From NCBI GenBank assembly GCA_009885955.1, contig VFJS01000003.1:62001-126000 (forward strand): a stretch of DNA of 64,000 nucleotides, in the 5' to 3' direction. The notes below the pieces were generated by a model. It saw only the letters and a program-made list of their open reading frames with translations, was not told where the DNA came from and did no database searches. This document shows positions 1 to 64,000 of this stretch, piece by piece. The stretch is from Spirochaetia bacterium. GTDB lineage: Bacteria > Spirochaetota > UBA4802 > UBA5550. The translations under genes and the position numbers were made by a program. How positions within the stretch are numbered: position 1 is the first letter of the stretch; the number at the start of each line of letters is the position of its first letter.

Positions 1-581
1 TATGCCAGATATTTTGTTACTGCATCCGGCGCTTCTTTCCGGCCGGTAAATTGGGAACAGGTTATTGCCGGGAGCATTTCTTTTTTATTTGAAACCCATC
101 TGTTTTCTGTATGCTCAAGGCACTCAAGCCGAACCTGCCCGAGCATTTTAGTGGGCGTAACAGTCCCGTACCTGCTTATCATGAGAAAAATCCGCCCATT
201 CGAAGCGTTGAACTGGGCTGCCTCTGTTTTCAGCACACCGCCGATAGCCCAGGCATTACGGAGATCCCATGGAATGGCAGGAGGCATATTATCCGCATTT
301 CCATCATCCCCAGATTTAACCCCGCCGATCCGCGGCATCTGCGTATATTCTATGAAACCGTTTTCAATATCCACGGTGAACGCGGATATTTTAAAGGAGG
401 GGACTTCGGGCATTACGGTCCATTTTCCACCCTGGTATATGAGCCGGGGGAGGCTCCCGCCTTTTTCAATATAGGAATTGTAATAGGTAATGATGTTCCC
501 GGGCCCGCCATGGATGCTCATGTAACTGCAGAAAAGGAATACTATCAGGGGCATGGGAAAAAGCTTTTTTTTCATCATCAT
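1..581 (-). CDS. Secreted protein of unknown function, 3' end outside window
   Basis: The minus strand is open without a stop from an ATG at 581 to base 1, giving the first 193 residues of a longer protein. The start is one of three consecutive ATG codons (581, 578, 575) and follows a GGAAG ribosome-binding site 7 nt upstream. The N-terminus has three lysines followed by a hydrophobic stretch (residues 7-23), which is a signal peptide. The rest is soluble and rich in Gly, Asn and aromatic residues. I do not recognise a family. It is divergent from the cyclic-nucleotide-binding gene at 916. Confidence 0.72.
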   Translation of the reverse strand, partial: MMMKKKLFPMPLIVFLFCSYMSIHGGPGNIITYYNSYIEKGGSLPRLIYQGGKWTVMPEVPSFKISAFTVDIENGFIEYTQMPRIGGVKSGDDGNADNMPPAIPWDLRNAWAIGGVLKTEAAQFNASNGRIFLMISRYGTVTPTKMLGQVRLECLEHTENRWVSNKKEMLPAITCSQFTGRKEAPDAVTKYLA

Positions 582-775
582 CGTAAAACTTCCTTGTACC
601 TGAAAACATGCTTGAAAATATTGTCAGAGATCCATCTCTATGAGCTATAATGCCGGTTTTGTCAACTGATTCTTTCTTTGTCCCCTGTGCCGCTGATACC
701 GGTTTCTGCTTGACATTTTCATCATATCATTAATTATTAATATAAGTTGGTTCTGTCTAAGAATATGAGGATTTT

Positions 776-848
776 GCCACAGAACCGGTGAAACACGGAG
801 AAATGATAAAATATCATGACATTCTCTGTGCCTCCGTGTCTCTGTGGC
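776..848. repeat. Palindromic CACAGAG-family repeat, copy 1
   Basis: A 73-bp inverted repeat begins GCCACAGA and ends TCTGTGGC. Its inner arms carry the cacggag / ctccgtg words. The same family occurs at 28591-28663 and as a half copy at 61150-61174. It fills much of the 334-bp gap between the divergent genes at 581 and 916. The rest of that gap is AT-rich, with a TTGACA at 712-717 but no convincing -10. Confidence 0.8.
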
Positions 849-915
849 CGATTTATTGTCAGCTTCAGCCAGTATTATATAATCATCAATTTCAATTATC
901 CGGGATGAAATATCT

Positions 916-1353
916 ATGGAATTACAGAAAATAGTCAGGACCCTTCTGCAGAACAGCAGGATATTCAGGAATTTCACCGAAGAGGAGATGGTGGACATAC
1001 TCCAGTTCTGCAAGAGCAAGTCCTTTAAGAGCGGTGATGTCATCATAAAGGAGAACACAAAGGGGAGCGATTTTTTCATCATCGTCTCGGGGTCGGTGTC
1101 CATAAAAAAGGAGAGCAAGAGCATTGATATGCTGAGGGCAGGGGAATGCTTCGGCGAGATGGGCGCCATTTCCGACACGAGAAGGTCGGCCACCACGGAG
1201 TCAGTGGGCGACACGCTCCTCCTGGACATCGACTTTGACAAGCTGGACCTCCTTAAAATGGAGATTCAGGTGAAGCTCTACCGGAACCTCACCATTGTCC
1301 TTTCAGAAAGGCTGAGGAAGAGGATTGAGGATATCGTCCATGAACACTCATGA
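916..1353 (+). CDS. Cyclic-nucleotide-binding domain protein (no DNA-binding domain)
   Basis: This 145-residue protein is essentially one cNMP-binding domain of the CRP/PKA-regulatory type (about residues 14-125). The phosphate-binding cassette is visible as GECFGEMG at 76-83 followed by the arginine pair at 89-90 that would contact the cyclic phosphate. Unlike CRP/FNR it ends in a short amphipathic helix with no helix-turn-helix. It is therefore more likely a regulatory partner protein than a transcription factor. Its TGA overlaps the ATG of the next gene (ATGA at 1350-1353), so the two are probably translationally coupled. The ligand (cAMP, cGMP or another) cannot be told from the sequence. 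Confidence 0.85.
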   Translation: MELQKIVRTLLQNSRIFRNFTEEEMVDILQFCKSKSFKSGDVIIKENTKGSDFFIIVSGSVSIKKESKSIDMLRAGECFGEMGAISDTRRSATTESVGDTLLLDIDFDKLDLLKMEIQVKLYRNLTIVLSERLRKRIEDIVHEHS

Positions 1354-3800
1354 GAATAATCACAATCACCGCCATCATTTTTCTTGCTCCATTTCTCCAG
1401 GCCGAAAGTCAGAATAAACGGTACACCATTGAGAATTCCGAAAGGCTGAAGAATTCGGGCCTCATTCACTGGCGTGAATATGGAACCGAGGCCTTTGATG
1501 AGGCTCTCAGAGAAAAGAAGCCCCTCTTTCTCCTTCTCACTGCCCCGTCATGGTGCTACTGGTGCCATGTCTATACAAGCGAGGACTATGTATATCATCC
1601 TTACCTCTATCCATTTATAAACAGCAGGTTTATCCCGGTATATGCCGACGCAGACAGGAGGCGGGATATTGCACGCCAGCATCTTGAAGGGGGCTGGCCG
1701 ACAACGGTAATTCTTGCCCCCGACGGCAGAAGGCTTTACGGATATTCCGGAGTGAAGCCGGTTAAGGATATACTTTCCGGTCTTGAGAGGGCTTCATCAT
1801 TTGTCAAGGTAAGGAACTTCAGCGCCATGGCTCCTGCCGGTTACAAAAAAACCGTCAGCGCCGCCCCGGGCGTCCGGGAGCTGGAAAAATTTTTACAGGA
1901 TTACCGGGAGTTCCTTGTTGATTCCTACGACCCGGTTCATGGCGGTTTCGGCAGGGGGGAGAAATTTCCCGAGGGGCTTGCAATAAATTACCTCCTGGAC
2001 CTCTATGAGGAGGGGAGGGAGGATATATTTCTGCAGATGGCCGGCCGTACCCTTGAAGGCCAGTATACGGAGATCGGAAAGGCCGGGACTGATTACAGGC
2101 TCTATGACCCGGTGGAGGGGGGCTTTCACAGGTACGGCACCTCACGGAGCTGGTCGCCGCCGCACTATGAAAAGATGCTGAACGACAATGCCAGGCTTGC
2201 CATGGCCTACGGCCGCCTGGCCCGTCTTGCCCCCGGGAATAAAAGGGCGGCTGAGGTCACGGATAAGACCATTGCCTATATGATTGACCGGTGGTACGAC
2301 AGGGAGAAGGGGGGGTTCTCCGGCAGCACCGATGCCCATTCCGAAGGGGCCTATTACGGGCAGAGAGAGAGGCCCGGCGGAAAGCCCGGGGTGGACAGGA
2401 CCAAGTACACCGATTGGAATTCCGAGGCGGTGATAGCCTTTCTCACCCTCTATGAATACACCGGGGATGAGAAGCTTAAGGAAGCAGCTGAAAGGACGCT
2501 CGGTTTTTTTGTACGTGAGATGGTGACGGAGCAGGGATACTGGCATTTCATGGCGCCCGGCGGAATGAAATCCGTCAGGGGCAGCCTTGCCGACAATTCA
2601 TGGTTATGCGCTGCATGTATCCGCGGCTTTGAGGTCACCGGAAGCGGGGCATGGCTCAAAGAGGCCGTTACGCTTGCAGGCTATACCCTGGACAGGCTGT
2701 ACGACTGGAGGGGAGGGGGTTTTTTTGAGAGGAACAGCCCCGACAGGGATCTCTACAGCCGCGGCGGAAATTTTATATCAGGAAAGCCCGATGAGGAGAA
2801 CGGGATTATGGCCTGGGCCATGGTGAAGCTCTACATGATCACCGGCGAGGCTGTCTACCTGGGCGCCGGGATTAAAACATTGGGGGCCAAGCTCCATGAG
2901 GCAGGGTTCCTGGACAGGGGCTATTATTATGCGAAAGCAGCCCGGCTTATCATCAGGCATGATCTCCTGGCTGTGTACAAAAGAATAAAAAATGTAATCG
3001 ACGGCATTGAAGATGCCAGGCTTAAAAATTACTGGCTCGATGATTATCTGGAAAAACATGAAGGGGATATGAACAGGGATCCCGATTATGCTGATTTTTC
3101 TCCGGTGCAGGCAACAGGCGGGCAATCCACTGTCAAGGTGATCTTTTATTCCATGGTATCGGGAATCCTGTCCATGTTTTCTTTCAGAAGCCTGTCAGTG
3201 GCGCTGATATTTTTTCCCCTGCTGTTATGCAGCCTCGGCATGAAAAATAGCATCACCGCGGCAATTTTTTTACTGTCTGCGGCATGTGCATACTCATTTA
3301 CCGGGACAGCAATGATGGAACAGGGCGGGGTGATGGCAGGGAGCCATGGCGGAATGGCAAAACTTGCCGGAGGGATCATCATGGCTGCGGCCATTTGTAT
3401 CCTCATCCTGAATGGGAAGAATAAATCAGGCCCGACAATAAAAATTCATGCTGGAATTTCACTGGTGCTCGGGGCGGTATCGGGATATTTATGGGGGCCT
3501 CTCCAGGGGCCGGTTTTTACCGGCATGATCCTGCCGTCACTTGCAGTTTCTGCTACGATGACCGGCTGGGTTATCCTTTTTTTCAATGCAGCAGGCATGT
3601 GCCTGCCGTGGTCGGCATTATTCATCATCGCCGGGAGGCTGATAAATTTTCAGGGCGCGTGGGTTTCCCTTTTTGTTCTCGCAGCAATGGGTATCATGGT
3701 GTTTTCGGGATTATATGGCGAACTTGCCAGCCAGGTGAATGGCGGCAGCATGATAAATTATATTTTCCGGTTCGAGGCGTGGTTCATGGGGCTGATGTGA
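1350..3800 (+). CDS. DUF255/YyaL-type thioredoxin-like protein fused to a C-terminal membrane domain
   Basis: A signal peptide (about 1-19) is followed by a thioredoxin-like DUF255 domain (about 30-150). The WCYWCHV motif puts the two cysteines at 69 and 72, and a GGWPTTV strand follows near 114. A long helical-barrel region like that of YyaL/SPATA20 (six-hairpin) proteins runs to about 590. YyaL/SPATA20 proteins normally stop there and are cytosolic. This protein is secreted and continues with about 225 residues containing six or seven membrane segments. The last segments recall the CcdA/DsbD transmembrane fold in spacing but lack its paired cysteines. The gene is coupled to the cyclic-nucleotide-binding gene upstream. 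A thiol-redox or envelope protein-folding role is inferred only. Confidence 0.75.
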   Translation: MRIITITAIIFLAPFLQAESQNKRYTIENSERLKNSGLIHWREYGTEAFDEALREKKPLFLLLTAPSWCYWCHVYTSEDYVYHPYLYPFINSRFIPVYADADRRRDIARQHLEGGWPTTVILAPDGRRLYGYSGVKPVKDILSGLERASSFVKVRNFSAMAPAGYKKTVSAAPGVRELEKFLQDYREFLVDSYDPVHGGFGRGEKFPEGLAINYLLDLYEEGREDIFLQMAGRTLEGQYTEIGKAGTDYRLYDPVEGGFHRYGTSRSWSPPHYEKMLNDNARLAMAYGRLARLAPGNKRAAEVTDKTIAYMIDRWYDREKGGFSGSTDAHSEGAYYGQRERPGGKPGVDRTKYTDWNSEAVIAFLTLYEYTGDEKLKEAAERTLGFFVREMVTEQGYWHFMAPGGMKSVRGSLADNSWLCAACIRGFEVTGSGAWLKEAVTLAGYTLDRLYDWRGGGFFERNSPDRDLYSRGGNFISGKPDEENGIMAWAMVKLYMITGEAVYLGAGIKTLGAKLHEAGFLDRGYYYAKAARLIIRHDLLAVYKRIKNVIDGIEDARLKNYWLDDYLEKHEGDMNRDPDYADFSPVQATGGQSTVKVIFYSMVSGILSMFSFRSLSVALIFFPLLLCSLGMKNSITAAIFLLSAACAYSFTGTAMMEQGGVMAGSHGGMAKLAGGIIMAAAICILILNGKNKSGPTIKIHAGISLVLGAVSGYLWGPLQGPVFTGMILPSLAVSATMTGWVILFFNAAGMCLPWSALFIIAGRLINFQGAWVSLFVLAAMGIMVFSGLYGELASQVNGGSMINYIFRFEAWFMGLM

Positions 3801-3877
3801 GGTATGGCAGGTTTGTTTGCGGGAAAACATCTACTCATGACAAAAAGGGGTTTGAAATATACAGGGGGTTTTAAATT

Positions 3878-4174
3878 ATGAAAAAAGGAAAATCCATCTT
3901 TCAATTTGATGACTTTTTAAGGCTCGACGAACTGTCAATACAGAAATTGCTCAGGGAGATTGAAGCGCCAATCCTCACCATTGCCCTGAAAAACGCACCC
4001 ACGGCCATCAAGGAAAAAATATACCTGACCATGCCAAAAAGCGCCGTGTTCCTGTATGAGGAGGATATAAAGTTCCTGGGGGAAATCCCTGAAGAGAGGA
4101 TCACTGAAGCAAGGGGAAATATTTCGGCCATAGGGACAAAGCTTCTGGAGGAGGGGGAGATTTCCCTGTCGTGA
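3878..4174 (+). CDS. Stand-alone FliG C-terminal-like domain protein
   Basis: The 98 residues align by eye along their whole length with the C-terminal domain of the flagellar switch protein FliG. Shared features are an F-x-F-D-D-F opening, L-D-E-x-S-I-Q-K-L-L-R-E-I, A-L-K-N-A, then E-E-D-I-x-F-L-G and a final L-L-E-E-G-E-I. The N and middle FliG domains are absent. Of the charged torque residues known from FliG, the lysine in ALKNA and one acidic residue of EED are kept, but the arginine position of the NMSxR helix reads serine. The gene lies 77 bp after the DUF255 gene on the same strand, and no other flagellar gene is near. It may be a repurposed domain rather than a working rotor subunit. 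Confidence 0.65.
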   Translation: MKKGKSIFQFDDFLRLDELSIQKLLREIEAPILTIALKNAPTAIKEKIYLTMPKSAVFLYEEDIKFLGEIPEERITEARGNISAIGTKLLEEGEISLS

Positions 4175-4196
4175 ATATTTTATTCTCCTGCGTCCG

Positions 4197-5732
4197 TTAC
4201 ATCCCCGTCCGCATGTTCATGGGCTGCGCGATGAGCCACAGGCTCAGAGCGGAAAAGAGCATCATCATGACCGTCACCGGCACCTGGCTTTTTATGGCCG
4301 CCTTTTCATCGGTGAACACCTGGTGGGCATGCCTGTGGGATATGTATATGCCGAAGAGGTGCCCGGTGATAATCAGTGCCACCTGGATGAACCAGACCGT
4401 GTTCAGTTCCAGCATGGGCTTAATCATAATCCCCGCAGTTCCGAAGATGTTCCAGCCGTAGCCGAAGGGGTTTGATGCAAGGACGATGAGCTTCTGGCCC
4501 TCCATGAAAAAATGCTCCACGTTGTGCGCCAGGTGGTAAAACAGGGCAATGGGTATGAGCCCGTAGGCGTACCTGTTGAAGAGGCCCGGGTAGGAAGGGT
4601 GCCCCGAAAGCTTCCGTGAAATCCCGATGAACAGGGCATAGAGGATAACAGGGATTGACAGTGACAGGATCATGGCAATGGTGAAGGACGGGATGTAGCC
4701 AATGGACAGGGACCGAGAAGTGAAAGACAGCAGTATCTTCCAGTTTGAAGTCATGCTGAGGCCGTGGAAGGCCGTAATAGAGAAGAGCACCAGTGCCAGG
4801 TACGCCTCGTCCTTTTTCGGATCCCTGATTTTTATAAGATCGGTGCCGAAGGGCCGCAGGTAAAATCCCACGTTGTCATGGGGGCATGTGCGGAAACACT
4901 CAGCACACATGATGCAGTAGGTATTTTCAGACATGGTGGAGAGGTTCTGTTCAGTTGGGCAGGCGTAGCCCCTTTTGTTTCCGCTGAAACAGTCCATGTT
5001 CCTGCATGCCCGGCATATTTTTTTTGATTCGGACCTCACCTCCACCGGGGAGAACATGGAGTAGAGCCCGCTTATCCTCCCGACGAGGCACCCGTAGCGG
5101 CAGAATGATTTTTTTTCAAAGAGCATGGCAGGGATAAAGACCAGTCCGAACATGAGTATGCCCAGGGTGGCAGTGGCTTCGGGATCCGATGTGATGTTGT
5201 ACCCCAGTTCTATCCATGTGAGGAGTATGAAGAGCAGCGTAGCCGGGTAGATGTTCCTGAGCGCTGTGGGCCATTTCCATCCCATGTTCACAATGTCCTT
5301 GTTTATCCTGAAAATAGAAAGCCTTGTGAGCCAGTCCGAGAGGGCGTACCACGGGCAGGCATAGCACCAGAGCTTTCCGAAAAAAAGGACTATGAAGATC
5401 AGGCCGATCCACCATATGTTCCATGTGAGCACCGGCGCTATGTTTTCGCCAGGGAGCTGTTTCCCGTAAAATCCGGTAAGGAGTATGAGAAAAAAGAGGG
5501 CAAGGACAACCGCCTGGTTTGCGGCCTGGAAACCCCTCGATTTTATGAGCGATTTAATGACAGGGAAACGGGAGAGCTCATATTTTCTGTATCCTTCAGC
5601 GGGGATTTTATTTTTTCTCACGTGCCTGATGAATTCAATGAGCGCGAAGGATACGACAATGATAATTGCTATTGATGTGTAGTAGAGCCAGTCCGGGATG
5701 CCGGCCATGGTTGAATGGATTTCCTGCGCCAT
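4197..5732 (-). CDS. Membrane polyferredoxin, NapH/CcoG/NosR-like
   Basis: The product has about 511 residues if translation starts at the ATG at 5732, 10 nt after the preceding stop. The reading frame is open to 5780. It has several membrane helices at each end. Between helices are W-C-Y-A-C-P and S-F-C-R-Y-G-C-L cysteine motifs like those of NosR/NapH/CcoG. A soluble middle part has a C-R-A-C...C-F-S-G...C-P set and a C-I-M-C-A-E-C-F-R-T-C-P ferredoxin motif, enough for two [4Fe-4S] clusters. It is the last gene of the respiratory cluster and is convergent with the FliG-C-like gene (23 bp apart). Electron transfer across or at the inner membrane is the likely role; the partner is unknown. 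Confidence 0.75.
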   Translation of the reverse strand: MAQEIHSTMAGIPDWLYYTSIAIIIVVSFALIEFIRHVRKNKIPAEGYRKYELSRFPVIKSLIKSRGFQAANQAVVLALFFLILLTGFYGKQLPGENIAPVLTWNIWWIGLIFIVLFFGKLWCYACPWYALSDWLTRLSIFRINKDIVNMGWKWPTALRNIYPATLLFILLTWIELGYNITSDPEATATLGILMFGLVFIPAMLFEKKSFCRYGCLVGRISGLYSMFSPVEVRSESKKICRACRNMDCFSGNKRGYACPTEQNLSTMSENTYCIMCAECFRTCPHDNVGFYLRPFGTDLIKIRDPKKDEAYLALVLFSITAFHGLSMTSNWKILLSFTSRSLSIGYIPSFTIAMILSLSIPVILYALFIGISRKLSGHPSYPGLFNRYAYGLIPIALFYHLAHNVEHFFMEGQKLIVLASNPFGYGWNIFGTAGIMIKPMLELNTVWFIQVALIITGHLFGIYISHRHAHQVFTDEKAAIKSQVPVTVMMMLFSALSLWLIAQPMNMRTGM

Positions 5733-5742
5733 GCTCTTATGG

Positions 5743-6306
5743 TTAACCCCTTTTCTTCTTTTTGATTCCCACAAGGACAAAAATTACCAGGAATACAAAC
5801 CCGGCCGCGAAGGGGACCAGGCTGAAATTCGTCTGGCCAATGACAATGGGAAAGGGAATCTTTTCAAAAAAACCGGGCCTTGGCTCAAAGGTCACATTGA
5901 CAAGGTACTTTTCAGCTTCGGGGAACTGGTAGCTCAGGGAGTACTTGTTGAATTCCGGATCCACTGTTCTCGTTTTAACCTTCTCGTCTTCAATGAAGAA
6001 GAAGAATAGGGTGCTTATGGATACCGTGATCTGCCTATTGTAGACGGCGCCGGTTTTGTTGTCCACGATATATATTTTTATCCTCACCGTGTCCCCGGGC
6101 CTTGGGTTTCCCGGGTACGTGGAAAAGGAGACGGTGTAGCCCTCGGCATCGGCATCGATCACCATGGAGGGGATCTGCGGGTACTCTTTCGTGTACATGT
6201 AGTGGGGGAGGCCCAGCTGGTGGTGTGCGTGGAGGTGGATATGAAATATGGGCAGCAGGATTAATGCCGCGGTAACTGCAAGTATAGGTTTGATACGTAT
6301 ATTCAT
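5743..6306 (-). CDS. Secreted, C-terminally anchored FixH/YtkA-like protein
   Basis: This 187-residue protein has a signal peptide (about 1-27), a His-rich mature start (H-L-H-A-H-H), a beta-sandwich-like middle, a membrane helix near 160-180 and a basic K-K-K-K-R tail. The middle segment has the P-x-P-G-D-T-V-x-I-x-I pattern of FixH/YtkA-type periplasmic domains. These often accompany cytochrome or copper maturation genes. The family call is by pattern only. It sits between the second NapG-like gene and the polyferredoxin gene, with a long palindromic repeat (6349-6453) in the gap before it. The N-terminal histidines could bind metal, which is inference. Confidence 0.55.
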   Translation of the reverse strand: MNIRIKPILAVTAALILLPIFHIHLHAHHQLGLPHYMYTKEYPQIPSMVIDADAEGYTVSFSTYPGNPRPGDTVRIKIYIVDNKTGAVYNRQITVSISTLFFFFIEDEKVKTRTVDPEFNKYSLSYQFPEAEKYLVNVTFEPRPGFFEKIPFPIVIGQTNFSLVPFAAGFVFLVIFVLVGIKKKKRG

Positions 6307-6348
6307 TTCACTCCGTAGATACCTTGATTCTGCATATACATATTAATT

Positions 6349-6453
6349 TTAAGGGGATAAGGGGGATAAAAGGATAGAGAGATAGGGGGATAAAAATTAA
6401 TTTATTATCTCCTTATCCCTCCTTTTCTTCTATCCCCCTATCTCCTGATTCTT
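6349..6453. repeat. GGGGGATA-family inverted repeat, copy 1
   Basis: The left arm is built of GGGGATAA, GGGGGATAAA and GATAGGGGGATA words. The right arm holds the complementary TATCCCCCTATC and TTATCCC words, so the whole stretch can fold into one long imperfect hairpin. It lies inside the respiratory cluster between 6306 and 6488. A second copy of the family is at 34381-34552. Confidence 0.7.
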
Positions 6454-6487
6454 TTCTTGAAAAGACACATGCAGATGTCTGTCCATT

Positions 6488-7081
6488 TTATCCTGTACTT
6501 TCCGGGGCATGGGCCCGTATCCTCACTGCCTTTACCTTCTGCAGGCAGACCTCTTCGCAGAGTCCGCACCCCACGCATTTTTTGTCAATTACTACAGGAT
6601 ACCTCTGCATTTCAAGCTTTATTGCGTTAACCGGGCATACCGTGTAGCAGGCCCCGCATCCGCCCTGGTTTATGTAGGGGAAACACAGCTTTTCTAAAAT
6701 GTAGGCCATGCCCATCCTCACGTCTTCCATTTTTTTTACCGGCATGATGGCCCCGGTGGGGCAGACCGTGGTGCATTTAAGGCAGAGGATGCATCCCCTT
6801 TCCGCGGCAATGACATAGGGTGTATGGGGGCGCACCCTTCCTTCCATGCTTTCAGTAAAAAATTTTATGGCCTTCACCGGGCATGCCTCGGAGCAGATCA
6901 TGCAGCTGTTGCAGCTCCGGAGGAAGTCCTTCTCGTTGACGGCCCCCGGCGGCCGGAGGTAGTTGTTCTGCATGTAGTTTACCTGGTAGGCTTTCATCCC
7001 TTCGTCTCTGTTTTCTTTAGAACAGCACAGGCCCGGGGCAATGAAGGACGCGGTTTTTACGATAAAGTCGCGGCGGTTCAA
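6488..7081 (-). CDS. NapG-like periplasmic ferredoxin (second copy)
   Basis: This 197-residue polyferredoxin has a short twin-arginine leader (N-R-R-D-F at residues 2-6) and four ferredoxin-type cysteine sets: C-N-S-C-M-I-C-S-E-A-C-P, C-I-L-C-L-K-C-T-T-V-C-P, C-G-A-C-Y-T-V-C-P and C-V-G-C-G-L-C-E-E-V-C. This matches NapG/MauM proteins with up to four [4Fe-4S] clusters. The start is TTG at 7081, overlapping the TGA of the NapH-like gene (TTGA), with an AAGGA site upstream. An R-P-P-G-A segment near residue 43 is shared with the other NapG-like protein of the cluster, suggesting paralogues. Confidence 0.82.
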   Translation of the reverse strand: MNRRDFIVKTASFIAPGLCCSKENRDEGMKAYQVNYMQNNYLRPPGAVNEKDFLRSCNSCMICSEACPVKAIKFFTESMEGRVRPHTPYVIAAERGCILCLKCTTVCPTGAIMPVKKMEDVRMGMAYILEKLCFPYINQGGCGACYTVCPVNAIKLEMQRYPVVIDKKCVGCGLCEEVCLQKVKAVRIRAHAPESTG

Positions 7082-8025
7082 GTTGCTTTTCCTTCTTCCC
7101 CGTTATCCAGCGGTTTGTTTTTCCGGGCAACAGGAATTCCAGGCAGGTTAAAAATATATTTCAGGGCACCGGGCTTGCATGTTCTCATGCATTCACTGCA
7201 CTGGTCGCACTCCATGCCGGGCTGTACTGACATTGGCTTCAGGTCATAAGGGCACACCGGATCGCACTCCCCGCACTTTGTGCAGAGCGCGTCGTCCCTT
7301 TTTATATCGAGCCTCCTGAATTTAGACAGGGCGATGTAAATGGCGCCGCCCGGGCAGATGTACCTGCACCACCACCTCCTTGAGAGTATAAGCTCAAAGA
7401 AGAGTATGAAGGCAAGGAAGTAGAAGCTTGTGCTCCATATGCCGTAGTAGGTCTTGTAGAATATCTCCCTGCTTATTATGGCCGGGGGATAGATGAGCGA
7501 CAGGAGGGGCATGCCCATGAAGAAAGCGGTCAGGATGCCGAGAATGAGTACCAGGTATTTCGTCTTTCTTTTAAAGAGGATGTCCCTGGAATTGTATTTT
7601 ATTTTCAAGAGCAGTTTACGCAGCCTGTCGTTTAAGTCCATGAGGAGCCCTGCCGGGCATATCCACCCGCAGAAGACCCTTCCGAATACAAGTGTAAAGA
7701 AGACGGGAACCAGAGCCGAGAGCAGGAGGGGGAGATAAAAGTAGACCGGCACCACCGTTGATTCAAAGGCTGCAAGGGGGTCCGATATCTTGAAGCCGTA
7801 TATTTCCGCAGACCAGACCGATCCCTTGACCCTGTGGGTCAGGTCTATCACCTTTTCCCTGTCCATTCCCTTGAACGACCTGTGGATCAGGGAGAGCAGG
7901 GGCGATTCATCCATGGATATTCTGTTTTTCTGTTCCAGCATGATGCCGTAGTAGTTGACTGCCGGTACAAGGAGTATGAACAGCCAGACTGATACCTGGA
8001 TAGATCTTCTTATTGTATTTATCAT
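7078..8025 (-). CDS. napH: NapH-like membrane ferredoxin
   Basis: The 315-residue protein has about four membrane helices. Cytoplasmic-type cysteine motifs include G-W-I-C-P-A-G-L, R-Y-I-C-P-G-G and the ferredoxin sets C-T-K-C-G-E-C-D-P-V-C-P and C-D-Q-C-S-E-C-M-R-T-C-K-P. This is the layout of NapH, the quinol-oxidising partner of NapG in Nap systems. It overlaps the downstream NapG-like gene by 4 nt and follows the upstream one after 6 nt, so it is flanked by two NapG-like genes. Whether it serves both is not known. Confidence 0.8.
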   Translation of the reverse strand: MINTIRRSIQVSVWLFILLVPAVNYYGIMLEQKNRISMDESPLLSLIHRSFKGMDREKVIDLTHRVKGSVWSAEIYGFKISDPLAAFESTVVPVYFYLPLLLSALVPVFFTLVFGRVFCGWICPAGLLMDLNDRLRKLLLKIKYNSRDILFKRKTKYLVLILGILTAFFMGMPLLSLIYPPAIISREIFYKTYYGIWSTSFYFLAFILFFELILSRRWWCRYICPGGAIYIALSKFRRLDIKRDDALCTKCGECDPVCPYDLKPMSVQPGMECDQCSECMRTCKPGALKYIFNLPGIPVARKNKPLDNGEEGKAT

Positions 8026-8031
8026 GTTAAC

Positions 8032-8673
8032 CTAAGAGGGAATAACCTTGATTGCCTGGGGATAGTGTATGCAGACCCTTTCGCAGAGGCCACATCCCAC
8101 GCATTTTTCTTTATTGATTTCCGGCCTTTCCCATATGGACACCTTGATTGCCTCATCCTGAAGAGGGCACGCCCTGTAGCATATGCCGCATGACCGGTTG
8201 TTGTAGGAGTAGCAGATGTTTCTGTCAACCACTGCCTTTCCCATTTTCACGCCGCCGATGATTGAAGCCATGTCGTCTTTCAGCGGCTGAAGGGCTCCAG
8301 ACGGGCAGGAGTTGTTGCATTTCATGCAGAGCATGCACCCCTGGAGCCTTGGGAGGATGAACGGGGTCTCGGAATTCTCCCCGGAACCCATGCTGAAGAA
8401 TTGTATGCACTGGTTGGGGCACACCTGCCCGCATATTCCGCACCTCATGCACTTTCTCAGGAATTCGCTGTTTGCCAGGGCTCCCGGGGGCCTGAGGAAC
8501 CTCATCCCTTTTGATCCTGAAAATTTGAGGTAGCTCGAGGTGAAAAGGGTGCCGGCCAGAACTGAGACCAGCTTTAAAAAATCCCTTCTGCCTGTCTCCT
8601 TCCCGGCCGCCCTGCTGAATATTCCTGAGAACAGTCCTTTTTTCGGTTCTGTTTCTTTATCAGTCTCCATCAA
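8032..8673 (-). CDS. napG: NapG-like periplasmic ferredoxin (first copy)
   Basis: The 213-residue protein has a cytoplasmic lead of about 27 residues, then a twin-arginine motif G-R-R-D-F-L-K-L and a hydrophobic stretch, so Tat export is expected. Four ferredoxin cysteine sets follow (C-M-R-C-G-I-C-G-Q-V-C-P; C-M-L-C-M-K-C-N-N-S-C-P; C-G-I-C-Y-R-A-C-P; C-V-G-C-G-L-C-E-R-V-C). This is typical of NapG. It starts 14 nt after the stop of the NapA-like gene, so NapA, NapG and NapH would be made from one message. Confidence 0.84.
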   Translation of the reverse strand: MMETDKETEPKKGLFSGIFSRAAGKETGRRDFLKLVSVLAGTLFTSSYLKFSGSKGMRFLRPPGALANSEFLRKCMRCGICGQVCPNQCIQFFSMGSGENSETPFILPRLQGCMLCMKCNNSCPSGALQPLKDDMASIIGGVKMGKAVVDRNICYSYNNRSCGICYRACPLQDEAIKVSIWERPEINKEKCVGCGLCERVCIHYPQAIKVIPS

Positions 8674-8686
8674 ATTCTATCCGGCA

Positions 8687-11422
8687 TCATACCTTGTCAT
8701 TAATTTTTTCCACCCTCGCCGCAAGTTTTTTAAAATCCGACTGCCCCGATACCGGATCAAAAGCCCTGTGGGAAACGGCATTGACAAGCCATTTGTTTTC
8801 CCTGGGATCCGAGCTGTCTGCAACCGAGAGGTTCCAAGGAGAGAAGAGCTGGCCCTCGGCAACATTGTTCCTTGCAGGTTTAACGCGGCTGTTTGTGCCA
8901 AGGGAAACCTGTGCCTCATAGCTGCCCCTCCTGGTGGATAGCTTTACCCAGTCCCCGTCCTTCAGCCCGAGCCTTCTGGCGTCATTCTCGTGCATTTCGA
9001 CATACTGGGTTATCAGCAGTTTTTTGTTCGTTGCAGACCGGATGGTCTTAGCCGTATGAAAATGTTCATACACAACACCCAGGCTCAGCCAGAAGGGGTA
9101 CTTGTCTTTCGGGATCTGGTCTCCGGGCACCTTTGAGTATTCAAAATCGGGCATGTCCGGAGTAAGGCCGTAGTCCCTCACTTTTATCATGAGGTCCATG
9201 TTATTTATTACAAGGAAGTTCTTATCAACGCCGACCTTTCTCAGGTCCTCCATAACATCCTTGTATTTCGAATAGTCCTGTTCACACAGCTTGAAGTTTG
9301 CCAGGCCGGTGGGTGTCCTGAAATTTCCGTAGGGCCTGTCCTTCCATCCCTTTTCCTGGTCCATGTAGCGGCGGGAGGTTCCCCCTGCCAGTGCTATCTC
9401 AGCTGTCGGCGCAGGCCACTGGACGCCCCTGGTCTCCCGGAGAATCTGGTAGGGCGATACATTTTTCTGCTTAGCCGCATCAAGAATTCCGGTTAAATCG
9501 GAATCGGAGCCCTTACTGGCAAGGATGAGTTCAATGAAGACCTCTTCAACGTTGTAGAATCCGTTTTTGTTTTTTGTATAAGGGAATATCTTCTTCCCGT
9601 CCAGGCCCAGCAGGTCGGCGATATGTATCCCCTTGTCGATAACGATGTCAAGGTCGGGCTTGCAGTTCACCGGCGGCTCAGCAGCCTTGTCGGTGACATA
9701 GAGCCTCCTCTCGGACTGTATGTACACTCCGCCGCATTCCCCCCATGTTGCAGCAGGGAAAATGACATCGGCATAGAGGTTGTTCGGGGCATGCCGGTAA
9801 ATCTCCTGAACAACGACGAACATGTTATTCAGCGCCGGCCTTACCAGGGTCTTTGTTTCCGGAAGGTCTATGTGCGTCGCATAGATGAGGAACATGGCCC
9901 TCACCTTGTTTTTATCGCTGTCGGCAAGGAGCCCCCGCTCCATCATCCCTATGGCATAGCCGATGTTGGGAGCAACGGCAACCTTCCGTAAGTGGTCCTC
10001 GGTAGTATTCCACATTTTGGCAAAATGTTTTATCCCTTTATCGTTGAACTTGTCCCCTGTCTTGAAGCCCTGGTTGAATGGCAGCCTCCCGGTGAGCCCT
10101 CCGGTAAGCCGTTCCCCCATGGCGTTCGGCTGGCCGGTCTGGGAGTGGGGGCCGCAGCCCGGCCTTCCTATGTTGCCCGTAAGGAGATGGAGGTTGATGA
10201 TGCTTATGACATTGTGCTGCCCGTGAACGCTCTGGTTGTACCCGATCCCCCACCAGGTGAGGACGCCCCCGGTGCCCCTCTTGTTCCCCTTCCTCGTGGC
10301 CTCGGCCCATTTGTTTGCTATGCCCCTGATGAAGTCGACGCTCAGCCCTGTCACCTCGCCCGTAATGGCCGGGTTGTACCTTGCAAGGATTCCGTCAATG
10401 TACTCCTTCCAGTTGCTGGTATTTTTTTTCATGAAGTCCCACGCGATGACGTCGGGGTACTCTTTTATCAGCATATATGCAATATTATTCAGGAGGGTGA
10501 TATCGGCGTTCGGTTTTAACTGGGCGTGTATGGAGGTATTCGGGTTAACATCCTCAAAGCCCATGACAGACCCTGTCCTCCTCGGGTCGACGACCATTGT
10601 GGCGATGCCCGATTTTTTTTTGTAATCGGCCACCCTCCAGAAAATGATAGGATGCGCCTCCCTCGGGTTGTGGCCCCAGAAGGAAATGAAGTCGCACATC
10701 TCTATGTCATCATAGCAGGTGGGAGGGGTATCCGATCCCAGTGTCTCAAAATATGCCGTTACCGCGCTGGTCATGCACATCCTGGCATTGGCCTCCATGG
10801 TGTTGGACCCGATAACGCCTTTCATGAACTTGTTTTCAAGGTACTGCCCCTCCAGGGTGAGCTGCCCTGACCCGTAAAGCCCGATGCAGTTCCCCTCGTA
10901 TTTTTTTACAAGATAGGCTATTTTTACCGCTGTCATATCACTTGCCGCATCGTAGGGAACCTCTTCCCAGAGATTGTCATCAAAGGAATCCTTTGTTTTT
11001 GATGAGAACTCAAGATTGCCATGGCCGGGCTTTTTCCACTCGGCCCAGGTATCCTTTCTCACGAGAACCTTTGTGAGCCTGTCCACGTAAATGGGCTCGC
11101 TTGCCGTAAGGCCTTTTATGCACTGCATCCCTTTATTGGTGGGATGGTTCTTGTCCGGTACCATGCCCACTATTTTTCCGTTTTCAGACTGGATGAGGGT
11201 TCCGCATCCCACGCCGCAGTAGGGGCATGCTGATTGGAAATTTGTCTTGATTTGTAAATTATCCTTTGCTTCCTTTATTTCATTCTCTCTCCCCTTGCAT
11301 CCAATGACGTTCAATGCCGTAACAGCCGAAATGCCTGCCGTGGCTTTCAGGACATTCCGCCGGGTCAATTTTGAATTTTCTTTTTTTTCCGCCATGTCTG
11401 TATCCTTTATCTGTTTTGTCAT
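8687..11422 (-). CDS. napA: NapA-type periplasmic molybdoenzyme, probable nitrate reductase
   Basis: The 911-residue protein starts with a Tat signal (T-R-R-N-V-L-K). The [4Fe-4S] motif C-P-Y-C-G-V-G-C-G is completed by a downstream cysteine in Q-C-I-K-G. The segment N-A-R-M-C-M-T-S-A-V contains the cysteine expected to bind molybdenum. The segments T-G-Q-P-N-A-M-G-E-R and R-L-P, and the C-terminal D-F-K-K-L-A-A-R-V-E-K, match NapA closely. Length is somewhat above NapA (about 830). The ATG at 11422 has an AGGAGG site 9 nt upstream. NapB, NapC and NapD genes are absent from the cluster. Nitrate is the likely substrate, but another oxyanion cannot be excluded from sequence alone. Confidence 0.85.
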   Translation of the reverse strand: MTKQIKDTDMAEKKENSKLTRRNVLKATAGISAVTALNVIGCKGRENEIKEAKDNLQIKTNFQSACPYCGVGCGTLIQSENGKIVGMVPDKNHPTNKGMQCIKGLTASEPIYVDRLTKVLVRKDTWAEWKKPGHGNLEFSSKTKDSFDDNLWEEVPYDAASDMTAVKIAYLVKKYEGNCIGLYGSGQLTLEGQYLENKFMKGVIGSNTMEANARMCMTSAVTAYFETLGSDTPPTCYDDIEMCDFISFWGHNPREAHPIIFWRVADYKKKSGIATMVVDPRRTGSVMGFEDVNPNTSIHAQLKPNADITLLNNIAYMLIKEYPDVIAWDFMKKNTSNWKEYIDGILARYNPAITGEVTGLSVDFIRGIANKWAEATRKGNKRGTGGVLTWWGIGYNQSVHGQHNVISIINLHLLTGNIGRPGCGPHSQTGQPNAMGERLTGGLTGRLPFNQGFKTGDKFNDKGIKHFAKMWNTTEDHLRKVAVAPNIGYAIGMMERGLLADSDKNKVRAMFLIYATHIDLPETKTLVRPALNNMFVVVQEIYRHAPNNLYADVIFPAATWGECGGVYIQSERRLYVTDKAAEPPVNCKPDLDIVIDKGIHIADLLGLDGKKIFPYTKNKNGFYNVEEVFIELILASKGSDSDLTGILDAAKQKNVSPYQILRETRGVQWPAPTAEIALAGGTSRRYMDQEKGWKDRPYGNFRTPTGLANFKLCEQDYSKYKDVMEDLRKVGVDKNFLVINNMDLMIKVRDYGLTPDMPDFEYSKVPGDQIPKDKYPFWLSLGVVYEHFHTAKTIRSATNKKLLITQYVEMHENDARRLGLKDGDWVKLSTRRGSYEAQVSLGTNSRVKPARNNVAEGQLFSPWNLSVADSSDPRENKWLVNAVSHRAFDPVSGQSDFKKLAARVEKINDKV

Positions 11423-11442
11423 GTATAGATTCCTCCTGTTTG

Positions 11443-11456
11443 TAACTATTTAGTTA
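11443..11456. promoter_or_regulatory. Dyad TAACTA-TT-TAGTTA before napA
   Basis: A perfect 6-bp inverted repeat lies directly upstream of the napA ribosome-binding site, in a 137-bp gap within the cluster. It could be an operator for an internal promoter or an RNA hairpin in the message. No -35/-10 pair stands out. Confidence 0.3.
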
Positions 11457-11465
11457 TAAATTTAT

Positions 11466-11500
11466 GCTCACGGATGAGCACGGATATTCACGGATTTTTT
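11466..11500. repeat. CTCACGGAT-family repeat, half copy
   Basis: The sequence begins GCTCACGGAT and repeats ACGGAT words, matching the left arms of the full elements at 31962-32101 and 44128-44236. No matching right arm is present here. It lies in the gap between the eight-heme cytochrome and napA genes. Confidence 0.65.
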
Positions 11501-11559
11501 AATATCGTTATCATACACTATATCTAATAAACCATGATGAATTATATGCTTTGCATGAT

Positions 11560-13590
11560 CTACTTTTCTATCAGCCTTGTCTGCCATGTTCGGATATACG
11601 AAATAACATCGTTTATCTGCACTTCATTCAGCTCCTCGTATCCCTGGGAGCCCTTCGCCCATGACCTCATGGCAGTGCCGCTCCTCCCCTGGGCGATGGT
11701 TCCCTGTAAAAATCCGTTTGTCGCCGCGTTCAGGAACTCCTGGTTGTTCAAAGACGGGCCGTGTATCCCTTCACCCTTCATTCCGTGGCATGAGGCGCAC
11801 ATGCCTTCGAACATAACCTTTCCCACCGTCGGGCTTCCGGCCACAATGTTGGAATAGATGAACCTCGGCCTGATATTTTCCCTGCTCCTGAGATAGGCTA
11901 CAATGCTGTTGATTGCCGGCTCCTTCAGCTGTGCCATGCCCTGTGATCTTTTTATCCAGCTCTGCATTGCGCTCCCCTCCCTTCCGTTCGTTATGGACTG
12001 GTAGAGGAAATCGTCTGATGCCGATTTCAGGAAGTCGATGTTCAGAATGGCAGGGCCCACACCGCCCTGGCCCTGCGTTCCATGGCACTGGGAGCACATG
12101 GTGTCAAAAGATTCCTTTCCTTCTTCAACGATCCCTGCGATCCTTCTTCCTGTCCCGTAGACAGAGGGAATGGACTGCCAGCTCCTGACATATGTCATGA
12201 TGTCTGCTATTTCATTCCTGTTGAGCTGTGTCCATGAAGGCATGGCGGTGTTTCTCCTCCCCCTGACAATGACCGTATACAGATATTCATTTGAGGCAAT
12301 GGAAAGAAAATTCTGGCTTCTGAGTTTAGGCCCTATTGCCCCGTCGCCCTGAACCCCGTGGCAGGTACTGCACCTGGATCTGAAAAGGGTGTTCCCGACT
12401 GCGGCATTCCCGCCGGAAGCCATGACCTCCTGGAAGGAGGGGGCTTTCGCCTTCCATCTCATGATATATTCCGTGAGGGAATTTATCTCTTCGCCTGAGA
12501 GGTTTCCTCCGCCCTTGCCCCATGAGGACATGGGCCTGCCACCCCTGCCGTGAGCTATGCTGAATCGTATCATATCCTCCGATGCCATTGAGAAGAAATC
12601 CTGGTTGTTCAGGGCAGGGATGGTCTCTTTGAATACCCGGTAGTCCTTTCCTTCGCCGTTCTCCCCGTGGCACGGGGAGCAGTAAGCCATGTATGCCTCT
12701 TTCCCGAGAAATTTTTTCCGTTTTCCCTTGTACTCTTCAAGCGCGTGGACAGATACATATTTAATCGGATAATCCATTGGGTAGAGCCCCATGATGTATG
12801 TGATCAGTCCATTCAGTTCACTCTCTTTTAAGAGGTACTTCGGCATGGTTGACCCGGGCACCACTGCCTGGGGATCCAGGAAATGCTGTTTGAGCCAGTT
12901 TATTACCGTATGTTCGCCCCTGATATTCTGAAAGGGGTAATTGCTCTTTGTCTTAATGCCGTTCGATGACAGGTCCGGGCCGACAGACCCGCCGGTGCCG
13001 CGGACCTTGTGGCAGCCCAGGCACCCCTTGCTGATGAAAAGGTCCCTTCCCCTGTTGAGTGTTTCCATCCCTTCCAGTGTTATGGCTTCGTCAAATGCCG
13101 AGAGGTGGCACTTCCCGCATGACGATTCCACGATGCCCAGGGGGAGAACTGGCGATTCCCAGTGGGAATCATGGAGGTTCCCGAAGGCGTCATTTTTTGT
13201 TATTCCCCGCCCCTGCCCCTCATGGCATATGGTGCATCCGAATTTTTCTACCGGGTGGTATTTCAGGTAAAATCCGCTGTGGCTCCTGTGCGGCACCGGC
13301 CTGTCTGCCATCTCAATATTGTCAATGCCGTTGTGGCAGTTTATGCACCGGTCGACCCGCTTGAAGTCGTTCAGGATTACCTGTTTCATTTCAATGGGGA
13401 AGTTTTTCGATGCCGCGGCCTGCTGTTCGGTCTTTGCCCCGGCAATGGACAGTTTTTTAAACTCCTTCTGGTAATTCACCCATTCAGTGAAAAAGCTCTC
13501 GCCCAGAATAATCATCAGCAGAATCAGAATGCTGATTGAGCCGGCGGCTACGGTAAGTTTCTGATAAAATTTTTTATAATGATTTTCCAT
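11560..13590 (-). CDS. Membrane-anchored eight-heme cytochrome c
   Basis: Starting at the ATG at 13590 (GGAAGG site 10-13 nt upstream; the frame is open to 13608), the protein has about 676 residues. An N-terminal membrane anchor is followed by eight CxxCH heme sites. The first three (CINCH, CTICH, CGKCH) are closely spaced, like a small multiheme domain. The other five (CLGCH, CSPCH, CSTCH, CSQCH, CASCH) each begin a class-I cytochrome c domain of roughly 90-110 residues, with distal methionines such as T-M-P, P-M-S, A-M-P and A-M-Q/R. It lies between cytochrome b and NapA. The obvious inference is a periplasmic wire from the Rieske/cytochrome b complex to NapA or other acceptors. Confidence 0.85.
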   Translation of the reverse strand: MENHYKKFYQKLTVAAGSISILILLMIILGESFFTEWVNYQKEFKKLSIAGAKTEQQAAASKNFPIEMKQVILNDFKRVDRCINCHNGIDNIEMADRPVPHRSHSGFYLKYHPVEKFGCTICHEGQGRGITKNDAFGNLHDSHWESPVLPLGIVESSCGKCHLSAFDEAITLEGMETLNRGRDLFISKGCLGCHKVRGTGGSVGPDLSSNGIKTKSNYPFQNIRGEHTVINWLKQHFLDPQAVVPGSTMPKYLLKESELNGLITYIMGLYPMDYPIKYVSVHALEEYKGKRKKFLGKEAYMAYCSPCHGENGEGKDYRVFKETIPALNNQDFFSMASEDMIRFSIAHGRGGRPMSSWGKGGGNLSGEEINSLTEYIMRWKAKAPSFQEVMASGGNAAVGNTLFRSRCSTCHGVQGDGAIGPKLRSQNFLSIASNEYLYTVIVRGRRNTAMPSWTQLNRNEIADIMTYVRSWQSIPSVYGTGRRIAGIVEEGKESFDTMCSQCHGTQGQGGVGPAILNIDFLKSASDDFLYQSITNGREGSAMQSWIKRSQGMAQLKEPAINSIVAYLRSRENIRPRFIYSNIVAGSPTVGKVMFEGMCASCHGMKGEGIHGPSLNNQEFLNAATNGFLQGTIAQGRSGTAMRSWAKGSQGYEELNEVQINDVISYIRTWQTRLIEK

Positions 13591-13657
13591 GATGACTCTA
13601 CCTTCCATCCTTATAATGATGCCAGTGAGAATGCCTGCATTTCATAATTCTATAAAT

Positions 13658-15229
13658 CTAATGGACAGGCCACTGTGACGGCGACCAGTAAAAGTCCCAG
13701 TTCGGCCCCCTGAAATACGTCCCCATGATTGTCAGGATTATGAATCCTGCAAGGAAGCATGTGAAGAGGGCTACCGCGCCCATCCGCCTTGATCCAGTGA
13801 GCTTTATGATATAGACCGACCATGCTGCAAAGAGAAACACAATTATTGTCCCGGGGTTGAGAAAGGTGATTATAATCTGTGGAATTCCGGGGAACCAGTT
13901 CCTGAGCCAACCAAGCTTTACGGTAAAGGCCAGGATGAGTATGAGGCTCACCGCGGAGAATAATACCGATTTACCTGCCGTGCTCCTCCCTTCGGCCCCG
14001 GAAAACCATACGCCGAATTCCCTCTCCTCTTTGTCAATGTAGGGGATGAGGGCAAGGCCGATCATCACGATGGCCGGAATTCCGATGCCTCCCATGAAAG
14101 CGGAGTAGGAGACAAGTTCCTGGAGCCCCAGGAAATACCATGGGGCCTTTGCCGGGTTTTCCGGCACCGACGGATTGGCTATCTCCTTCAGGGGCGCGTC
14201 AAAAAAATAGCTCAGGAACAGCATCGCTGAAAGGGTAACCATGAGCACCGATATTTCGGCCCAGACGCCCGTAGGCCACATGGGAACCGTGTTGTCAAGG
14301 TCCAGGTCAACCTGCGGAGTTCTGTCTTTCACAAGTTCCATGAGGCCGTAGGTTTTATTTTTATCAGCGGCTGCGGATTTTTCCTGTTTCCCTTTGATCC
14401 CGTCAGCCATGTCTGCAATGGATTTCATGTTCTTTATTATTTCATCGGCATTGTCGGGCCTGCTGAGTCCGCCGTCCTTCCGTATCCTCCAGAAATGTAC
14501 CCCGATCAGGGTAATGCAGATGATGGGGAGGATGATGATATGAAGGAGATAAAAGCGCGTGAGGGCCTCCTGCCCGATGGTGTTGCCTCCAATGAGGAGC
14601 TGCTTGTTAAAGGAGCCTATGTCTATGAACCTTGTTATGCTCAGCGCGTTTGTAATTTCCGAGAATGATGCCGCTATGTTGGCCCCGATGGTCACCGCCC
14701 AGTATGCCAGCTGGTCCCAGGGGAGCAGGTACCCGGTATAGCTGAGCCCCATTGTTATGGTGAGGAGGAGAAGGCCGATGATCCAGTTGAATTTCCTCGA
14801 CCTCTTGTAGGAGCCGGTATAAAAAACGCGCACCATGTGGAGGAGCACTGCGAAGACCATTCCGTGCGCGCCCCACCTGTGGATGTTACGGATGTATCTC
14901 CCGTAATCCACAACAAAGGATATATCCTTCACGTTGATGTATGCGAGTTCCGTTGTCGGATTATAGTATACCATGAGAAATATTCCCGATATGGTCAACA
15001 GGAGAAACAGGAAAAATGAGATGAGGCCGAGTCCCATGGTAAATGCCGGCTTCAGGCTGTAGAGATGTATGCGCGCAGACTGAATGTGGAGGAAAAAATT
15101 CTGAAATATAGCCTGGGACCTCTCCCGTGCCGACCTGGGGGGCCATGGGTGCCTCAGGAAGGATTCGAGAAAGGATCCCTTCAGTTCTTTCAATGTTGCC
15201 GTGATTTCTTTCATTCCGTAATTTGCCAT
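13658..15229 (-). CDS. Cytochrome b of a bc1/b6f-type complex
   Basis: The 523-residue protein has the full cytochrome b core. The heme histidine pairs appear in I-H-R-W-G-A-H-G / L-L-H-M-V-R-V-F and in F-Y-L-L-H-I-I-I / G-V-H-F-W-R-I. A G-Y-L-L-P-W-D-Q segment follows, then a C-terminal subunit-IV-like part with extra helices. The quinol-oxidation loop, usually PEWY, reads K-A-P-W-Y-F-L-G. A GGAAGG site is 6 nt before the ATG. It is followed by the eight-heme cytochrome and preceded by the Rieske gene, so the three form the core of a quinol:cytochrome c oxidoreductase. Confidence 0.9.
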   Translation of the reverse strand: MANYGMKEITATLKELKGSFLESFLRHPWPPRSARERSQAIFQNFFLHIQSARIHLYSLKPAFTMGLGLISFFLFLLLTISGIFLMVYYNPTTELAYINVKDISFVVDYGRYIRNIHRWGAHGMVFAVLLHMVRVFYTGSYKRSRKFNWIIGLLLLTITMGLSYTGYLLPWDQLAYWAVTIGANIAASFSEITNALSITRFIDIGSFNKQLLIGGNTIGQEALTRFYLLHIIILPIICITLIGVHFWRIRKDGGLSRPDNADEIIKNMKSIADMADGIKGKQEKSAAADKNKTYGLMELVKDRTPQVDLDLDNTVPMWPTGVWAEISVLMVTLSAMLFLSYFFDAPLKEIANPSVPENPAKAPWYFLGLQELVSYSAFMGGIGIPAIVMIGLALIPYIDKEEREFGVWFSGAEGRSTAGKSVLFSAVSLILILAFTVKLGWLRNWFPGIPQIIITFLNPGTIIVFLFAAWSVYIIKLTGSRRMGAVALFTCFLAGFIILTIMGTYFRGPNWDFYWSPSQWPVH

Positions 15230-15271
15230 GGATTGCCTTCCAGAATATTAAGTTTTTTTGGGATAATTGCA

Positions 15272-15739
15272 TCAAACATTAAGCGTGATCACCTCGTCCA
15301 CGGTCTCCCTGGAGTTTACCACTAACTGGCCGTCTGGCGCCATGCTCACTTTGAACCAGTCCAATCCCCGGGGAGCAGGACCGGCCGTAACCTTCCCTGT
15401 TTCATTGAATTTTGATCCGTGGCACGGGCACGAGTATCCGTTCCCGGTGTTCTGGACTATGCAGCCAAGGTGGGTGCATATAGCCGATAGGGCCCTGAAT
15501 CCAGATGAGTCCCTTAGTATGAATACTTTCTGTTCCGCAATATAATTGGCGGAGTTTACTGCAAAGTCATTGGGGTAGCCGATTTTGAAAATTGCCGGAG
15601 GCTCATTCAGCACTTTCGGCAGGCACGATTTCATTGTAACCAGGCAGAAAAGCCCGGCCGTTCCGCCCACGGCGCCAATCGCAGCCTTTTCGAGGAAGTC
15701 CCTCCTGTTCAGCTGTTTTTCTTCCTTAGCATCATTCAT
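15272..15739 (-). CDS. Rieske iron-sulfur protein
   Basis: The 155-residue protein starts with a Tat-type leader (N-R-R-D-F-L-E-K) and one hydrophobic helix. The Rieske motifs C-T-H-L-G-C and C-P-C-H-G-S-K-F supply the Cys2His2 ligands of a [2Fe-2S] cluster, and the P-A-P-R-G-L motif follows. An AAGGAG site precedes the ATG at 15739 inside the end of the upstream oxidoreductase gene (8-nt overlap). It would be the Rieske subunit for the adjacent cytochrome b. Confidence 0.93.
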
Positions 15740-17621
15740 AAAATGACTCCTTGAAATTATATGATTCCATTGTGACTGCGCTCACAGGGCACCTTTCAGC
15801 GCAGAGGCCGCAACGTATGCACCTTGCCTCATCCTTGATTATGGCCCCGCCGGAGGTAATCGGCATATCACCATACCTGTTTTTTATAAGGGCTTCCAGC
15901 TCCCCGTTACCTTTAAGTTTTTCAGCTGATACCAGTTTCAGGCACGACTCCGGACAGACATCGGCGCAGCCGCCGCAAAGTATGCATTTCTCCCCGTTGA
16001 AAATGGTATTGATCGAACAGTTGTAACAGCGGCGGCTCTGCGCAATTCCCTGGTTATGGCTGTATCCCTTCTCCACGGAGAGATCCATGGAAAAGCGCCT
16101 CTCTGCTGGTGAAAGTGACGGGACCCCCTCCCGTTCAATATTTTCATAGCTCCATTCCCTTGCGTAGTCCTTAATTTCAATGTGGGATGACGTCAGGGAG
16201 GATTGGATTTTCTTTTTTGTTATGTACTGATAAATGTTCATGGCCGCCTTTTTGCCGCTGGCTATGGCATCTATCATGAGCCCCGGCCCCAGGGATATGT
16301 CCCCGGCCGTAAATACATCCGGGGCGCCGGTCATCGTTTTTGTAGGGTCTGTGACAAGCTGCCCCCTTTCATTCAGTTTTATGTCATCGCTCTTGATAAA
16401 TGAAAGGTCCGATGTCTGGCCCACGGCAAGTACAACATTATCAGCCATGATCTCTATTATTTCGTTTTCATTAAATTTCGGAGAAAACCGTCCGTTTTCA
16501 TCAAAGACCGAGAGGCAGCGTACAAATTTAACCCCTCTGACTTTTCCAGTACCGTCCACCAGGATCTCCCTGGGGCCCAGTGAATTGTATCGTATAACGC
16601 CCTCCTCATCCCCTTCCCGTATCTCCACTTCGTCGGCAGGCATCTCTTCAAGGGATTCCAGGCAGGTGAGCACCACCTCCTTAACGCCCTTCTGCCTCAT
16701 GACGGTCCTGGAAATGTCAAGCTCCGTCTGGGTCTGTCTCACCAGTGTCCTTGCCACGTCGTAGGCCACGTTTCCGCCGCCTATGACTATTACCTTTTCT
16801 CCGAGCTTCACTTCGAACCTGAGCGCCACGTCCCTCAGTATATCGATTCCGCCGAGAACCCCCGGGGCATCGATGTTTGCGACCGGAATAGACCTTGATT
16901 TTTTCAGTCCCACGGCTATGACCACGGCGTCGTGCTTTTCCCGGAGCTCCTTCATTTCAATATCTTTCCCTACTGCCGTATTGCATTTTATTTCCGTTCC
17001 CATGGCCTTTATAACTTCAACTTCGGCTACAATCAGGTCCCTGGGAAGCCTGTACTCCGGGACTCCCAGGTAGAGCATCCCTGCAGGGACAGGTTCCATT
17101 TCATATATTACAGGCTTAATCCCCATAAGGCAGAGGTCGTGGGCGCATGCAAGCCCGGCCGGGCCAGCTCCGATGATCCCAACGGTAGGGGCATCCGCGC
17201 CGGGCCCGGCATTCCCCCCTGTGAAATGGCTGAGGAAGGCCCGTATGCTTTCCACATCGCTGCATTCATCAGCGCCGCTGGTGAATGTATGTATCAGTTC
17301 CATGGGGTTAGAGGCGTATCTGCCCGATTCCACACCGAATTTTTCTGTCACGAAACGTTTCAGTGCGCGTATGGAGACGGACCTGTCCACAGAACCCCTG
17401 CGGCATTCTATTTCGCACGGGGCGCCGCATATACGGCCGCAAATCGACGCAAGGGGATTAGGCGCCCTGGCAATGAGATAGGCCTTTTCAAGGTCACCTT
17501 CTGCAATGGCCCTCACATAGCCCCGGGAGTCGGTATGCACAGGGCAGGCATTCTGGCATTTTATCTGTTTTTTCCAGTAGGCATCGTCAGGGATTTCTAC
17601 CGTGTATATGTTTTCTTTCAT
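15732..17621 (-). CDS. GltD-like FAD/NAD(P) oxidoreductase with ferredoxin domains
   Basis: The 629-residue protein resembles the small subunit of glutamate synthase. An N-terminal cysteine-rich FeS domain (C-Q-N-A-C-P ... C-G-R-I-C ... C-E-I-E-C) is followed by a FAD fold ([10 protein letters not shown]) and an NAD(P) fold (V-I-G-G-G-N-V-A). The C-terminus adds two ferredoxin sets ([12 protein letters not shown] and [12 protein letters not shown]). No glutamate synthase large subunit is adjacent. It lies 16 nt after the TSUP gene and overlaps the Rieske gene. A role feeding NAD(P)H or ferredoxin electrons to this chain is plausible but unproven. Confidence 0.82.
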
Positions 17622-17637
17622 TGTGTCCCCATCGGTA

Positions 17638-18441
17638 TCATATCAGTTTAAAGAGCAGGCGCATCCCTGCAGAGAGTATAATGGATGCAGCTGCCTTTTT
17701 AATGAACAATTCAGGTACAATCCCGGCACAGAGCCTAGAGCCAATCTGCCCCCCGAAGAAGGCCGCAGCAGCAAGGGGCACAATAAGGACCATGTCGCTG
17801 CTGATATCGGTTTTTATGAACTGTCCGGCCAGGCCGGAAATTGAATTTATCAGGATAAAAAAACTTGTTGCCGCGGCAATTTTTCTTGAGTCATTCCATT
17901 TAATTACGTAGAGTACTGGCGCAAGGAGTATTCCGCCGCCGATTCCCACGATCCCCGAAATAAATCCGATGATGGAGCCTGCTGCTATTTTAGCTGCCAG
18001 CATGGCTGGCCATCCCGATTTCTCAAAATCCCGGTTCATGCCTGCAGCGCTGCCGTTTTTCTCCCCGGTCTCATGTTCTTTATCTGACCTGTTATTGAAA
18101 AGGAGCATATTTACAGCTGAGATGACGAGGGTAAGTCCCAGTAAAAGAATGAAAATTTCCTTTCTGATGAAAATATTTCCCCCAATGAAAGCCATTGGAA
18201 CGCTTCCGATAATAAACGGCAGTATCTCCCTTATTTTCAGAAGGCCATGCCTGTAGTATATGCAGCATCCGCCTGTTACCACAATGATATTGCAGAGGAG
18301 GGATGTGGACGGCATGAGCTGGTACGGATAGGAGAGGATTGCCATTAAGGCAAGGTAGCTTGAGCCTCCGCCGAAACCTGCCGAGGAATAGACAAGCGCG
18401 ATTATGAAAAAGATAGGAATGAGAGAGAAGATTATATCCAC
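17638..18441 (-). CDS. TSUP (TauE/SafE) family anion transporter
   Basis: The 267-residue protein is almost wholly hydrophobic with about eight helices. It has the family's two glycine-rich repeats (G-F-G-G-G-S-S-Y-L near residue 22 and G-I-V-G-I-G-G-G-I-L-L in the second half). The family moves sulfite, sulfoacetate and related small anions. It starts with GTG at 18441 after a GGG site. It is the first gene of the respiratory cluster. Export or import of an oxyanion linked to the NapA-like enzyme is an inference. Confidence 0.82.
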   Translation of the reverse strand: MDIIFSLIPIFFIIALVYSSAGFGGGSSYLALMAILSYPYQLMPSTSLLCNIIVVTGGCCIYYRHGLLKIREILPFIIGSVPMAFIGGNIFIRKEIFILLLGLTLVISAVNMLLFNNRSDKEHETGEKNGSAAGMNRDFEKSGWPAMLAAKIAAGSIIGFISGIVGIGGGILLAPVLYVIKWNDSRKIAAATSFFILINSISGLAGQFIKTDISSDMVLIVPLAAAAFFGGQIGSRLCAGIVPELFIKKAAASIILSAGMRLLFKLI

Positions 18442-18457
18442 ATATTCACCCTTTTTA

Positions 18458-18472
18458 GTTAGGCATCCTAAC
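18458..18472. promoter_or_regulatory. Palindrome GTTAGG-CAT-CCTAAC before the respiratory cluster
   Basis: A perfect 6-bp inverted repeat with a 3-bp centre lies 17 bp upstream of the GTG of the TSUP gene. The inner TTAGGnnnCCTAA resembles the half-sites of DtxR/IdeR-type metalloregulators. A TTGACT box is at 18503-18508 (minus strand), which puts the palindrome near the expected transcription start. The remaining 300 bp to the lipoprotein gene at 18772 are AT-rich, with no other feature seen. Confidence 0.4.
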
Positions 18473-18771
18473 GATAGAACGGTAATTTCTAAATGTACAT
18501 TAAGTCAAGATTTTTTTAAAATCAAATGTTTTTTTATTAAAAAATTAAATTACTCCTAAAGTATTTAATGAAATAATAAACTATCATAAATATATTTCTA
18601 CCATATGATATAGATTATTTATATTTTCAATTTACAATTCTGATTTATTTGCATTGACTTTAAAAGATAAGCCTATAGAAGATTGATGACAGAGAAATTT
18701 TCACACAGGACTTATCCCTGCTCGGGATGGGATAAGGGATATTACTGTCTGGTGATTAGAGGGATACAACT

Positions 18772-19200
18772 ATGAGATTTTTCTTGCTGGCTGCGGCAAT
18801 ATTGTTTTCCGGGTGTTCGAGCTCTGAAATTATCGATTCAGGCAGGATAATCAGGGACCTGAAATCTGCAAGGACATCCATTTCAAGGGACAGAAACTAT
18901 CTGAATTATTTAAACGAAAGGAAGGCCGGGAAAAGCGGATTCTATTATGTAATCGACAGGGGGGGGGTCGTTGTACATCATCCCGTCGCATCCCTGGTGG
19001 GGACCAGTTTCAGGAAGTTTGAATTTACTGAAGCGATTCTTAAGAATACATCGGGCTGTTTGAAGTATATATTCGGAAGCATGAGCCATCTCATATTTTT
19101 CGAGTCTCTGAATGAATCAGAAATAATCTGCCTCTCAATTCCCGGCGATGAGGTTACCGGCAGCGAAGGAGTCTGCAGGCTATTCATGGAGAAAAAATAA
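18772..19200 (+). CDS. Lipoprotein with Cache-like segment
   Basis: The 142-residue protein has a short signal and a lipobox ending F-S-G-C (cysteine 15). The segment G-F-Y-Y-V-I-D-R-G-G-V-V-V-H-H-P (about 56-71) resembles the central strands of Cache sensor domains, in which a strand is followed by an x-x-H-P turn. A GAGGG site lies 8 nt before the ATG. It stands alone, convergent with the Nudix gene. A ligand-binding envelope role is possible; family assignment is tentative. Confidence 0.6.
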   Translation: MRFFLLAAAILFSGCSSSEIIDSGRIIRDLKSARTSISRDRNYLNYLNERKAGKSGFYYVIDRGGVVVHHPVASLVGTSFRKFEFTEAILKNTSGCLKYIFGSMSHLIFFESLNESEIICLSIPGDEVTGSEGVCRLFMEKK

Positions 19201-19222
19201 GGAAGGGATTTTTTATCCCTCC
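19201..19222. terminator. Hairpin between convergent genes
   Basis: AGGGAT and ATCCCT pair around a short T-rich loop, extended by GG/CC. The hairpin lies right after the lipoprotein stop and contains the stop codon of the Nudix gene. It may end transcription from both sides. The minus-strand side is followed by a U-rich stretch a few bases further on. Confidence 0.4.
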
Positions 19223-19776
19223 ATGCCCGGTGGAGACAGCAGATAAAGGCCCAGCGCGGCCAGGGCATAGGCATGGTTTATCCTGCCGGTTTTCATGAGC
19301 TCCAGGATCTCAGCCCTGTCGTAGAGGTCAACCTGGATATCCTCAATCAGATCCAGGTCCTGGTCCTGGGACCTGATGCAGTCCGTGGCAAGGTAGTAGT
19401 GGATGTAGTTGTTCATGATTGCCGGGTTTGCAGCAACTTTCTGTAAGAGTGCTATTTTTCCCGGCCTGTATCCGGTCTCTTCCGCAAGCTCTCTCACTGC
19501 CGTATCTTCAGGATTTTCTCCTTCCTCTATGAGGCCGCCGGCAGTTTCAATTGTTATCTCCCCGGTGCCGATCCTGTGCTGCCTCACCATGATGAATTTG
19601 CCGTCCACGGTCAGGGCAACCACATTTATCCAGTCAAAGGTATGGAGGATGTAGAAGTCATGCTCTTTATCCATTCCCGGGTGATAACAATCATATCTCA
19701 AAAGGGAAAAGATGCGGCTGTTGTGTATTTCGGTAACCTTCCCGGTTACCCATTTAATCATGCCGCCTGAATGCAT
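19213..19776 (-). CDS. Nudix hydrolase, ADP-ribose pyrophosphatase-like
   Basis: The 187-residue protein has a complete Nudix box in G-L-I-E-E-G-E followed seven residues later by R-E-L-A-E-E-T-G-Y. A glycine-rich A-G-G-L lead-in and a hydrophobic N-terminal beta domain match ADP-ribose or nucleotide-sugar pyrophosphatases. The ATG at 19776 touches the stop of ilvC (TAGATG), so the gene is likely part of the ilv message. A second in-frame ATG at 19761 has a better AGGCGG site. The substrate cannot be fixed from sequence. Confidence 0.82.
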   Translation of the reverse strand: MHSGGMIKWVTGKVTEIHNSRIFSLLRYDCYHPGMDKEHDFYILHTFDWINVVALTVDGKFIMVRQHRIGTGEITIETAGGLIEEGENPEDTAVRELAEETGYRPGKIALLQKVAANPAIMNNYIHYYLATDCIRSQDQDLDLIEDIQVDLYDRAEILELMKTGRINHAYALAALGLYLLSPPGMEG

Positions 19777-20847
<1,071 letters not shown>

Positions 20848-20851
20848 CTAC

Positions 20852-21044
20852 ATGCCCTCACCCCGCCTCCGGCGCGCCCTCTCCCGATAGGGCGAGGGCT
20901 TTTTATGCAAAAATAATTAAAAAAAACTGTTTATACTCATGAAATGGACTCATATAGTTATTTAAATATATGTTATTAGCATATTCAAAAAAATCACCAA
21001 CCCCCCTCTCCCTATTTTGGGAGAGGGGTCGGGGGTGAGGGCAT
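20852..21044. repeat. Bipartite CCCTCACC element E1 (193 bp)
   Basis: The element starts ATGCCCTCACCCC and ends GGGGTGAGGGCAT. Just inside the left end is a hairpin arm with CGCGCCCTCTCCC and AGGGCGAGGGCT (arm B). Inside the right end is a hairpin with CCCCTCTCCC and GGGAGAGGGG (arm A). An AT-rich centre of about 95 bp separates them. The element sits in the ilvH-ilvC gap. The same architecture recurs at 30840-30957 and 46988-47183, with a lone arm A at 37179-37220. The rest of the 380-bp gap is AT-rich and holds nothing else recognisable. Confidence 0.82.
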
Positions 21045-21152
21045 TTTTTGTAAAAATAATTATTTCATATTTTTAAATTTCCCAACATTCCGGAATGAGC
21101 ATTATTTTTTTATCGCTGGAGGTCTTCGATGAGATACGACCTGCAACATGTG

Positions 21153-21629
21153 CTATTGATTGGAGAGGGATATCCTCCCGGTCCTGAGGAGTTCCTTGAT
21201 CCCGTAGGGGCGCAGGAGCTCGATGAAATTATCCACTTTTTCCGGGGAGCCCTTTACCCCCAGGGTCATTGTCTTTGCAGATATGTCGGCGATTTCGGCC
21301 CTGAATATCTCAACGAGCTGAAAAATTTCAGACCTTTTCGAAGGGACGGCGCTGACCTTGACAAGGGCAAGTTCCCGCTGTATTGACGTGGCGCCGATGT
21401 GATCCGAAACCTTAATAACATCGATGAGCTTGTTAAGCTGTTTTTTTACCTGCTCAAGGACCCTGTCGTCCCCTTTTACTACAATGGTCATGATAGAGAT
21501 ATCTTCCAGTTCGGTGGTGCTCACGGTAAGAGAATCGATATTGTATCCGCGGGCTGAGAAAAGGCCGGCAACGCGGGCGAGCACGCCGGATTTATTTTCA
21601 ACTTTAACCGAAATAACATGCTGACTCAT
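21153..21629 (-). CDS. ilvH: Acetolactate synthase small (regulatory) subunit
   Basis: The 158-residue protein has the N-terminal ACT domain typical of IlvH/IlvN (V-E-N-K-S-G-V-L-A-R-V-A-G-L-F-S and R-G-Y-N-I-D-S-L) and the C-terminal small-subunit domain. Length is as expected. It would bind valine and stimulate the catalytic subunit. Its ATG overlaps the ilvB stop by 4 nt. Confidence 0.95.
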   Translation of the reverse strand: MSQHVISVKVENKSGVLARVAGLFSARGYNIDSLTVSTTELEDISIMTIVVKGDDRVLEQVKKQLNKLIDVIKVSDHIGATSIQRELALVKVSAVPSKRSEIFQLVEIFRAEIADISAKTMTLGVKGSPEKVDNFIELLRPYGIKELLRTGRISLSNQ

Positions 21630-23311
21630 GCCAGTTCCCTCATAATAGTCTCTTTGATTGATTTGCCGGCAGGGACCATGGGGTAGACATTCTCCTCTTT
21701 TGACACATGGAAGTCGATGATGATCGGCCTGTCGGTAATGCTGAGCGCCCTGTCAATGGCCGGTATGACCTCTTCGAGTTTTTTAACGGTAATGCCCACG
21801 GCGCCGTATGCCACTGCCAGCTTCTCAAAGTCCGGCGCGAAGGCGAGGCAGGTGTGGGAATAACGCCTGTCGAAGAAGAGCTGCTGCCACTGCCTCACCA
21901 TTCCGAGAAACCCGTTGTTCAGGATAGCAATGATGATGGGCAGCCTGTGCTGGGTCGCAACGATGAGCTCCTGAATGTTCATCTGTATGGATCCGTCGCC
22001 TGCGATATCAAAGACCCTCTTGCCCGGTACTGCAAGCTGCGCACCTATGGCTGCCGGGAGGCCGTAACCCATGGTGCCCAGGCCTCCGGAAGATATGAAT
22101 GTCCTGGGCCTGGTGTATTTGTAGAACTGGGCGGCCCACATCTGGTTCTGCCCCACCTCGGTGCAGATGATCGCGTCGCCGCCTGTCTGTTTGTATATCT
22201 GCTCCACCACATATTGCGGCTTTATATCGCCCCTTTCGCTCATTTCATAGGTCAGGGGATTGTCCCTTTTCAGTCCGGCTACGGTCTCGAGCCACCGGTC
22301 AATCTTCGGGGGCCTGATGACCTTGTTTATCTCTGATAAAACCTGTTTGCAGTCCCCTACGATGGGGACATCGACCATTACATTTTTGCTGACCGATGCC
22401 GGGTCAATATCGATGTGTATAACTTTTGCCTCGGGGATGAACTCGGATATTTTCCCGGTGACCCTGTCATCAAACCTTGCTCCGATTGCTATCAGGAGGT
22501 CCGACTGGTTTACGGCATGGTTTGCGTAATAGGTGCCGTGCATCCCCAGCATCTCCAGCGAGAGGGGGTCTGTTTCCGGGTAAATTCCAAGACCAAGGAG
22601 CGTTGTTGTTATGGGAATTCCGGTCTTTCTGATGAACTCCCTCAGTTCATCAGAGGCATTGGAAATGACCACCCCGCCCCCGGCATATACGACCGGCCTT
22701 TCTGCCGACTCAATGAGTTTGCATGCCCTTTCGATCTGTATCGGGTGGCCGCTGGTAACCGGTTTATATCCCCGTATGCTGACAGTATCGGGATAGGAGA
22801 ATTTGTACATGCTTTTGGAGATGTCAACCGGTACATCAATCACAACGGGCCCCGGCCTTCCGGTCGACGCGATGTGAAAGGCTTCCTTGATTATCCTGGC
22901 AAGGTCCTGAATATCCTGCACGAGATAATTGTGCTTGGTTATGGGCCTGGTGATTCCTGTTATATCAACCTCCTGGAAGGCATCATTTCCAATCATCTCC
23001 CTTGATACCTGCCCGGTGAATACCACAAGCGGAATGGAATCCATGTAAGCCGTTGCGATGCCGGTGACAAGGTTTGTCGCGCCCGGGCCTGAAGTGGCTA
23101 AAACAACGCCCACCTTACCCGAGGCCCTTGCATATCCGTCCGCGGCATGGACAGCGCCCTGTTCATGCCTGCTGAGGATGAACTTAAAGGGGGCATCAAA
23201 GAGGTGATGGAATATGGGAATTACAACGCCTCCGGGATAGCCGAACATGCATTCAATTTTCTCCTGTTTCAGGGATTCAATAATAATTTCTGCCCCGGAA
23301 ATTTTCAACAC
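21626..23311 (-). CDS. ilvB: Acetolactate synthase large (catalytic) subunit
   Basis: This is a thiamine-diphosphate enzyme of about 561 residues. The catalytic glutamate lies in the S-R-H-E-Q-G-A segment. The ThDP/Mg motif is G-D-G-S-I-Q-M-N, and FAD-type central-domain residues are present. The frame is open to 23407, but family alignment and a GGAGGGG site place the start at GTG 23311 (or the adjacent TTG). It is the first gene of ilvB-ilvH-ilvC-nudix. Confidence 0.94.
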   Translation of the reverse strand: MLKISGAEIIIESLKQEKIECMFGYPGGVVIPIFHHLFDAPFKFILSRHEQGAVHAADGYARASGKVGVVLATSGPGATNLVTGIATAYMDSIPLVVFTGQVSREMIGNDAFQEVDITGITRPITKHNYLVQDIQDLARIIKEAFHIASTGRPGPVVIDVPVDISKSMYKFSYPDTVSIRGYKPVTSGHPIQIERACKLIESAERPVVYAGGGVVISNASDELREFIRKTGIPITTTLLGLGIYPETDPLSLEMLGMHGTYYANHAVNQSDLLIAIGARFDDRVTGKISEFIPEAKVIHIDIDPASVSKNVMVDVPIVGDCKQVLSEINKVIRPPKIDRWLETVAGLKRDNPLTYEMSERGDIKPQYVVEQIYKQTGGDAIICTEVGQNQMWAAQFYKYTRPRTFISSGGLGTMGYGLPAAIGAQLAVPGKRVFDIAGDGSIQMNIQELIVATQHRLPIIIAILNNGFLGMVRQWQQLFFDRRYSHTCLAFAPDFEKLAVAYGAVGITVKKLEEVIPAIDRALSITDRPIIIDFHVSKEENVYPMVPAGKSIKETIMRELA

Positions 23312-23347
23312 ATGCCCCTCCAGATATAAAACTGAAAAAATAATCGA

Positions 23348-23365
23348 AATTGTAGGTTTACAATT
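23348..23365. promoter_or_regulatory. Operator-like palindrome at the ilvB promoter
   Basis: AATTGTA and TACAATT form perfect 7-bp arms around 4 bp. A TTGACA box lies at 23378-23383 on the minus strand, so the palindrome covers the -10 position of that promoter (a weak TAAACC at normal spacing). The site is 37 bp upstream of the GTG start. Repression of ilv transcription by a TTGTA-N4-TACAA-binding regulator is inferred. Confidence 0.4.
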
Positions 23366-23540
23366 GGATAATAAATTTGTCAATTTTTTTTCTTTGTATA
23401 GCCTCAAAAAGGTTTTTCACTATGCCCGCAGGCTTGTGGATATGAAAAAATTCATGGACATGACTAATTATTTTTTGTATATATTAAATTAATTGACGAA
23501 AATAGACTAAGGTTATTTAAATTGATCAAATGGTAAAAAT

Positions 23541-24437
23541 ATGGCTGTAAATATAAAAAAGCTGGTAAACGAGATACATAAAGAAATAGTTCTACAAAAC
23601 GGCAGGGAGGACAGTGAAGCTATACCCCATTCCGACCAGTTTATTAAAAGAATAACCTCTTCCATTGGAATCGATGCAAATACATGCCTGGATATTATAG
23701 GGATGCTAAAAGAGGCCCATAAGATACTGATTTTTGAAATATCCAAGGAAAATATAGACCAGAAAATTGAAAAAATTGACGGATATATTGATGCCGACCT
23801 TCACACCCTGAAAAAGCTGAAACTCATTTATCACAAAATCCTTGAAGAAATCTATGAGGATGAACGGAGGCAGAAAAAAAATTCATTCCAGATAATCCGT
23901 GAGCTTATAATGGATATGGGCAGGATAAGCAGGACACAGCTCGGGATGATCCTGAACAAGGCGGTCATGCTCGATGAATTTGATAAGTTGATTGAAAAGG
24001 AGTTTGGACTGTATACTGAGAACTGGAAGGCCGGAAAGCTTGAGGTTTTAATCAAAGAATATGAGAACCATAATGCAATAGAGGGAACACAGGAAAAGAA
24101 AGCTGATGTTTCAGCCTCTGTAAATGATACATACATCACGAAAAGGGCAGTGGATATGAATCCTGTGGACACAACAGGAAAATTTTCAGTAAATAAAATG
24201 ATTCAGATATACGGAGTGGAGTTTTTTTTCAGGGTCAACCTGAGGAAATACAACTTCGATCTCATATCAGAACTGATAGAAAGCAGGCAGCTGAACAGGA
24301 GATCTGATCTGAAGCTGTTGAAAGACATGCTTCAGAAGATAAAACAGAATACGAATAATGATACAAAATTAAATGAATATATTGATAAAATTGCAAAACT
24401 TGAAAGGGCTATTTCAAGAAATTTGACAGCGGTTTGA
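23541..24437 (+). CDS. Helical protein of unknown function
   Basis: The 298-residue protein is charged and almost entirely predicted helix, with no signal peptide or membrane segment. Residues 60-125 have a heptad-like pattern that could form a coiled coil (around K-I-E-K-I-D-G-Y-I and H-T-L-K-K-L-K-L-I). A polar linker near 180-210 separates a second helical part. I do not recognise a family. It stands alone, divergent from ilvB. Nothing in the neighbourhood points to a role. Confidence 0.7.
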   Translation: MAVNIKKLVNEIHKEIVLQNGREDSEAIPHSDQFIKRITSSIGIDANTCLDIIGMLKEAHKILIFEISKENIDQKIEKIDGYIDADLHTLKKLKLIYHKILEEIYEDERRQKKNSFQIIRELIMDMGRISRTQLGMILNKAVMLDEFDKLIEKEFGLYTENWKAGKLEVLIKEYENHNAIEGTQEKKADVSASVNDTYITKRAVDMNPVDTTGKFSVNKMIQIYGVEFFFRVNLRKYNFDLISELIESRQLNRRSDLKLLKDMLQKIKQNTNNDTKLNEYIDKIAKLERAISRNLTAV

Positions 24438-24564
24438 ACAGGAAAATTAACCATTGACAAATCAAAGGCATGCAGATACGTATAGCCTCATGAACGGCAT
24501 CAAAGGCTGATAACAGGAATGCATAAATTCAATTGCCCCGGCATCAGCAGAGTCAGGATATGAA

Positions 24565-25344
24565 ATGAAGAAAACTTATAGAAAAATATTATTTTTTGTA
24601 TTCATGTTGTATGCCCCGTTAAACCTCGCGGCCGGGGAATTTTTAAACACAGTCATGCATCTGAATTTTCTGTACATGTACGGAGTTTCAACCTGGGGCG
24701 ACATAACAACATATGAACATAATAATTTTGCCATCAAGGATCCCGATAACGGAATGAGAAATGCAAGGCCCGATCACAAGGATAATGCCTTCGGTTTTTT
24801 CATGGATATTACTCCATTCAGGGCCTTTCTTCTGGGTAATGAAGATAATGCCATCAAGCTGGGGTTCAGGTTTTCATACAAATTCCATAGTGTGGGCCAG
24901 ACGGTGCAGCTTGAAAACAAGAGTTATAAAAGCGATTTGATGAATTTTCAGGCATTCATGGGCGGCATCGTTCTCTACTATGCGCCTACGGTTGAACCTG
25001 CCGTGGTTTCAAAGAATTACAACTCTTCAAAAGGTTTAACCTTTTTTGTCATGTATGGGCAGCTGCAGGGCGGGGAGATCAGCGCGTTTCCTGTTTGGAA
25101 AAAAACCGACCCAGACACATACCCCCTTGCCGTCAGCTCGACAAAAATTAAAGGCAACAAATTTGATATCGGTTTCGGGGGTGAAGTTTCCATATGCGGG
25201 TCTGTAAGTTTAGGGCTTAATATTTATTATTCCCTTATTACCTATACAATGAACGACAAAATTTATTCCAGGGTCGGCAGGAATTCAACACTCAATGAAG
25301 TCGGCCTGGAACTTTTCATAGGGATCCCGATACAATATTTTTAA
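24565..25344 (+). CDS. Probable outer-membrane beta-barrel protein
   Basis: The 259-residue protein has a signal peptide (about 1-22, ending L-A-A-G-E), alternating polar/hydrophobic strands rich in Tyr and Phe, and a C-terminal phenylalanine (P-I-Q-Y-F). These are usual marks of small outer-membrane barrels. An AGGAT site precedes the ATG. No pore or enzyme family is recognised. It is followed 84 bp later by a sensor kinase gene on the same strand. Confidence 0.6.
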   Translation: MKKTYRKILFFVFMLYAPLNLAAGEFLNTVMHLNFLYMYGVSTWGDITTYEHNNFAIKDPDNGMRNARPDHKDNAFGFFMDITPFRAFLLGNEDNAIKLGFRFSYKFHSVGQTVQLENKSYKSDLMNFQAFMGGIVLYYAPTVEPAVVSKNYNSSKGLTFFVMYGQLQGGEISAFPVWKKTDPDTYPLAVSSTKIKGNKFDIGFGGEVSICGSVSLGLNIYYSLITYTMNDKIYSRVGRNSTLNEVGLELFIGIPIQYF

Positions 25345-25428
25345 CAGTATGGAATATCATGCAGGGTTCAGGCTTTCAACCTTCAACATTCGGTTTGTAT
25401 TATCCGGTACTTCACTGGCGGCAATCAT

Positions 25429-26364
25429 ATGAAATTTAAACCAGGAAAGCTCATGCTGCTCCTGACAATGCTTCTAATATGTATTGGAATTACTGTTTTA
25501 TCCGAGTTTATATTTCATGTGGACATTGTTTACACCCATCTTTTTTATATCCCCATAATTATTTCCGGGCTCTGGTATGAGAAGAAGGCCCTTTTCCCTG
25601 CAATCGTCCTCGGGATTGTTCATATTGCTGCCGATTATCTGGTGAAAGATTATTTTAATGCAGCTACAATCCTCCGTTCAATAATGTTTTGCGTCATTGC
25701 GCTCACGGTAGGAACCCTCAGGGAAAAAATAAGGGCAGGCGAGGCATTGAAGCAGGTTGTGAAGCAGAAGGAGCTCCATCTTATGGAGTTCCAGCACAGG
25801 GTAAAGAATAATCTCAATATTATATCAAGCCTTCTGGGCCTGGAGGCGGATAATTTTTCCGATATCAGGCTTAAGACCGCTTTCATGGATGCCCAGTCCC
25901 GGCTTCATTCACTCTCCTCCATATACGAGCAGTATTACAGCTCGTCAGACCTTGACAGCATAGATCTTAACCGCTATGTCGGGGATCTTGCAGAATCTAC
26001 AAAAAAAACTTTTAACTCAGAAACAAGAACCATCAGCATCATTTCAGAAATTGAGGAAATCAGGCTCGATTCAAAAAGGTCTGTTCCCATAGGGATGATT
26101 CTGAATGAGCTTCTGACGAATTCATTGAAGTATGCCTATCCGAGCGGAGCCGCCGGGGAGATTCGCATAAATCTGGCAATGAAGAATGGGATGGTTACTC
26201 TTTCAGTCTCTGATGACGGCAAGGGTTTTCCCGGAGATTATAATCCAGAAAGCTCCAAGAGCATGGGGCTCCGCCTTGTGAAAATGCTTGTAAAACAGAT
26301 ACATGGGGAAATGATTGTTGAAAAGGGGAGGGGCGTCTCGGTTTCAATATCGTTTCCGGTATAA
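25429..26364 (+). CDS. Membrane sensor histidine kinase, HisKA_2 type
   Basis: The 311-residue protein has an N-terminal membrane domain with four or five helices (about 7-95), a short coiled linker, and a HisKA_2 dimerisation domain with the phospho-acceptor in E-F-Q-H-R-V-K-N-N-L. The ATPase domain shows N-E-L-L-T-N-S-L-K-Y-A, D-D-G-K-G-F and M-G-L-R-L-V-K. There is no PAS or extracytoplasmic domain, so the signal may be sensed in or at the membrane. It ends 12 bp from a convergent kinase of the same subfamily. No response regulator is adjacent. Confidence 0.85.
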   Translation: MKFKPGKLMLLLTMLLICIGITVLSEFIFHVDIVYTHLFYIPIIISGLWYEKKALFPAIVLGIVHIAADYLVKDYFNAATILRSIMFCVIALTVGTLREKIRAGEALKQVVKQKELHLMEFQHRVKNNLNIISSLLGLEADNFSDIRLKTAFMDAQSRLHSLSSIYEQYYSSSDLDSIDLNRYVGDLAESTKKTFNSETRTISIISEIEEIRLDSKRSVPIGMILNELLTNSLKYAYPSGAAGEIRINLAMKNGMVTLSVSDDGKGFPGDYNPESSKSMGLRLVKMLVKQIHGEMIVEKGRGVSVSISFPV

Positions 26365-26376
26365 CGGGCGGCCGGG

Positions 26377-28503
26377 TTAAACTTTTTTTATCATCCTTAT
26401 AATATAACTGGTTCCTTTTTCCCTGTGAAGCTCCAGTATGCCGCCAAGCTGCTGGGCAAGGGTTGATAGGAGCTTCAGCCCCAGGGTGTCAGCTTCGTAA
26501 AGGCTTATTTCACCGGGGATTCCCACGCCGTTATCGGAAAAATTCAGCAATATAAATCCCCTCTCCTCTTGCATGGATATCCTGATTTCACCCTCCCTGC
26601 CGCCGGGAAATGCATACTTCAGTGAATTGGTAAGCATCTCAGTGATAATAAGGCCCAGGGGAACAAGGGAATTTATGTCATACCTCAGGTCATTGTTTAC
26701 ATCAATGGAGAGCCGTATGATACTTGCCCCGTCGGAAAAGGACGTCAGGACAAGACTTGAGAGGTCATGTATGTATTCATTCAGGTTTATTGTTGAAAAG
26801 TCATCACTCTTGTATATCTTTTCATGAACCAGGGCAATGGAGCGTATTTTTTCAGTGAGCACTTTCAGTATGTCCAGGGCTTTCCTGTCCTGGATATCGT
26901 AGGTCTGGAGGTTGATGAGGCTCAGGATAATGTTCAGGTTGTTTTTTACCCTGTGATGAATCTCCTTTAAGAGGGAGTCTTTTATCTCCAGTGTATCCCT
27001 GAGCTTAATCTCTGATTTTTTTCTTTCAGTTATATCTGTTATAACCCCCATGAACCTGTTTACCCAGCCCATCTCATCTATTTCCGGAAGCGCCTGCCCC
27101 ATGACCCAGGTAGAACTTCCGCCGCTGTTTATAAACCGGAATTCGGATTTGAATGGAATGTTCTGTTCAAAGAGCCTGCCGAGTCCCGCAAGGATTCGTT
27201 CTTTCTCTTCAGGATGCAGGAATTCTGCCCAGCTCTCTCCCAGGTTCTTTCCGGCAGTTTCGCCTGCTATTTCAACATGCCTCCTGTTTTCATAGAGGCA
27301 TATTCCGTTTATATCGGTATAAAAAATTCCTACGGGAGATATCTCTGCCAGGGTAAAATAGCGTCTGGAGCTTTCCCTCAGCTCTTTTTCCAGGAATCTC
27401 TTTTTCACAATGCCGATGAACAGGAGAATGATGATCAATATCAGGATGGTGAAAATTATAAGCGCCTGCCAGACAATATGGGAGTACTTTGCGTAAAAGG
27501 AATCCGGCTTGTTGATGATTATGCTACCGGCAGGGAGCCTGCTTTCATCGATGCCCCACCGTTTCAGCTGGTTGTAGTCAAACATGTAGGTGTTGGGGCT
27601 GTCCATGGATACCGGGATGCTGTTGATATTCTCCCCCCTGAGAATCCTTAACCCTATTTCAGCAGCTGTTTTCCCCTGGTGAAACCCGCTCACCACCTTG
27701 CCGCCAAGGACGCCTTCACCCATTCGTGAGTCTGTGACGACATAAATGGGTACGGCGGCATTTTTTACAATCAGGTCTATAGATTCCTTCTGGGAATAGG
27801 TTTTCCCGAGGGCATCCTTGAAGTGGCTGAGGAGAAGTATGGCCTTCTTCCCCTGTAACTTGCCGACCTCAATTAGAAAATTATCAAAGGTATAATCGCT
27901 CATGGAGAGGCTTCTGAATTTTATCTTTCCGGTAATGTCTTTTATGATATGCATTACCGCTTCGTAATGGGCTATGCCCGTGGTTGTGTTATCGGAAATG
28001 ATTGCCACTTCCTCAACCGAAGGGTCGATTGTTTTAATAAGCTCAAGGGTGCTTTTATAGTCGATATTCTCAATGACGCCGGTGATATATTTTACTCCCC
28101 TGAATATGGCCGGGTGATAGTCGTTCAATCCGCAGAATACTACGGGCGTGTTCCTGAACAGGGATTCCCTGTATTTTACAAGAAAATCAATGGCATCATT
28201 ATCGCTGGCAAGAACAAGGTCAAATTTTATCGAGTAATCCATATGCCTGTAAACGGTATACAGCCCTGAGAGCTGAACTATCCCAGGGATACGCTTCATA
28301 TCCATGTGTTTGTAATAAATTTCTGCATCTTTTAGTTCAGTTGCAAGGACAGATTCCATCCCCTTCATGATCCTGTCTGACCATGGGTAGCCCTGGTGAT
28401 AGGAGTTGAGGATTAATATGTTTTTTTTCCCCGGCTCTCCCTGGAGCCCATTTCCCGCGGGGAATATCATTATAAGGATAAGGATGATAATCCTGTTTTT
28501 CAT
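26377..28503 (-). CDS. Sensor histidine kinase with periplasmic ABC-type binding domain, PAS and HisKA_2
   Basis: The 708-residue protein has a signal peptide and a periplasmic domain like ABC substrate-binding proteins of the TrpX/YtfQ-like type (about 28-330, beginning I-L-I-L-N-S-Y-H-Q-G). A membrane helix lies near 350-372, then a PAS/PAC domain (about 380-510). The HisKA_2 kinase has E-I-H-H-R-V-K-N-N-L, T-E-M-L-T-N-S-L-K-Y-A and D-N-G-V-G-I. It should sense a small ligand in the periplasm. The receiver is not in the window. Confidence 0.85.
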   Translation of the reverse strand: MKNRIIILILIMIFPAGNGLQGEPGKKNILILNSYHQGYPWSDRIMKGMESVLATELKDAEIYYKHMDMKRIPGIVQLSGLYTVYRHMDYSIKFDLVLASDNDAIDFLVKYRESLFRNTPVVFCGLNDYHPAIFRGVKYITGVIENIDYKSTLELIKTIDPSVEEVAIISDNTTTGIAHYEAVMHIIKDITGKIKFRSLSMSDYTFDNFLIEVGKLQGKKAILLLSHFKDALGKTYSQKESIDLIVKNAAVPIYVVTDSRMGEGVLGGKVVSGFHQGKTAAEIGLRILRGENINSIPVSMDSPNTYMFDYNQLKRWGIDESRLPAGSIIINKPDSFYAKYSHIVWQALIIFTILILIIILLFIGIVKKRFLEKELRESSRRYFTLAEISPVGIFYTDINGICLYENRRHVEIAGETAGKNLGESWAEFLHPEEKERILAGLGRLFEQNIPFKSEFRFINSGGSSTWVMGQALPEIDEMGWVNRFMGVITDITERKKSEIKLRDTLEIKDSLLKEIHHRVKNNLNIILSLINLQTYDIQDRKALDILKVLTEKIRSIALVHEKIYKSDDFSTINLNEYIHDLSSLVLTSFSDGASIIRLSIDVNNDLRYDINSLVPLGLIITEMLTNSLKYAFPGGREGEIRISMQEERGFILLNFSDNGVGIPGEISLYEADTLGLKLLSTLAQQLGGILELHREKGTSYIIRMIKKV

Positions 28504-28590
28504 GGTATTTTATGTATAATATAATATCATGAAATTTTCATTATTTTTTTCAGTAATTTTTGGGAATGATAAAAAAATAGAGAAAATTCC

Positions 28591-28663
28591 GCCACAGAGG
28601 CTCAGAGGCACAGAGAAATTTCAGGAAATGGTCTCATGCTCTGTGTCTCTGCGTCTCCGTGGC
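28591..28663. repeat. Palindromic CACAGAG-family repeat, copy 2
   Basis: It begins GCCACAGAGG and ends CTCCGTGGC, 73 bp like copy 1. The arms can pair with several mismatches. It lies downstream of sucD, in the gap to the kinase gene. Confidence 0.8.
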
Positions 28664-28689
28664 TAACGATGTTTGTTTTCCGGGTTGTA

Positions 28690-29568
28690 TCACTTGAATT
28701 TGAATACTTTCACGCACAGGTCCCCGAAGGAGCCCAGACTGTCGCACACATGTATGCCGCTCTTTTTCATGGTCTCAATTTTGCTCTGAGCAGTGCCGCT
28801 CTTTCCGCTTATGATTGCCCCTGCATGGCCCATCCTGCGGCCTGCAGGCGCGGTGAGCCCGGCGATGAATCCTATGACCGGTTTTTTAACGTTTTTCACG
28901 ATGAATTCCGATGCTGCCTCCTCGGCATTTCCACCGATCTCGCCTACCATGACTATCCCCTTTGTTTCAGTATCGTTCTGAAAGGCTTCGAGGCAGTCTA
29001 TGAAATTGGTCCCGTTTACCGGGTCTCCGCCTATACCGACACAGGTGGTCTGGCCTATTCCCCTGAGGCTCAGCTGGTTCACCACCTCATAGGTGAGGGT
29101 GCCGGACCTGGAGACAACGCCTATGGGGCCTCCGGGGGTATGTATTTTTGCCGGCATGATCCCGATTTTACATTTCCCCGGGGATATGATTCCCGGGCAG
29201 TTGGGGCCTATGAGGTGGGTCTTTTTTCCTGACATGAAGTTTTTTATTTTTATCATATCCATGATCGGTATTCCTTCGGTAATGGCAACTACAAGGTCAA
29301 CGCCTGCGTCAACGGCTTCCATTATTGCGTCTGCGGCAAAGGGAGGCGGAACAAATATCATGCTGCAGTTTGCCCCGGCCTTTGCCACTGCTTCCTTAAC
29401 GGTATTAAAAACCGGGATGTCGTCCATTTTCTGGCCGCCTTTGCCCGGTGTCACCCCTGCTACCACCTTTGTCCCGTATGCAACGCACTGCCTTGTGTGG
29501 AACTGGCCTTCATTTCCCGTAATCCCCTGGACCAGGAGCCGGGTGTTATTGTCAACAAATATGCTCAT
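28690..29568 (-). CDS. sucD: Succinyl-CoA synthetase alpha subunit
   Basis: The roughly 292-residue protein has the CoA-binding Rossmann fold (Q-G-I-T-G-N-E-G), the G-P-N-C-P-G-I segment and the phospho-histidine loop G-H-A-G-A-I-I-S-G. The start is the ATG at 29568, which has GGAGG 7 nt upstream; the frame is open to 29589. With SucC it interconverts succinyl-CoA and succinate with NTP formation. In the propionate route of this window it would link methylmalonyl-CoA mutase to succinate. Confidence 0.95.
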
Positions 29569-29615
29569 TGAATCCTCCATTATGTTCATAGTAATTGGTA
29601 TGTTGAAATATCATT

Positions 29616-29649
29616 CATGTAGGGGCAAATAATTATTTGCCCCTACATG
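29616..29649. repeat. Perfect 34-bp palindrome containing the sucC stop codon
   Basis: The sequence reads the same on both strands. Its arm is CATGTAGGGGCAAATAA followed directly by the complement. The last sucC codon (ATG) and the TAG stop are part of it. As RNA it would form a strong stem between sucC and sucD, and could lower sucD expression or protect the sucC end. Confidence 0.9.
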
Positions 29650-30803
29650 ACAATTGCGGCGACTTTATTTGCCGCATCTTTAAGATCAACAGCCGTTATA
29701 AGGTTAAGGCCCGATTCGGATAGGATTTTCCTCCCCTCGTCAACGTTCGTCCCTTCCATCCGTATTACAACGGGAACGGTAATGCCGATTTTTTTTGCAG
29801 CCTGGACAACGCCGTTTGCGAGGATATCGCACCTCAGGATCCCTCCGAAAATATTTATCAGGATCCCCTTTACATTTTTGTCGCTGAGGATTATCCTGAA
29901 CCCGTTCTCAACCATCTCGGCAGAGGCGCCGCCCCCGACATCGAGGAAATTCGCAGGTTCCGCGCCCACCTGCTTGATGATGTCCATGGTGGCCATTGCA
30001 AGGCCGGCGCCGTTTACCATGTTGCCGATGTTCCCGTCCATTTTTATGTAGTTCAGGTTGAACTTCGATGCTTCCACCTCCAGCGGATCCTCCTCGTCTA
30101 TATCCCGGTATGCCTGGATATCCTTGTGGCGGTAGAGGGCATTGTCGTCGAAGTTTATCTTTGCATCAAGGGCAATCACCTTTTCATCGGCAGTTATGAT
30201 GAGCGGGTTGATCTCCACCTGTGAGCAGTCATAGGTGGTAAAGAGGTTGTACAGGTTTTTCAGCATGGCCGTGAACTGCTTCAGCGGTTCCGGCTTCAGG
30301 TTGAGGCCGAACCCGGCTTCCCTGCAGTGGTAGGGCTGTATCCCCGTCAGCGGGTCAATGGATACCCTGATGATTTTTTCCGGTGATTTTTCCGCAACCT
30401 CCTCAATGTCCATTCCGCCGGCTTCACTGGCCATAATCACTATTTTAGCCGTGGCCCTGTCGGGGATGATGCTCAGGTAGAGCTCCTTCTCAATTTTCAG
30501 CCCCTGTTCCACCAGGAGTTTTTTTACTTTTTTTCCTTCCGGGCCCGTCTGGTGGGTCACCAGGTTCATGCCGAGAATCTCACCGGCATATGTATCAAGT
30601 TCCTCGTGGGATTTTGCGATCTTCACGCCTCCGCCTTTGCCCCTGCCGCCGGCATGTATCTGGGCTTTCACTACAACAGGGTATGAGCCAAGCCTGTCGG
30701 CAATAATTTTCGCTTCACCCAAACTGTATGCTGCGCCGCCTTCAGGCACAGGTATCCCGAATTTTTTCAACAGCTCCTTTGCCTGGTATTCATGTATGTT
30801 CAT
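29643..30803 (-). CDS. sucC: Succinyl-CoA synthetase beta subunit
   Basis: The roughly 386-residue protein has the ATP-grasp start [12 protein letters not shown], the glycine-rich [11 protein letters not shown] nucleotide loop and the C-terminal [10 protein letters not shown] motif. The ATG at 30803 has AAGGAG 10 nt upstream; the TTG three codons earlier is unlikely. Its final methionine and stop lie inside the 34-bp palindrome, so the original C-terminus may have been trimmed slightly by that repeat. Confidence 0.95.
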
Positions 30804-30839
30804 AATATACAATCTCCTTAAAATTTAATAATCCTGATA

Positions 30840-30957
30840 ATGCCCTCACCCGCGCTCTGCGCGCCCTCTCCCTGTAGGGCGAGGGCTTCTGAAACATAGA
30901 TTTTTTTCATCAGCTCCCCTCTCCCTATTCCGGGAGAGGGGCCGGGGGTGAGGGCAT
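30840..30957. repeat. Bipartite CCCTCACC element E2 (118 bp)
   Basis: The ends are ATGCCCTCACCC and GGGTGAGGGCAT. Arm B (CGCGCCCTCTCCC / AGGGCGAGGGCT) is on the left and arm A (CCCCTCTCCC / GGGAGAGGGG) on the right, as in E1, but the centre is only about 30 bp. It lies in the meaB-sucC gap, starting 36 bp upstream of the sucC ATG and ending 3 bp past the meaB stop. Confidence 0.85.
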
Positions 30958-30960
30958 AGT

Positions 30961-31941
30961 TCACTTCTTTATAAATGACAACAGCTTCTCTGCCGCAGCC
31001 GTGGGGTCCATCAAACCCTTTTCAACCTCCCTTGTAAGCTCAGGAAGCAGTTCTTTTACCCCCTGATTTCCATAGTACCATTCCCTGAGGCCGCAGTCAA
31101 CGAGGGATCTCATCCATTCAACAGACTGCATGCGCCTTTTTTCGCTGAATTCCCCTGTGGAGATCATTTTCTCCCTGTGCCTGAGGACCGTGTTCCATAT
31201 ATCATCAATACCGGTCATCTCTACCGCGCTGCATGTCATTACCGGAGGGCTCCAGTCCGGGCTTGCGGGCCTCAGGAGGTGGAGGGCGGATTCATATTCC
31301 TTCCTCGCCTTCTCGGCATTTGCCCTGTTGGAGCCGTCGGCCTTGTTCACGGCAACGGCGTTGGCAAGCTCCAGGACGCCTTTTTTTATCCCCTGCAGTT
31401 CGTCCCCTCCGCCGGATATCAGCAGGACAAGGAAAAAATCGGTCATCGATGATACCGTTGTTTCCGACTGGCCCACGCCCACAGTCTCCACAATAAGAAC
31501 GTCAAACCCCGCTGCTTCGCAGACTATCATCGTCTCCCGTGTCTTCATCGCAACGCCGCCAAGGGTCCCCCCGGATGGAGATGGCCGTATGAAGGCCATT
31601 TCCGAGGATGACAGCTTTTCCATCCTGGTCTTGTCTGCGAGGATGCTGCCGCCGCTCCTTGTGCTGCTTGGGTCAACGGCAAGAACGGCAACCCGGCGCC
31701 CCTTCTCCGTGAGCATGACGCCAAGGCTCTCTATAAAAGTGCTTTTTCCGGCGCCCGGCACCCCGGTGACTCCGAGCCGTATGCTCTTGCCGGAATCGGG
31801 GAGGAGCCGGTGAACTATTTCTCTGGCCGATTCCTGGTGTACCGGCAAAGAGCTTTCAATGAGGGTTATGGTTTTTGCCAGGATCTTCCTGTTATTGTCC
31901 AAAACCCCCCGGATATGCCAGTTTACATCAATGGGCTTCAT
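30961..31941 (-). CDS. meaB: Methylmalonyl-CoA mutase-associated GTPase MeaB
   Basis: The 326-residue G3E-family GTPase has the P-loop G-V-P-G-A-G-K-S-T, the V-D-P-S-S segment, the E-T-V-G-V-G-Q-S-E motif and N-K-A-D for guanine. MeaB chaperones the adenosylcobalamin-dependent mutase, gating cofactor loading. It lies downstream of the mutase gene, separated only by a palindromic repeat, which agrees with this role. Confidence 0.93.
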   Translation of the reverse strand: MKPIDVNWHIRGVLDNNRKILAKTITLIESSLPVHQESAREIVHRLLPDSGKSIRLGVTGVPGAGKSTFIESLGVMLTEKGRRVAVLAVDPSSTRSGGSILADKTRMEKLSSSEMAFIRPSPSGGTLGGVAMKTRETMIVCEAAGFDVLIVETVGVGQSETTVSSMTDFFLVLLISGGGDELQGIKKGVLELANAVAVNKADGSNRANAEKARKEYESALHLLRPASPDWSPPVMTCSAVEMTGIDDIWNTVLRHREKMISTGEFSEKRRMQSVEWMRSLVDCGLREWYYGNQGVKELLPELTREVEKGLMDPTAAAEKLLSFIKK

Positions 31942-31961
31942 TCATTCCTGTTTAAATAATA

Positions 31962-32101
31962 GCTCACGGATTCACACGGATGTTCACGGATTTTTTATCA
32001 TTCAAAATCATTCTGATAAAAATTTTTTAATTCTGGGAAATGTTTAAATATAATATTTTATTTTCCTTCTTATCCATTTTAATCCGTGCCCATCCATGAG
32101 C
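31962..32101. repeat. CTCACGGAT-family inverted element (140 bp)
   Basis: It starts GCTCACGGATTC and ends ATCCATGAGC. The inner words are ACACGGATG / TTCACGGAT on the left and AATCCGTGCCCATCC on the right, with an AT-rich centre. It fills the mutase-meaB gap. A second full copy is at 44128-44236 next to the epimerase gene. Confidence 0.8.
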
Positions 32102-32145
32102 AAAATATTTTCCTGTTTTCTGACTCTATTTTTACCTTTCGTTAT

Positions 32146-34272
32146 CTACTTCTTTTCAATGGCATTGAGTACCCTGTTCGCTGCCTCTGTGATGACTGTG
32201 CCCGGTCCGAAAATGCCGGCAACTCCTGCCTTTTCAAGGAACTCGTAGTCCCTGGGCGGGATTACTCCGCCTGCCACGACCTTGATCTCGTCGCCTCCGA
32301 TTTTTTTCAGCGATTCAATGAGGGCCGGGATAAGAGTCTTGTGCCCTGCTGCCAGTGACGAGGCGCCGACAACATGGACGTCGTTCTCAACTGCCATTTT
32401 TGCCGCCTCTTCCGGTGTCTGGAACATGGGTCCGATGTCCACGTCAAATCCAAGATCGGCAAAGGCCGTTGCAACCACCTTGACCCCCCTGTCGTGGCCG
32501 TCCTGTCCCATCTTTGACATGAGGATCCTTGGCCTGCGCCCCTCTTTTTTCATGAAATCCTCAGTCCTTTTCTGTAATGATTTTATGATATCGCTGTTCC
32601 CGAACTCCGATGAGTATATGCCCGATATGCATTGGGTTGTTGCCACAAACCTTCCGTAGACCTTTTCCATCGCATCGGATATTTCACCCACCGTTGCCCG
32701 GGCCCGAACTGCCGTGAGGCATGTCTCGAGAAGGTTCCCGTTTGACTGGGCGCATTTCACTAAGTCTGCAAGGGCCTTTTCCACGGCCCCGTTGTCACGC
32801 TTCGCCTTTATCTCGTTCAGCCTTGCCACCTGTTCGTCCCGTACCTGGCTTGTGACCTCCCTCACATCCTCTATGGCATCCTCTTTGATTTTGTATTTGT
32901 TCACTCCCACGATGATGTCCTTTCCCATGTCGATGCGGGCCTGCTTGCGGGCCGCCGATTCTTCAATCCTCATCTTGGGCATCCCCGATTCAATGGCCTT
33001 TGCCATTCCGCCCAGGTCTTCTATCTCTTTTAATATGATCCTGACTTTTTCGATTATGGAGGATGTCAGGGATTCAACATAATAGGATCCGCCCAGGGGG
33101 TCAACAACGTGGCAGACCTGCGATTCCTCCTGTACGATGAGCTGGGTGTTTCTGGCTATCCGCGCCGAGGTGTCTGTGGGGAGGCCCACTGCTTCGTCAT
33201 AGGAGTTTGTATGGAGAGACTGGGTCCCGCCGAGTACCGCAGACATGCATTCCAGGGTCGTCCGTATGATGTTATTGTAGGGGTCCTGCTGTGTGAGGCT
33301 CCAGCCCGATGTCTGGCAGTGGGTCCGGAGCATTTTGGATTCATCCTTATTAGGATTGAAACGGCCCATGAGCTCGTTCCATAAAAACCTGGCTGCCCTC
33401 AGCATTGCTATGTCCATGAAGAAGTTCATCCCGATTCCGAAGAAGAATGAGAGCCTCGGGGCAAAGTCGTCAATGTTGAGCCCGCTTGCAATGGCGGCCT
33501 TGACGTATTCCAGGCCGTTGGCCAGGGTAAAGGCCGTCTGCAGAACAGAATCGGCGCCGGCTTCCATTATGTGGTAACCGCTGATGCTCACCGTGTTGTA
33601 CTTCGGCATGTTTTTTGAGCAGTATGCGATGATATCCGACACGATCCTCATGGACGGGGTTGGAGGGTAGATGTATGTGTTTCTTGTAAGATATTCTTTT
33701 AAGATGTCGTTCTGGATGGTGCCGGTGAGTTTCTCCTGTGGCACCCCATGTTCCTCGGCAGCGATGATATACATGGCGAGTATGGGGAGTACGGCGCCGT
33801 TCATGGTCATGGATACGGACATCTGATCGAGAGGAATCTGGTCAAAGAGGATCTTCATGTCCTCCACGGAGTCGATGGCTACGCCCGCCTTTCCCACGTC
33901 GCCCACAACCCTCGGGTGGTCCGAATCGTATCCCCTGTGCGTGGCCAGGTCAAAGGCCACCGAGAGCCCCATCTGCCCGGCAGCGAGGTTTTTCCGGTAA
34001 AACTGGTTTGATTCCCTTGCGGTGGAAAATCCGGCATACTGGCGGATGGTCCATGGACGCGCAGAGTACATGGTGGCCCTGGGCCCCCTTACAAAGGGCT
34101 CTATCCCCGGGTAGGTGTCCGCGGATTCCAGGCCTGCCGTGTCCCCGGAATCATAAAGCGGTTTCACTTCGATCCCTTCAGGGGTCAGCCAGTTCAGGGT
34201 ATCAGGGGATTTTCCTTTCAGGTCCTTGCCTGCTGCCTGTTCCCACTGCTTTTTTTTTGAATTTTCTGACAT
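32146..34272 (-). CDS. scpA: Methylmalonyl-CoA mutase, catalytic chain with B12 domain
   Basis: The 708-residue protein has the substrate barrel ([16 protein letters not shown] near 70, [17 protein letters not shown]) and a C-terminal cobalamin domain. That domain has the G-Q-D-G-H-D-R-G motif, whose histidine replaces the lower B12 ligand. It is the homodimer or alpha-chain type, so no small subunit is required. It converts succinyl-CoA and (R)-methylmalonyl-CoA. The start at 34272 has AAGGAG. The message would have a leader of roughly 370 nt carrying a repeat element. Confidence 0.95.
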
Positions 34273-34380
34273 AAAATTCTCCTTAGTGTTTTTGTTGATG
34301 ATATCACATCAAAATAGAATTAATTATAATTGCTGGATAAATGGCTCATTATTCGATGAACTTTCAGTTATTTCCATGTG

Positions 34381-34552
34381 TAAGAACGGGGGATGGGGGG
34401 ATATTCGAGATATGGGGGATAATATAAATTTCTATAAAAAATCAGACAAAATCTGAAAACCTACTGTCATCATTGATTAGAAAGTATAATATCAGGAAAT
34501 ATCCCCCTATCTCTCTCTCTTATCTCCTCATCCCCCTGTCTCCTTATTCTTA
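34381..34552. repeat. GGGGGATA-family inverted element, copy 2
   Basis: The left arm (AAGAACGGGGGATGGGGGGA, then TATGGGGGATA) and the right arm (TATCCCCCTATC, ATCCCCCTGTC, TTATTCTT) are inverted around an AT-rich centre. It lies between the mutase start and the shared operator at 34638. The rest of the 473-bp gap holds that operator, a TTGACA box and the terminator of the GGDEF/EAL gene. Confidence 0.78.
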
Positions 34553-34637
34553 ATATAAAATTTAGAAAAATTATTGGTGAATTAGGCACTGCTGATATCG
34601 GTCACATTGATACATACCTCACACGGCAGCGGCCAAC

Positions 34638-34665
34638 TTGTATATTTGTATCAACAATGATACAA
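34638..34665 (-). promoter_or_regulatory. Propionate-regulon operator, mutase copy
   Basis: Read on the minus strand this 28-bp site is TTGTATCA-TTGT-TGATACAA (perfect 8-bp arms) followed by ATATACAA, a third half-site. A TTGACA box lies 20 nt upstream (34686-34691), with TATAAG just before the operator. The same site with one base changed is at 44315-44342 before the carboxyltransferase gene. I infer the binding site of one repressor or activator of propionate metabolism. Confidence 0.72.
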
Positions 34666-34691
34666 CTTATAAACCGGAGATTTAATGTCAA

Positions 34692-34724
34692 TAAAAAAAG
34701 GAGGTTCCCGTCATTTTTCGGGAA
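34692..34724 (-). terminator. Rho-independent terminator of the GGDEF/EAL gene
   Basis: On the minus strand TTCCCG pairs with CGGGAA around an 8-nt loop, followed by CCTCC and a run of seven T. It lies about 20-50 bp after the stop at 34746. Confidence 0.7.
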
Positions 34725-34745
34725 GATTACCGGATGATATATTTT

Positions 34746-36845
34746 TCATACCGTGATGTATTTTTTCTCAAAATCTGATGCCGTGAGAGGCTCGGAGTAG
34801 TAATATCCCTGGAAGAATTCGCATTTTTTCTCCTTCAGATATTCCAGCTGCCCGGAACTTTCTATACCCTCGGCAACGACTTCATAGCCCAGGTTGTTTG
34901 CCAGGCTGATTATGGAATTAACGACAATTTTTGCCTCTTCATTGCCCGGGAGCTTGTCCACGAAGGACTTGTCTATTTTCAGAACATCAATGGGGTAGGC
35001 AATCAGGTTGCTCAGGGATGACAGCCCGGTCCCGAAATCGTCCATAGCTATTTTGATCCCCAGGGTTCGAATCTTGAAAAGCTTCATAAGGGCTTCTTTG
35101 GAATTTTCAATGATCCCGCTTTCAGTGATTTCGAATTCAACCATCTCCCTGTTGACGCCGGTTTCCAGGATTATTTTTTCGATGGTATCCAGGAGTTCCG
35201 GGTCCTTGAACTGCGCAGGGGCGAAGTTGATGGCGACCCTTTTTGAGAACCCCATGCCGGCCCATATCCTGATCTGTTCACAGGCCTTCCTGAGGATTAT
35301 ATATCCGATGTCAACTATCATGCCGTTTTTTTCCACAAGGGGGATGAATATGCCCGGAGGGATGAGGCCTCTTTTAGGTGAGCGCCACCGTATAAGAGTC
35401 TCAGCCCCGGACAGCCGGTCCATTGCATCAAATTTTGGCTGGTAAAATGCCTCAAATTCCCCTTTGGTTATGGCGTCCTTCAATTCCTCTTCGAGGCGCA
35501 GGTTGTAGATGAGTTCATCGTGCATTTTCGGGTCAAAGAGGCAGTAACCCCCTGTGCCCGCCTCCTTTGCCCTGTACATGGCTGCCTGGCTGTTGTTTAT
35601 CAGCTGTTCCACCTCGTCACCGTCAACGGGAAAGACTGAAATCCCCATGGATGCCGTTATATTGAAACTCCTGGTTCCCACTAAAAAGGGCCCGGAGAAG
35701 AGCTCCTGTGTCTTTTTGATGATATCTTTGAGGTCATAGGACCTTGCGATGTACGAGAGGAGTATGATGAAAACATCACCGCCGTAGCGGGCCACCAGGT
35801 CATCCCCCCTGAAGGAGTTTTTGAGCCTCTCCCCGATTTTATTCAGGAGCATGTCCCCGGTCTCCCTTCCGTGCAGGTTATTGATATTTTTATACCTGTC
35901 AATGCCCAGGCTCATAACACCGAATATTTTGTCCTGCTTCCTCTCCTGCACTTTCACGATCTCAAGCTGAAGCCTGGTCTTGAGGAGGCTGATGTTCGGC
36001 AGCCTCGTTACATGGGTGTCGTAGAGCTGGTAATGGGCAGCCTGTTCCTCGGCCTTTTTGAGATCGGAGATGTCCCGGGCATGGAGGATGATGCCGTTTA
36101 TCAGCGGGTCGTTCAGGATATTTGAGGCGTTGACTTGAATATCCCTCCACGAGCCGTCTTTGTGCATGTATCTGAATTCGGCGACTGACAGGGCAGCGCA
36201 GCTGCTTATGCATGCCAGGAGTTTTTTTTCCACGTACCCCCTGTCATCGGGGTGGATATAGTCCAGAATGGAATTGCCCACTGACTCGTACGGGGAAAAT
36301 CCGAATAATTTCTCACTGGAATCGCTGATATACTGAATGATCCAGTTTTCATCAATTATGGCAATGACCTCGGTGCTGTTTTCAATTATCTTCCGGAACA
36401 CCTTCCCGCTTTCATTCAGGGCATCCCTGTATCTATTAATTTTTGACAGGTCTTCCACCGAGAGGAATTTAAGGGTCTCGCTCTTGTGATGGAGTTCGCC
36501 GAATTTTATCTTCACCGGAATTTTCAATCCGCTCATGTGAAGGAGTTCCATCTCCTCTGCCCTGATAACGCCTGATTCAAGCCTATTCCGGAATATTTCC
36601 GCATATTCGACCGGTACATGGCGGGAAAAGTCCTCCCCGTACATTTGCTCTATGCCGCTTCCCAGGAGGCTGATTAAGTCGGAGTTGGCATAAATTATTT
36701 CGCCGCTGCTGTCATAGATGATAAGCCCCCCGGCAATCTGTTTAATGAGGTCCCTTGTAAAGTAGCGGTTCATCTGCGGGAGGTTCCCCACATTTTTATT
36801 TTCTGAAGTTCGGGCTGTTTCTGATGTATTAATGTTTTTTTTCAT
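34746..36845 (-). CDS. PAS-PAS-GGDEF-EAL protein, probable c-di-GMP phosphodiesterase
   Basis: The 699-residue protein has two N-terminal PAS domains (about 25-130 and 150-265), then GGDEF and EAL domains. The GGDEF signature reads G-G-D-V-F, so the catalytic glutamate is lost and cyclase activity is doubtful. The EAL domain keeps E-T-L-I-R, the D-D-F-G-T-G loop, K-I-D-K-S-F-V and V-A-E-G-I-E-S, so it is probably an active phosphodiesterase with a regulatory GGDEF. There is no membrane segment; sensing is cytoplasmic. It is a single-gene unit with its own promoter and terminator. Confidence 0.88.
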   Translation of the reverse strand: MKKNINTSETARTSENKNVGNLPQMNRYFTRDLIKQIAGGLIIYDSSGEIIYANSDLISLLGSGIEQMYGEDFSRHVPVEYAEIFRNRLESGVIRAEEMELLHMSGLKIPVKIKFGELHHKSETLKFLSVEDLSKINRYRDALNESGKVFRKIIENSTEVIAIIDENWIIQYISDSSEKLFGFSPYESVGNSILDYIHPDDRGYVEKKLLACISSCAALSVAEFRYMHKDGSWRDIQVNASNILNDPLINGIILHARDISDLKKAEEQAAHYQLYDTHVTRLPNISLLKTRLQLEIVKVQERKQDKIFGVMSLGIDRYKNINNLHGRETGDMLLNKIGERLKNSFRGDDLVARYGGDVFIILLSYIARSYDLKDIIKKTQELFSGPFLVGTRSFNITASMGISVFPVDGDEVEQLINNSQAAMYRAKEAGTGGYCLFDPKMHDELIYNLRLEEELKDAITKGEFEAFYQPKFDAMDRLSGAETLIRWRSPKRGLIPPGIFIPLVEKNGMIVDIGYIILRKACEQIRIWAGMGFSKRVAINFAPAQFKDPELLDTIEKIILETGVNREMVEFEITESGIIENSKEALMKLFKIRTLGIKIAMDDFGTGLSSLSNLIAYPIDVLKIDKSFVDKLPGNEEAKIVVNSIISLANNLGYEVVAEGIESSGQLEYLKEKKCEFFQGYYYSEPLTASDFEKKYITV

Positions 36846-36963
36846 ATGGGTCTGCTGACATCATCCTGATCCGCATTCCGGCTGGCTGTAATCGAGACTG
36901 CCGCCCCCGGCCCGGTGCCTTAATCTATATGGATTATGATGAATTATTTATTTTGTTTTATAT

Positions 36964-36993
36964 ATAATAATAAGGACTTATTGTTTAAGTCAA
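36964..36993 (-). promoter_or_regulatory. Promoter of the GGDEF/EAL gene
   Basis: On the minus strand TTGACT (36988-36993) and TATTAT (36964-36969) are 18 bp apart, about 120 bp before the ATG at 36845. The surrounding 36846-37437 stretch otherwise holds only AT-rich DNA, one repeat arm and a plus-strand promoter. Confidence 0.4.
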
Positions 36994-37178
36994 GAATAAA
37001 TAATAAAAAAACAGCGTAGTTTATATCCCGGCAGACTTGGAGAATAGGGTTGAAAAAGGATTTTTACTTTTTTAATGACTATATCGGCCTTGTAACCAAT
37101 ATTTTTATCTATAAAAAGGATGAGATTGATAAAGGCCGAATTCCTGGGGCCGAAAATGCCATGAGGACCGGCATTGGA

Positions 37179-37220
37179 ATGCCCTCACCCCCGGCCCCTC
37201 TCCCAAAATAGGGAGAGGGG
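37179..37220. repeat. Lone arm A of the CCCTCACC family (E3)
   Basis: ATGCCCTCACCCCCGGCCCC followed by a TCTCCC / GGGAGAGGGG hairpin is the same as arm A of elements E1, E2 and E4. No arm B is found within 300 bp, so this is a solo copy. Confidence 0.75.
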
Positions 37221-37321
37221 GGTGTATCATCAGAATACATTATATAAAAAACAGTTTGCTCGATTGCTGAGAAAAAATTCAATCCTTGCTGTCTTGTAAA
37301 AAGCCCAACTCTAATTTTTTC

Positions 37322-37350
37322 TTGACAAATTAAACAAGTGTTAATAATTA
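37322..37350 (+). promoter_or_regulatory. Promoter of the thioredoxin/envelope operon
   Basis: TTGACA (37322-37327) and TAATTA (37345-37350) are exactly 17 bp apart. They lie about 80 bp before the ATG at 37438 and 120 bp before the TTG at 37469. Confidence 0.45.
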
Positions 37351-37468
37351 TCAAATTAATGAAATGGAAAATGTGTGTTTCACTTTCATTAAAAAATAAA
37401 ATAACATATAAAATTTAATTGTCAAGAAATTGAACTAATGGAAAAATTTTTATCTAAAATTAGGCAAT

Positions 37469-38119
37469 TTGCTGCAACCAGCAACCAGCAACCAGCAACC
37501 AGCAATCGGTCAATCGGTCAATCGGTCAATCGGTCAATCGGTCAATCGGTCAATCGGTCAATCGGTCAATCCATTAAAATTTTATCAATATAAATATTTA
37601 ACTGCAATTTGTTATTGGCATGCCATTTTTGTTCTATTATTTATCCTTTCAGGTAATCCATTACATTCCGGCGAACCGGGTTTTTCATTATCAGAAAAAA
37701 CTGCCCCTAATTTTGCAATCTTCACATTAAAAAATAACGAAAGAAAAATTTTATTCAACGAGCTTTCCCTTCTCCCTGAAAAGGGGCTTATGGTGATAAA
37801 TTTTACATCATATACATGCATACCCTGTAAAAAAGAGATTCCCGAACTTGAAGTTATAGAAGAAAAATTTCGAGGAAAGATAAAGCTCTGGGTTCTGTAT
37901 ACCGATAGCGATTCACGGAAGATAGAAGAGAGCGCCGTAGAAATAGGAATCAAAAATACTGTCTGTGTAGACCCTCTCAGAACAGTTGCTTTTAAATATA
38001 ATGTTGCTGTGATTCCCACTACAATAGTGCTCGATAAAATGGGGAATATTAAGGTGGTCGTTACCGGTTATACAAGCGAAAATATGATTAGACTTGCTGA
38101 ATTTATAAAAAATTATTGA
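37469..38119 (+). CDS. TlpA-like thioredoxin, possibly phase-variable start
   Basis: The redoxin core (about residues 70-216) has the active site T-C-I-P-C-K-K, a V-I-P-T-T cis-proline loop and a V-V-V-T-G-Y strand, as in TlpA/ResA. Before it is a membrane helix or signal (F-V-L-L-F-I-L-S-G). The only in-frame start in the present sequence is TTG at 37469, just before two tandem-repeat tracts. An ATG at 37438 is out of frame and stops at 37591. One added 8-bp unit, or one lost 7-bp unit, would join that ATG to the redoxin. The mature part is periplasmic or lipid-bilayer anchored; its partner is unknown. The envelope protein gene follows after 11 bp. Confidence 0.75.
   Translation: MLQPATSNQQPAIGQSVNRSIGQSVNRSIGQSVNPLKFYQYKYLTAICYWHAIFVLLFILSGNPLHSGEPGFSLSEKTAPNFAIFTLKNNERKILFNELSLLPEKGLMVINFTSYTCIPCKKEIPELEVIEEKFRGKIKLWVLYTDSDSRKIEESAVEIGIKNTVCVDPLRTVAFKYNVAVIPTTIVLDKMGNIKVVVTGYTSENMIRLAEFIKNY
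37474..37501. repeat. Tandem repeat, GCAACCA x4
   Basis: Four exact copies of a 7-bp unit run directly into the 8-bp tract. The unit length is not a multiple of three, so gain or loss shifts the reading frame of the overlapping thioredoxin gene. Confidence 0.95.
37503..37571. repeat. Tandem repeat, CAATCGGT x8 plus partial unit
   Basis: Eight exact copies of an 8-bp unit plus CAATC. It is translated in the present frame as a Ser/Gly/Gln/Asn/Arg-rich period. A one-unit change shifts the frame by two (or minus two), the classic arrangement for slipped-strand phase variation. Confidence 0.95.
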
Positions 38120-38130
38120 GGTTCTGAAAG

Positions 38131-39990
38131 ATGAAAAAAATTTTTGTTATCTTATTGAATGCCGTATTGGCTATTTTTATTACATCCCTATCTGCCCAGA
38201 CAAAAAAACTCAAACTCTTTATTAATGATATTACCGTAGAACAGGGCGTGTCAAAAACTATGGCTATAAAGGTCAGGGATATTATGAGCCTTTCAATTTT
38301 TGAAAATTTCAGCGGTGAGTATCAGGTAATAACCGATGATGATATTAAAATAATGTTTAAAAAGGTCGCCGTGATCCAGGCCACAGGATGCGATGCCCAG
38401 ACCTGCGTGCTTCAGATTGCCGAGGCCATTAATGCCGATGAAATCATTTACGGTTCAATAAAAAAAGACGAAGGAAAAATAAGGATCACTGTCCAGAATA
38501 TTAAAAGAGATGCCCGCACCCTTGAAATAACAAAAAAATCAATTGTGAGTGAGCTTTTTTACGAGAGCCAGTTAGACTGGTATTCAAAAGAGGTGGCAAA
38601 AAAACTTATTAATGCGGTATATAAAATAGACCCGTCAAAAGCCCCTGCCGTTGTTACCGGTAAATTTCAGGTGGAAGCATTGGGGATAAAGAGCGTTGAA
38701 GGGATGGATATCAGCATACTCAAATTTACCTCCAATGATGAAGCCATAACAAAACTGCTGGATTATTACAAAGAGCTTGTATCCGAGGGTGATGAACTAT
38801 TTAAAAAAAATAATCAACGCGGGGCCAGACAGAAATATAGAGACATATTGAAAGGAATCAATGAAGACCTTCATCAAAGTAAAAGGGAGAAAATGACGGA
38901 ATTTACTGAGAGTGTAGTAAAAAGAATTGAATCGACCCATGTGAACGAATTCAAAGTCTATATTGAAGACATTGATAAATGGCTGAAAGCAAAGGAACTC
39001 ATGGATAGGGATATCATAAAAAAAGGGATTGAAAAGTACTCAGAAGTACTGAATGATCTGGATAAAATTCCCGACGAAGAAAAATCTCGTCTTGGAGAAA
39101 TAAAGAACACTATTGTAAAACGGATATCGTCCCTGTATTTGGCCTGGGCTTCAATAATAGAGAAGGAAGGAGACGCCTTTTATTCCGACTATAAGTTCAA
39201 GTTTGCAATTGATAAATATAATGAGGCGATTGTAGTAATAAAAGAATCGGGCTTTTCGGAATTTGAATTGACAGTGAAAGTTGAAAAACTTGATGAAAAG
39301 AAAAGGGCCGGGAAGACAACAGGAGCCTCGTGGCTCAACAACAGGGTACGTTCCTATTGCGACCAGGCCGAGTATTTCAACATACGGAAAAATAAAAGCG
39401 GGGCAAAAAATATTCTGGGACAGGCCGGCGACCTTATTGCCGTTAACTCCCAATTCCTCACCCCTGAAACAAAGTCCCTTTATGATGAGTACAGCAAACT
39501 TGTGGGACATATCGGAGATGTAGGTGAAAAGACCAAATTTTTTGAAGAGAGTAAAGGAAATTATTATGGCCCGCTGTCATTAACCTTTTTTGGCCTTTCT
39601 CTTGGATCTTTTGGAGGAGGCTACTATTTCAACACCCAGCTTACAACTATAAATTCTGATTATGCTTCACTTTCAAAAAAATATAAAGCATCAACCGATT
39701 TTAATGAAGCCACAAAGCTTGGAAAGGACATGAATGCAAAGGAGGATGAAGCTAAAAAAACAGCGCTGTATAGAAATATTGCCTACGGAGCAGGAGGCCT
39801 TTTTCTCGGAGTCGGGGTCTATTTCACATACAGGTACTTCTCATATAAATCCATGGAGAGCAGCCTCAAGAGTTCATGGAACGATGTCATTTTTTTCACG
39901 CCATTAATTTCTTATGATTATAAAAATTGGACTTACAATCCCAATGAGAGGGGGCTGTTCGCAGGGGCAGTGATTACAGTTAGATTTTGA
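38131..39990 (+). CDS. Envelope protein with CsgG/TolB-N-like domain, helical repeats and membrane C-terminus
   Basis: The 619-residue protein has a signal peptide (about 1-22, S-L-S-A-Q). An alpha/beta domain (to about 165) ends with A-D-E-I-I-Y-G-S-I after a C-x4-C pair, the pattern of CsgG/FlgO/TolB-N-like domains in secreted proteins. A long helical, TPR-like region follows (about 200-460). Two hydrophobic glycine-rich stretches (about 485-510 and 550-570) follow, and the C-terminus ends V-R-F like an outer-membrane strand. It lies 11 bp after the thioredoxin gene. Function is unknown; an envelope scaffold is possible. Confidence 0.65.
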   Translation: MKKIFVILLNAVLAIFITSLSAQTKKLKLFINDITVEQGVSKTMAIKVRDIMSLSIFENFSGEYQVITDDDIKIMFKKVAVIQATGCDAQTCVLQIAEAINADEIIYGSIKKDEGKIRITVQNIKRDARTLEITKKSIVSELFYESQLDWYSKEVAKKLINAVYKIDPSKAPAVVTGKFQVEALGIKSVEGMDISILKFTSNDEAITKLLDYYKELVSEGDELFKKNNQRGARQKYRDILKGINEDLHQSKREKMTEFTESVVKRIESTHVNEFKVYIEDIDKWLKAKELMDRDIIKKGIEKYSEVLNDLDKIPDEEKSRLGEIKNTIVKRISSLYLAWASIIEKEGDAFYSDYKFKFAIDKYNEAIVVIKESGFSEFELTVKVEKLDEKKRAGKTTGASWLNNRVRSYCDQAEYFNIRKNKSGAKNILGQAGDLIAVNSQFLTPETKSLYDEYSKLVGHIGDVGEKTKFFEESKGNYYGPLSLTFFGLSLGSFGGGYYFNTQLTTINSDYASLSKKYKASTDFNEATKLGKDMNAKEDEAKKTALYRNIAYGAGGLFLGVGVYFTYRYFSYKSMESSLKSSWNDVIFFTPLISYDYKNWTYNPNERGLFAGAVITVRF

Positions 39991-40037
39991 CAAGAAAATA
40001 ATTGTTAGCCATGATACATGGTTGTTCGTATAGACAG

Positions 40038-40213
40038 TGTCTGAACCATGATTTACTTGATTAACGGATTACTTTGATTAAGAGATAAGGGTAATGAAAA
40101 AATTAGCTGAATCATAGGTTGTGATTATGAGAATGTTAGATTTAATAAAAATGCAGAATCTATGATACAGAAATCAAGCCAATCCTTAAATCATGAAAAT
40201 CACGGTTCAGACA
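40038..40213. repeat. TGTCTGAACC inverted element (176 bp)
   Basis: The left end TGTCTGAACCATGATTT is inverted at the right end (AAATCACGGTTCAGACA with changes). The similarity runs about 42 bp into each end (words TGATT, GGATT and TTGATT in the same order). It ends 46 bp before the lipoprotein ATG. A right-arm-only copy is at 43487-43528. Confidence 0.8.
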
Positions 40214-40259
40214 GTTGATTAAAAAGGTATATTTTAAAAAATTAATAAAGGTGACCATA

Positions 40260-41990
40260 ATGAAAAGAAAAGCGTTATTATTCATACTATCAATACTAAT
40301 TTTTTCAACATGCGATACAACCCTTCAGCCGACAACACATGATAACCCCTTTGACAGAGGGGGGGATGCTTACCAGCAAATATCTGCAACAATTTCACCT
40401 TTAAATGGGGCAGTGAATATAGGACCGGGTTCAAATATTATAATTACCTTCAACCAGGCAGTAGACCCCACAGGCTGGACAGTTATTATTGATGGCACTA
40501 CTTATACGTCAGGTTCCTTTGATGTTACAGGAAAAATATTGACCATAACCCCTTCTGCAATATTTTTAAGAAATAAAAATATAACCGTTATCCTGGATGG
40601 TTTTAAAAATACCAGTTCAGGGAGCGTTGGCGAATTTTCATATACAAGTTTATCATTTACCACAGCACAGAACCCGACTGCCACATCGAGCCCAATGTCA
40701 AATCAGACCGGTGTTGCCATCGATTCCAATTTTGTCATCGGTTTTAGCGAGGCTATGAATCAGACGAATTCATGGAGCGTAAACCTCAATGGCACTGTTT
40801 TCGATAAGAATTCCCCTGGGATATCATGGAGCGGGAACGATTTAACCATAAATCCTTCTTTTATCTATGGAAGAAGCTCTACTGTTTCTGCGACCTTAAC
40901 AGGATTTACTGCCGCGGTTGATAATGCATCTTATGCAGGTACATCAACGCTTTCATTTGGGACAATTGGCCTGCCAACGGCAATATTCTCTCCATCAAAC
41001 GTTTCAACAGGAGTATCCCCTGATTCCAACATAGTTATCACCTTCAGTGAAGCCATGAATCAGACGAATTCATGGATTGTGAATGCAAACGGGACACTCT
41101 ATGACAAAACATCGCCTCAAATTTCATGGAGCGGGAATGCTTTAACGATTAATCCTGCGTCAAATTTTACAAAAGGAAGTTCGATAGTGGTCATTTTATC
41201 CGGTTTTACAGCCCAGCTTGATGGTGGGGCACTTGGCGGAACAACAACTTCCTCATTTAAAGTACCACTTTCAGTCACATATAATGGGAATGGCAATACC
41301 GGCGGCAGTGTGCCAATTGACAGCACGGATTATTTAATTGGGGATACTGTTACAGTTTTAGGCAATACCGGAAACCTTGTAAAAACCGGTTATGAATTGG
41401 CAGGTTGGAATACCCAGGCTGATGGTAATGGGACAACAACTCCTATTGGTGGAACATTTTCAATCGGTACTGCTGATGTATTATTGTATGCTTTATGGAC
41501 AAGGGTCTACGCACTGAGAGAAACAGGCCCGGCCGGCGGATTGATTTTTTATGATAAAGGGAGTTATTCCAATGGCTGGAGGTATCTGGAAGCAGCTCCA
41601 AGTGATGTGAGTACAAATGCTGAATGGGGATGTACGAATGTAACGATCATTGGAGCAGATGGTGCTGCAATAGGAACTGGAAATCAAAATACTATTGATA
41701 TTGAAGCTGTTTGTTCAACATCTGGTACGGCTGCTGATTTGTGTGCTAACTATAGTTATGGAGGCTATAGTGACTGGTTTCTTCCATCTAAAGATGAGCT
41801 AAATCAGATATTTATAAACCTAAAGAGTTATGGCGTTGGTGGGTTAGGTGAGGCTATATATTTGAGTTCATCGGAGTACAGTTCTGGCTATGCTTGGGGC
41901 CAGGTTTTTGGTGTTGGCAATAACTATGGTATACAGTACAGCTACAATAAAAGTTTTACTGAAAGGGTGCGTGCTATTCGAGCTTTTTAA
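40260..41990 (+). CDS. Ig-like/DUF1566 surface lipoprotein
   Basis: From the ATG at 40260 (AAAGGTG site) the protein has about 576 residues. The lipid-attachment cysteine is in F-S-T-C, a relaxed lipobox, and is followed by a D-N-P-F-D linker. Three Big_5-like Ig repeats follow (each with I-x-F-S-E-A-M-N-Q or a variant, and an L-T-I-N-P strand). Then comes an InlB/Flg_new-type repeat (Y-N-G-N-G-N-T-G-G to Y-A-L-W) and a C-terminal DUF1566 domain (G-G-L-I-F-Y, S-D-W-F-L-P-S-K-D-E-L, A-I-R-A-F). DUF1566 is often a C-type-lectin-like binding fold. A surface adhesin or binding protein is likely. Confidence 0.78.
   Translation: MKRKALLFILSILIFSTCDTTLQPTTHDNPFDRGGDAYQQISATISPLNGAVNIGPGSNIIITFNQAVDPTGWTVIIDGTTYTSGSFDVTGKILTITPSAIFLRNKNITVILDGFKNTSSGSVGEFSYTSLSFTTAQNPTATSSPMSNQTGVAIDSNFVIGFSEAMNQTNSWSVNLNGTVFDKNSPGISWSGNDLTINPSFIYGRSSTVSATLTGFTAAVDNASYAGTSTLSFGTIGLPTAIFSPSNVSTGVSPDSNIVITFSEAMNQTNSWIVNANGTLYDKTSPQISWSGNALTINPASNFTKGSSIVVILSGFTAQLDGGALGGTTTSSFKVPLSVTYNGNGNTGGSVPIDSTDYLIGDTVTVLGNTGNLVKTGYELAGWNTQADGNGTTTPIGGTFSIGTADVLLYALWTRVYALRETGPAGGLIFYDKGSYSNGWRYLEAAPSDVSTNAEWGCTNVTIIGADGAAIGTGNQNTIDIEAVCSTSGTAADLCANYSYGGYSDWFLPSKDELNQIFINLKSYGVGGLGEAIYLSSSEYSSGYAWGQVFGVGNNYGIQYSYNKSFTERVRAIRAF
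40748..41096. repeat. Near-identical DNA inside two Ig repeats of the lipoprotein
   Basis: The word ATGAATCAGACGAATTCATG occurs in repeat 2 (about 40755) and again in repeat 3 (about 41055), 300 bp apart, with further similarity around it. This suggests recent duplication of one Ig unit and gives a substrate for recombination that changes repeat number. Confidence 0.7.
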
Positions 41991-42045
41991 TGAAGTTTAA
42001 GATCAATACTAAAATAGATTCTAAAAAATAATATTGGAGATACTT

Positions 42046-42765
42046 ATGAAAATCATTGAATGTCTAAAAAATATTTTAAAAGATAAAACAAATATTCAAA
42101 TCATAATTGCAATTATTACCCTCGTAGTTGCAATATTCACTCTTGGATTTGCATTTTACGTTTATAACAAAAGTTATTTTTTTAGTTATAAATCAGAGGC
42201 AGTATCCTTGCTCTCTGTGGAGGACTACTATAGTCTTCAACAGTATGCCAATAAACACATCGATAAGAATAAAAATGAATCTGATGCCAAGTATGCCTAT
42301 AATCTCATTGATCGTCGTATAGAAGTTCTCATCGCAAATTTATTTAGCAAAGATGAGACAGTAAGGGTAAATTCTCTTCATCACTTAAAAATGATTGTTG
42401 AGGCATTGTTTGATAATGAGGATTCTTCAAAAAAAGAAAACCGGAAAAATAAATTTAAAGAAAGGTTCAAAAAACATTTTATAAATGTCTGTTCAGATTA
42501 TAATGATGAATTATTTCGAAATTTAAGAACAAACTGCTTAAGCTGTGGTGTATATAATGTGTCTACAATTTTATCATTAATTGAATCAGAAATTAAAATA
42601 GAAAATTTAGATAAAATAAAAAAGGGAGATATAATAGTCAAAATTTTAAAGGATAATTTAAAAGATGAAAAATTCAAACCTTTTCGTAAAGCACTTTATG
42701 ATGAAATTAAAGATATAAACAAGACGCCGATATGGAATAATTTATTAGATGTTTTAAAAAAATGA
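42046..42765 (+). CDS. Single-helix membrane protein of unknown function
   Basis: The start is the ATG at 42046, with GGAG 7 nt upstream; the frame is open from 42034. The roughly 239-residue protein has one membrane helix near residues 15-40 and a long charged helical cytoplasmic domain rich in Lys, Asn, Asp and Glu. A cysteine pair (N-C-L-S-C-G) lies near 175. No family is recognised. The AT-rich composition matches the surrounding accessory stretch and contrasts with the metabolic operons. Confidence 0.65.
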   Translation: MKIIECLKNILKDKTNIQIIIAIITLVVAIFTLGFAFYVYNKSYFFSYKSEAVSLLSVEDYYSLQQYANKHIDKNKNESDAKYAYNLIDRRIEVLIANLFSKDETVRVNSLHHLKMIVEALFDNEDSSKKENRKNKFKERFKKHFINVCSDYNDELFRNLRTNCLSCGVYNVSTILSLIESEIKIENLDKIKKGDIIVKILKDNLKDEKFKPFRKALYDEIKDINKTPIWNNLLDVLKK

Positions 42766-42784
42766 GATTAAGAGAAATTTGGAT

Positions 42785-43123
42785 TTAAATTGGTAGTCGC
42801 GATATATACTTCAAAACATCATCAATGGTAATATCATAGTTTGGCAAGATTTTATCCCTTTCATGTTTATGGTGGGGATAGGTAATAATTTCTTTATGAT
42901 GCGGCGAATTATCCCATCTGATAATGAAATCGCCATTAGCTTTTTGCCAGTGAAAAGAATATTTTCTATCGAATTCATCTGAATATTCTTTAATGAATAG
43001 CCGGGTATCATCAGACAATTCTGCTTCGATTTTAATAAAAAAACCAGTTTTGAAAATACGAAAATCCTGAATAGTATATTTTCTTATGATTCCGGAGGCA
43101 TCAAGAGATTTGATAATTTCCAT
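42785..43123 (-). CDS. tumE: TumE-type (DUF6516) toxin
   Basis: The 112-residue protein fits the DUF6516/TumE family. It has an N-terminal antiparallel beta core and a conserved central block (Y-S-F-H-W-Q and I-I-R-W-D-N-S-P-H-H). This is followed by a H-H-K-H-E-R motif and a D-V-L-K-Y-I tail. It overlaps the upstream antitoxin gene by 23 nt, as in many type II pairs. TumE is reported as a toxin of a two-gene module; its cellular target is not evident here. Recognition is from memory of the family pattern. Confidence 0.68.
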   Translation of the reverse strand: MEIIKSLDASGIIRKYTIQDFRIFKTGFFIKIEAELSDDTRLFIKEYSDEFDRKYSFHWQKANGDFIIRWDNSPHHKEIITYPHHKHERDKILPNYDITIDDVLKYISRLPI

Positions 43124-43367
43124 TTATTATATCGTTCTTTTCTGATATCAATTCCTTGAAACTGTTGTCATATGCTTTCCATTCCAGGTAATCATCCCAA
43201 TGGCCAAAATTTTCTAATTTTTCGGTATTGATTATTTTTTCAAATTCTTCAAAGGACATTTTATATTTTGTCTTCATGAGCCCGATTCTGTCCTCCACTT
43301 TATGCAGTTCATATAAGAGGTTCGTATAATATAAGTCTTTAATGTTTTCACTGTGAATGATTACCAT
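43101..43367 (-). CDS. Antitoxin partner of the TumE-type toxin
   Basis: The 88-residue helical protein contains M-S-F-E-E-F-E-K and F-G-H-W-D-D-Y-L-E-W-K-A-Y. These are patterns I associate with small proteins encoded directly before DUF6516 toxins. A GGAAAGG site precedes the ATG and a promoter is at 43398-43426. It lacks an obvious DNA-binding domain, so neutralisation of the toxin may be by direct binding. Confidence 0.62.
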   Translation of the reverse strand: MVIIHSENIKDLYYTNLLYELHKVEDRIGLMKTKYKMSFEEFEKIINTEKLENFGHWDDYLEWKAYDNSFKELISEKNDIINGNYQIS

Positions 43368-43397
43368 AAAACTGCCTTTCCAAAAAATATTGTTTAT

Positions 43398-43426
43398 GAT
43401 ATAGATAAAATTTAATTTATAGTCAA
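43398..43426 (-). promoter_or_regulatory. Promoter of the toxin-antitoxin pair
   Basis: On the minus strand TTGACT (43421-43426) and TATATC (43398-43403) are 17 bp apart, 30 bp before the antitoxin ATG. The remaining 43427-43673 gap contains a repeat half and AT-rich DNA. Confidence 0.45.
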
Positions 43427-43486
43427 GTGAAAATTAATAATATTATGAGGAATAAATTATTCTTAGAATGAAAATGATGAACCAGC

Positions 43487-43528
43487 AATCAAGCTAATCC
43501 TTAAATCATGAAAATCATGGTTCCGACA
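43487..43528. repeat. Right arm of the TGTCTGAACC family
   Basis: AATCAAGCTAATCCTTAAAT and the following CATGAAAATCATGGTTC match the right end of the element at 40038-40213. The left arm is missing. It lies on the other side of the toxin-antitoxin region. Confidence 0.72.
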
Positions 43529-43673
43529 GATGAAGGAATTAAGTATAATAGAAGAACAATGAAATACTATGTGTAAATTAATTATCCTTCAGGCGCAGGA
43601 ATTTCTATTATACTTTGTTTTTATATGAATTATGAGCCTTGAACTGATAATCCAAAACTCATAATTCAGCCTG

Positions 43674-44078
43674 TCAATCCCTCTGGCAGAGCTCCACGAG
43701 AATCCCGCCTGTGGACTTTGGATGGAGAAAGGCGATCTTTGCCCCGCCCGCACCGATCCTCGGTGCCTCGTCGATGAGCTTCACCCCTTTCTCCTTCAGC
43801 TCTTTTAGTGCCTCTTCGATGTTCTCCACCCTGAAGGCTATATGCTGCATCCCTTCGCCTTTTTTTTCTATGTACTTGGCAACTGGCCCGTCGGGCGAGG
43901 TGGACTGGAGAAGTTCAACCTCGCTCTCTCCCACGGGGAAGAATGCAGTGGTGACCTTCTGCTCTTCCACGGTCTCGGCCCCTTCAAAATGGAGGCCCAG
44001 GATATCAACCCAGAATTTTTTTCCCTCATCGATGCTGTTTACGGCTATGCCCAGATGGTCAATTTTTAGAATTTTCAT
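43674..44078 (-). CDS. mce: Methylmalonyl-CoA epimerase
   Basis: The 134-residue VOC-fold protein has D-H-L-G-I-A-V near its start, M-Q-H-I-A-F-R-V in the middle and L-V-E-L-C-Q at the end. These supply the metal-binding His, His and Glu of the family. It interconverts (S)- and (R)-methylmalonyl-CoA, the step between the carboxyltransferase and the mutase. It is transcribed away from the carboxyltransferase gene across a 464-bp region holding a repeat, a promoter and the shared operator. Confidence 0.92.
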   Translation of the reverse strand: MKILKIDHLGIAVNSIDEGKKFWVDILGLHFEGAETVEEQKVTTAFFPVGESEVELLQSTSPDGPVAKYIEKKGEGMQHIAFRVENIEEALKELKEKGVKLIDEAPRIGAGGAKIAFLHPKSTGGILVELCQRD

Positions 44079-44127
44079 TTTATACTCCTTTTAATATGAA
44101 AGTTGTAAATACTCAGTTTAAATATTT

Positions 44128-44236
44128 GCTCACGGATTTACGCGGATATTCACGGATTATTTTATTATGTTCGATACAAGAAGCTTACCTACTAACTTCA
44201 TTTTTTATCTGTGTTCATCCGTGCCAATCCGTGAGC
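44128..44236. repeat. CTCACGGAT-family inverted element (109 bp)
   Basis: It starts GCTCACGGATTTACGCGGAT and ends CCGTGCCAATCCGTGAGC. The TTGACA of a minus-strand promoter (44251-44256) lies just outside its right end, so the element sits where the -10 of the epimerase promoter would be expected. Confidence 0.82.
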
Positions 44237-44287
44237 AATTTTTTGTTAATTGTCAAGTAAAGTTTTTCATTTCTGCCTATAATGTGA

Positions 44288-44316
44288 TTGACAAAGGGCC
44301 ATTTTAATTTTATATT
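44288..44316 (+). promoter_or_regulatory. Promoter of the carboxyltransferase operon
   Basis: TTGACA (44288-44293) and TATATT (44311-44316) are 17 bp apart. The shared operator begins at 44315, overlapping the -10 and the expected start point, the usual place for a repressor. The leader to the ATG at 44543 would be about 220 nt. Confidence 0.6.
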
Positions 44317-44342
44317 GTATTATTGTTGATACAAATATACAA
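44315..44342 (+). promoter_or_regulatory. Propionate-regulon operator, carboxyltransferase copy
   Basis: The 28-bp site reads TTGTATTA-TTGT-TGATACAA followed by ATATACAA. It is identical to the mutase copy except at position 7. It lies between the divergent epimerase and carboxyltransferase genes and could control both. Confidence 0.72.
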
Positions 44343-44542
44343 ATTTTATTTCCCGGCATAATATTGTAAAGTAAAATTTTATTGCCGGTTCATGCTTTTG
44401 TAATATTTTCAGGGAATTATTTTTAACCGGAATTTTATTAACTTGACAGTTTTATCAACCTTATAAAAAAATTATTCATCGGGGCCTTTTTCCATCAACG
44501 GCCTGAATTACAATTTCAACTCACAGAAGTGGGAGATAGATT

Positions 44543-46093
44543 ATGAAAGATAAAAAGCAGCACCTCTCCTCCTTGATCAAGGAGGCAAAATTGGGCGGCG
44601 GCCAGGATAAAATCGACAAACTGCATGCCAAAAACTGCCTTACGGCAAGGGAGCGAATCGAACACCTTCTCGACAAGGGAAGCTTTGAGGAATTCGACAT
44701 GTTCAAGCAGCACCGCTGCCGCGATTTCGGCATGGAGGACAAGCAGTTCCTTGGAGACGGCGTTGTCGTGGGCCACGGCACCGTTGACGGCCGGGTGGTC
44801 TGCGTTTTTTCCTATGACTCTACCGTTTTCGGCGGGTCCCTTTCCGAGACCATGGCTGAGAAGATATGCAAGACCGTGGAACTGGCTGCGAAAATAGGCG
44901 CACCGGTAGTCGGATTCAATGATTCCGGCGGAGCAAGGATCCAGGAAGGCATTGAGAGCCTTGCAGGCTATGCAGATATATTTTTAAGAAACGTCATGTA
45001 TTCCGGCGTGGTGCCGCAGATTTCAGGGATGTTCGGGCCCTGCGCCGGCGGCGCTGTATATTCCCCTGCGCTCACCGACTTCAATATCATGGTGAAGGGA
45101 ACAGGAACCATGTTTATCACCGGGCCGAAGGTTGTTGAATCGGTCACCGGCGAAAAGATTTCCTCCGAGGATCTCGGCGGAGCCGATGTCCATAACAAAA
45201 GGTCGGGCGTGGCCCACTTTGAGGCATCATCGGATCAGGATGCCATAGGGCAGATTAAACGGCTGCTCTCCTTTCTCCCGTCAAACAACATGGAGGATGC
45301 GCCTCTCGTTGAGACAGACGACCAGGCCGACAGGAAAATACCGCAGCTCGACGCCCTCATACCCGAGAGCCCCAATCAGCCCTACGACATGATGGATGCC
45401 ATTCTCCCGATACTCGATAACAATGATTTTATGGAAGTCCAGGCCTGCTATGCCATGAATATGATCGTGGGTTTCGGCCGCCTCTACGGCAGGACAGTGG
45501 GCATCGTTGCAAACCAGCCCAATGTAATGGCCGGCGTCATCGACATTAACGCATCGGTAAAGGCCGCGCGTTTTGTACGGTTCTGTGACGCCTTCAATAT
45601 CCCCATTGTAACTTTTGTCGATGTACCCGGTTTCATGCCCGGCACCGTGCAGGAATTCAACGGGATCATCAGGCACGGGGCAAAACTCATCTATGCCTAT
45701 GCCGAGGCCACGGTGCCCAAGCTGACGGTCATAACCAGGAAGGCATACGGCGGCGCCTACTGCGTCATGAGCTCGAAACATATGAGGGGCGACATCAATT
45801 ACGCATGGCCGACAGCAGAGATCTCGGTTATGGGGCCCAGCGGCGCAATCGAGATTGTCTTTAACAAGGAGATAAAAGAGGCCCCTGCCGACAAGAAGGC
45901 AGAGATAACAAGTAAGAAGATTGAGGAATATACCGAGAAGTTTGCCAACCCCTACAGGGCTGCAGGCAGGGGTTACATTGATGATGTTATCCTCCCCGGC
46001 TCAACCAGGTTCAGGCTCATACGGGCTCTTGAGATGCTGCAGACAAAGAGCGATAAGAATCCTCTGAAAAAGCACGGGAATATCCCGTTATAA
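44543..46093 (+). CDS. Acyl-CoA carboxyltransferase (propionyl-CoA carboxylase beta / methylmalonyl-CoA decarboxylase alpha)
   Basis: The 516-residue protein has the two crotonase-like halves of biotin-dependent carboxyltransferases, with oxyanion-loop glycines in [17 protein letters not shown] and A-Y-G-G-A-Y. It is the PccB/MmdA family. The following OadG-like and biotin-carrier genes favour the membrane decarboxylase/transcarboxylase type. A biotin carboxylase gene is not in the window. A GGGAG site lies 8 nt before the ATG. Confidence 0.9.
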
Positions 46094-46105
46094 GGCAGGT
46101 GGAAA

Positions 46106-46462
46106 ATGGATTGTCTATCATATAAATGCGGCAGCGCTTTCGGCCACGCGGGTTTCATCATACTCGGGGCCGTGGCGCTTGTCATCGGGATCGCGGCCAT
46201 TGTCGTGGCCCTTCTGGCGCTCAGAAAGAGCTTCGGAGGATCCTTCAGGCCGGCCGCAGAGAAGTCCCGCGGAACAAAATCCCCGGTACTGGAACAAACG
46301 GTAAAAGCGGCAGGTACTGAGACAGGAGAAGCGGCAGCGGCCATAGGCCTGGCGCTCGCAATGGTTAAGATAAAAAACAGCTCAAGGCAGATCACTGTCA
46401 AACGGGTATACAGGTCGGGATGGAAGGAGTCCCTCCGTTCCGGGGCCATGGACAGGTTATAG
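46106..46462 (+). CDS. OadG-like small membrane subunit
   Basis: The 118-residue protein has one N-terminal membrane helix (about 16-40), a polar Ala/Thr-rich linker and a C-terminal basic segment with W-K-E near the end. That is the layout of the gamma/delta subunits of sodium-pumping decarboxylases, which tether the carboxyltransferase and biotin carrier to the membrane. Its position between these two genes matches Bacteroidetes-type mmd operons. Sequence conservation in this family is low, so the call rests partly on context. Confidence 0.68.
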   Translation: MDCLSYKCGSAFGHAGFIILGAVALVIGIAAIVVALLALRKSFGGSFRPAAEKSRGTKSPVLEQTVKAAGTETGEAAAAIGLALAMVKIKNSSRQITVKRVYRSGWKESLRSGAMDRL

Positions 46463-46497
46463 ACTGGCGGTTTATCATAAATAATCAGAGGTTAACA

Positions 46498-46977
46498 ATG
46501 GACATATTTAATTTCAATATTAACAGCAACCCCTATGAAGTAAAGATTCATTCAATTTCCGGGAGGAACGCCTCGGTAGAGGTTAACGGTGTGAAGTACG
46601 ACGTTGACATGAAGGATGATTTTGACGTTGATATGTCTTCCTCGGTCCCTGTGCAGAAACCGGTTGTCCAGAAGAGCCAGGTTCAGCCTGCACAAAAGGT
46701 CCAGGAGCAGAAGAAAGCGCCTGAGACGGTTCAGAAACAGCAGGCCCCGGCGCAGAAGGCTGGCGGAGCAAAGACAATCGTATCCCCCATGCCCGGGCAG
46801 GTCTTCAAGGTTCTTGTGGCCGAAGGCGATTCTATAAAATCGGGCGACATTGTGGTGACCATTGAGGCCATGAAAATGGAGAACCAGATCCGCTCCACCA
46901 TGGACGGGACAGTGACAAAGGTCCATGTAAAGGAAGGAGATGTTCTCGCCGAAGGGGCGCCGCTGGTTTCTCTGTAA
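46498..46977 (+). CDS. Biotin carboxyl carrier protein
   Basis: The start is the ATG at 46498 (AGAGG site); the frame is open from 46420. The 159-residue protein has an N-terminal beta segment, a Pro/Gln/Lys/Val-rich flexible linker (about 45-90) and a C-terminal biotinyl domain. The biotinylated lysine lies in E-A-M-K-M. It carries carboxyl groups for the adjacent carboxyltransferase. The operon then meets a 196-bp repeat where a beta (ion-pump) subunit gene would often follow. Confidence 0.92.
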   Translation: MDIFNFNINSNPYEVKIHSISGRNASVEVNGVKYDVDMKDDFDVDMSSSVPVQKPVVQKSQVQPAQKVQEQKKAPETVQKQQAPAQKAGGAKTIVSPMPGQVFKVLVAEGDSIKSGDIVVTIEAMKMENQIRSTMDGTVTKVHVKEGDVLAEGAPLVSL

Positions 46978-46987
46978 CTAATACAAA

Positions 46988-47183
46988 ATGCCCTCACCCC
47001 CGGCCCCTCTCCCGGAATAGGGAGAGGGGAGCGAGTAAATCAAATTTATGGATTGTATACTATGGAAATTTGTAAAATTGCCGGTATAAACTTTAACAAG
47101 AATTGATAAAATATTTGGATTTTTTTATAAACAGAAGCCCTCGCCCTATTGGGAGAGGGCGCGCAGAGCGCGGGTGAGGGCAT
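46988..47183. repeat. Bipartite CCCTCACC element E4 (196 bp), reversed
   Basis: Arm A (CCCCTCTCCC / GGGAGAGGGG) is on the left and arm B (AGCCCTCGCCC / GGGCGCGCAGAGCGCGGGTG) on the right, opposite in orientation to E1 and E2. The ends are ATGCCCTCACCC and GGGTGAGGGCAT. The right end contains the GTG start codon of the biotin ligase gene. Confidence 0.88.
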
Positions 47184-47995
47184 CGAATCGATCCTTCGAC
47201 GGAGAGCTCCTCCTCCCCGATACCATACGGAAAGGGTTGGCCACGAAAATTCTCGGCCGGAAAGAAATTTACCATTACACCGATATTGATTCCACCAATG
47301 ACAGGGCCGATACCCTTGCTGCCGGGGGCGCGCCTGAGGGGACCCTTGTCATAGCCGAATCGCAGACTTCCGGCAGGGGGCGGCATGGAAGAAAATGGCT
47401 CTCTCCGGCAGGGGAGGGTATTTATCTGTCCCTTATCCTCAGGCCCGGAATATCAATGCATGAATCACAGAAAATCACACTCATATCTGCTGTTGCCGCT
47501 GCACTCGCCGTAAAAAAAATTTATCATGGCGGCCTCATCATAAAATGGCCCAATGACATCCTTATCAATAAAAAAAAACTTGCCGGGATACTTACAACAA
47601 TGATCAGCAGCGGGAAAACGCCTGATTATGTCATCATGGGTATGGGGATGAATGTTAATACAAGAGAAGAATCAATGCCCCTGGAGATTAGGGATATAGC
47701 CACCTCGCTACGCATTGAGACAGGCAGAGCATGGAGCCGCAGCCTCATTGTCCGTGAATTTCTGGTTTTTTTTGAATACTACTATGACCTGCTTTTGAAG
47801 GGCGAATCGGCGCTCCTTATTGATACATGGAAGGATTTATCAGGACTTATGGGGAGAAGGGTGACTGTGGACCTGATGGAAAGTGGATATAACGGGACAA
47901 TAATCGGTATAGACAGAGAGGGATTTCTCCTTCTCAGGGATGACGAAGGGTTAGTGCAGAGAATAGTATCAGGAGAAATTGTTAAAATCTATTAA
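47174..47995 (+). CDS. birA: Biotin-protein ligase, catalytic part
   Basis: The 273-residue protein has the BirA catalytic domain (D-S-T-N, biotin loop G-R-G-R-H-G-R-K-W, K-W-P-N-D-I) and the C-terminal SH3-like domain (G-R-R-V-T-V ... G-F-L-L-L-R-D). The first residues (L-L-L-P-D-T-I-R-K-G-L) are the linker that normally follows a DNA-binding domain in bifunctional BirA, but that domain is absent. The frame upstream is repeat DNA with a stop at 47087, and the GTG start is inside element E4. The gene may thus be 5'-truncated by the repeat. It would biotinylate the carrier protein encoded just upstream. Confidence 0.88.
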   Translation: MRASNRSFDGELLLPDTIRKGLATKILGRKEIYHYTDIDSTNDRADTLAAGGAPEGTLVIAESQTSGRGRHGRKWLSPAGEGIYLSLILRPGISMHESQKITLISAVAAALAVKKIYHGGLIIKWPNDILINKKKLAGILTTMISSGKTPDYVIMGMGMNVNTREESMPLEIRDIATSLRIETGRAWSRSLIVREFLVFFEYYYDLLLKGESALLIDTWKDLSGLMGRRVTVDLMESGYNGTIIGIDREGFLLLRDDEGLVQRIVSGEIVKIY

Positions 47996-48224
47996 TTCAG
48001 CAGGTATGAAAAAACAATAAAATTCATATTCAAAATAAAATTATTTAGATTAGTACATTCAGCAGACGATAATGGCAACAAGCGGATAAATGCAGATTCC
48101 CGTTGAGAGAATAAAGCGTTTTTTAAAAATATCTGTTTTTTTATCGATTTAATATAAAATTATTAGTAATATGAGCACCAGTTCTTTACATTTGACATGA
48201 AAATTAGGTCTGATGTGATATTTT

Positions 48225-49952
48225 ATGAATAATAAAAAAAATGCCAGGGCACAAGATGAGCTCATCCTTGAAAATGAAAGGCTGAAAAAAGAAACAGCCA
48301 GGCTGAATGAAATTATTGTATTAAACGAAAAGGCTGAAACAAGGCTTATTGAAAGCGAAAATAAATATGAAAATCTGCTCAGGATTGTTCCGGACACCAT
48401 TTACAAACTTGATGAGGAAGGTTTTTTTACCTATATAAGCGATTCTATAAGCAACATCGGTTACAAGCCCTCGGAGTTAATCGGGAAACACTTCAGCATT
48501 ATTGTCCACCCTGATGATGTTCCCTATGTGAGCAGATCCTTTGTTCTCCCGAAGCTTCATGGAAAAAACACCGGGTACACAAATTCCCCAAAGCTCTTTG
48601 ATGAGAGAAGATCGGGTACCAGGATAACAAAATGCCTTGAGATACGCCTCCTTCCCAAGGGCTGGGAGGATAATCAATCCGATTTCATCATAGGTTCAAT
48701 TTTTTCCTGCGGCGAGATCGATTCGGCAGGCCATTACGATGATAATGGAAATACCAGTGACATGGTTTTTGTCGGCACCATCGGTGTCATACGGGACATC
48801 ACCGATAAGAAAAAGTCTGAGGAGAATTTCAACAAGACCCAGAGGCTCAAGTCCCTTGGAATTCTTGCAGGCGGAATTGCCCATGATTTCAATAATATAC
48901 TCACCGCCATTGTGGGGAATATCACGCTCATCAAGCTCGAGGTTGATCCCGGGAGCACCATCTTCCAGTCGCTCAATGACGCGGAAAAAGCAACACTCAG
49001 GGCAAAAGACCTCACCAACCAGCTCCTTACATTTGCCAAGGGCGGGACCCCGGTAAAAAATGCAGCATCCATTGCGCAGCTTACCATGGATATATCAAAT
49101 TTCACCCTGAGGGGATCCAATGTAAAATGCAATTTTGACTTTCCTGAAAACCTCTGGCCCGTGGACATAGATGAAGGGCAGATAAGCCAGGTAATCAATA
49201 ATCTCATTATAAACGCATCCCAGGCCATGCCCGGCGGGGGGTGCATAAATATTTCAGCAGAAAATATGACAGTGTATGAGCCCGATGCCGCGGAATTATA
49301 CGGAAGGTATGTGAAGCTTAAAATAATGGATACCGGTATGGGCATTTCAAAGGAAAATCTGCAGAGAATTTTTGATCCCTATTTTACCACGAAAGCGAAG
49401 GGGAGCGGCCTCGGCCTTACCACGAGCTATTCAATAATAAAGAGCCATGGAGGAAGTATCACCGCAGAATCGGAGCCTGGCAAGGGTACAATTTTTGATG
49501 TTATACTACCGGCGTCTGACAAGATTATCGCACAATTGATGAATACCGACATGGGCACCATGGATTTAACCGGGAAGATCCTCTTGATGGATGATGATAC
49601 TGAAATACTCAAGGCTACGGGGAATATACTGGAAAATTTCGGATATAACGTAACGATAGCTGAGAATGGAGAAGAGGCAATCGACCACTTCAGGCGGGAA
49701 TTCGACCGGTCAGAGGGCTTTGACCTGGTGATCATGGATCTGACAGTCCCCGGGGGACTGGGTGGGAAAGAGGCCATTAAAATTATCAAAGAAATTGATC
49801 CCGATATCATGGCGGTTGTAACAAGCGGTTATTCCAATGATCCGATCATTGAAGAGTACAGGAAACACGGTTTCCATGGCGTTGTTGTGAAGCCCTATAA
49901 GCTGGAACAGCTGATAAATACCGTGGCAGGTCTGCTAAAAGGAAAATGCTGA
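48225..49952 (+). CDS. Hybrid sensor histidine kinase with PAS and receiver domains
   Basis: The 575-residue soluble protein has an N-terminal coiled coil, a PAS domain (about 45-200), a HisKA domain (G-G-I-A-H-D-F-N-N-I-L), an HATPase domain (N-L-I-I-N-A-S-Q-A-M, D-T-G-M-G-I, G-L-G-L) and a C-terminal receiver (M-D-D-D, phospho-acceptor aspartate in V-I-M-D-L-T, V-V-K-P-Y). It has no membrane segment. It is flanked by 230-bp gaps, and no output protein is adjacent. Confidence 0.9.
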   Translation: MNNKKNARAQDELILENERLKKETARLNEIIVLNEKAETRLIESENKYENLLRIVPDTIYKLDEEGFFTYISDSISNIGYKPSELIGKHFSIIVHPDDVPYVSRSFVLPKLHGKNTGYTNSPKLFDERRSGTRITKCLEIRLLPKGWEDNQSDFIIGSIFSCGEIDSAGHYDDNGNTSDMVFVGTIGVIRDITDKKKSEENFNKTQRLKSLGILAGGIAHDFNNILTAIVGNITLIKLEVDPGSTIFQSLNDAEKATLRAKDLTNQLLTFAKGGTPVKNAASIAQLTMDISNFTLRGSNVKCNFDFPENLWPVDIDEGQISQVINNLIINASQAMPGGGCINISAENMTVYEPDAAELYGRYVKLKIMDTGMGISKENLQRIFDPYFTTKAKGSGLGLTTSYSIIKSHGGSITAESEPGKGTIFDVILPASDKIIAQLMNTDMGTMDLTGKILLMDDDTEILKATGNILENFGYNVTIAENGEEAIDHFRREFDRSEGFDLVIMDLTVPGGLGGKEAIKIIKEIDPDIMAVVTSGYSNDPIIEEYRKHGFHGVVVKPYKLEQLINTVAGLLKGKC

Positions 49953-50178
49953 GCGAATAGACATTCATCAGTCCCGTACCTTTCTTAAACAAAAAATCAT
50001 CGAAATTACATCTATTTTAATTGATTTTATTCAGCCCCGGAATATTTGTGTTAACGGCGGGTATGGTTATAATCTGACGTATCGGGATTTTTCAGCAATC
50101 CGCTCAAGGTGAGTTATAAAATCGGGCCGCATGTTTAATAAATTCATCGCCTGATCAAATATTTATCAGGATAAAAAT

Positions 50179-51123
50179 ATGAGAAAAACCGCTTTTCTTA
50201 CCGATGAAATCTACCTGAAGCATAATACAGGGATGATGCACCCTGAAAGATCCGGGAGAATTTCCGCGATACACGATAAAATCAAGGCAGCCCCGTATTA
50301 CAAAGACCTGGTTTTATTAAAACCGGTAAAAGCCGATTTTGAAACAATCGAACTTGTCCATTCCAGTGAATATATCATGAGAGTAAAAAAGGAGATAGAG
50401 AGCGGCGTAACCTATCTCGATTCCCCTGATACACCGGTCTGCAGGGAGTCCTTTGATGTTGCCCTTTATGCAGTTGGCGGCGGGCTGGTAATGTGCGATG
50501 CAGTTTTCAGCGGTGCAGCAGTAAACGGTTTCTGTTCCATAAGGCCTCCAGGCCATCATGCAGAGAGGGACCATGCTGCGGGTTTCTGCATATTCAACAA
50601 CATTGCCATTGCCGCAAGGTATCTCCAGACAAAGCACAAGATAAACAGGATAGCAATTGTTGACTGGGATGTTCACCATGGAAACGGAACCCAGCACTCC
50701 TTTGAAAATGACAATACGATTTTTTTTATCAGCCTTCATCAGTTTCCCCATTACCCCGGGACCGGTTCCAGCTCCGAGAAGGGGAAGGGGAAGGGTTCGG
50801 GTTATACCATGAACATCCCCATGAGGTCCGGAAGCGAAGATGAAGATTATATTAGCGCCTTTAATAAGTCCATCATTCCTGCTCTTGACGCTTTTAAGCC
50901 GGAAATAATACTTATATCGGCCGGGTTTGACGCTCATGATAATGATGATCTCTCATCAATCAGTCTCTCCTCTGAGGTATATTACCGGTTCACCCACATG
51001 TTAATGGATGTGGCATCAAAGCATTCATTTAACCGCGTTATTGCATTTCTCGAAGGCGGGTACGACCTGGTAGGCCTGGCCGACTCCGTAGACAGGGTTA
51101 TAACCGCATTCAGGGAAGTATAA
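50179..51123 (+). CDS. Histone-deacetylase-family protein (AcuC/AphA-like)
   Basis: The 314-residue protein has the zinc-deacetylase motifs of the HDAC superfamily: R-P-P-G-H-H-A (charge-relay histidines), W-D-V-H-H-G-N-G-T (zinc aspartate and histidine), a G-S-G distal loop and A-G-F-D-A-H with the second zinc aspartate. Length is typical. Bacterial members act on acetyl-lysine proteins or acetylated polyamines. The pentaheme cytochrome gene follows after 12 bp, which gives no functional hint. Confidence 0.9.
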   Translation: MRKTAFLTDEIYLKHNTGMMHPERSGRISAIHDKIKAAPYYKDLVLLKPVKADFETIELVHSSEYIMRVKKEIESGVTYLDSPDTPVCRESFDVALYAVGGGLVMCDAVFSGAAVNGFCSIRPPGHHAERDHAAGFCIFNNIAIAARYLQTKHKINRIAIVDWDVHHGNGTQHSFENDNTIFFISLHQFPHYPGTGSSSEKGKGKGSGYTMNIPMRSGSEDEDYISAFNKSIIPALDAFKPEIILISAGFDAHDNDDLSSISLSSEVYYRFTHMLMDVASKHSFNRVIAFLEGGYDLVGLADSVDRVITAFREV

Positions 51124-51135
51124 AAGGAAAGGCCT

Positions 51136-52482
51136 ATGAAAACCGGGCGGAAAATTCTAATTATTCCGATGGTTGTCATTGTTGCAATCTGCCTGTCGGC
51201 AATCATATTTTCAAATACCCGTCAATATGACATATCCCAGTTTGTTCCCCCTGAAATATGCAGCGGCTGCCATGAATATGTATTCAACCAGTGGTATAAT
51301 TCAATGCATAACCTGGCCCTTGTTGACCCGGTCTATAAAAAAATTGCATTTTTTTTTCTGAACGGCCTTGCCGATAAGGATGAGATTGAAGAGGCGGAAT
51401 CGTGCCCGAAATGTCATACGCCGATAGGATATATGACCGGCCTTCCCGGTAAAACCTCGGAGGAGAAGCTGATACTCCCGAACCTTGTGGAAAAGGGGAT
51501 CCAGTGCGATTTCTGCCATACAGCAACTGGAGCTTCTAAAATGTACAATAACGGCATGTTGATTGATCCCGGGCAGGGCGATAAGAAGCCGGGAGTCAAA
51601 AGGGGCCCCTTTAAGGATTCTGAATCTGAATACCACCAGACTGAGTACTCACAGTTTCACCGGGAGTCGGAAATCTGCGGTACGTGCCACAATGTCCGCC
51701 ATGTAGTATTCAACACCCCGATTGAGAGCACCTATGACGAATGGAAAAACGGGCCATACAATTCCCCTGATCCGGAAAAAAAAGTGACATGCCAGGGTTG
51801 TCACATGTATCAGAGGCCTGGAGTGCCGGGCACCGGCTCAACACCAAGGCCTAAAAATCCCGGGAAGGCGTCGGATTTCGGTCCAGACAGGGATCATATA
51901 TCAACCCATTATTTTATTGGCGGGAACAGCCTTATCCCGATGCTCAATAATAATATGGATAAGGTGAAGCTTGTTGAAGAGAGGCTGAAAAATGCCGCTG
52001 TATTGAAAATAGACGATTCCCTAATAAAGGAAAAAAAAATAATTTTTGAAGTCCACAATACAGGTGCAGGCCATTATATTCCCACAGGGCTTACGAACGT
52101 GAGGGAAATGTGGCTTGAGATTGTAGTAAAGGATGATAAGGGAAAAACCGTGTTCACAACTGGTATCCCTGATACTAATAACTATCTTCCAAAAAATACT
52201 TTCATCTTCAATACGGTATTCGGCGATGGAAAGGGGAAACCTGTCCTCAATATTGCCAGGGCAAGGGAAATTTTAAGCGACAGGAGGATTCCTCCGCTTC
52301 AGTATCTGAAGGAGACCATAAGTATTCCCAAACTGAAAAATTCAGGTATTGTTTCTGTAACATGCAGATTGCTGTACAGAAGCGTACCCCAGAAAATACT
52401 TGATGATCTCATGGGAAAGGGGCGGATTAAGGCTCCCATTACAGAAATGGCCAGGGTTGAAAAGGAAATCCCCCTGAATTAA
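51136..52482 (+). CDS. Pentaheme cytochrome c, c554-like
   Basis: The 448-residue protein has an N-terminal signal or anchor (about 8-28) and five CxxCH sites: CSGCH, CPKCH, CDFCH, CGTCH and CQGCH. Their uneven spacing and the surrounding W-x-x-S-M-H and H-x-x-E-S-E-I-C-G-T-C-H segments resemble the cytochrome c554/NrfA-related multiheme families. The C-terminal 180 residues have no heme motif and look like a beta domain. It is periplasmic or outer-face. Its electron partner is unknown; it is not close to the NapA cluster. Confidence 0.82.
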   Translation: MKTGRKILIIPMVVIVAICLSAIIFSNTRQYDISQFVPPEICSGCHEYVFNQWYNSMHNLALVDPVYKKIAFFFLNGLADKDEIEEAESCPKCHTPIGYMTGLPGKTSEEKLILPNLVEKGIQCDFCHTATGASKMYNNGMLIDPGQGDKKPGVKRGPFKDSESEYHQTEYSQFHRESEICGTCHNVRHVVFNTPIESTYDEWKNGPYNSPDPEKKVTCQGCHMYQRPGVPGTGSTPRPKNPGKASDFGPDRDHISTHYFIGGNSLIPMLNNNMDKVKLVEERLKNAAVLKIDDSLIKEKKIIFEVHNTGAGHYIPTGLTNVREMWLEIVVKDDKGKTVFTTGIPDTNNYLPKNTFIFNTVFGDGKGKPVLNIARAREILSDRRIPPLQYLKETISIPKLKNSGIVSVTCRLLYRSVPQKILDDLMGKGRIKAPITEMARVEKEIPLN

Positions 52483-52662
52483 AATTTTTTCAATAAGCAT
52501 TCCCGTCCTTCGCTGTATATTAATCCTGAATAATTTCAAATAATTGGAACCTTCCGGTAAAACACCGGGTCTAAAAGTTAAATTATAAAAAAAGCAGGAA
52601 TCATGTAATGATAAGCAGGGATATCGAGCGGCTAAAAAGTTCAGGAAAAGGAGATTGCAGCA

Positions 52663-53121
52663 ATGAATAATAAAATCAGTTTGACGGCATTTTCGGTACT
52701 ACTTCTCATCCTGGTTTCACCAAAGGATTCTGCTGCCCAGATGCACAGGGGGGAAGGAATGATGCGCGGCGGCATGATGGAACGGGGGAAGGAACGATGT
52801 TTTGGAGACAGGAAATTCATGAGAAATACCCTCAATCTCAATGATGGCCAGATTGAACAAATCAGCATGATAAATGACAGGTACAAAGGAATACTTATTG
52901 AATTTCGTGACAGGCTTCAGCCGAAAAAGGAAGAGCTGAGGGGTGTCCTGCTTACCGAAATTCCGGACCTGGATAAGGTAAGAATATATTTAAAGGAGAT
53001 ATCGGAAATTGAAGTGGAGCTGCGCATTATTAAAATAAAGCAGAGCCTGGAGATTGAGAAGATATTCACCCCGGACCAGAGGGAAAGGATGAGGAAAGAA
53101 CGGAGAATGAACCGGGACTGA
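52663..53121 (+). CDS. Spy/CpxP-like periplasmic protein, possible metal sensor
   Basis: The 152-residue protein has a signal peptide (about 1-25, ending S-A-A-Q). Its mature start is rich in Met, His and Cys (M-H-R-G-E-G-M-M-R-G-G-M-M). Then comes a long helical domain with a T-P-D-Q-R-E-R-M motif like the LTxxQ repeats of Spy/CpxP/ZraP. The next two genes encode an ECF sigma factor and a membrane protein, the arrangement seen in CnrX-type metal sensing. An AGGAG site precedes the ATG. Confidence 0.75.
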   Translation: MNNKISLTAFSVLLLILVSPKDSAAQMHRGEGMMRGGMMERGKERCFGDRKFMRNTLNLNDGQIEQISMINDRYKGILIEFRDRLQPKKEELRGVLLTEIPDLDKVRIYLKEISEIEVELRIIKIKQSLEIEKIFTPDQRERMRKERRMNRD

Positions 53122-53122
53122 G

Positions 53123-53641
53123 ATGACTGAAAAGGATTTCGCTCATATCGTTCATTCGACCAAGGGGATTGTCCTTTCGGCAATTGGGAAGAACCTGTCT
53201 CCGAGGTTTTACCATGCAATAGATGACATTGCCCAGGAGACTTACCTGAGGGCATATAAGAGTCTCGTGAAAAACAGGTTTCGGGGCGATTCATCCCTGG
53301 AGACGTGGCTATTCAGCATAGCGAGAAATGAGACGCTGAGAATGGGTGAACGGCTGGCACGGGAAGAGAAAAAATTTAAGAAGACGGTGCAGGGTTATGT
53401 TGATGGGATGAATAAGCATTCTGTTCCTGAAAATGATGAACGTGACAACCTTATTGACATGATTGAAAATCTTCCGGAGTCCTACAGGAGCGTAATGGAT
53501 CTTCTGGCAAAGGGATATTCGGAAAAGGAGATAGCAGGGAAACTTGATATTAAGCCCGGCACTGTCAAATCCAGGACATCCAGGGGGCGGGAAATGCTGA
53601 AGAGAATGATGCTAAATCAGGAGGTGCGCGATGAAGATTGA
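53123..53641 (+). CDS. ECF-type RNA polymerase sigma factor
   Basis: The 172-residue protein has region 2 (D-D-I-A-Q-E-T-Y-L-R-A-Y, then L-E-T-W-L-F-S-I-A-R-N) and region 4 (L-P-E-S-Y-R-S-V-M-D-L, then the helix-turn-helix with K-P-G-T-V-K-S-R). The ATG follows the previous stop by one base, and its end overlaps the next gene by 11 nt. Confidence 0.9.
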   Translation: MTEKDFAHIVHSTKGIVLSAIGKNLSPRFYHAIDDIAQETYLRAYKSLVKNRFRGDSSLETWLFSIARNETLRMGERLAREEKKFKKTVQGYVDGMNKHSVPENDERDNLIDMIENLPESYRSVMDLLAKGYSEKEIAGKLDIKPGTVKSRTSRGREMLKRMMLNQEVRDED

Positions 53642-54086
53642 AAAGCATGAAACCATAATGAAAAATGAAATCGATAAACGGCTGAAAAGCAATGCATGGA
53701 ATTATCACATTGCATCTGAGGTAATCGGGAAAAAGAGAAAATCCCGGAGATTTTTACTGGCCACAGCTGCGTTTTCTTCGGCCATTGCTGCGTCCATTAC
53801 ACTTCTGCTGGTCTTCGGACTGGGCGGTAGAGATACAGGGGATACCTATGGCCGTTTTGTAATGGAACAGGTGGGAGGCACCTACAATGAAGTTTTTCAG
53901 GCTGTTGATAATAAAATAATAAAGCCTGAATCGGATAAGGAGATTATATCACGCCAGGTCACAGGAACTTACAGGGATGTCTTCGGGAAAGAGCGGGATG
54001 GCGGGTTAACAGGAAACAGGGGCAGTGATCTGCAGCTTGCAGGCGACGTGGATTCCCTCATAGACGAAATTATAGCCACAAGGTAG
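53631..54086 (+). CDS. Membrane protein, probable anti-sigma factor
   Basis: The 151-residue protein has a cytoplasmic N-terminal helical part (about 45 residues), one membrane helix (about 45-66) and a periplasmic tail. Within the tail, G-G-T-Y-N-E-V-F and T-G-T-Y-R-D-V-F form a short repeat. It has no zinc-binding HxxxCxxC motif. Position and topology after an ECF sigma gene suggest an anti-sigma factor. The AGGAGG site lies inside the sigma gene. Confidence 0.65.
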   Translation: MKIEKHETIMKNEIDKRLKSNAWNYHIASEVIGKKRKSRRFLLATAAFSSAIAASITLLLVFGLGGRDTGDTYGRFVMEQVGGTYNEVFQAVDNKIIKPESDKEIISRQVTGTYRDVFGKERDGGLTGNRGSDLQLAGDVDSLIDEIIATR

Positions 54087-54094
54087 GCAGTGGT

Positions 54095-54616
54095 TTACAT
54101 TTTCATGAAAAGGAAATCGGCAATTTTCAGCCTTCCTTTAATATGTATGGCAGTAATCCTTGCGGTTTTTGTCTCTTTTTTGCCTTCTTTCTCCAGGGTA
54201 TAATGTATCTCAATATCGCTGCACATCAGGCCGGACCTGTTTTCACTTTTCAGTGTATGGCTCGCATAGCCCATGATCAGATTATCATCCTTTATTTTCC
54301 TGACTCCCTTATCCCAGATATCCCTGAAATTTTTCAGAGTTTTAAGAAATTTTATTCTTGCCTTCTCCTTTTCTTCAGAGCTGTTCACCATGGCCCTGTG
54401 CTCTGCGCTAAGTCCGGAAATGTCCCGTAACATTTCTATGTATCCATCAAAATCTTTCTCAGTCATGAATATGCTGTCCATCTCATCGTATGATAACCCT
54501 TTGACAACCCCGTTAACAAATTTCTTTGCCAGGTCTTCGTCGCTGCCGGAAGGATAGGAAACCATTGCGGTGAAGAGCAGCATGATGAATTGTATGAAAA
54601 AAATAAACCTTGTCAT
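54095..54616 (-). CDS. Secreted protein of unknown function
   Basis: The 173-residue protein has a signal peptide (about 1-22) and a mainly helical, charged mature part ending in beta strands. There are no cysteine motifs beyond a single M-C-S. I recognise no family. It is convergent with the anti-sigma gene, 8 bp apart. Confidence 0.65.
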   Translation of the reverse strand: MTRFIFFIQFIMLLFTAMVSYPSGSDEDLAKKFVNGVVKGLSYDEMDSIFMTEKDFDGYIEMLRDISGLSAEHRAMVNSSEEKEKARIKFLKTLKNFRDIWDKGVRKIKDDNLIMGYASHTLKSENRSGLMCSDIEIHYTLEKEGKKETKTARITAIHIKGRLKIADFLFMKM

Positions 54617-54866
54617 GAGATCCTCATTATATTTACAGGCATCAGGATATATTTTTTACATTATCACATTACTGACTGATGGTCAACACTTTTTTCATTT
54701 ACTGTGAAACTCTGTTCATTAACAGAAATTTTTAAACTGATAAATAAACATTCCATGGAAAAGAAAGAGATGATTCATACCCTTGAATAAAAAAAGCTTG
54801 ATTAATAGCATCCATTTATTAATCTCAATTTATTAAATTTACCAGATTAAGATATGAGGATTTTAT

Positions 54867-57185
54867 ATGAGCAAGAAAAGCAGAGAATTGAAAAGAGAAT
54901 TGAACAGGGAATCTCATTACCTGCTGATAGCCATAAAATTCGGTCTTTTTGCAGCGCTTTTCATGCCGCTTGTGGTAATCAAGAGCTTTGTGTTCCCATA
55001 TATATTTCCGAAACAGATACTGTTCCAGGTAATTGTTGAGATTGTATTTTCCCTCTACATTATCCTGGCCATTCGTGATTCTAAATACAGGCCTAAATCA
55101 GACTCTCTTTTACTGGTTCTGCTTGCGTATTTTATTATACTGATCATCAGCTCCATCCTCGGAGAAAATGCCTACCACAGTTTCTGGTCATCCTATGAAA
55201 GGATGGCAGGTGTCATATCCGTTCTCCATTATTTCGCCTTTCTTATCGTAGCTGCGTTCGTATTTAAAAAAGATGATGACTGGCACAGGTTTTTTGAGAT
55301 TTCCATAATTGTCAGTGTCCTTGTGTCATGCACGGCATTGTACCAGCTTCTTGAATTTTTAATGATGACGAAAAACCCTGTTGATGGCGTATTAACAGAG
55401 ATCAGAATTTCAGGGACAACCGGGAATCCAATATTTACCGCCGGGTATCTTATGATCAATATTTTTTTCGCCTGTTGGCTTTTCCTTGAAAAAAAGGGTT
55501 TTGGCCGTCGGGCCCTTTATTTTTTATCAATCATGATAAATATCATAGTCATATATAAGTCCCAGACACGGGGGGCAGTCCTTGCCCTGTTCGTCGGGCT
55601 TATTGCAATATCAATCTTTTTCCTTTTTATACCGGAAAAGGATCTCCAGGAACTCTCTCTTCCGAGGACGAAGTGGATAAAAAAAATGGCAGCATCTTTT
55701 CTGATTCTGTTAATAATAGTGCTGGGATCTGTCTGGGCCATGCGGAAAACAGATTTTATAAAAAATCAGCCCATAATTTCAAGGCTTTCCAATATCTCCT
55801 TAAGCGACACAACTGCCAGCATCAGGCTCATGGTGTGGGAAATGAGCCTGAAAGGATTTTTGAAACACCCCATTTTCGGCTGGGGGCCGGAAAATGCCAG
55901 TATTCCATTAAACAAATATTTTAATCCCAAAATTTTTCCCAATGAAAGCTGGTTTGACAGGTCTCATAATGTTTTCCTGGACACACTGGTTCATACCGGT
56001 GCTGCAGGATTTATTGCATATATGAGCATTTTTCTTCTGGCTTTCCGGAATTTATGGAAAGGCTGGCGCGGAGGAAAGATTAAATACCATACCGGTATGA
56101 TGTTTTCTGTGATATTGCTTTCCTATCTAGTGCAGAATCTATTGGTTTTTGATACCCAGGTGACTTTTTTAATGATTTTTTCTATTCTCGCATTTTTGAT
56201 ATACCTGGGGATTGGAAATTCAACTGATGTTGAAATAGTAAAGAATAAAAATACCAATGCGATTAAATATGTATATACCGTATCTATAATTGTTATTTTT
56301 ATTCTCGGTACATATTTTATTAATATCAGGCCGGGATATGTCAACTGGCGCTGCATTAATGCGCTTATGACTTTTCAGGGGAATAACTTTGCCAGAGGAA
56401 TATCAGAATTCAAAGAGGTCTTTGCCCTGGGGACTTTCGGGCTGGTTGAAAATGCAGGGAGGGCCAATGCGTCACTTGTCAATATGCTGAACAGCCCTGC
56501 AGTCCAGTTAAATAATAAGAAGATTATAGCGGAATTGCTTGATGAAGGAATCAGAAAGGCCCTTGTCATGGAGCCGCAGAATGTCCGGCTTATCATAGAT
56601 CAGAGCAACATATATAAGTTTGCATCAACCTGGAATCCCAGATTTTTGGTTCAGGCTGAAGCAATTTTATTGAAGGCCAGGGAATTAGCCCCGACTCACC
56701 CTATCTTATATTTTTTGCTGGGTGAAATGATGATGCAGCAGGGAAGGAAACAGGAGGTACTTTCGTTTATGAAGAAGGCAATGGAACTTAACGAGAGTGC
56801 AGACATATCACACTGGAATTATGGGCTGGCAGCCATTCATATGGGAGAAAAAGTTCTTGGGGAATATGAGATAAAGAGATCCGGGATGATTGAAAAAAGG
56901 CATCCGGTTACCGGCAGGGAGCTGACGGTAGAGGAAAAAATAAAAGCATATATGCAATTGATACAGGCATATAGCCATATGAATGATTGGCCCAGTGTGA
57001 TATCATTATATGAAGAGATGATAAGGGATAAACCCGGGACCCTGGATTTTTATGGCGGGCTTGCTGCGGCATACGCAAAAACCGGAGACAAAAAAAAGGC
57101 CAGTGATACGGCAATGAAGGCTATTCTGATTAATCCCTCCGCCAGGCCGCAGGTAGAAGCATTTATAAAAAGCCTGGGGCTATAA
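54867..57185 (+). CDS. O-antigen ligase/polymerase-like membrane protein with TPR tail
   Basis: The 772-residue protein has about 12 membrane helices. A large loop with S-H-N-V-F-L-D-T-L-V-H-T-G is the signature region of Wzy_C/WaaL proteins. After residue 480 the C-terminus is soluble and formed of TPR-like helical repeats (for example near A-R-E-L-A-P-T-H-P-I-L-Y and A-M-E-L-N-E-S-A). It probably joins or transfers glycan chains at the periplasmic side of the inner membrane. It stands alone, with a GAGG site before the ATG. The substrate is unknown. Confidence 0.82.
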   Translation: MSKKSRELKRELNRESHYLLIAIKFGLFAALFMPLVVIKSFVFPYIFPKQILFQVIVEIVFSLYIILAIRDSKYRPKSDSLLLVLLAYFIILIISSILGENAYHSFWSSYERMAGVISVLHYFAFLIVAAFVFKKDDDWHRFFEISIIVSVLVSCTALYQLLEFLMMTKNPVDGVLTEIRISGTTGNPIFTAGYLMINIFFACWLFLEKKGFGRRALYFLSIMINIIVIYKSQTRGAVLALFVGLIAISIFFLFIPEKDLQELSLPRTKWIKKMAASFLILLIIVLGSVWAMRKTDFIKNQPIISRLSNISLSDTTASIRLMVWEMSLKGFLKHPIFGWGPENASIPLNKYFNPKIFPNESWFDRSHNVFLDTLVHTGAAGFIAYMSIFLLAFRNLWKGWRGGKIKYHTGMMFSVILLSYLVQNLLVFDTQVTFLMIFSILAFLIYLGIGNSTDVEIVKNKNTNAIKYVYTVSIIVIFILGTYFINIRPGYVNWRCINALMTFQGNNFARGISEFKEVFALGTFGLVENAGRANASLVNMLNSPAVQLNNKKIIAELLDEGIRKALVMEPQNVRLIIDQSNIYKFASTWNPRFLVQAEAILLKARELAPTHPILYFLLGEMMMQQGRKQEVLSFMKKAMELNESADISHWNYGLAAIHMGEKVLGEYEIKRSGMIEKRHPVTGRELTVEEKIKAYMQLIQAYSHMNDWPSVISLYEEMIRDKPGTLDFYGGLAAAYAKTGDKKKASDTAMKAILINPSARPQVEAFIKSLGL

Positions 57186-57267
57186 GTAGAGTTCAGCCAT
57201 AACCGGGATTTATCCACGGCTGAAGAAATTATTATCCGGCCGGATGATAAGGTAAATCCTGGAAATA

Positions 57268-58524
57268 TCAGATGAAATAGCTCAGTACAAGCAGAATAGA
57301 TATAATGGAGACAGAAGCGGTAAACAGCATCACGATAATGTTATAGGCCCTGGAATTTGTGTATTCCCGCATAATCTTTTTATCATTAATAATAATCAGC
57401 ATGCAGACCAGGACAAAGGGGAGCATCAGGCCGTTTATGACCTGCGATATCATCATGATATCGATGAGCGGCACATCGGAAAACATGATGATACCGGCTC
57501 CGAAAATAATAAGCATTGAATACAGGACATAGAACTGAGGTGCTTCTATGAATGTCTTATCTACCCCGGTCTCCCAGCCGAAGCTCTCGCATACCGTATA
57601 TGAGGTGGAGAGGGGGAGTATCGAAGCTGCGAATAGTGATGCGTTCAGAAGCCCGAAGGCGAAGAGAAGGGAGCAGTAATCACCGGCCAGGGGCTTCAGG
57701 GCCTTGGCAGCGTCGCTTGCAGTCTGTATAGGTTCGGCGCCGCTCCCGGTATAGAGAACTGTCCCGCATACAACTATGATGAAAAAAGCCACAACATTGA
57801 CAATGATGCATCCGATTATCGTGTCTATGCGGGAATAATTATAATCCTGTATTTTTATACCCTTCTCTGCCACCGAAGCCTGCTGATAGAACTGCATCCA
57901 TGGGGCTATGGTTGTCCCTACCACGCCCACGAACGCCAGCAGGTATTTAGAGTCAAAGGACATGGTTGGATGTATGACATCATGAAAAATGAGTTTCCAT
58001 GGCTGATCAATCATGAAACCTGTTATGATGTAGCTGGTGTAAAATATGCAGGATACCAGGAATATTTTTTCAACCGACCGGTAGGTTCCTTTCACTACGA
58101 TATACCAGACTATAATTGAGGAGACTGGTACTGACCAGTATTTTTTTATTCCGAATATTTCCATACTCGCGGCAATGCCTGCGAATTCTGCGATAATGTT
58201 TCCGAAATTCGTAAGCAGTATCAGGATCATGAGGTAGAAGGTTATCTTTACGCCGAATTTTTCCCGTATGAGATCTGAAAGTCCTTTCCCGGTGACAACT
58301 CCCATGCGGTTGCACATTTCCTGAATCAGTATCAGGGCTGCCATGACCGGAATGAGAGACCAGAGAAGGGCATATTTAAAATTAGCTCCGGCCAGGGAAT
58401 AGGTGGTTATGCCCCCTGCATCATTATCCACATTAGCAGTAATAATTCCCGGGCCCATGATTGCGAAAAACATCCCTATGCGGCGGATAAAAGGGGATTC
58501 CTTTACAGCGGTAATTATTTTCAT
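57268..58524 (-). CDS. NRAMP-related divalent-metal transporter
   Basis: The 418-residue protein has 11 or so membrane helices and the NRAMP fold order (G-P-G-I-I-T-A at the start, then repeats). The metal-site motif of helix 1, usually DPGN, reads D-N-D-A-G-G, and that of helix 6, usually A-x-x-M-P-H, reads I-A-P-W-M-Q. Loss of the canonical methionine position is known from NRAMP-related magnesium transporters, so Mg2+ rather than Mn2+/Fe2+ may be carried. The start overlaps the end of a PRC/MgtE_N/CBS gene by 4 nt, which supports a joint magnesium role. Confidence 0.82.
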   Translation of the reverse strand: MKIITAVKESPFIRRIGMFFAIMGPGIITANVDNDAGGITTYSLAGANFKYALLWSLIPVMAALILIQEMCNRMGVVTGKGLSDLIREKFGVKITFYLMILILLTNFGNIIAEFAGIAASMEIFGIKKYWSVPVSSIIVWYIVVKGTYRSVEKIFLVSCIFYTSYIITGFMIDQPWKLIFHDVIHPTMSFDSKYLLAFVGVVGTTIAPWMQFYQQASVAEKGIKIQDYNYSRIDTIIGCIIVNVVAFFIIVVCGTVLYTGSGAEPIQTASDAAKALKPLAGDYCSLLFAFGLLNASLFAASILPLSTSYTVCESFGWETGVDKTFIEAPQFYVLYSMLIIFGAGIIMFSDVPLIDIMMISQVINGLMLPFVLVCMLIIINDKKIMREYTNSRAYNIIVMLFTASVSIISILLVLSYFI

Positions 58525-59810
58525 TTGGATTCCTCTGTCTCTTCCCGTATTTCAGGGAAAACGGTTTCCAATGCGTCTTTCATGGTAATTATTCCCTTCA
58601 TGAAATTATCTTCATCAACAACGGGGACTACCATGAAGTTGTATTTATAAAAGACCTGGGCGACTTTTTTTATATGGGTTGAAACTTCCACGCTTACGAC
58701 TTTACGGCGGATTAATGGGCCAACCGCCAGATCAGGGTCAGATAGAAGCAGTTCTTTGAGGGTAACAACGCCTGAGAGCCTGCCTTCGTTGTCAATGATG
58801 TAGAGATAATAGATGAATTCTATCTCCCCTGCTTCATGTTTTATCAGCTTCAGCGCATCGCCCACTGTTGTTTCGGGGCCTGCAGAGATGAATTCCGGAT
58901 TCATAAGGCTTCCGGCTATGCGTTCCGGATGTTTCATCAGGTCTTTTATCTGATTTGCCTTATCTTCGGGAAGAGCCTTGAGTACCTGGTTTACCTTTTC
59001 GTTTTCCATCTCCGCAAGGATGTCCACCACCTCGTCTATGGGTACTTCATCCATGAGGTTGACCAGCATGTCATCGGGGAGCATCTCTGAAATCTGGAGT
59101 CCGATTTTAAGGGGGAGCTCCTGGATTGTTTCCACGGCAGTTTTTATATCCAGTGATTTAAAAATATTCAGTCTTTCTTCCGGCCCAAGTTCAATGATTA
59201 TGTCTGCAAGGTCGGCAGGGAGAATTTGTGAAAGCTTTGACTGTGAAATTTTCAAGGCCACTGATTTCACCTCACCGGTGGGAACGGGATGCATATGCTT
59301 CCATGGGATGAATTTGTCCTTCATATCATAAGAGAACAGCCACCGGTTGATCTTGTAGAAAAAGGTGAGCCATCCCAGCCTGCGCAGAATTCCGGTGAAG
59401 CCCACATCAGCATGGACGAGCCAGAGTTTAAGATCATCCCTGAGGATATGCAGGTCATTCACGCGAACCAGTTTGGATCCGGAAATATCTACAACCTGTT
59501 TGTCAAGAAAAGTCTCTCTGAGGAGAATTTCGTGGTGATTTGTATTGATTTTGTTTTCAAGATAACCCTGGTAAGAGTCTATGGTGAGCGATCTGTTTTC
59601 ATCAATTGATTTTATGCATTCCCAGGGGATATAGATTTTTTTTCCCGCACTTTTCATTTTGAGGATAAGGCCCGTGATTCTCGGATACATTTCACGGACA
59701 TCCGCGACAATATCAAAAACTTTTCCCAGGGAATGTTTTTGTAACATGTCAAGTACCGGTACATTGATAAGGTGGGAAAAGTATATGAATTTTGGATAGC
59801 CGCTTGTCAT
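58521..59810 (-). CDS. PRC-barrel / MgtE_N / CBS protein, regulator of the NRAMP-like transporter
   Basis: The 429-residue soluble protein has two PRC-barrel-like segments (about 10-80 and 100-185), a MgtE N-terminal superhelical domain (about 195-290) and two CBS domains (about 300-425). It lacks the MgtE membrane channel. In MgtE these two cytosolic domains bind Mg2+ and gate the pore. Here they are coupled by a 4-nt overlap to an NRAMP-like transporter. A Mg2+-sensing regulatory subunit is the natural inference. Confidence 0.85.
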   Translation of the reverse strand: MTSGYPKFIYFSHLINVPVLDMLQKHSLGKVFDIVADVREMYPRITGLILKMKSAGKKIYIPWECIKSIDENRSLTIDSYQGYLENKINTNHHEILLRETFLDKQVVDISGSKLVRVNDLHILRDDLKLWLVHADVGFTGILRRLGWLTFFYKINRWLFSYDMKDKFIPWKHMHPVPTGEVKSVALKISQSKLSQILPADLADIIIELGPEERLNIFKSLDIKTAVETIQELPLKIGLQISEMLPDDMLVNLMDEVPIDEVVDILAEMENEKVNQVLKALPEDKANQIKDLMKHPERIAGSLMNPEFISAGPETTVGDALKLIKHEAGEIEFIYYLYIIDNEGRLSGVVTLKELLLSDPDLAVGPLIRRKVVSVEVSTHIKKVAQVFYKYNFMVVPVVDEDNFMKGIITMKDALETVFPEIREETEESK

Positions 59811-59844
59811 TGATATTTTTATCTCTATAAGATCCTGTTAGAGA

Positions 59845-59873
59845 TGAATAATTCCGATTATTGGATATGTCAA
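59845..59873 (-). promoter_or_regulatory. Promoter of the MgtE_N/CBS-NRAMP operon
   Basis: On the minus strand TTGACA (59868-59873) and TATTCA (59845-59850) are 17 bp apart. The leader to the ATG at 59810 would be about 30 nt, too short for a magnesium riboswitch. Confidence 0.5.
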
Positions 59874-59976
59874 GATTTTTTCATATATACCGGCGAAGCA
59901 GGGTATTAATAGTTAAAAAAGATATAATGTTTTTTATGTCTCTTTGCAAGTCAATGGGTTTCAGGGCTATTGAAAA

Positions 59977-60008
59977 TAAAAAAAGGGTGGAGAATTGCAA
60001 ACCACCCT
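59977..60008 (-). terminator. Rho-independent terminator of the Lys-rich protein gene
   Basis: On the minus strand AGGGTGG and CCACCCT pair around an 11-nt loop and are followed by a run of T. It is about 45-75 bp past the stop at 60052. Confidence 0.82.
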
Positions 60009-60051
60009 AAAATATTTCAATTTTTAATACTGCCGGAATTTAAATTTCAGG

Positions 60052-60249
60052 TTACTTCTTTGGTGCTGCTTTTTTCTTTTTCTTTCCGCCTTTCTTCCCT
60101 GTTTCAGCTTCTTTTTTTCTTTGAGCCGGAATTAATTTCTGAATCTGTGACAGGGTTGATTTCTCCTTATTCAGTTCAGCTTCAAGCTTTTTGACTCTAA
60201 CTTTTTTGCGCTTATCATCAGCCAGCAGTTGCTTTAATGTTTTTGCCAT
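60052..60249 (-). CDS. Small lysine-rich protein of unknown function
   Basis: The 65-residue protein is very basic. An N-terminal coiled-coil-like helix (about 1-40) is followed by a C-terminal tail made almost only of Lys, Gly, Ala and Pro. GGAGG lies 6 nt before the ATG. It has its own promoter (60278-60306) and a strong terminator, so it is a real, well-expressed unit. The tail recalls histone-H1-like bacterial proteins; nucleic-acid binding is plausible but not shown. Confidence 0.82.
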   Translation of the reverse strand: MAKTLKQLLADDKRKKVRVKKLEAELNKEKSTLSQIQKLIPAQRKKEAETGKKGGKKKKKAAPKK

Positions 60250-60277
60250 AGGATCCTCCTAAGATTAGATTATGTCG

Positions 60278-60306
60278 CATATAATATTATTATAAATTAT
60301 TGTCAA
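60278..60306 (-). promoter_or_regulatory. Promoter of the Lys-rich protein gene
   Basis: On the minus strand TTGACA (60301-60306) and TATATG (60278-60283) are 17 bp apart, 28 bp before the ATG. The stretch from 60307 to 60529 holds a Cys-rich open frame discussed in the findings. Confidence 0.5.
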
Positions 60307-60529
60307 GCAAAATTTTTAACATGACCATCGCCGCTTAAGTTTTTAGTGATTTAAGCTTTCAATAACATTTTTTTATGTTCACAGCGCTGGAGCATGAGGT
60401 TGTTCCTGAGACCTTGCAGCCTTTTTTTTCACATGCTTTCCTGTCATCCCCGGTATCTTTCCCTGATGGAGAAGGGCACTGTTCACATGAACTTCCGCTT
60501 CCGCAAAGGAATAAGAGCTGTGAAGAACT

Positions 60530-61093
60530 TTATCCGGGAAGGCGTGCATTCATGAGGGTTTTCCCCATTTCGCCCAGGAATATTTCACATAGGATACATC
60601 CTGTGCATATTGCAAGGACATATATCCTGGCAGGATATTCCATCCACATTGTCAAAGATACCAGCGCCGCTAACGTCGAAAGAAGGAAAAGAAGAGATCC
60701 GGCAATGATTTTTTTTATTAGAATCGGGGTTGTGATCTTTTTGAACCTTGTTTTGCCGTCGATAATACCGCAGACTGCGGCTGGAATTACGGTAAACGGC
60801 AGGATAATGGACAGAATCCTGGCTGTGGTGAGCAGTTCATGGTGGAGTTCGGGAAGTTTTATGTCTATGGCAGTTGACATGATGATGAGGAAGGGGATTA
60901 AAACTGCCAGGGCCTGGGGGAAATGTACTGCAATGGGGTGAAGGTTCAGGTCCAGGATCATTTTTCTTTTTGCCGATATATTTTCAGTATAGGGCTCAAA
61001 GGCAGTTTTGGGAACGCCGCAGGCCGGGCAGACATCACCGATTTTATTTTTTGCCGAGATATACCCGCATGCCTTGCACCTTACTATTTCCAT
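60530..61093 (-). CDS. Rubredoxin-like / DUF2231 membrane protein
   Basis: From the ATG at 61093 the protein has 187 residues. An N-terminal rubredoxin-like iron site (C-K-A-C-G-Y ... C-P-A-C-G-V-P-K) precedes a DUF2231-type membrane domain with four helices (beginning H-P-I-A-V-H-F-P). The open frame extends to 61231. That extra part translates a CACAGAG repeat, so I reject it. Redox sensing or electron transfer at the membrane is likely. After its TAA stop the same frame continues as a Cys-rich segment to 60359. Confidence 0.78.
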   Translation of the reverse strand: MEIVRCKACGYISAKNKIGDVCPACGVPKTAFEPYTENISAKRKMILDLNLHPIAVHFPQALAVLIPFLIIMSTAIDIKLPELHHELLTTARILSIILPFTVIPAAVCGIIDGKTRFKKITTPILIKKIIAGSLLFLLSTLAALVSLTMWMEYPARIYVLAICTGCILCEIFLGEMGKTLMNARLPG

Positions 61094-61149
61094 GACGCCA
61101 ATCCCCCTGCTTTTTGTATTTTTTAAATGTTGAAATATAAACTTAATAT

Positions 61150-61174
61150 CTCTGTGTCTCTGAGCCTCTGTGGC
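61150..61174. repeat. CACAGAG-family repeat, half copy
   Basis: TCTGTGTCTCTGAGCCTCTG followed by TGGC matches the right arm of the elements at 776-848 and 28591-28663. No left arm is present. It lies in the leader of the rubredoxin-like gene. Confidence 0.7.
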
Positions 61175-61406
61175 ATATTTTATTACCAGTCCGAATTGGT
61201 TATTTATTGCATTAAACCTGATAAAAGTCAAGTATATTATTCAGGGTCTCCCGGGTTCGGCATTAGATGGAATCAGCAGCTAATAGGGGGAAATATAAAT
61301 GGGGGATGAAAATTCTAATTTTTCGATATGCCTTTAAGCTATTAATTCATATAATCCAGACCGAAAATAAGAATACAAAGTATTAATAGGATAACCAAGG
61401 TAATTG

Positions 61407-62948
61407 ATGATGAAATATGAAGGTATTAAGTATGAACTGGTAGATACAAGGGACGATGTGCCGACCATTGTAATCCTATTGGGCGGCAGAAAAATTCCAA
61501 TCCACAGCAGGTTCCACCCCTCCAGGGAGGCCGCCTCCATGATGGAGTATTTCAATCCTGATAAGTATAACGCGCTCATAGTCCTGGGTGTAGGGCTGGG
61601 ATACCACCTGCTTCCTTTAAAGGATAAACTGGATACTTATCATACAATTGTACTCATTGATGCCGTTGCCGGAATAAAGGATGAGATAGGACAAAACAGC
61701 CTTACATCCTTCCTTGCATCTTCGGAAAAGATAAAATTCATTGAGGCCGGAAACCCTGAGGAAATTGAAGAATTTCTGCAGAAAGAACTCGATTTTTCCA
61801 TAATTTCCGGAATACATGTGATTGAGCATCCGGTATCTGTGAGGAGCCTTGATTTTTATTACAATCCTGCAAGGGATGCAATTAATAAAGTTATTAACCG
61901 GAAGGCCGGGAGCAGCGCGGCAAAAAGGGCCTTTGGAAACCTTTACTTTAGAAATGTAATGAAAAATCTGGCTGGCCTAGGCAGCTGCAGGCCTGTGAGC
62001 GGCATCTTTGGAAAATTCAGCGGATATGGCGGGCTAATTGTAACATCAGGCCCCACCCTTGAACGGCTCCTCCCGGCGATAGGAAGAGAAAGGAGGAATT
62101 TTTTTATAATTTCCGTGGATTCAGCAGCGCCGGTCCTGGTCAGGAACGGTATCACCCCTGATTTTATTGTCTCGGTTGATCCCCAGCCTTATGTTCATGA
62201 GCATCTATCGGGTATTAATACAGAAGGGGTGGTAAGGGTGCTCTCGTTATCATCATCCCCCCTTGCGCATTCGGGCGGGACTGTTTTCATGTCACTGAAC
62301 AGCCACCCGGTATCACAGCTCATATCCCAGGCCTTTCCGGGAGCCATCGGTTCCATAGATTCACTCACCGGGTCGGTTGCAGGGGACGCCCTCTGCCTCG
62401 CATTCAAACTTGGCCTTGAACCATTGTGCCTGGCAGGTTTCGACTTCTCCTTTCCGGAATACAAGATCTATTCCAGGAATACTTCTTACCAGGAGAGGTA
62501 TTCCAAGTTTTTCGGGGGGAGGTTTTTGCCGATAGAGACGCAGAACCTCAATTACATAATGAAATCTTCACGAGGATTCCGGTTTTCAGGGAAATTTTCC
62601 AGGAGGGCCTTTATGCAGTACAGGGAATCGATGGAGGGATTTATCGGAAAATGCGGGATAAGGGGGCTGATGAATATTAATCTTTCCGGCATATCAATTA
62701 ACGGTGCTGCTGATTGCCTCTTCGAGGATTTTCTGAAATCATGCAGTGCCGGGGGGATACCCGGCAGGGACGGGATCATCAATGATGCCGTGGCCGGGGC
62801 CGACACCATAGGTTCTTCCATAGACATGCAGGTAATACTGGGCCTGCTTGGGGACAGGAAAATATTCAGCGAGCTCGTTAACAGTTCCATGGAGAAGGTT
62901 TCGGAAAGGAAGAGGGAGAAGTTGTTGATGATGGCAGGGGGAAAGTAA
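61407..62948 (+). CDS. DUF115 / MptE-like protein (motility accessory factor family)
   Basis: The roughly 513-residue protein contains the DUF115 core (about 205-370). It has T-S-G-P-T-L-E-R near 215, V-D-S-A-A-P-V-L and D-F-I-V-S-V-D-P-Q, and later L-A-G-F-D-F-S-F. The family includes 6-hydroxymethylpterin pyrophosphokinase-like proteins and the flagellin-glycosylating Maf proteins, and is common in spirochaetes. An AAGG site precedes the ATG at 61407 (a TTG three bases earlier is less likely). It is followed by a SPOR-domain protein gene. Confidence 0.82.
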   Translation: MMKYEGIKYELVDTRDDVPTIVILLGGRKIPIHSRFHPSREAASMMEYFNPDKYNALIVLGVGLGYHLLPLKDKLDTYHTIVLIDAVAGIKDEIGQNSLTSFLASSEKIKFIEAGNPEEIEEFLQKELDFSIISGIHVIEHPVSVRSLDFYYNPARDAINKVINRKAGSSAAKRAFGNLYFRNVMKNLAGLGSCRPVSGIFGKFSGYGGLIVTSGPTLERLLPAIGRERRNFFIISVDSAAPVLVRNGITPDFIVSVDPQPYVHEHLSGINTEGVVRVLSLSSSPLAHSGGTVFMSLNSHPVSQLISQAFPGAIGSIDSLTGSVAGDALCLAFKLGLEPLCLAGFDFSFPEYKIYSRNTSYQERYSKFFGGRFLPIETQNLNYIMKSSRGFRFSGKFSRRAFMQYRESMEGFIGKCGIRGLMNINLSGISINGAADCLFEDFLKSCSAGGIPGRDGIINDAVAGADTIGSSIDMQVILGLLGDRKIFSELVNSSMEKVSERKREKLLMMAGGK

Positions 62949-62970
62949 AAATTTTATTTAAAAAAAGGAT

Positions 62971-62999
62971 AACCACGAAAGGCACGAAACTCACGAAAA
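62971..62999. repeat. CACGAAA direct-word repeat
   Basis: The words CCACGAAAGG, CACGAAACT and CACGAAAAG follow each other in the gap between the DUF115 and SPOR genes. This looks like one arm of another dispersed family, but no second copy is in the window. Confidence 0.5.
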
Positions 63000-63102
63000 G
63001 GGAATGTTTTTATTTAGTTTCCAGGAAACAGTTAATAAAAATCAATGAATTTGCCGATTATGATAAGGAATATCCATAATTTGTAAAGGCAGGTAATTGA
63101 AA

Positions 63103-63945
63103 ATGGAAAATTTTGACTCAGGTCCGAAAAATGTCAGGGAGAAGAGCGTGTACTTGCTTCACCTGGATGTCCCAAGGATCATAATTGTTGGAGCGCTTCT
63201 CGTCGGGCTGGTAATCATATCATTCCTGGTCGGCATGAATGTGTTCAAGGATGATAACGGATCAGGCAGGAATATATCCGGCATATCCATGACAGGCGAT
63301 AAAAGCAGGGACCTGGGCTTAAACGATAAAAGCGGCCTTCACATTCCTGACGGGAAGGACCTCCTTGAAAAGACCGAAAATTCTGATTCAAAGAATATAG
63401 TTGATGGCGACGGAAGGAATGGGGACAGGGAGAACAAGGCCAGGAAAGAGAGCTCCGATGTGTTTACCAGCGATAACTTGAAAGAGATTGTCCCGCCGGT
63501 AAAAAACAACACCATTGACGTGAAAAAGAAAACCGGGACAGAGGACAGTCTGAATACCGGAGATAAGGGGATTGTAAAATCAAAAAAAGGGAATTCAAAG
63601 AAGTCTGATATCAGGAGCGATGACAGGGATACCACGGCAGGGAAAAAGGTTAAAAAGAAGAGCAAGGTTGTCGAAGCCGCTGATGATACCTCGGAGAATA
63701 CGGCCAAAACGGGAACTTTTGCCGTGCAGGTTGCCTCATTTGACAAAAAGTCCAGGGCAGCTGAAGAGGTGAGGGCATTAAAAGATATGAAATATGACGC
63801 CTTCCTGAGCGCTGTACATATGGACGGGAAAAAATTCTACAGGGTTAAGATAGGGCCGATAGCTTCGAAGAAACTGGCAATTAAAATGCTCAATGATATT
63901 CAGGAGATATCAAAGTACAGGGACAGTTTTCTTGCAAAGGAATAG
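63103..63945 (+). CDS. SPOR-domain membrane protein
   Basis: From the ATG at 63103 (AGG 9 nt upstream) the protein has about 280 residues. A short cytoplasmic N-terminus is followed by one membrane helix (about 22-42), a long Lys/Asp/Ser-rich disordered linker, and a C-terminal SPOR domain (about 205-280, G-T-F-A-V-Q-V-A-S-F to Y-R-V-K-I-G-P). SPOR domains bind denuded peptidoglycan, often at division sites. It probably acts in cell-wall or septum functions. Confidence 0.88.
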   Translation: MENFDSGPKNVREKSVYLLHLDVPRIIIVGALLVGLVIISFLVGMNVFKDDNGSGRNISGISMTGDKSRDLGLNDKSGLHIPDGKDLLEKTENSDSKNIVDGDGRNGDRENKARKESSDVFTSDNLKEIVPPVKNNTIDVKKKTGTEDSLNTGDKGIVKSKKGNSKKSDIRSDDRDTTAGKKVKKKSKVVEAADDTSENTAKTGTFAVQVASFDKKSRAAEEVRALKDMKYDAFLSAVHMDGKKFYRVKIGPIASKKLAIKMLNDIQEISKYRDSFLAKE

Positions 63946-63954
63946 GTTTTTCTG

Positions 63955-64000
63955 TTAATTGAGATCCTGGGAAACCATGGATTCCTCAAGCTCATCGGCT
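63955..64000 (-). CDS. C-terminal end of a gene entering from the right
   Basis: The minus strand reads A-D-E-L-E-E-S-M-V-S-Q-D-L-N and a TAA stop at 63957-63955, 9 bp from the convergent SPOR gene. The acidic helical tail and the tight convergent spacing make a real gene end plausible, but 14 codons cannot prove it. Confidence 0.4.
   Translation of the reverse strand, partial: ADELEESMVSQDLN

Follow-up and report, generated by a model that had tools for sequence, protein, structure and literature searches.

An octaheme cytochrome c as a probable link between a Rieske/cytochrome b complex and a NapA-like enzyme in a Spirochaetia bacterium

The octaheme cytochrome c described here, encoded on a 64,000-nucleotide stretch of contig VFJS01000003.1 of a Spirochaetia bacterium (the window), probably serves as c subunit in a menaquinol-oxidising Rieske/cytochrome b complex of the anammox kind, one that passes electrons to a NapA-like enzyme without NapB and without a clustered NapC. 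Its gene lies in a minus-strand cluster in the order TauE-like protein, NAD(P) oxidoreductase, Rieske protein, cytochrome b, octaheme c, NapA-like enzyme, NapG, NapH and a second NapG (Table 1), with successive intergenic gaps of 16, -8, 42, 49, 137, 13, 6 and -4 bases (the NAD(P) oxidoreductase and Rieske genes thus overlapping by 8). Assignment of the octaheme protein to a bc-type complex, which had been made in a sequence-only reading of the window, is supported by the adjoining Rieske and cytochrome b genes; the NAD(P) oxidoreductase and the Nap-like genes of the cluster went unremarked in that reading.

Table 1. Positions of the cluster genes and of the parts of the octaheme protein in the window
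Feature	Position	Strand	Basis
NAD(P) oxidoreductase, GltD-like, N- and C-terminal Fe-S cysteine motifs	15732..17621	(-)	Pfam, NCBIfam, motif scan
Rieske protein: RR signal, CTHLGC, CPCHGSKF	15272..15739	(-)	Pfam, PDB matches, motifs
Cytochrome b: b6-like half fused to subunit-IV-like half	13658..15229	(-)	Pfam, PDB match, alignment
Octaheme cytochrome c, 682 aa, probable c subunit of Rieske/cytochrome b complex	11560..13608	(-)	ORF list, Pfam, heme positions
N-terminal hydrophobic segment, residues 15-45, likely membrane anchor	13474..13566	(-)	hydropathy scan
Triheme domain, residues about 70-181	13066..13401	(-)	alignment A3
Class-I domain 1 (heme 4), conserved core domain, invariant Met255	12724..13071	(-)	domain identities, domain tree, alignment
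Appended array, four class-I (CcoP-like) domains, hemes 5-8	11563..12723	(-)	Pfam, heme positions
NapA-like molybdopterin enzyme, RR signal	8687..11422	(-)	Pfam, NCBIfam, PDB match, motif scan
NapG-like ferredoxin, RR motif	8032..8673	(-)	NCBIfam, motif scan
NapH-like membrane ferredoxin	7078..8025	(-)	NCBIfam, motif scan
Second NapG-like ferredoxin, RR motif	6488..7081	(-)	NCBIfam, motif scan

Predicted promoters (19) and terminators (18) are found in numbers near those of shuffled sequence (15.5 and 17.6, respectively) and so provide no evidence on operon limits; the 137-base gap between the octaheme c and napA genes could accommodate a promoter. The cluster genes from the second NapG to the NAD(P) oxidoreductase are 50-53% GC against 46% for the window, but recent transfer of the cluster is not concluded, since 4-kb blocks of the window span 36 to 51% GC. 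(Two such blocks, at 36001-44000, have 36-39% GC against the 46% of the window.) Downstream of the second NapG gene, at 4197-6306, lie mutually overlapping genes for a protein of 187 aa, hydrophobic at both ends, and a membrane protein of 527 aa that matches Fer4_5; no clear family was found for either.

The octaheme gene had been read as spanning 11560-13590. Its 11560 end is retained; position 13590 is the second ATG (residue 7) of an open reading frame that reaches 13608. CxxCH motifs at residues 88, 125, 164, 196, 310, 413, 505 and 604 (spacings of 37, 39, 32, 114, 103, 92 and 99) bear out the original description of eight motifs, of which the first three form a cluster and the last five lie in class-I cytochrome c domains; shuffling the protein 5000 times gives a mean of 0.0098 CxxCH and a maximum of 1. 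Pfam concurs, with Cytochrom_C matching in five stretches (4.9e-48) and Cytochrome_CBB3 in four, and the multiheme model PF22113 covers residues 84-202. Residues 15-45 form the sole hydrophobic segment in a simple hydropathy scan, so the protein is probably membrane-anchored with its hemes in the periplasm. In the triheme domain, His110 and His118, which lie outside CxxCH, are invariant in all nine aligned rows, and no third invariant His of this kind is present in those rows. Every class-I domain has a Met at the place expected of the distal heme ligand (STMPKY and AMPSW, for example). The AlphaFold2 model of the protein, from nine alignment rows, is poor (pLDDT 62.6, pTM 0.28), with pLDDT under 50 in the triheme domain, and is not good enough to reveal the long periplasmic wire that the earlier reading had envisaged.

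Repeated duplication of one monoheme domain had been suggested as the origin of the five class-I domains. This fits only domains 2-5, which are 31-42% identical among themselves; domain 1 has only 20-23% identity with them and is closer (36, 35 and 29%, respectively) to the first class-I domains of relatives at loci L042, L088 and L089. In an unrooted tree of 33 domains, taken from 10 of 14 cut-up proteins, one side of a long branch (support 100/99) consists of 12 rows, ten of them first domains (counting as such the lone class-I domain that the tetraheme relatives L039, L041 and L044 each have) and two the second domains of L101 and L092. As the bootstrap had not settled and 19 of the tree's 30 inner branches are open, no branching order emerges among domains 2-5, so that the domain-to-domain alignment proposed earlier for duplication order sets domain 1 apart and yields no order for the rest. 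Since domain 1 joins the first domains of other species, three hemes plus one are the conserved unit and the remainder is an addition. By these comparisons, the triheme domain has a conserved partner in the heme 4 domain, to which the other four domains are appended as an array.

His 117, 131, 230 and 245 of cytochrome b, presumably the heme-b ligands, are invariant in 11 of 11 aligned rows. The N-terminal His48 is equally invariant and may bind the extra heme that has been proposed for anammox complexes. At the place of the heme cN ligand before helix A (Cys35 of b6), no Cys appears in the alignment row of the window protein, whose b6 match starts at residue 67 versus residue 36 of 1q90; the cytochromes b of L046 and L047 have a Cys there in the same alignment. 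Hydrophobic stretches between residues 320 and 506, in the C-terminal half, may be read as about five helices. No membrane helix is predicted in the NAD(P) oxidoreductase. Among solved structures, the two best matches of the Rieske protein are 9rk4 (Kuste4569, 6.3e-23) and then 9rk3 (Kustd1480, 8.4e-17), both from the anammox bacterium Kuenenia. Kustd1480 has a measured potential of +335 mV, with a Tyr near the cluster absent and a Ser retained (PMC12954380); the CPCHGSKF motif of the window protein likewise lacks the Tyr and has the Ser.

The best PDB match of the NapA-like enzyme is Desulfovibrio desulfuricans NapA (1.4e-70), and its RMCMTSAV segment, which is also present in L117 and L042, aligns with the Cys region (RxCM) of that protein. 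The aligned Cys is, we assume, the Mo ligand. On the other hand, scores with the two NapA equivalog models (314.4 of 904 and 289.8 of 930.55 bits) are far below cut-off, and among NCBIfam models formate dehydrogenase alpha scores marginally higher (320 of 666 bits, also below cut-off) and ranks first. The protein is therefore at most a divergent Nap, with nitrate its putative substrate. An RR motif followed by a lipobox-like Cys (VIGC, LAGC) is seen in the NapA-like proteins of the window and of L088 (7197-9263 in that locus), which may thus be lipid-anchored; no such combination was seen in the stretch covered of the L042 protein.

What the genome provides besides this cluster bears on how the NapA-like enzyme could be reduced. 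No NapB match was found in the draft genome (98.35% complete; the E. coli control was positive). NapC-family matches number two, both on contig 55 beside other multiheme proteins, and none is in the Nap cluster. (The contig 55 locus, at 6507-13658 of L106, is a second multiheme cluster, encoding proteins with 11, 5 and 10 CxxCH; two proteins there have the NapC-family matches.) All matches to PF00034 (5) and PF13442 (4) lie inside the octaheme gene, and one place only matches the cytochrome b. The single COX1 match belongs to an aa3-type oxidase cluster ~300 kb away on the same contig, in whose listed open reading frames no CxxCH occurs. A genome-wide count of CxxCH (396, against 159 in a control) is too unspecific to serve as evidence.

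A scan of genome contigs with the whole octaheme protein as query detected no relative; a second, with the N-terminal alignment as query, detected 16 loci. In the organism's own phylum, 45 of 296 genomes (its own included) match at E<=0.001, mostly through single domains, and only two of the 295 others match better than 1e-20 (L044, titled Spirochaetia, and L046, titled Caldithrix), so the protein is rare there. Matches are found in 20 of 195 genomes of the G298 phylum (at 1e-20) and in 75 of 297 of the G304 phylum (G304 is titled Acidobacteria; E<=1e-25). Tabulated relatives have 4 to 10 hemes, and the earlier view of a many-domain bc cytochrome as unusual finds no support across the wider family.

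Neighbouring genes were tabulated for 102 loci: the 16 of the N-terminal alignment scan and 86 of 87 fetched stretches (L090, which shares its contig with L042, was omitted). The fetched stretches comprise the 60 best-scoring places of the G304 phylum, 20 of 22 distinct G298-phylum loci (without G337 and G342) and some further matches; they are not a random sample. Removal of L053 (no match), of L182, L183, L185, L186 and L052 (two motifs in frame), and of the copies L149, L043, L048 and L049 left 92 loci, among which the frame runs off the contig in L131, L132, L143, L145 and L100. Where more than 4.5 kb lies upstream of the c gene (75 loci), Rieske and cytochrome b genes are present in 75/75 and the NAD(P) oxidoreductase in 68/75 (it was not seen in L173, L184, L094, L099, L100, L047 and L051).

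The number of hemes varies with the neighbouring terminal enzyme. (Queries for partners were drawn from loci of the table, with NosZ from L140, molybdoenzymes from L089, L101 and L088, and CcoN from L155 and L181, so that partners of other kinds would be missed.) Five-heme proteins adjoin NosZ at 23 of 24 loci and CcoN at one; seven-heme proteins adjoin an 1147-aa-type molybdoenzyme at 20 of 22 and CcoN at two. Six-heme proteins (12 loci) are found beside a type-II DMSO-reductase-family (NarGH-like) enzyme at five loci, with no partner found at six and a contig end at one. The partner of nine-heme proteins is NapA at two of three loci, the third being at a contig end, and the one ten-heme protein also adjoins NapA. 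Eight-heme proteins (24 loci) have no partner found at 20, a contig end at two, NapA at one and the 1147-aa-type enzyme at one; four-heme proteins (six loci) have no partner found at four and a contig end at two. In all, 30 of the 92 loci lack a partner recognised by these table-derived queries, 20 of them eight-heme. Motif spacing separates some classes further in the 87-locus table, the spacing classes having been defined after the data were seen and L128 placed by hand: six-heme proteins with spacing 116,102 adjoin the type-II enzyme in 5/5 cases and those with spacing 96,100 in 0/6, and the seven-heme proteins with spacing 109,82,113 are the two at loci with cbb3 genes. (The 96,100 class, L131, L133, L134, L136, L138 and L139, keeps the core in five of six loci, L131 running off its contig, and no recognised terminal enzyme lies beside it in any of the six.)

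The identities of these partners were checked against family models. Five of five NosZ genes tested exceed the TIGR04246 cut-off. (Pentaheme c Rieske/cytochrome b clusters with the NAD(P) oxidoreductase lie directly before clade II, Sec-dependent NosZ at L043:11215-13080, L096:10973-12832, L135, L140 and L150.) The alpha and beta subunits adjoining the six-heme protein of L089 exceed the cut-offs of TIGR03479 and TIGR03478. The 1147-aa molybdoenzyme of L101 (11354-14794) and its relatives, which has a TAT-like N-terminus, scores 293 of 985 bits, under the type-II DMSO reductase cut-off. NapA follows a c gene for 8-10 hemes at four loci besides the window. The closest arrangement is at L117, with cytochrome b, nine-heme c, NapA (60% over 922 aa), NapG (49%) and NapH (36%) in the same order. 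L118 has NAD(P) oxidoreductase, Rieske, cytochrome b, nine-heme c and the start of NapA (53% over 111 aa, where the contig ends); L088 has the same set with an octaheme c and NapA (35% over 735 aa); at L042 (titled Planctomycetota), a ten-heme c lies between the last part of cytochrome b and the first part of NapA (48% over 224 aa, again to the contig end).

In a cytochrome b tree of 83 rows (made by a quick method, with a long-branch warning on the window row), the loci with NosZ, with the type-II enzyme and with CcoN each form one group, so the correlation of heme number with partner is largely inherited. Two changes are needed for NapA and three for the 1147-aa-type enzyme. NapA-linked cores occupy two places, the window beside a fused-cytochrome b group that includes type-II and 1147-aa-type loci (99), and L088 and L118 elsewhere; the starred branches of the tree force two changes, which points to two or more pairings with NapA. 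The loci L123 and L124, with 7 and 8 hemes and the 1147-aa-type enzyme, adjoin NapA loci on the tree; array length alone thus does not fix the partner.

Tethered class-I domains stand in for soluble cytochrome c in QcrC of the actinobacterial bcc-aa3 system. The octaheme protein resembles QcrC in carrying such domains; QcrC differs in having two hemes and no triheme domain, and the NCBIfam QcrC match of the octaheme protein (90.7 of 200 bits) is below cut-off. Rieske/cytochrome b diversity is reportedly reviewed by ten Brink (2013) and Dibrova (2013), and a 2017 paper on Wolinella is said to name a Rieske/cytochrome bc complex in its title, in the context of NosZ.

The Kuenenia complexes Kuste4569-4574 and Kustd1480-1485, as described (PMC12954380), combine an NAD(P) oxidoreductase and a c subunit of six or eight hemes with a b6-like cytochrome b and subunit IV. 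The window shares with them the closest Rieske protein in the PDB and, by description, the NAD(P) oxidoreductase, b6-like cytochrome b and subunit IV, and a multiheme c (8 CxxCH here) in place of cytochrome f; as at Kuste4569-4574, a proposed reductase is encoded in the same cluster. In contrast to Kuenenia, that partner is NapA-like rather than a HAO-like octaheme protein, the cytochrome b and its subunit-IV half form a single protein, and the heme cN Cys is lacking. A Rieske/cytochrome b complex as electron source for Nap without NapC has a precedent in Campylobacter jejuni, where a qcrABC deletion mutant given physiological donors can neither grow on nitrate nor reduce it; the authors consider direct QcrC to NapB transfer likely, at 2 H+ for every 2 electrons, and mention a comparable finding in Wolinella (PMC6195509). 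C. jejuni differs in having NapB and a QcrC drawn with two hemes, and the available text mentions no NAD(P) oxidoreductase. Caldithrix abyssi, as described (PMC5317091), likewise has Rieske and cytochrome b genes beside NapA, NapG and NapH, with NapB and NapC absent; these are proposed to act via NapM, a tetraheme protein, and no type-1 monoheme cytochrome c gene is reported in close vicinity. The individual parts of the present system are already known. In the open-access literature searched, which covers few subscription papers and so does not establish absence from print, no description was found of NAD(P) oxidoreductase, Rieske/cytochrome b, a triheme-plus-array c and NapA in one cluster, nor of a pairing of heme-array class with terminal enzyme.

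The proposed electron path would be the following. Quinol, presumably menaquinol, would be oxidised at cytochrome b, one electron passing by way of the Rieske cluster to the triheme plus heme 4 core; the four appended class-I domains, acting as a tethered cytochrome c, would carry it to the co-encoded NapA-like enzyme. The array would thereby replace NapB and NapC and could make periplasmic nitrate reduction energy conserving. Electron exchange, in either direction, may link the low-potential hemes of cytochrome b with the NAD(P) oxidoreductase, which is probably cytoplasmic. Arguing for transfer from the array to the NapA-like enzyme are the contiguous same-strand cluster, the order of NAD(P) oxidoreductase, Rieske and cytochrome b genes kept in relatives, and the c-NapA linkage at four other loci; the absence of a NapB match, the confinement of the PF00034 and PF13442 matches to the octaheme gene, and the single cytochrome b match; and the four invariant heme-b His together with the qcrABC precedent (PMC6195509). 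Arguing against it are NapG and NapH, which could feed NapA, the two NapC-family matches elsewhere, the aa3-type oxidase as another potential client, the scores of the NapA-like enzyme below NapA cut-offs, the relatives lacking a recognised partner (eight-heme ones above all), the draft state of the genome, and the 137-base gap.

A further reading, compatible with transfer from the array to NapA and possible although on the doubtful side, is bifurcation of the anammox type, in which the two quinol electrons part, one reaching nitrate through the heme arm and the other being driven uphill onto NAD(P)+ by way of the flavoprotein. Consistent with it are the presence of the flavoprotein at 68 of 75 loci, the Rieske matches to Kuste4569 and Kustd1480 with the Tyr/Ser pattern of the latter, and the invariant His48 of cytochrome b, possibly an extra-heme ligand. 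However, the flavoprotein was not seen at the remaining seven loci and could equally donate electrons from NAD(P)H, the window cytochrome b has no Cys at the heme cN position of b6, and bifurcation is only a proposal even for anammox (PMC12954380).

That the array serves mainly as tethered cytochrome c for the aa3-type oxidase, in the manner of QcrC within the bcc-aa3 supercomplexes of actinobacteria, with NapGH feeding NapA, is unlikely. The lone COX1 match with no CxxCH in adjoining frames, the lack of any other class-I c gene by PF00034 or PF13442 in the genome, the sub-threshold QcrC match and the cbb3 oxidase as next enzyme in 3 of 92 relatives would all fit; yet the oxidase is ~300 kb off, NapA is the next gene, and the order c then NapA recurs at four other loci. 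It is distinctly improbable that NapGH feeds NapA with the Rieske/cytochrome b complex merely a genomic neighbour: NapG and NapH do directly follow NapA, and a quinol dehydrogenase role has been put forward for NapGH, but that role is questioned where Qcr is needed (PMC6195509), and the c-NapA linkage recurs in L042, L088, L117 and L118.

Passage of electrons from the octaheme protein to the NapA-like enzyme, the preferred reading, may be one case of something more general. Conceivably, although we regard it as rather doubtful, NAD(P)-linked Rieske/cytochrome b complexes form a modular class that is widespread far beyond anammox bacteria, in which a conserved core (flavoprotein, Rieske protein, cytochrome b, triheme domain plus heme 4) is joined to class-I arrays, varied in number and spacing, that lead to NapA, NosZ, NarGH-like and other molybdoenzymes or cbb3 oxidase, quinol bifurcation driving the reduction of NAD(P)+ while that of nitrate or nitrous oxide bears the cost. 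In PMC12954380, the case for NAD(P)H formation by Rieske/cytochrome b complexes is built on anammox bacteria; the similar genes found in several phyla next to those for nitrate-reductase-like enzymes and nitrous oxide reductase would allow the proposal to be tried elsewhere. They would likewise point to a way for Nap and clade II NosZ to conserve energy in the absence of NapB or NapC, and the layout of a heme array would become a hint to the terminal enzyme.

Follow-up and report, generated by a model that had tools for sequence, protein, structure and literature searches.

Which regulator, if any, reads the 28-bp sequence found upstream of the methylmalonyl-CoA mutase gene of this spirochaete, and which other genes share it? 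To approach this question, we analyzed a stretch of 64,000 nucleotides (the window). The 28-mer at 34638-34665 on the minus strand is identical at 27 of 28 positions to that at 44315-44342 on the plus strand, in front of the carboxyltransferase gene. No third copy with three or fewer mismatches was present in the 64-kb window. A sequence-only reading had reported this match and TTGACA boxes 20-21 bp before both sites, and had judged chance identity to be very unlikely. The coordinates and the single mismatch were reproduced, the two boxes were located, and shuffled sequences gave 0.00 expected matches in the window. The elements are as follows:

34638-34665, minus strand: candidate operator of the mutase locus, 28 bp, TTGTATCATTGTTGATACAAATATACAA, a ladder of the form TTGT-N4-TTGT-N4-ACAA-N4-ACAA
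34646-34657, minus strand: inner core TTGTTGATACAA, operator positions 9-20, with GT-N4-AC as in HutC-subfamily operators (PMC4494728)
34686-34691, minus strand: TTGACA promoter-like box, 20 bp upstream of the mutase operator
44315-44342, plus strand: partner candidate operator before mmdA, inside the divergent mce/mmdA interval
44288-44293, plus strand: TTGACA box, 21 bp upstream of the mmdA operator

The claim that both loci encode steps of one pathway was borne out by domain or model matches in the mutase-MeaB-sucCD and mmdA loci:

28690-29589, minus strand: SucD-type CoA ligase, alpha subunit, syntenic in L090
29643-30812, minus strand: SucC-type CoA ligase, beta subunit, syntenic in L090
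30961-31941, minus strand: MeaB GTPase (mutase chaperone; Pfam)
32146-34272, minus strand: methylmalonyl-CoA mutase, 708 aa (Pfam; NF006944, 1224 bits, cutoff 876)
43674-44078, minus strand: methylmalonyl-CoA epimerase (TIGR03081, 167 bits, cutoff 115)
44543-46093, plus strand: MmdA/12S-type carboxyltransferase, 516 aa (best model TIGR01117, score below its cutoff)
46420-46977, plus strand: biotin carrier protein
47174-47995, plus strand: biotin-protein ligase

The epimerase gene, which is divergent from mmdA, is possibly under the mmdA-side operator. The mutase operator does not adjoin its gene, the start codon being 366 bp downstream. The intervening leader (34273-34637, 365 bp) contains G-rich and AG-rich tracts, and an Rfam search of 26000-50000 gave no match to riboswitches or other RNA elements. 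Given that the mutase gene lies inside a tight cluster in G006, a genome of the sister genus, this interval may contain inserted sequence. The window also encodes a TumE-like toxin family protein (PF20126; 42785-43123, minus strand) near the mmdA locus and a histone-deacetylase-family protein (PF00850; 50179-51123, plus strand).

The genome (4.77 Mb, 117 contigs) was searched by pattern, allowing up to three mismatches to TTGTATNNTTGTNNATACAANNATACAA. Exactly six sites were obtained, and strict and relaxed patterns returned the identical set. By a composition estimate, the relaxed pattern is expected about 0.07 times per genome by chance, and a reversed control pattern gave 0 matches across the 4.77-Mb genome. 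All six sites lie upstream of pathway-related genes and downstream of a TTGACA box:

Site i, window: methylmalonyl-CoA mutase, MeaB, SucC, SucD
Site ii, window: MmdA carboxyltransferase, a 118-aa protein, biotin carrier, biotin ligase, with the epimerase divergent
Site iii, C57: AMP-forming acyl-CoA synthetase (acetyl/propionyl-CoA type)
Site iv, C10: pyruvate:ferredoxin oxidoreductase (POR), 1175 aa
Site v, C104: GntR-UTRA regulator, then fumarase alpha/beta and three-subunit fumarate reductase (fumAB-frdCAB)
Site vi, C70:272413: GlcD-like FAD oxidase, ferredoxin/MvhD-like protein, LarA-like protein (lactate-type operon)

Of these sites, that before glcD is the weakest. At four of the six loci, the leaders are 200-366 bp long. 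The sequence-only reading had proposed a genome-wide search, with many copies scattered without a pathway link as the outcome that would speak against a regulon; all six copies are pathway-linked. Weak 20-mer sites with two or three mismatches in the same genome (C25, C26, C41, C50, C55, C76 and C79) were taken as chance matches; in the three inspected (C25, C26 and C50), TTGACA was missing at the expected distance. A weak match at L101:2814-2833, with three mismatches to the motif's first 20 bases, before an acetyl-CoA acetyltransferase gene and without a TTGACA box, is probably also due to chance.

Another dispersed repeat does occur in these intergenic regions, which would speak for the 28-mer being itself a repeat without regulatory function. 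However, the 28-mer has six copies only, all at promoters and all pointing the same way with respect to TTGACA and the gene that follows, their 60-bp flanks are just 15-50% identical, and the site at gntR is conserved across genera. On the small copy number and the dissimilar flanks we rejected the repeat reading, whose probability we regard as negligible. The other repeat is separate from the operator: it is CACGGATTTACGCGGAT-like, about 40-70 bp long, also present as inverted copies (window 44103-44168, 31950-32001 and 11440-11511; L010:7197-7260; L008:3219-3328), and is found in several intergenic regions, some of them near two of the operators.

Taken jointly, the six gene sets comprise nearly all steps from propionate to acetyl-CoA via the methylmalonyl-CoA route. 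The steps of this route are established biochemistry, and the pathway is reversible; therefore, the genes do not decide between propionate oxidation and lactate/succinate fermentation. The malic enzyme gene (C86) and the PYC_OADA gene (C80) had no recognisable site in the flanks examined. A gene of the OAD_beta (MmdB) family was not found in the window's genome; one is present in the G006 cluster (L090:16471-17643). Together with the 548-aa PYC_OADA-family frame on C80 (L119 is listed with this MmdB/PYC_OADA observation), the missing MmdB suggests that a transcarboxylase replaces the sodium-pumping decarboxylase.

The regulator had been predicted to be encoded outside the window and to be of GntR or XRE type. 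A gntR gene was found on C104, and the GntR part of this prediction was retained, with a GntR/UTRA protein as the candidate, while the XRE alternative was dropped:

G000:C104:18322-19095 (L009:8323-9099): gntR, HutC subfamily (wHTH + UTRA), starting 23 bp after site v

The N-terminus matched the GntR winged HTH (PF00392, 56.8 bits, cutoff 27) and the C-terminus the UTRA effector domain (PF07702, 100.7 bits, cutoff 23.8). The protein is related to NagR/YvoA of B. subtilis and DasR of Streptomyces (PDB 4u0v and 4zs8; E 2e-16 and 1e-13). Its scores with the named NCBIfam HutC equivalogs (HutC, PhnF, TreR and others) were all far under cutoff (for example, 85 vs 220 for TIGR02018), and its named relatives are from uncultured Spirochaetes/Spirochaetota MAGs. 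Literature searches found no published regulator for this pathway in Spirochaetes. We consider this GntR protein from another contig the best candidate for binding the 28-bp sites.

Among 98 relatives, own genome included, 10 carry a gntR orthologue (again counting the own genome); a phylum sample of 393 genomes contained no further one. The site precedes gntR in nine of the ten, and a degenerate version, judged by eye from the gntR upstream sequence, is present in the tenth (G010). In G006, G002, G011, G015, G018, G022, G031 and G035, it is flanked by a TTGAC(A/G) box upstream and by the gntR start downstream; its mismatches number 1, 0, 2, 3, 1, 2, 1 and 4, respectively. Sites with at most two mismatches occurred in 7 of 10 genomes with GntR vs 1 of 88 without it (Fisher p about 7e-8, with the kinship of the genomes ignored). 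The one genome that has such a site but lacks GntR carries it, with two mismatches, at G037:C5:17888-17915 (L107:2889-2916), with no homologue of the regulon genes nearby. Mutase genes of genomes lacking GntR had no nearby site, the best matches having 7-8 mismatches.

The consensus of fourteen sites, TTGTATTATTGTTGATACAAATATACAA, can be read as TTGT-N4-TTGT-N4-ACAA-N4-ACAA. Its invariant G/C positions (G3, G11, C18 and C26) are symmetric about position 14.5. Raw complementarity is similar for the 20-bp and 28-bp readings (73% vs 67%) and makes no choice between the symmetries; the 28-bp reading is preferred because all invariant G/C pair up. The inner core positions G11 T12 and A17 C18 are likewise invariant in the 14 sites, giving GT-N4-AC, the HutC spacing. 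According to PMC4494728, GT and AC are separated by 4 nt in HutC operators, the average consensus GTMTAKAC is typical, with several HutC proteins listed as exceptions, and many GntR-family sites are reported to have extra half-sites, located 7-12 nt away from the centre. The present core is GTTGATAC (GTAGATAC or GTTAATAC at some sites), in which GT-N4-AC is retained and the central TA is not. For NagR, PMC4333415 assigns the reading of G-4 to Arg48 and that of G-5 to Arg38. In our alignment, the equivalent of Arg48 (helix D3) is conserved in 10 of 10 orthologues and that of Arg38 is Glu in all 10. This pattern fits the G at -4 and the T (sometimes A) at -5 of the site, and the site structure together with the Arg48 equivalent fits the predicted HutC-type binding. 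Binding by GntR is a prediction and the genome encodes further regulators, so a different transcription factor could bind all six sites, with gntR merely one of its targets. We hold this to be quite improbable, since the site tracks gntR over several genera and co-occurs with it, and since the HutC-type geometry and the Arg/Glu pattern in the helices that read the DNA fit GntR.

The promoter layout bears on how the candidate GntR would act. A TTGAC(A/G) box lies 19-21 bp before the site at 12 of the 14 loci (10 exact TTGACA, 2 TTGACG). The ten exact spacings have a chance probability of about 6e-26, assuming independence, which related promoters violate. TTGACA is 10 bp upstream of the POR site and 17 bp upstream of the glcD site; in G011, 4 bp separate the end of the operator from the gntR start codon. 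A TATAAT -10 box about 17 bp from TTGACA was seen neither at these promoters nor at the genome's other T-rich TTGACA boxes. Because no -10 was recognised, we infer the operator position relative to the start site: ordinary spacing would put the -10 and the start at the operator's left half, a repressor position.

From the sites and their number, the gene sets, the conserved linkage to gntR and the spacing of the boxes, all of them features of the sequence, we infer binding, repression and an effector. The site is, with high probability, the operator of an autoregulated GntR/HutC repressor that is encoded elsewhere in the genome, controls six transcription units, including that of its own gene, and is relieved by an effector. 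GntR would bind the 28-bp site just downstream of TTGACA, covering the probable -10/start region, and thereby repress these six units. An effector on the UTRA domain, most likely a pathway metabolite (propionate, propionyl-CoA or a related short carboxylate), would lift repression. Release would lead to joint expression of acyl-CoA synthetase, carboxyltransferase, mutase, MeaB, succinyl-CoA ligase, fumarate reductase, fumarase, POR and the lactate-type oxidation genes. The fixed 19-21 bp between TTGACA and site and the lack of a visible -10 could also mean that GntR positions RNA polymerase, which would make it an activator or a dual regulator and not a plain repressor. This is unlikely, as the operator is downstream of TTGACA, in G011 4 bp from the gntR start, which is typical for repression, and as the HutC relatives with solved structures, NagR and DasR, act as repressors.

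The sequence-only reading had proposed that the shared operator defines a propionate regulon, and six of six copies before pathway-related genes support such a regulon. The proposal holds for the methylmalonyl-CoA genes and is qualified by POR, the lactate-type operon and a lactate-transporter site in G011; propionate as the effector is a candidate. The second G011 site lies 18 bp after TTGACA and before a transporter passing the NCBIfam L-lactate MFS cutoff (SfMCT-type). The regulon could thus be real and GntR-bound and the signal be lactate, acetate or another monocarboxylate, with a role in lactate-to-propionate/acetate fermentation or general short-acid use. Besides this transporter, the own-genome sites before POR and the GlcD/MvhD/LarA operon favor such a signal, as does the partner gene in most relatives, an acyl-CoA synthetase whose own-genome copy (C57) passes the subfamily acetate-CoA ligase cutoff. 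On the other hand, the top models of this synthetase are propionate-CoA ligases, which score higher, albeit below their cutoffs, and nearly all other members belong to the methylmalonyl-CoA route. We regard a non-propionate signal as a serious possibility, yet not as the probable case.

The relatives also show how the proposed GntR regulon may have arisen. In seven of them, the gene after gntR encodes the acyl-CoA synthetase, the same gene that has its own site in the window's genome. In G006, a single site precedes a cluster in the order gntR, fumA, fumB, malic enzyme, frdC, frdA, frdB, epimerase, mutase, meaB, sucC, sucD, mmdA, OadG-like protein, biotin carrier and OadB-like membrane subunit, with biotin ligase further along, beyond the OadB-like subunit. 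In the window's genome, the enzymes of this cluster, except the OadB-like subunit, are split over separate loci; the C104 piece and both window pieces have their own operator. In most gntR-bearing relatives, the sole confident site is that at gntR, and the wider regulon rests largely on the window's genome, G006 and the one extra G011 site. A mutase at E 1e-150 was found in none of 18 other sampled family members; therefore, the simplest history is that an older site-gntR-acs unit took over the methylmalonyl-CoA cluster. We tentatively suggest, as a scenario just short of probable, that a small ancestral module of site, gntR and acyl-CoA synthetase captured, in one branch of the spirochaetes, the methylmalonyl-CoA pathway as a whole and that the cluster later broke up here, its main fragments keeping or regaining a near-identical 28-bp operator (an operon-to-regulon transition within two sister genera), with the four half-sites of the operator ladder bound by a cooperating pair of GntR dimers.

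PccR of alphaproteobacteria, the propionyl-CoA carboxylase regulator, controls propionyl-CoA and methylmalonyl-CoA genes; it is not a GntR protein and has a different operator. NagR (YvoA) and DasR share with the present regulator the wHTH and UTRA domains, a related operator geometry around G-4 and the conserved Arg48 equivalent. They differ in their regulon, in Arg38 (Glu here, with T at -5) and in their 15-bp dre site, which here is a 28-bp operator through extra outer TTGTAT half-sites; NagR blocks transcription from its dre sites (PMC4333415). The HutC-subfamily SdhR, described in proteobacteria with the motif TCTTATGTCTTATATAAGACATAAGA, resembles the present case in the additional symmetry of its motif, with repeated half-sites around a core, and its half-site TCTTAT differs (PMC4494728, citing J Bacteriol 2012;194:3234). 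The paper cited there for SdhR concerns malonate and propionate catabolism. The Shewanella PrpR, of the GntR family as here and from another phylum, is predicted to control propionate catabolism (PMC3223726).

We thus propose a regulator, an operator and a gene list for propionate metabolism in an uncultured Spirochaetota lineage. This is a new regulon under a known kind of regulator, ordinary in class and logic and with no new mechanism. The 28-mer and GntR together would provide a sequence handle to recognise the regulated pathway in metagenomes. With one cluster and one operator in G006 vs split loci with an operator at each main piece in the window's genome, the steps by which an operon broke up to become a regulon may be directly traceable.
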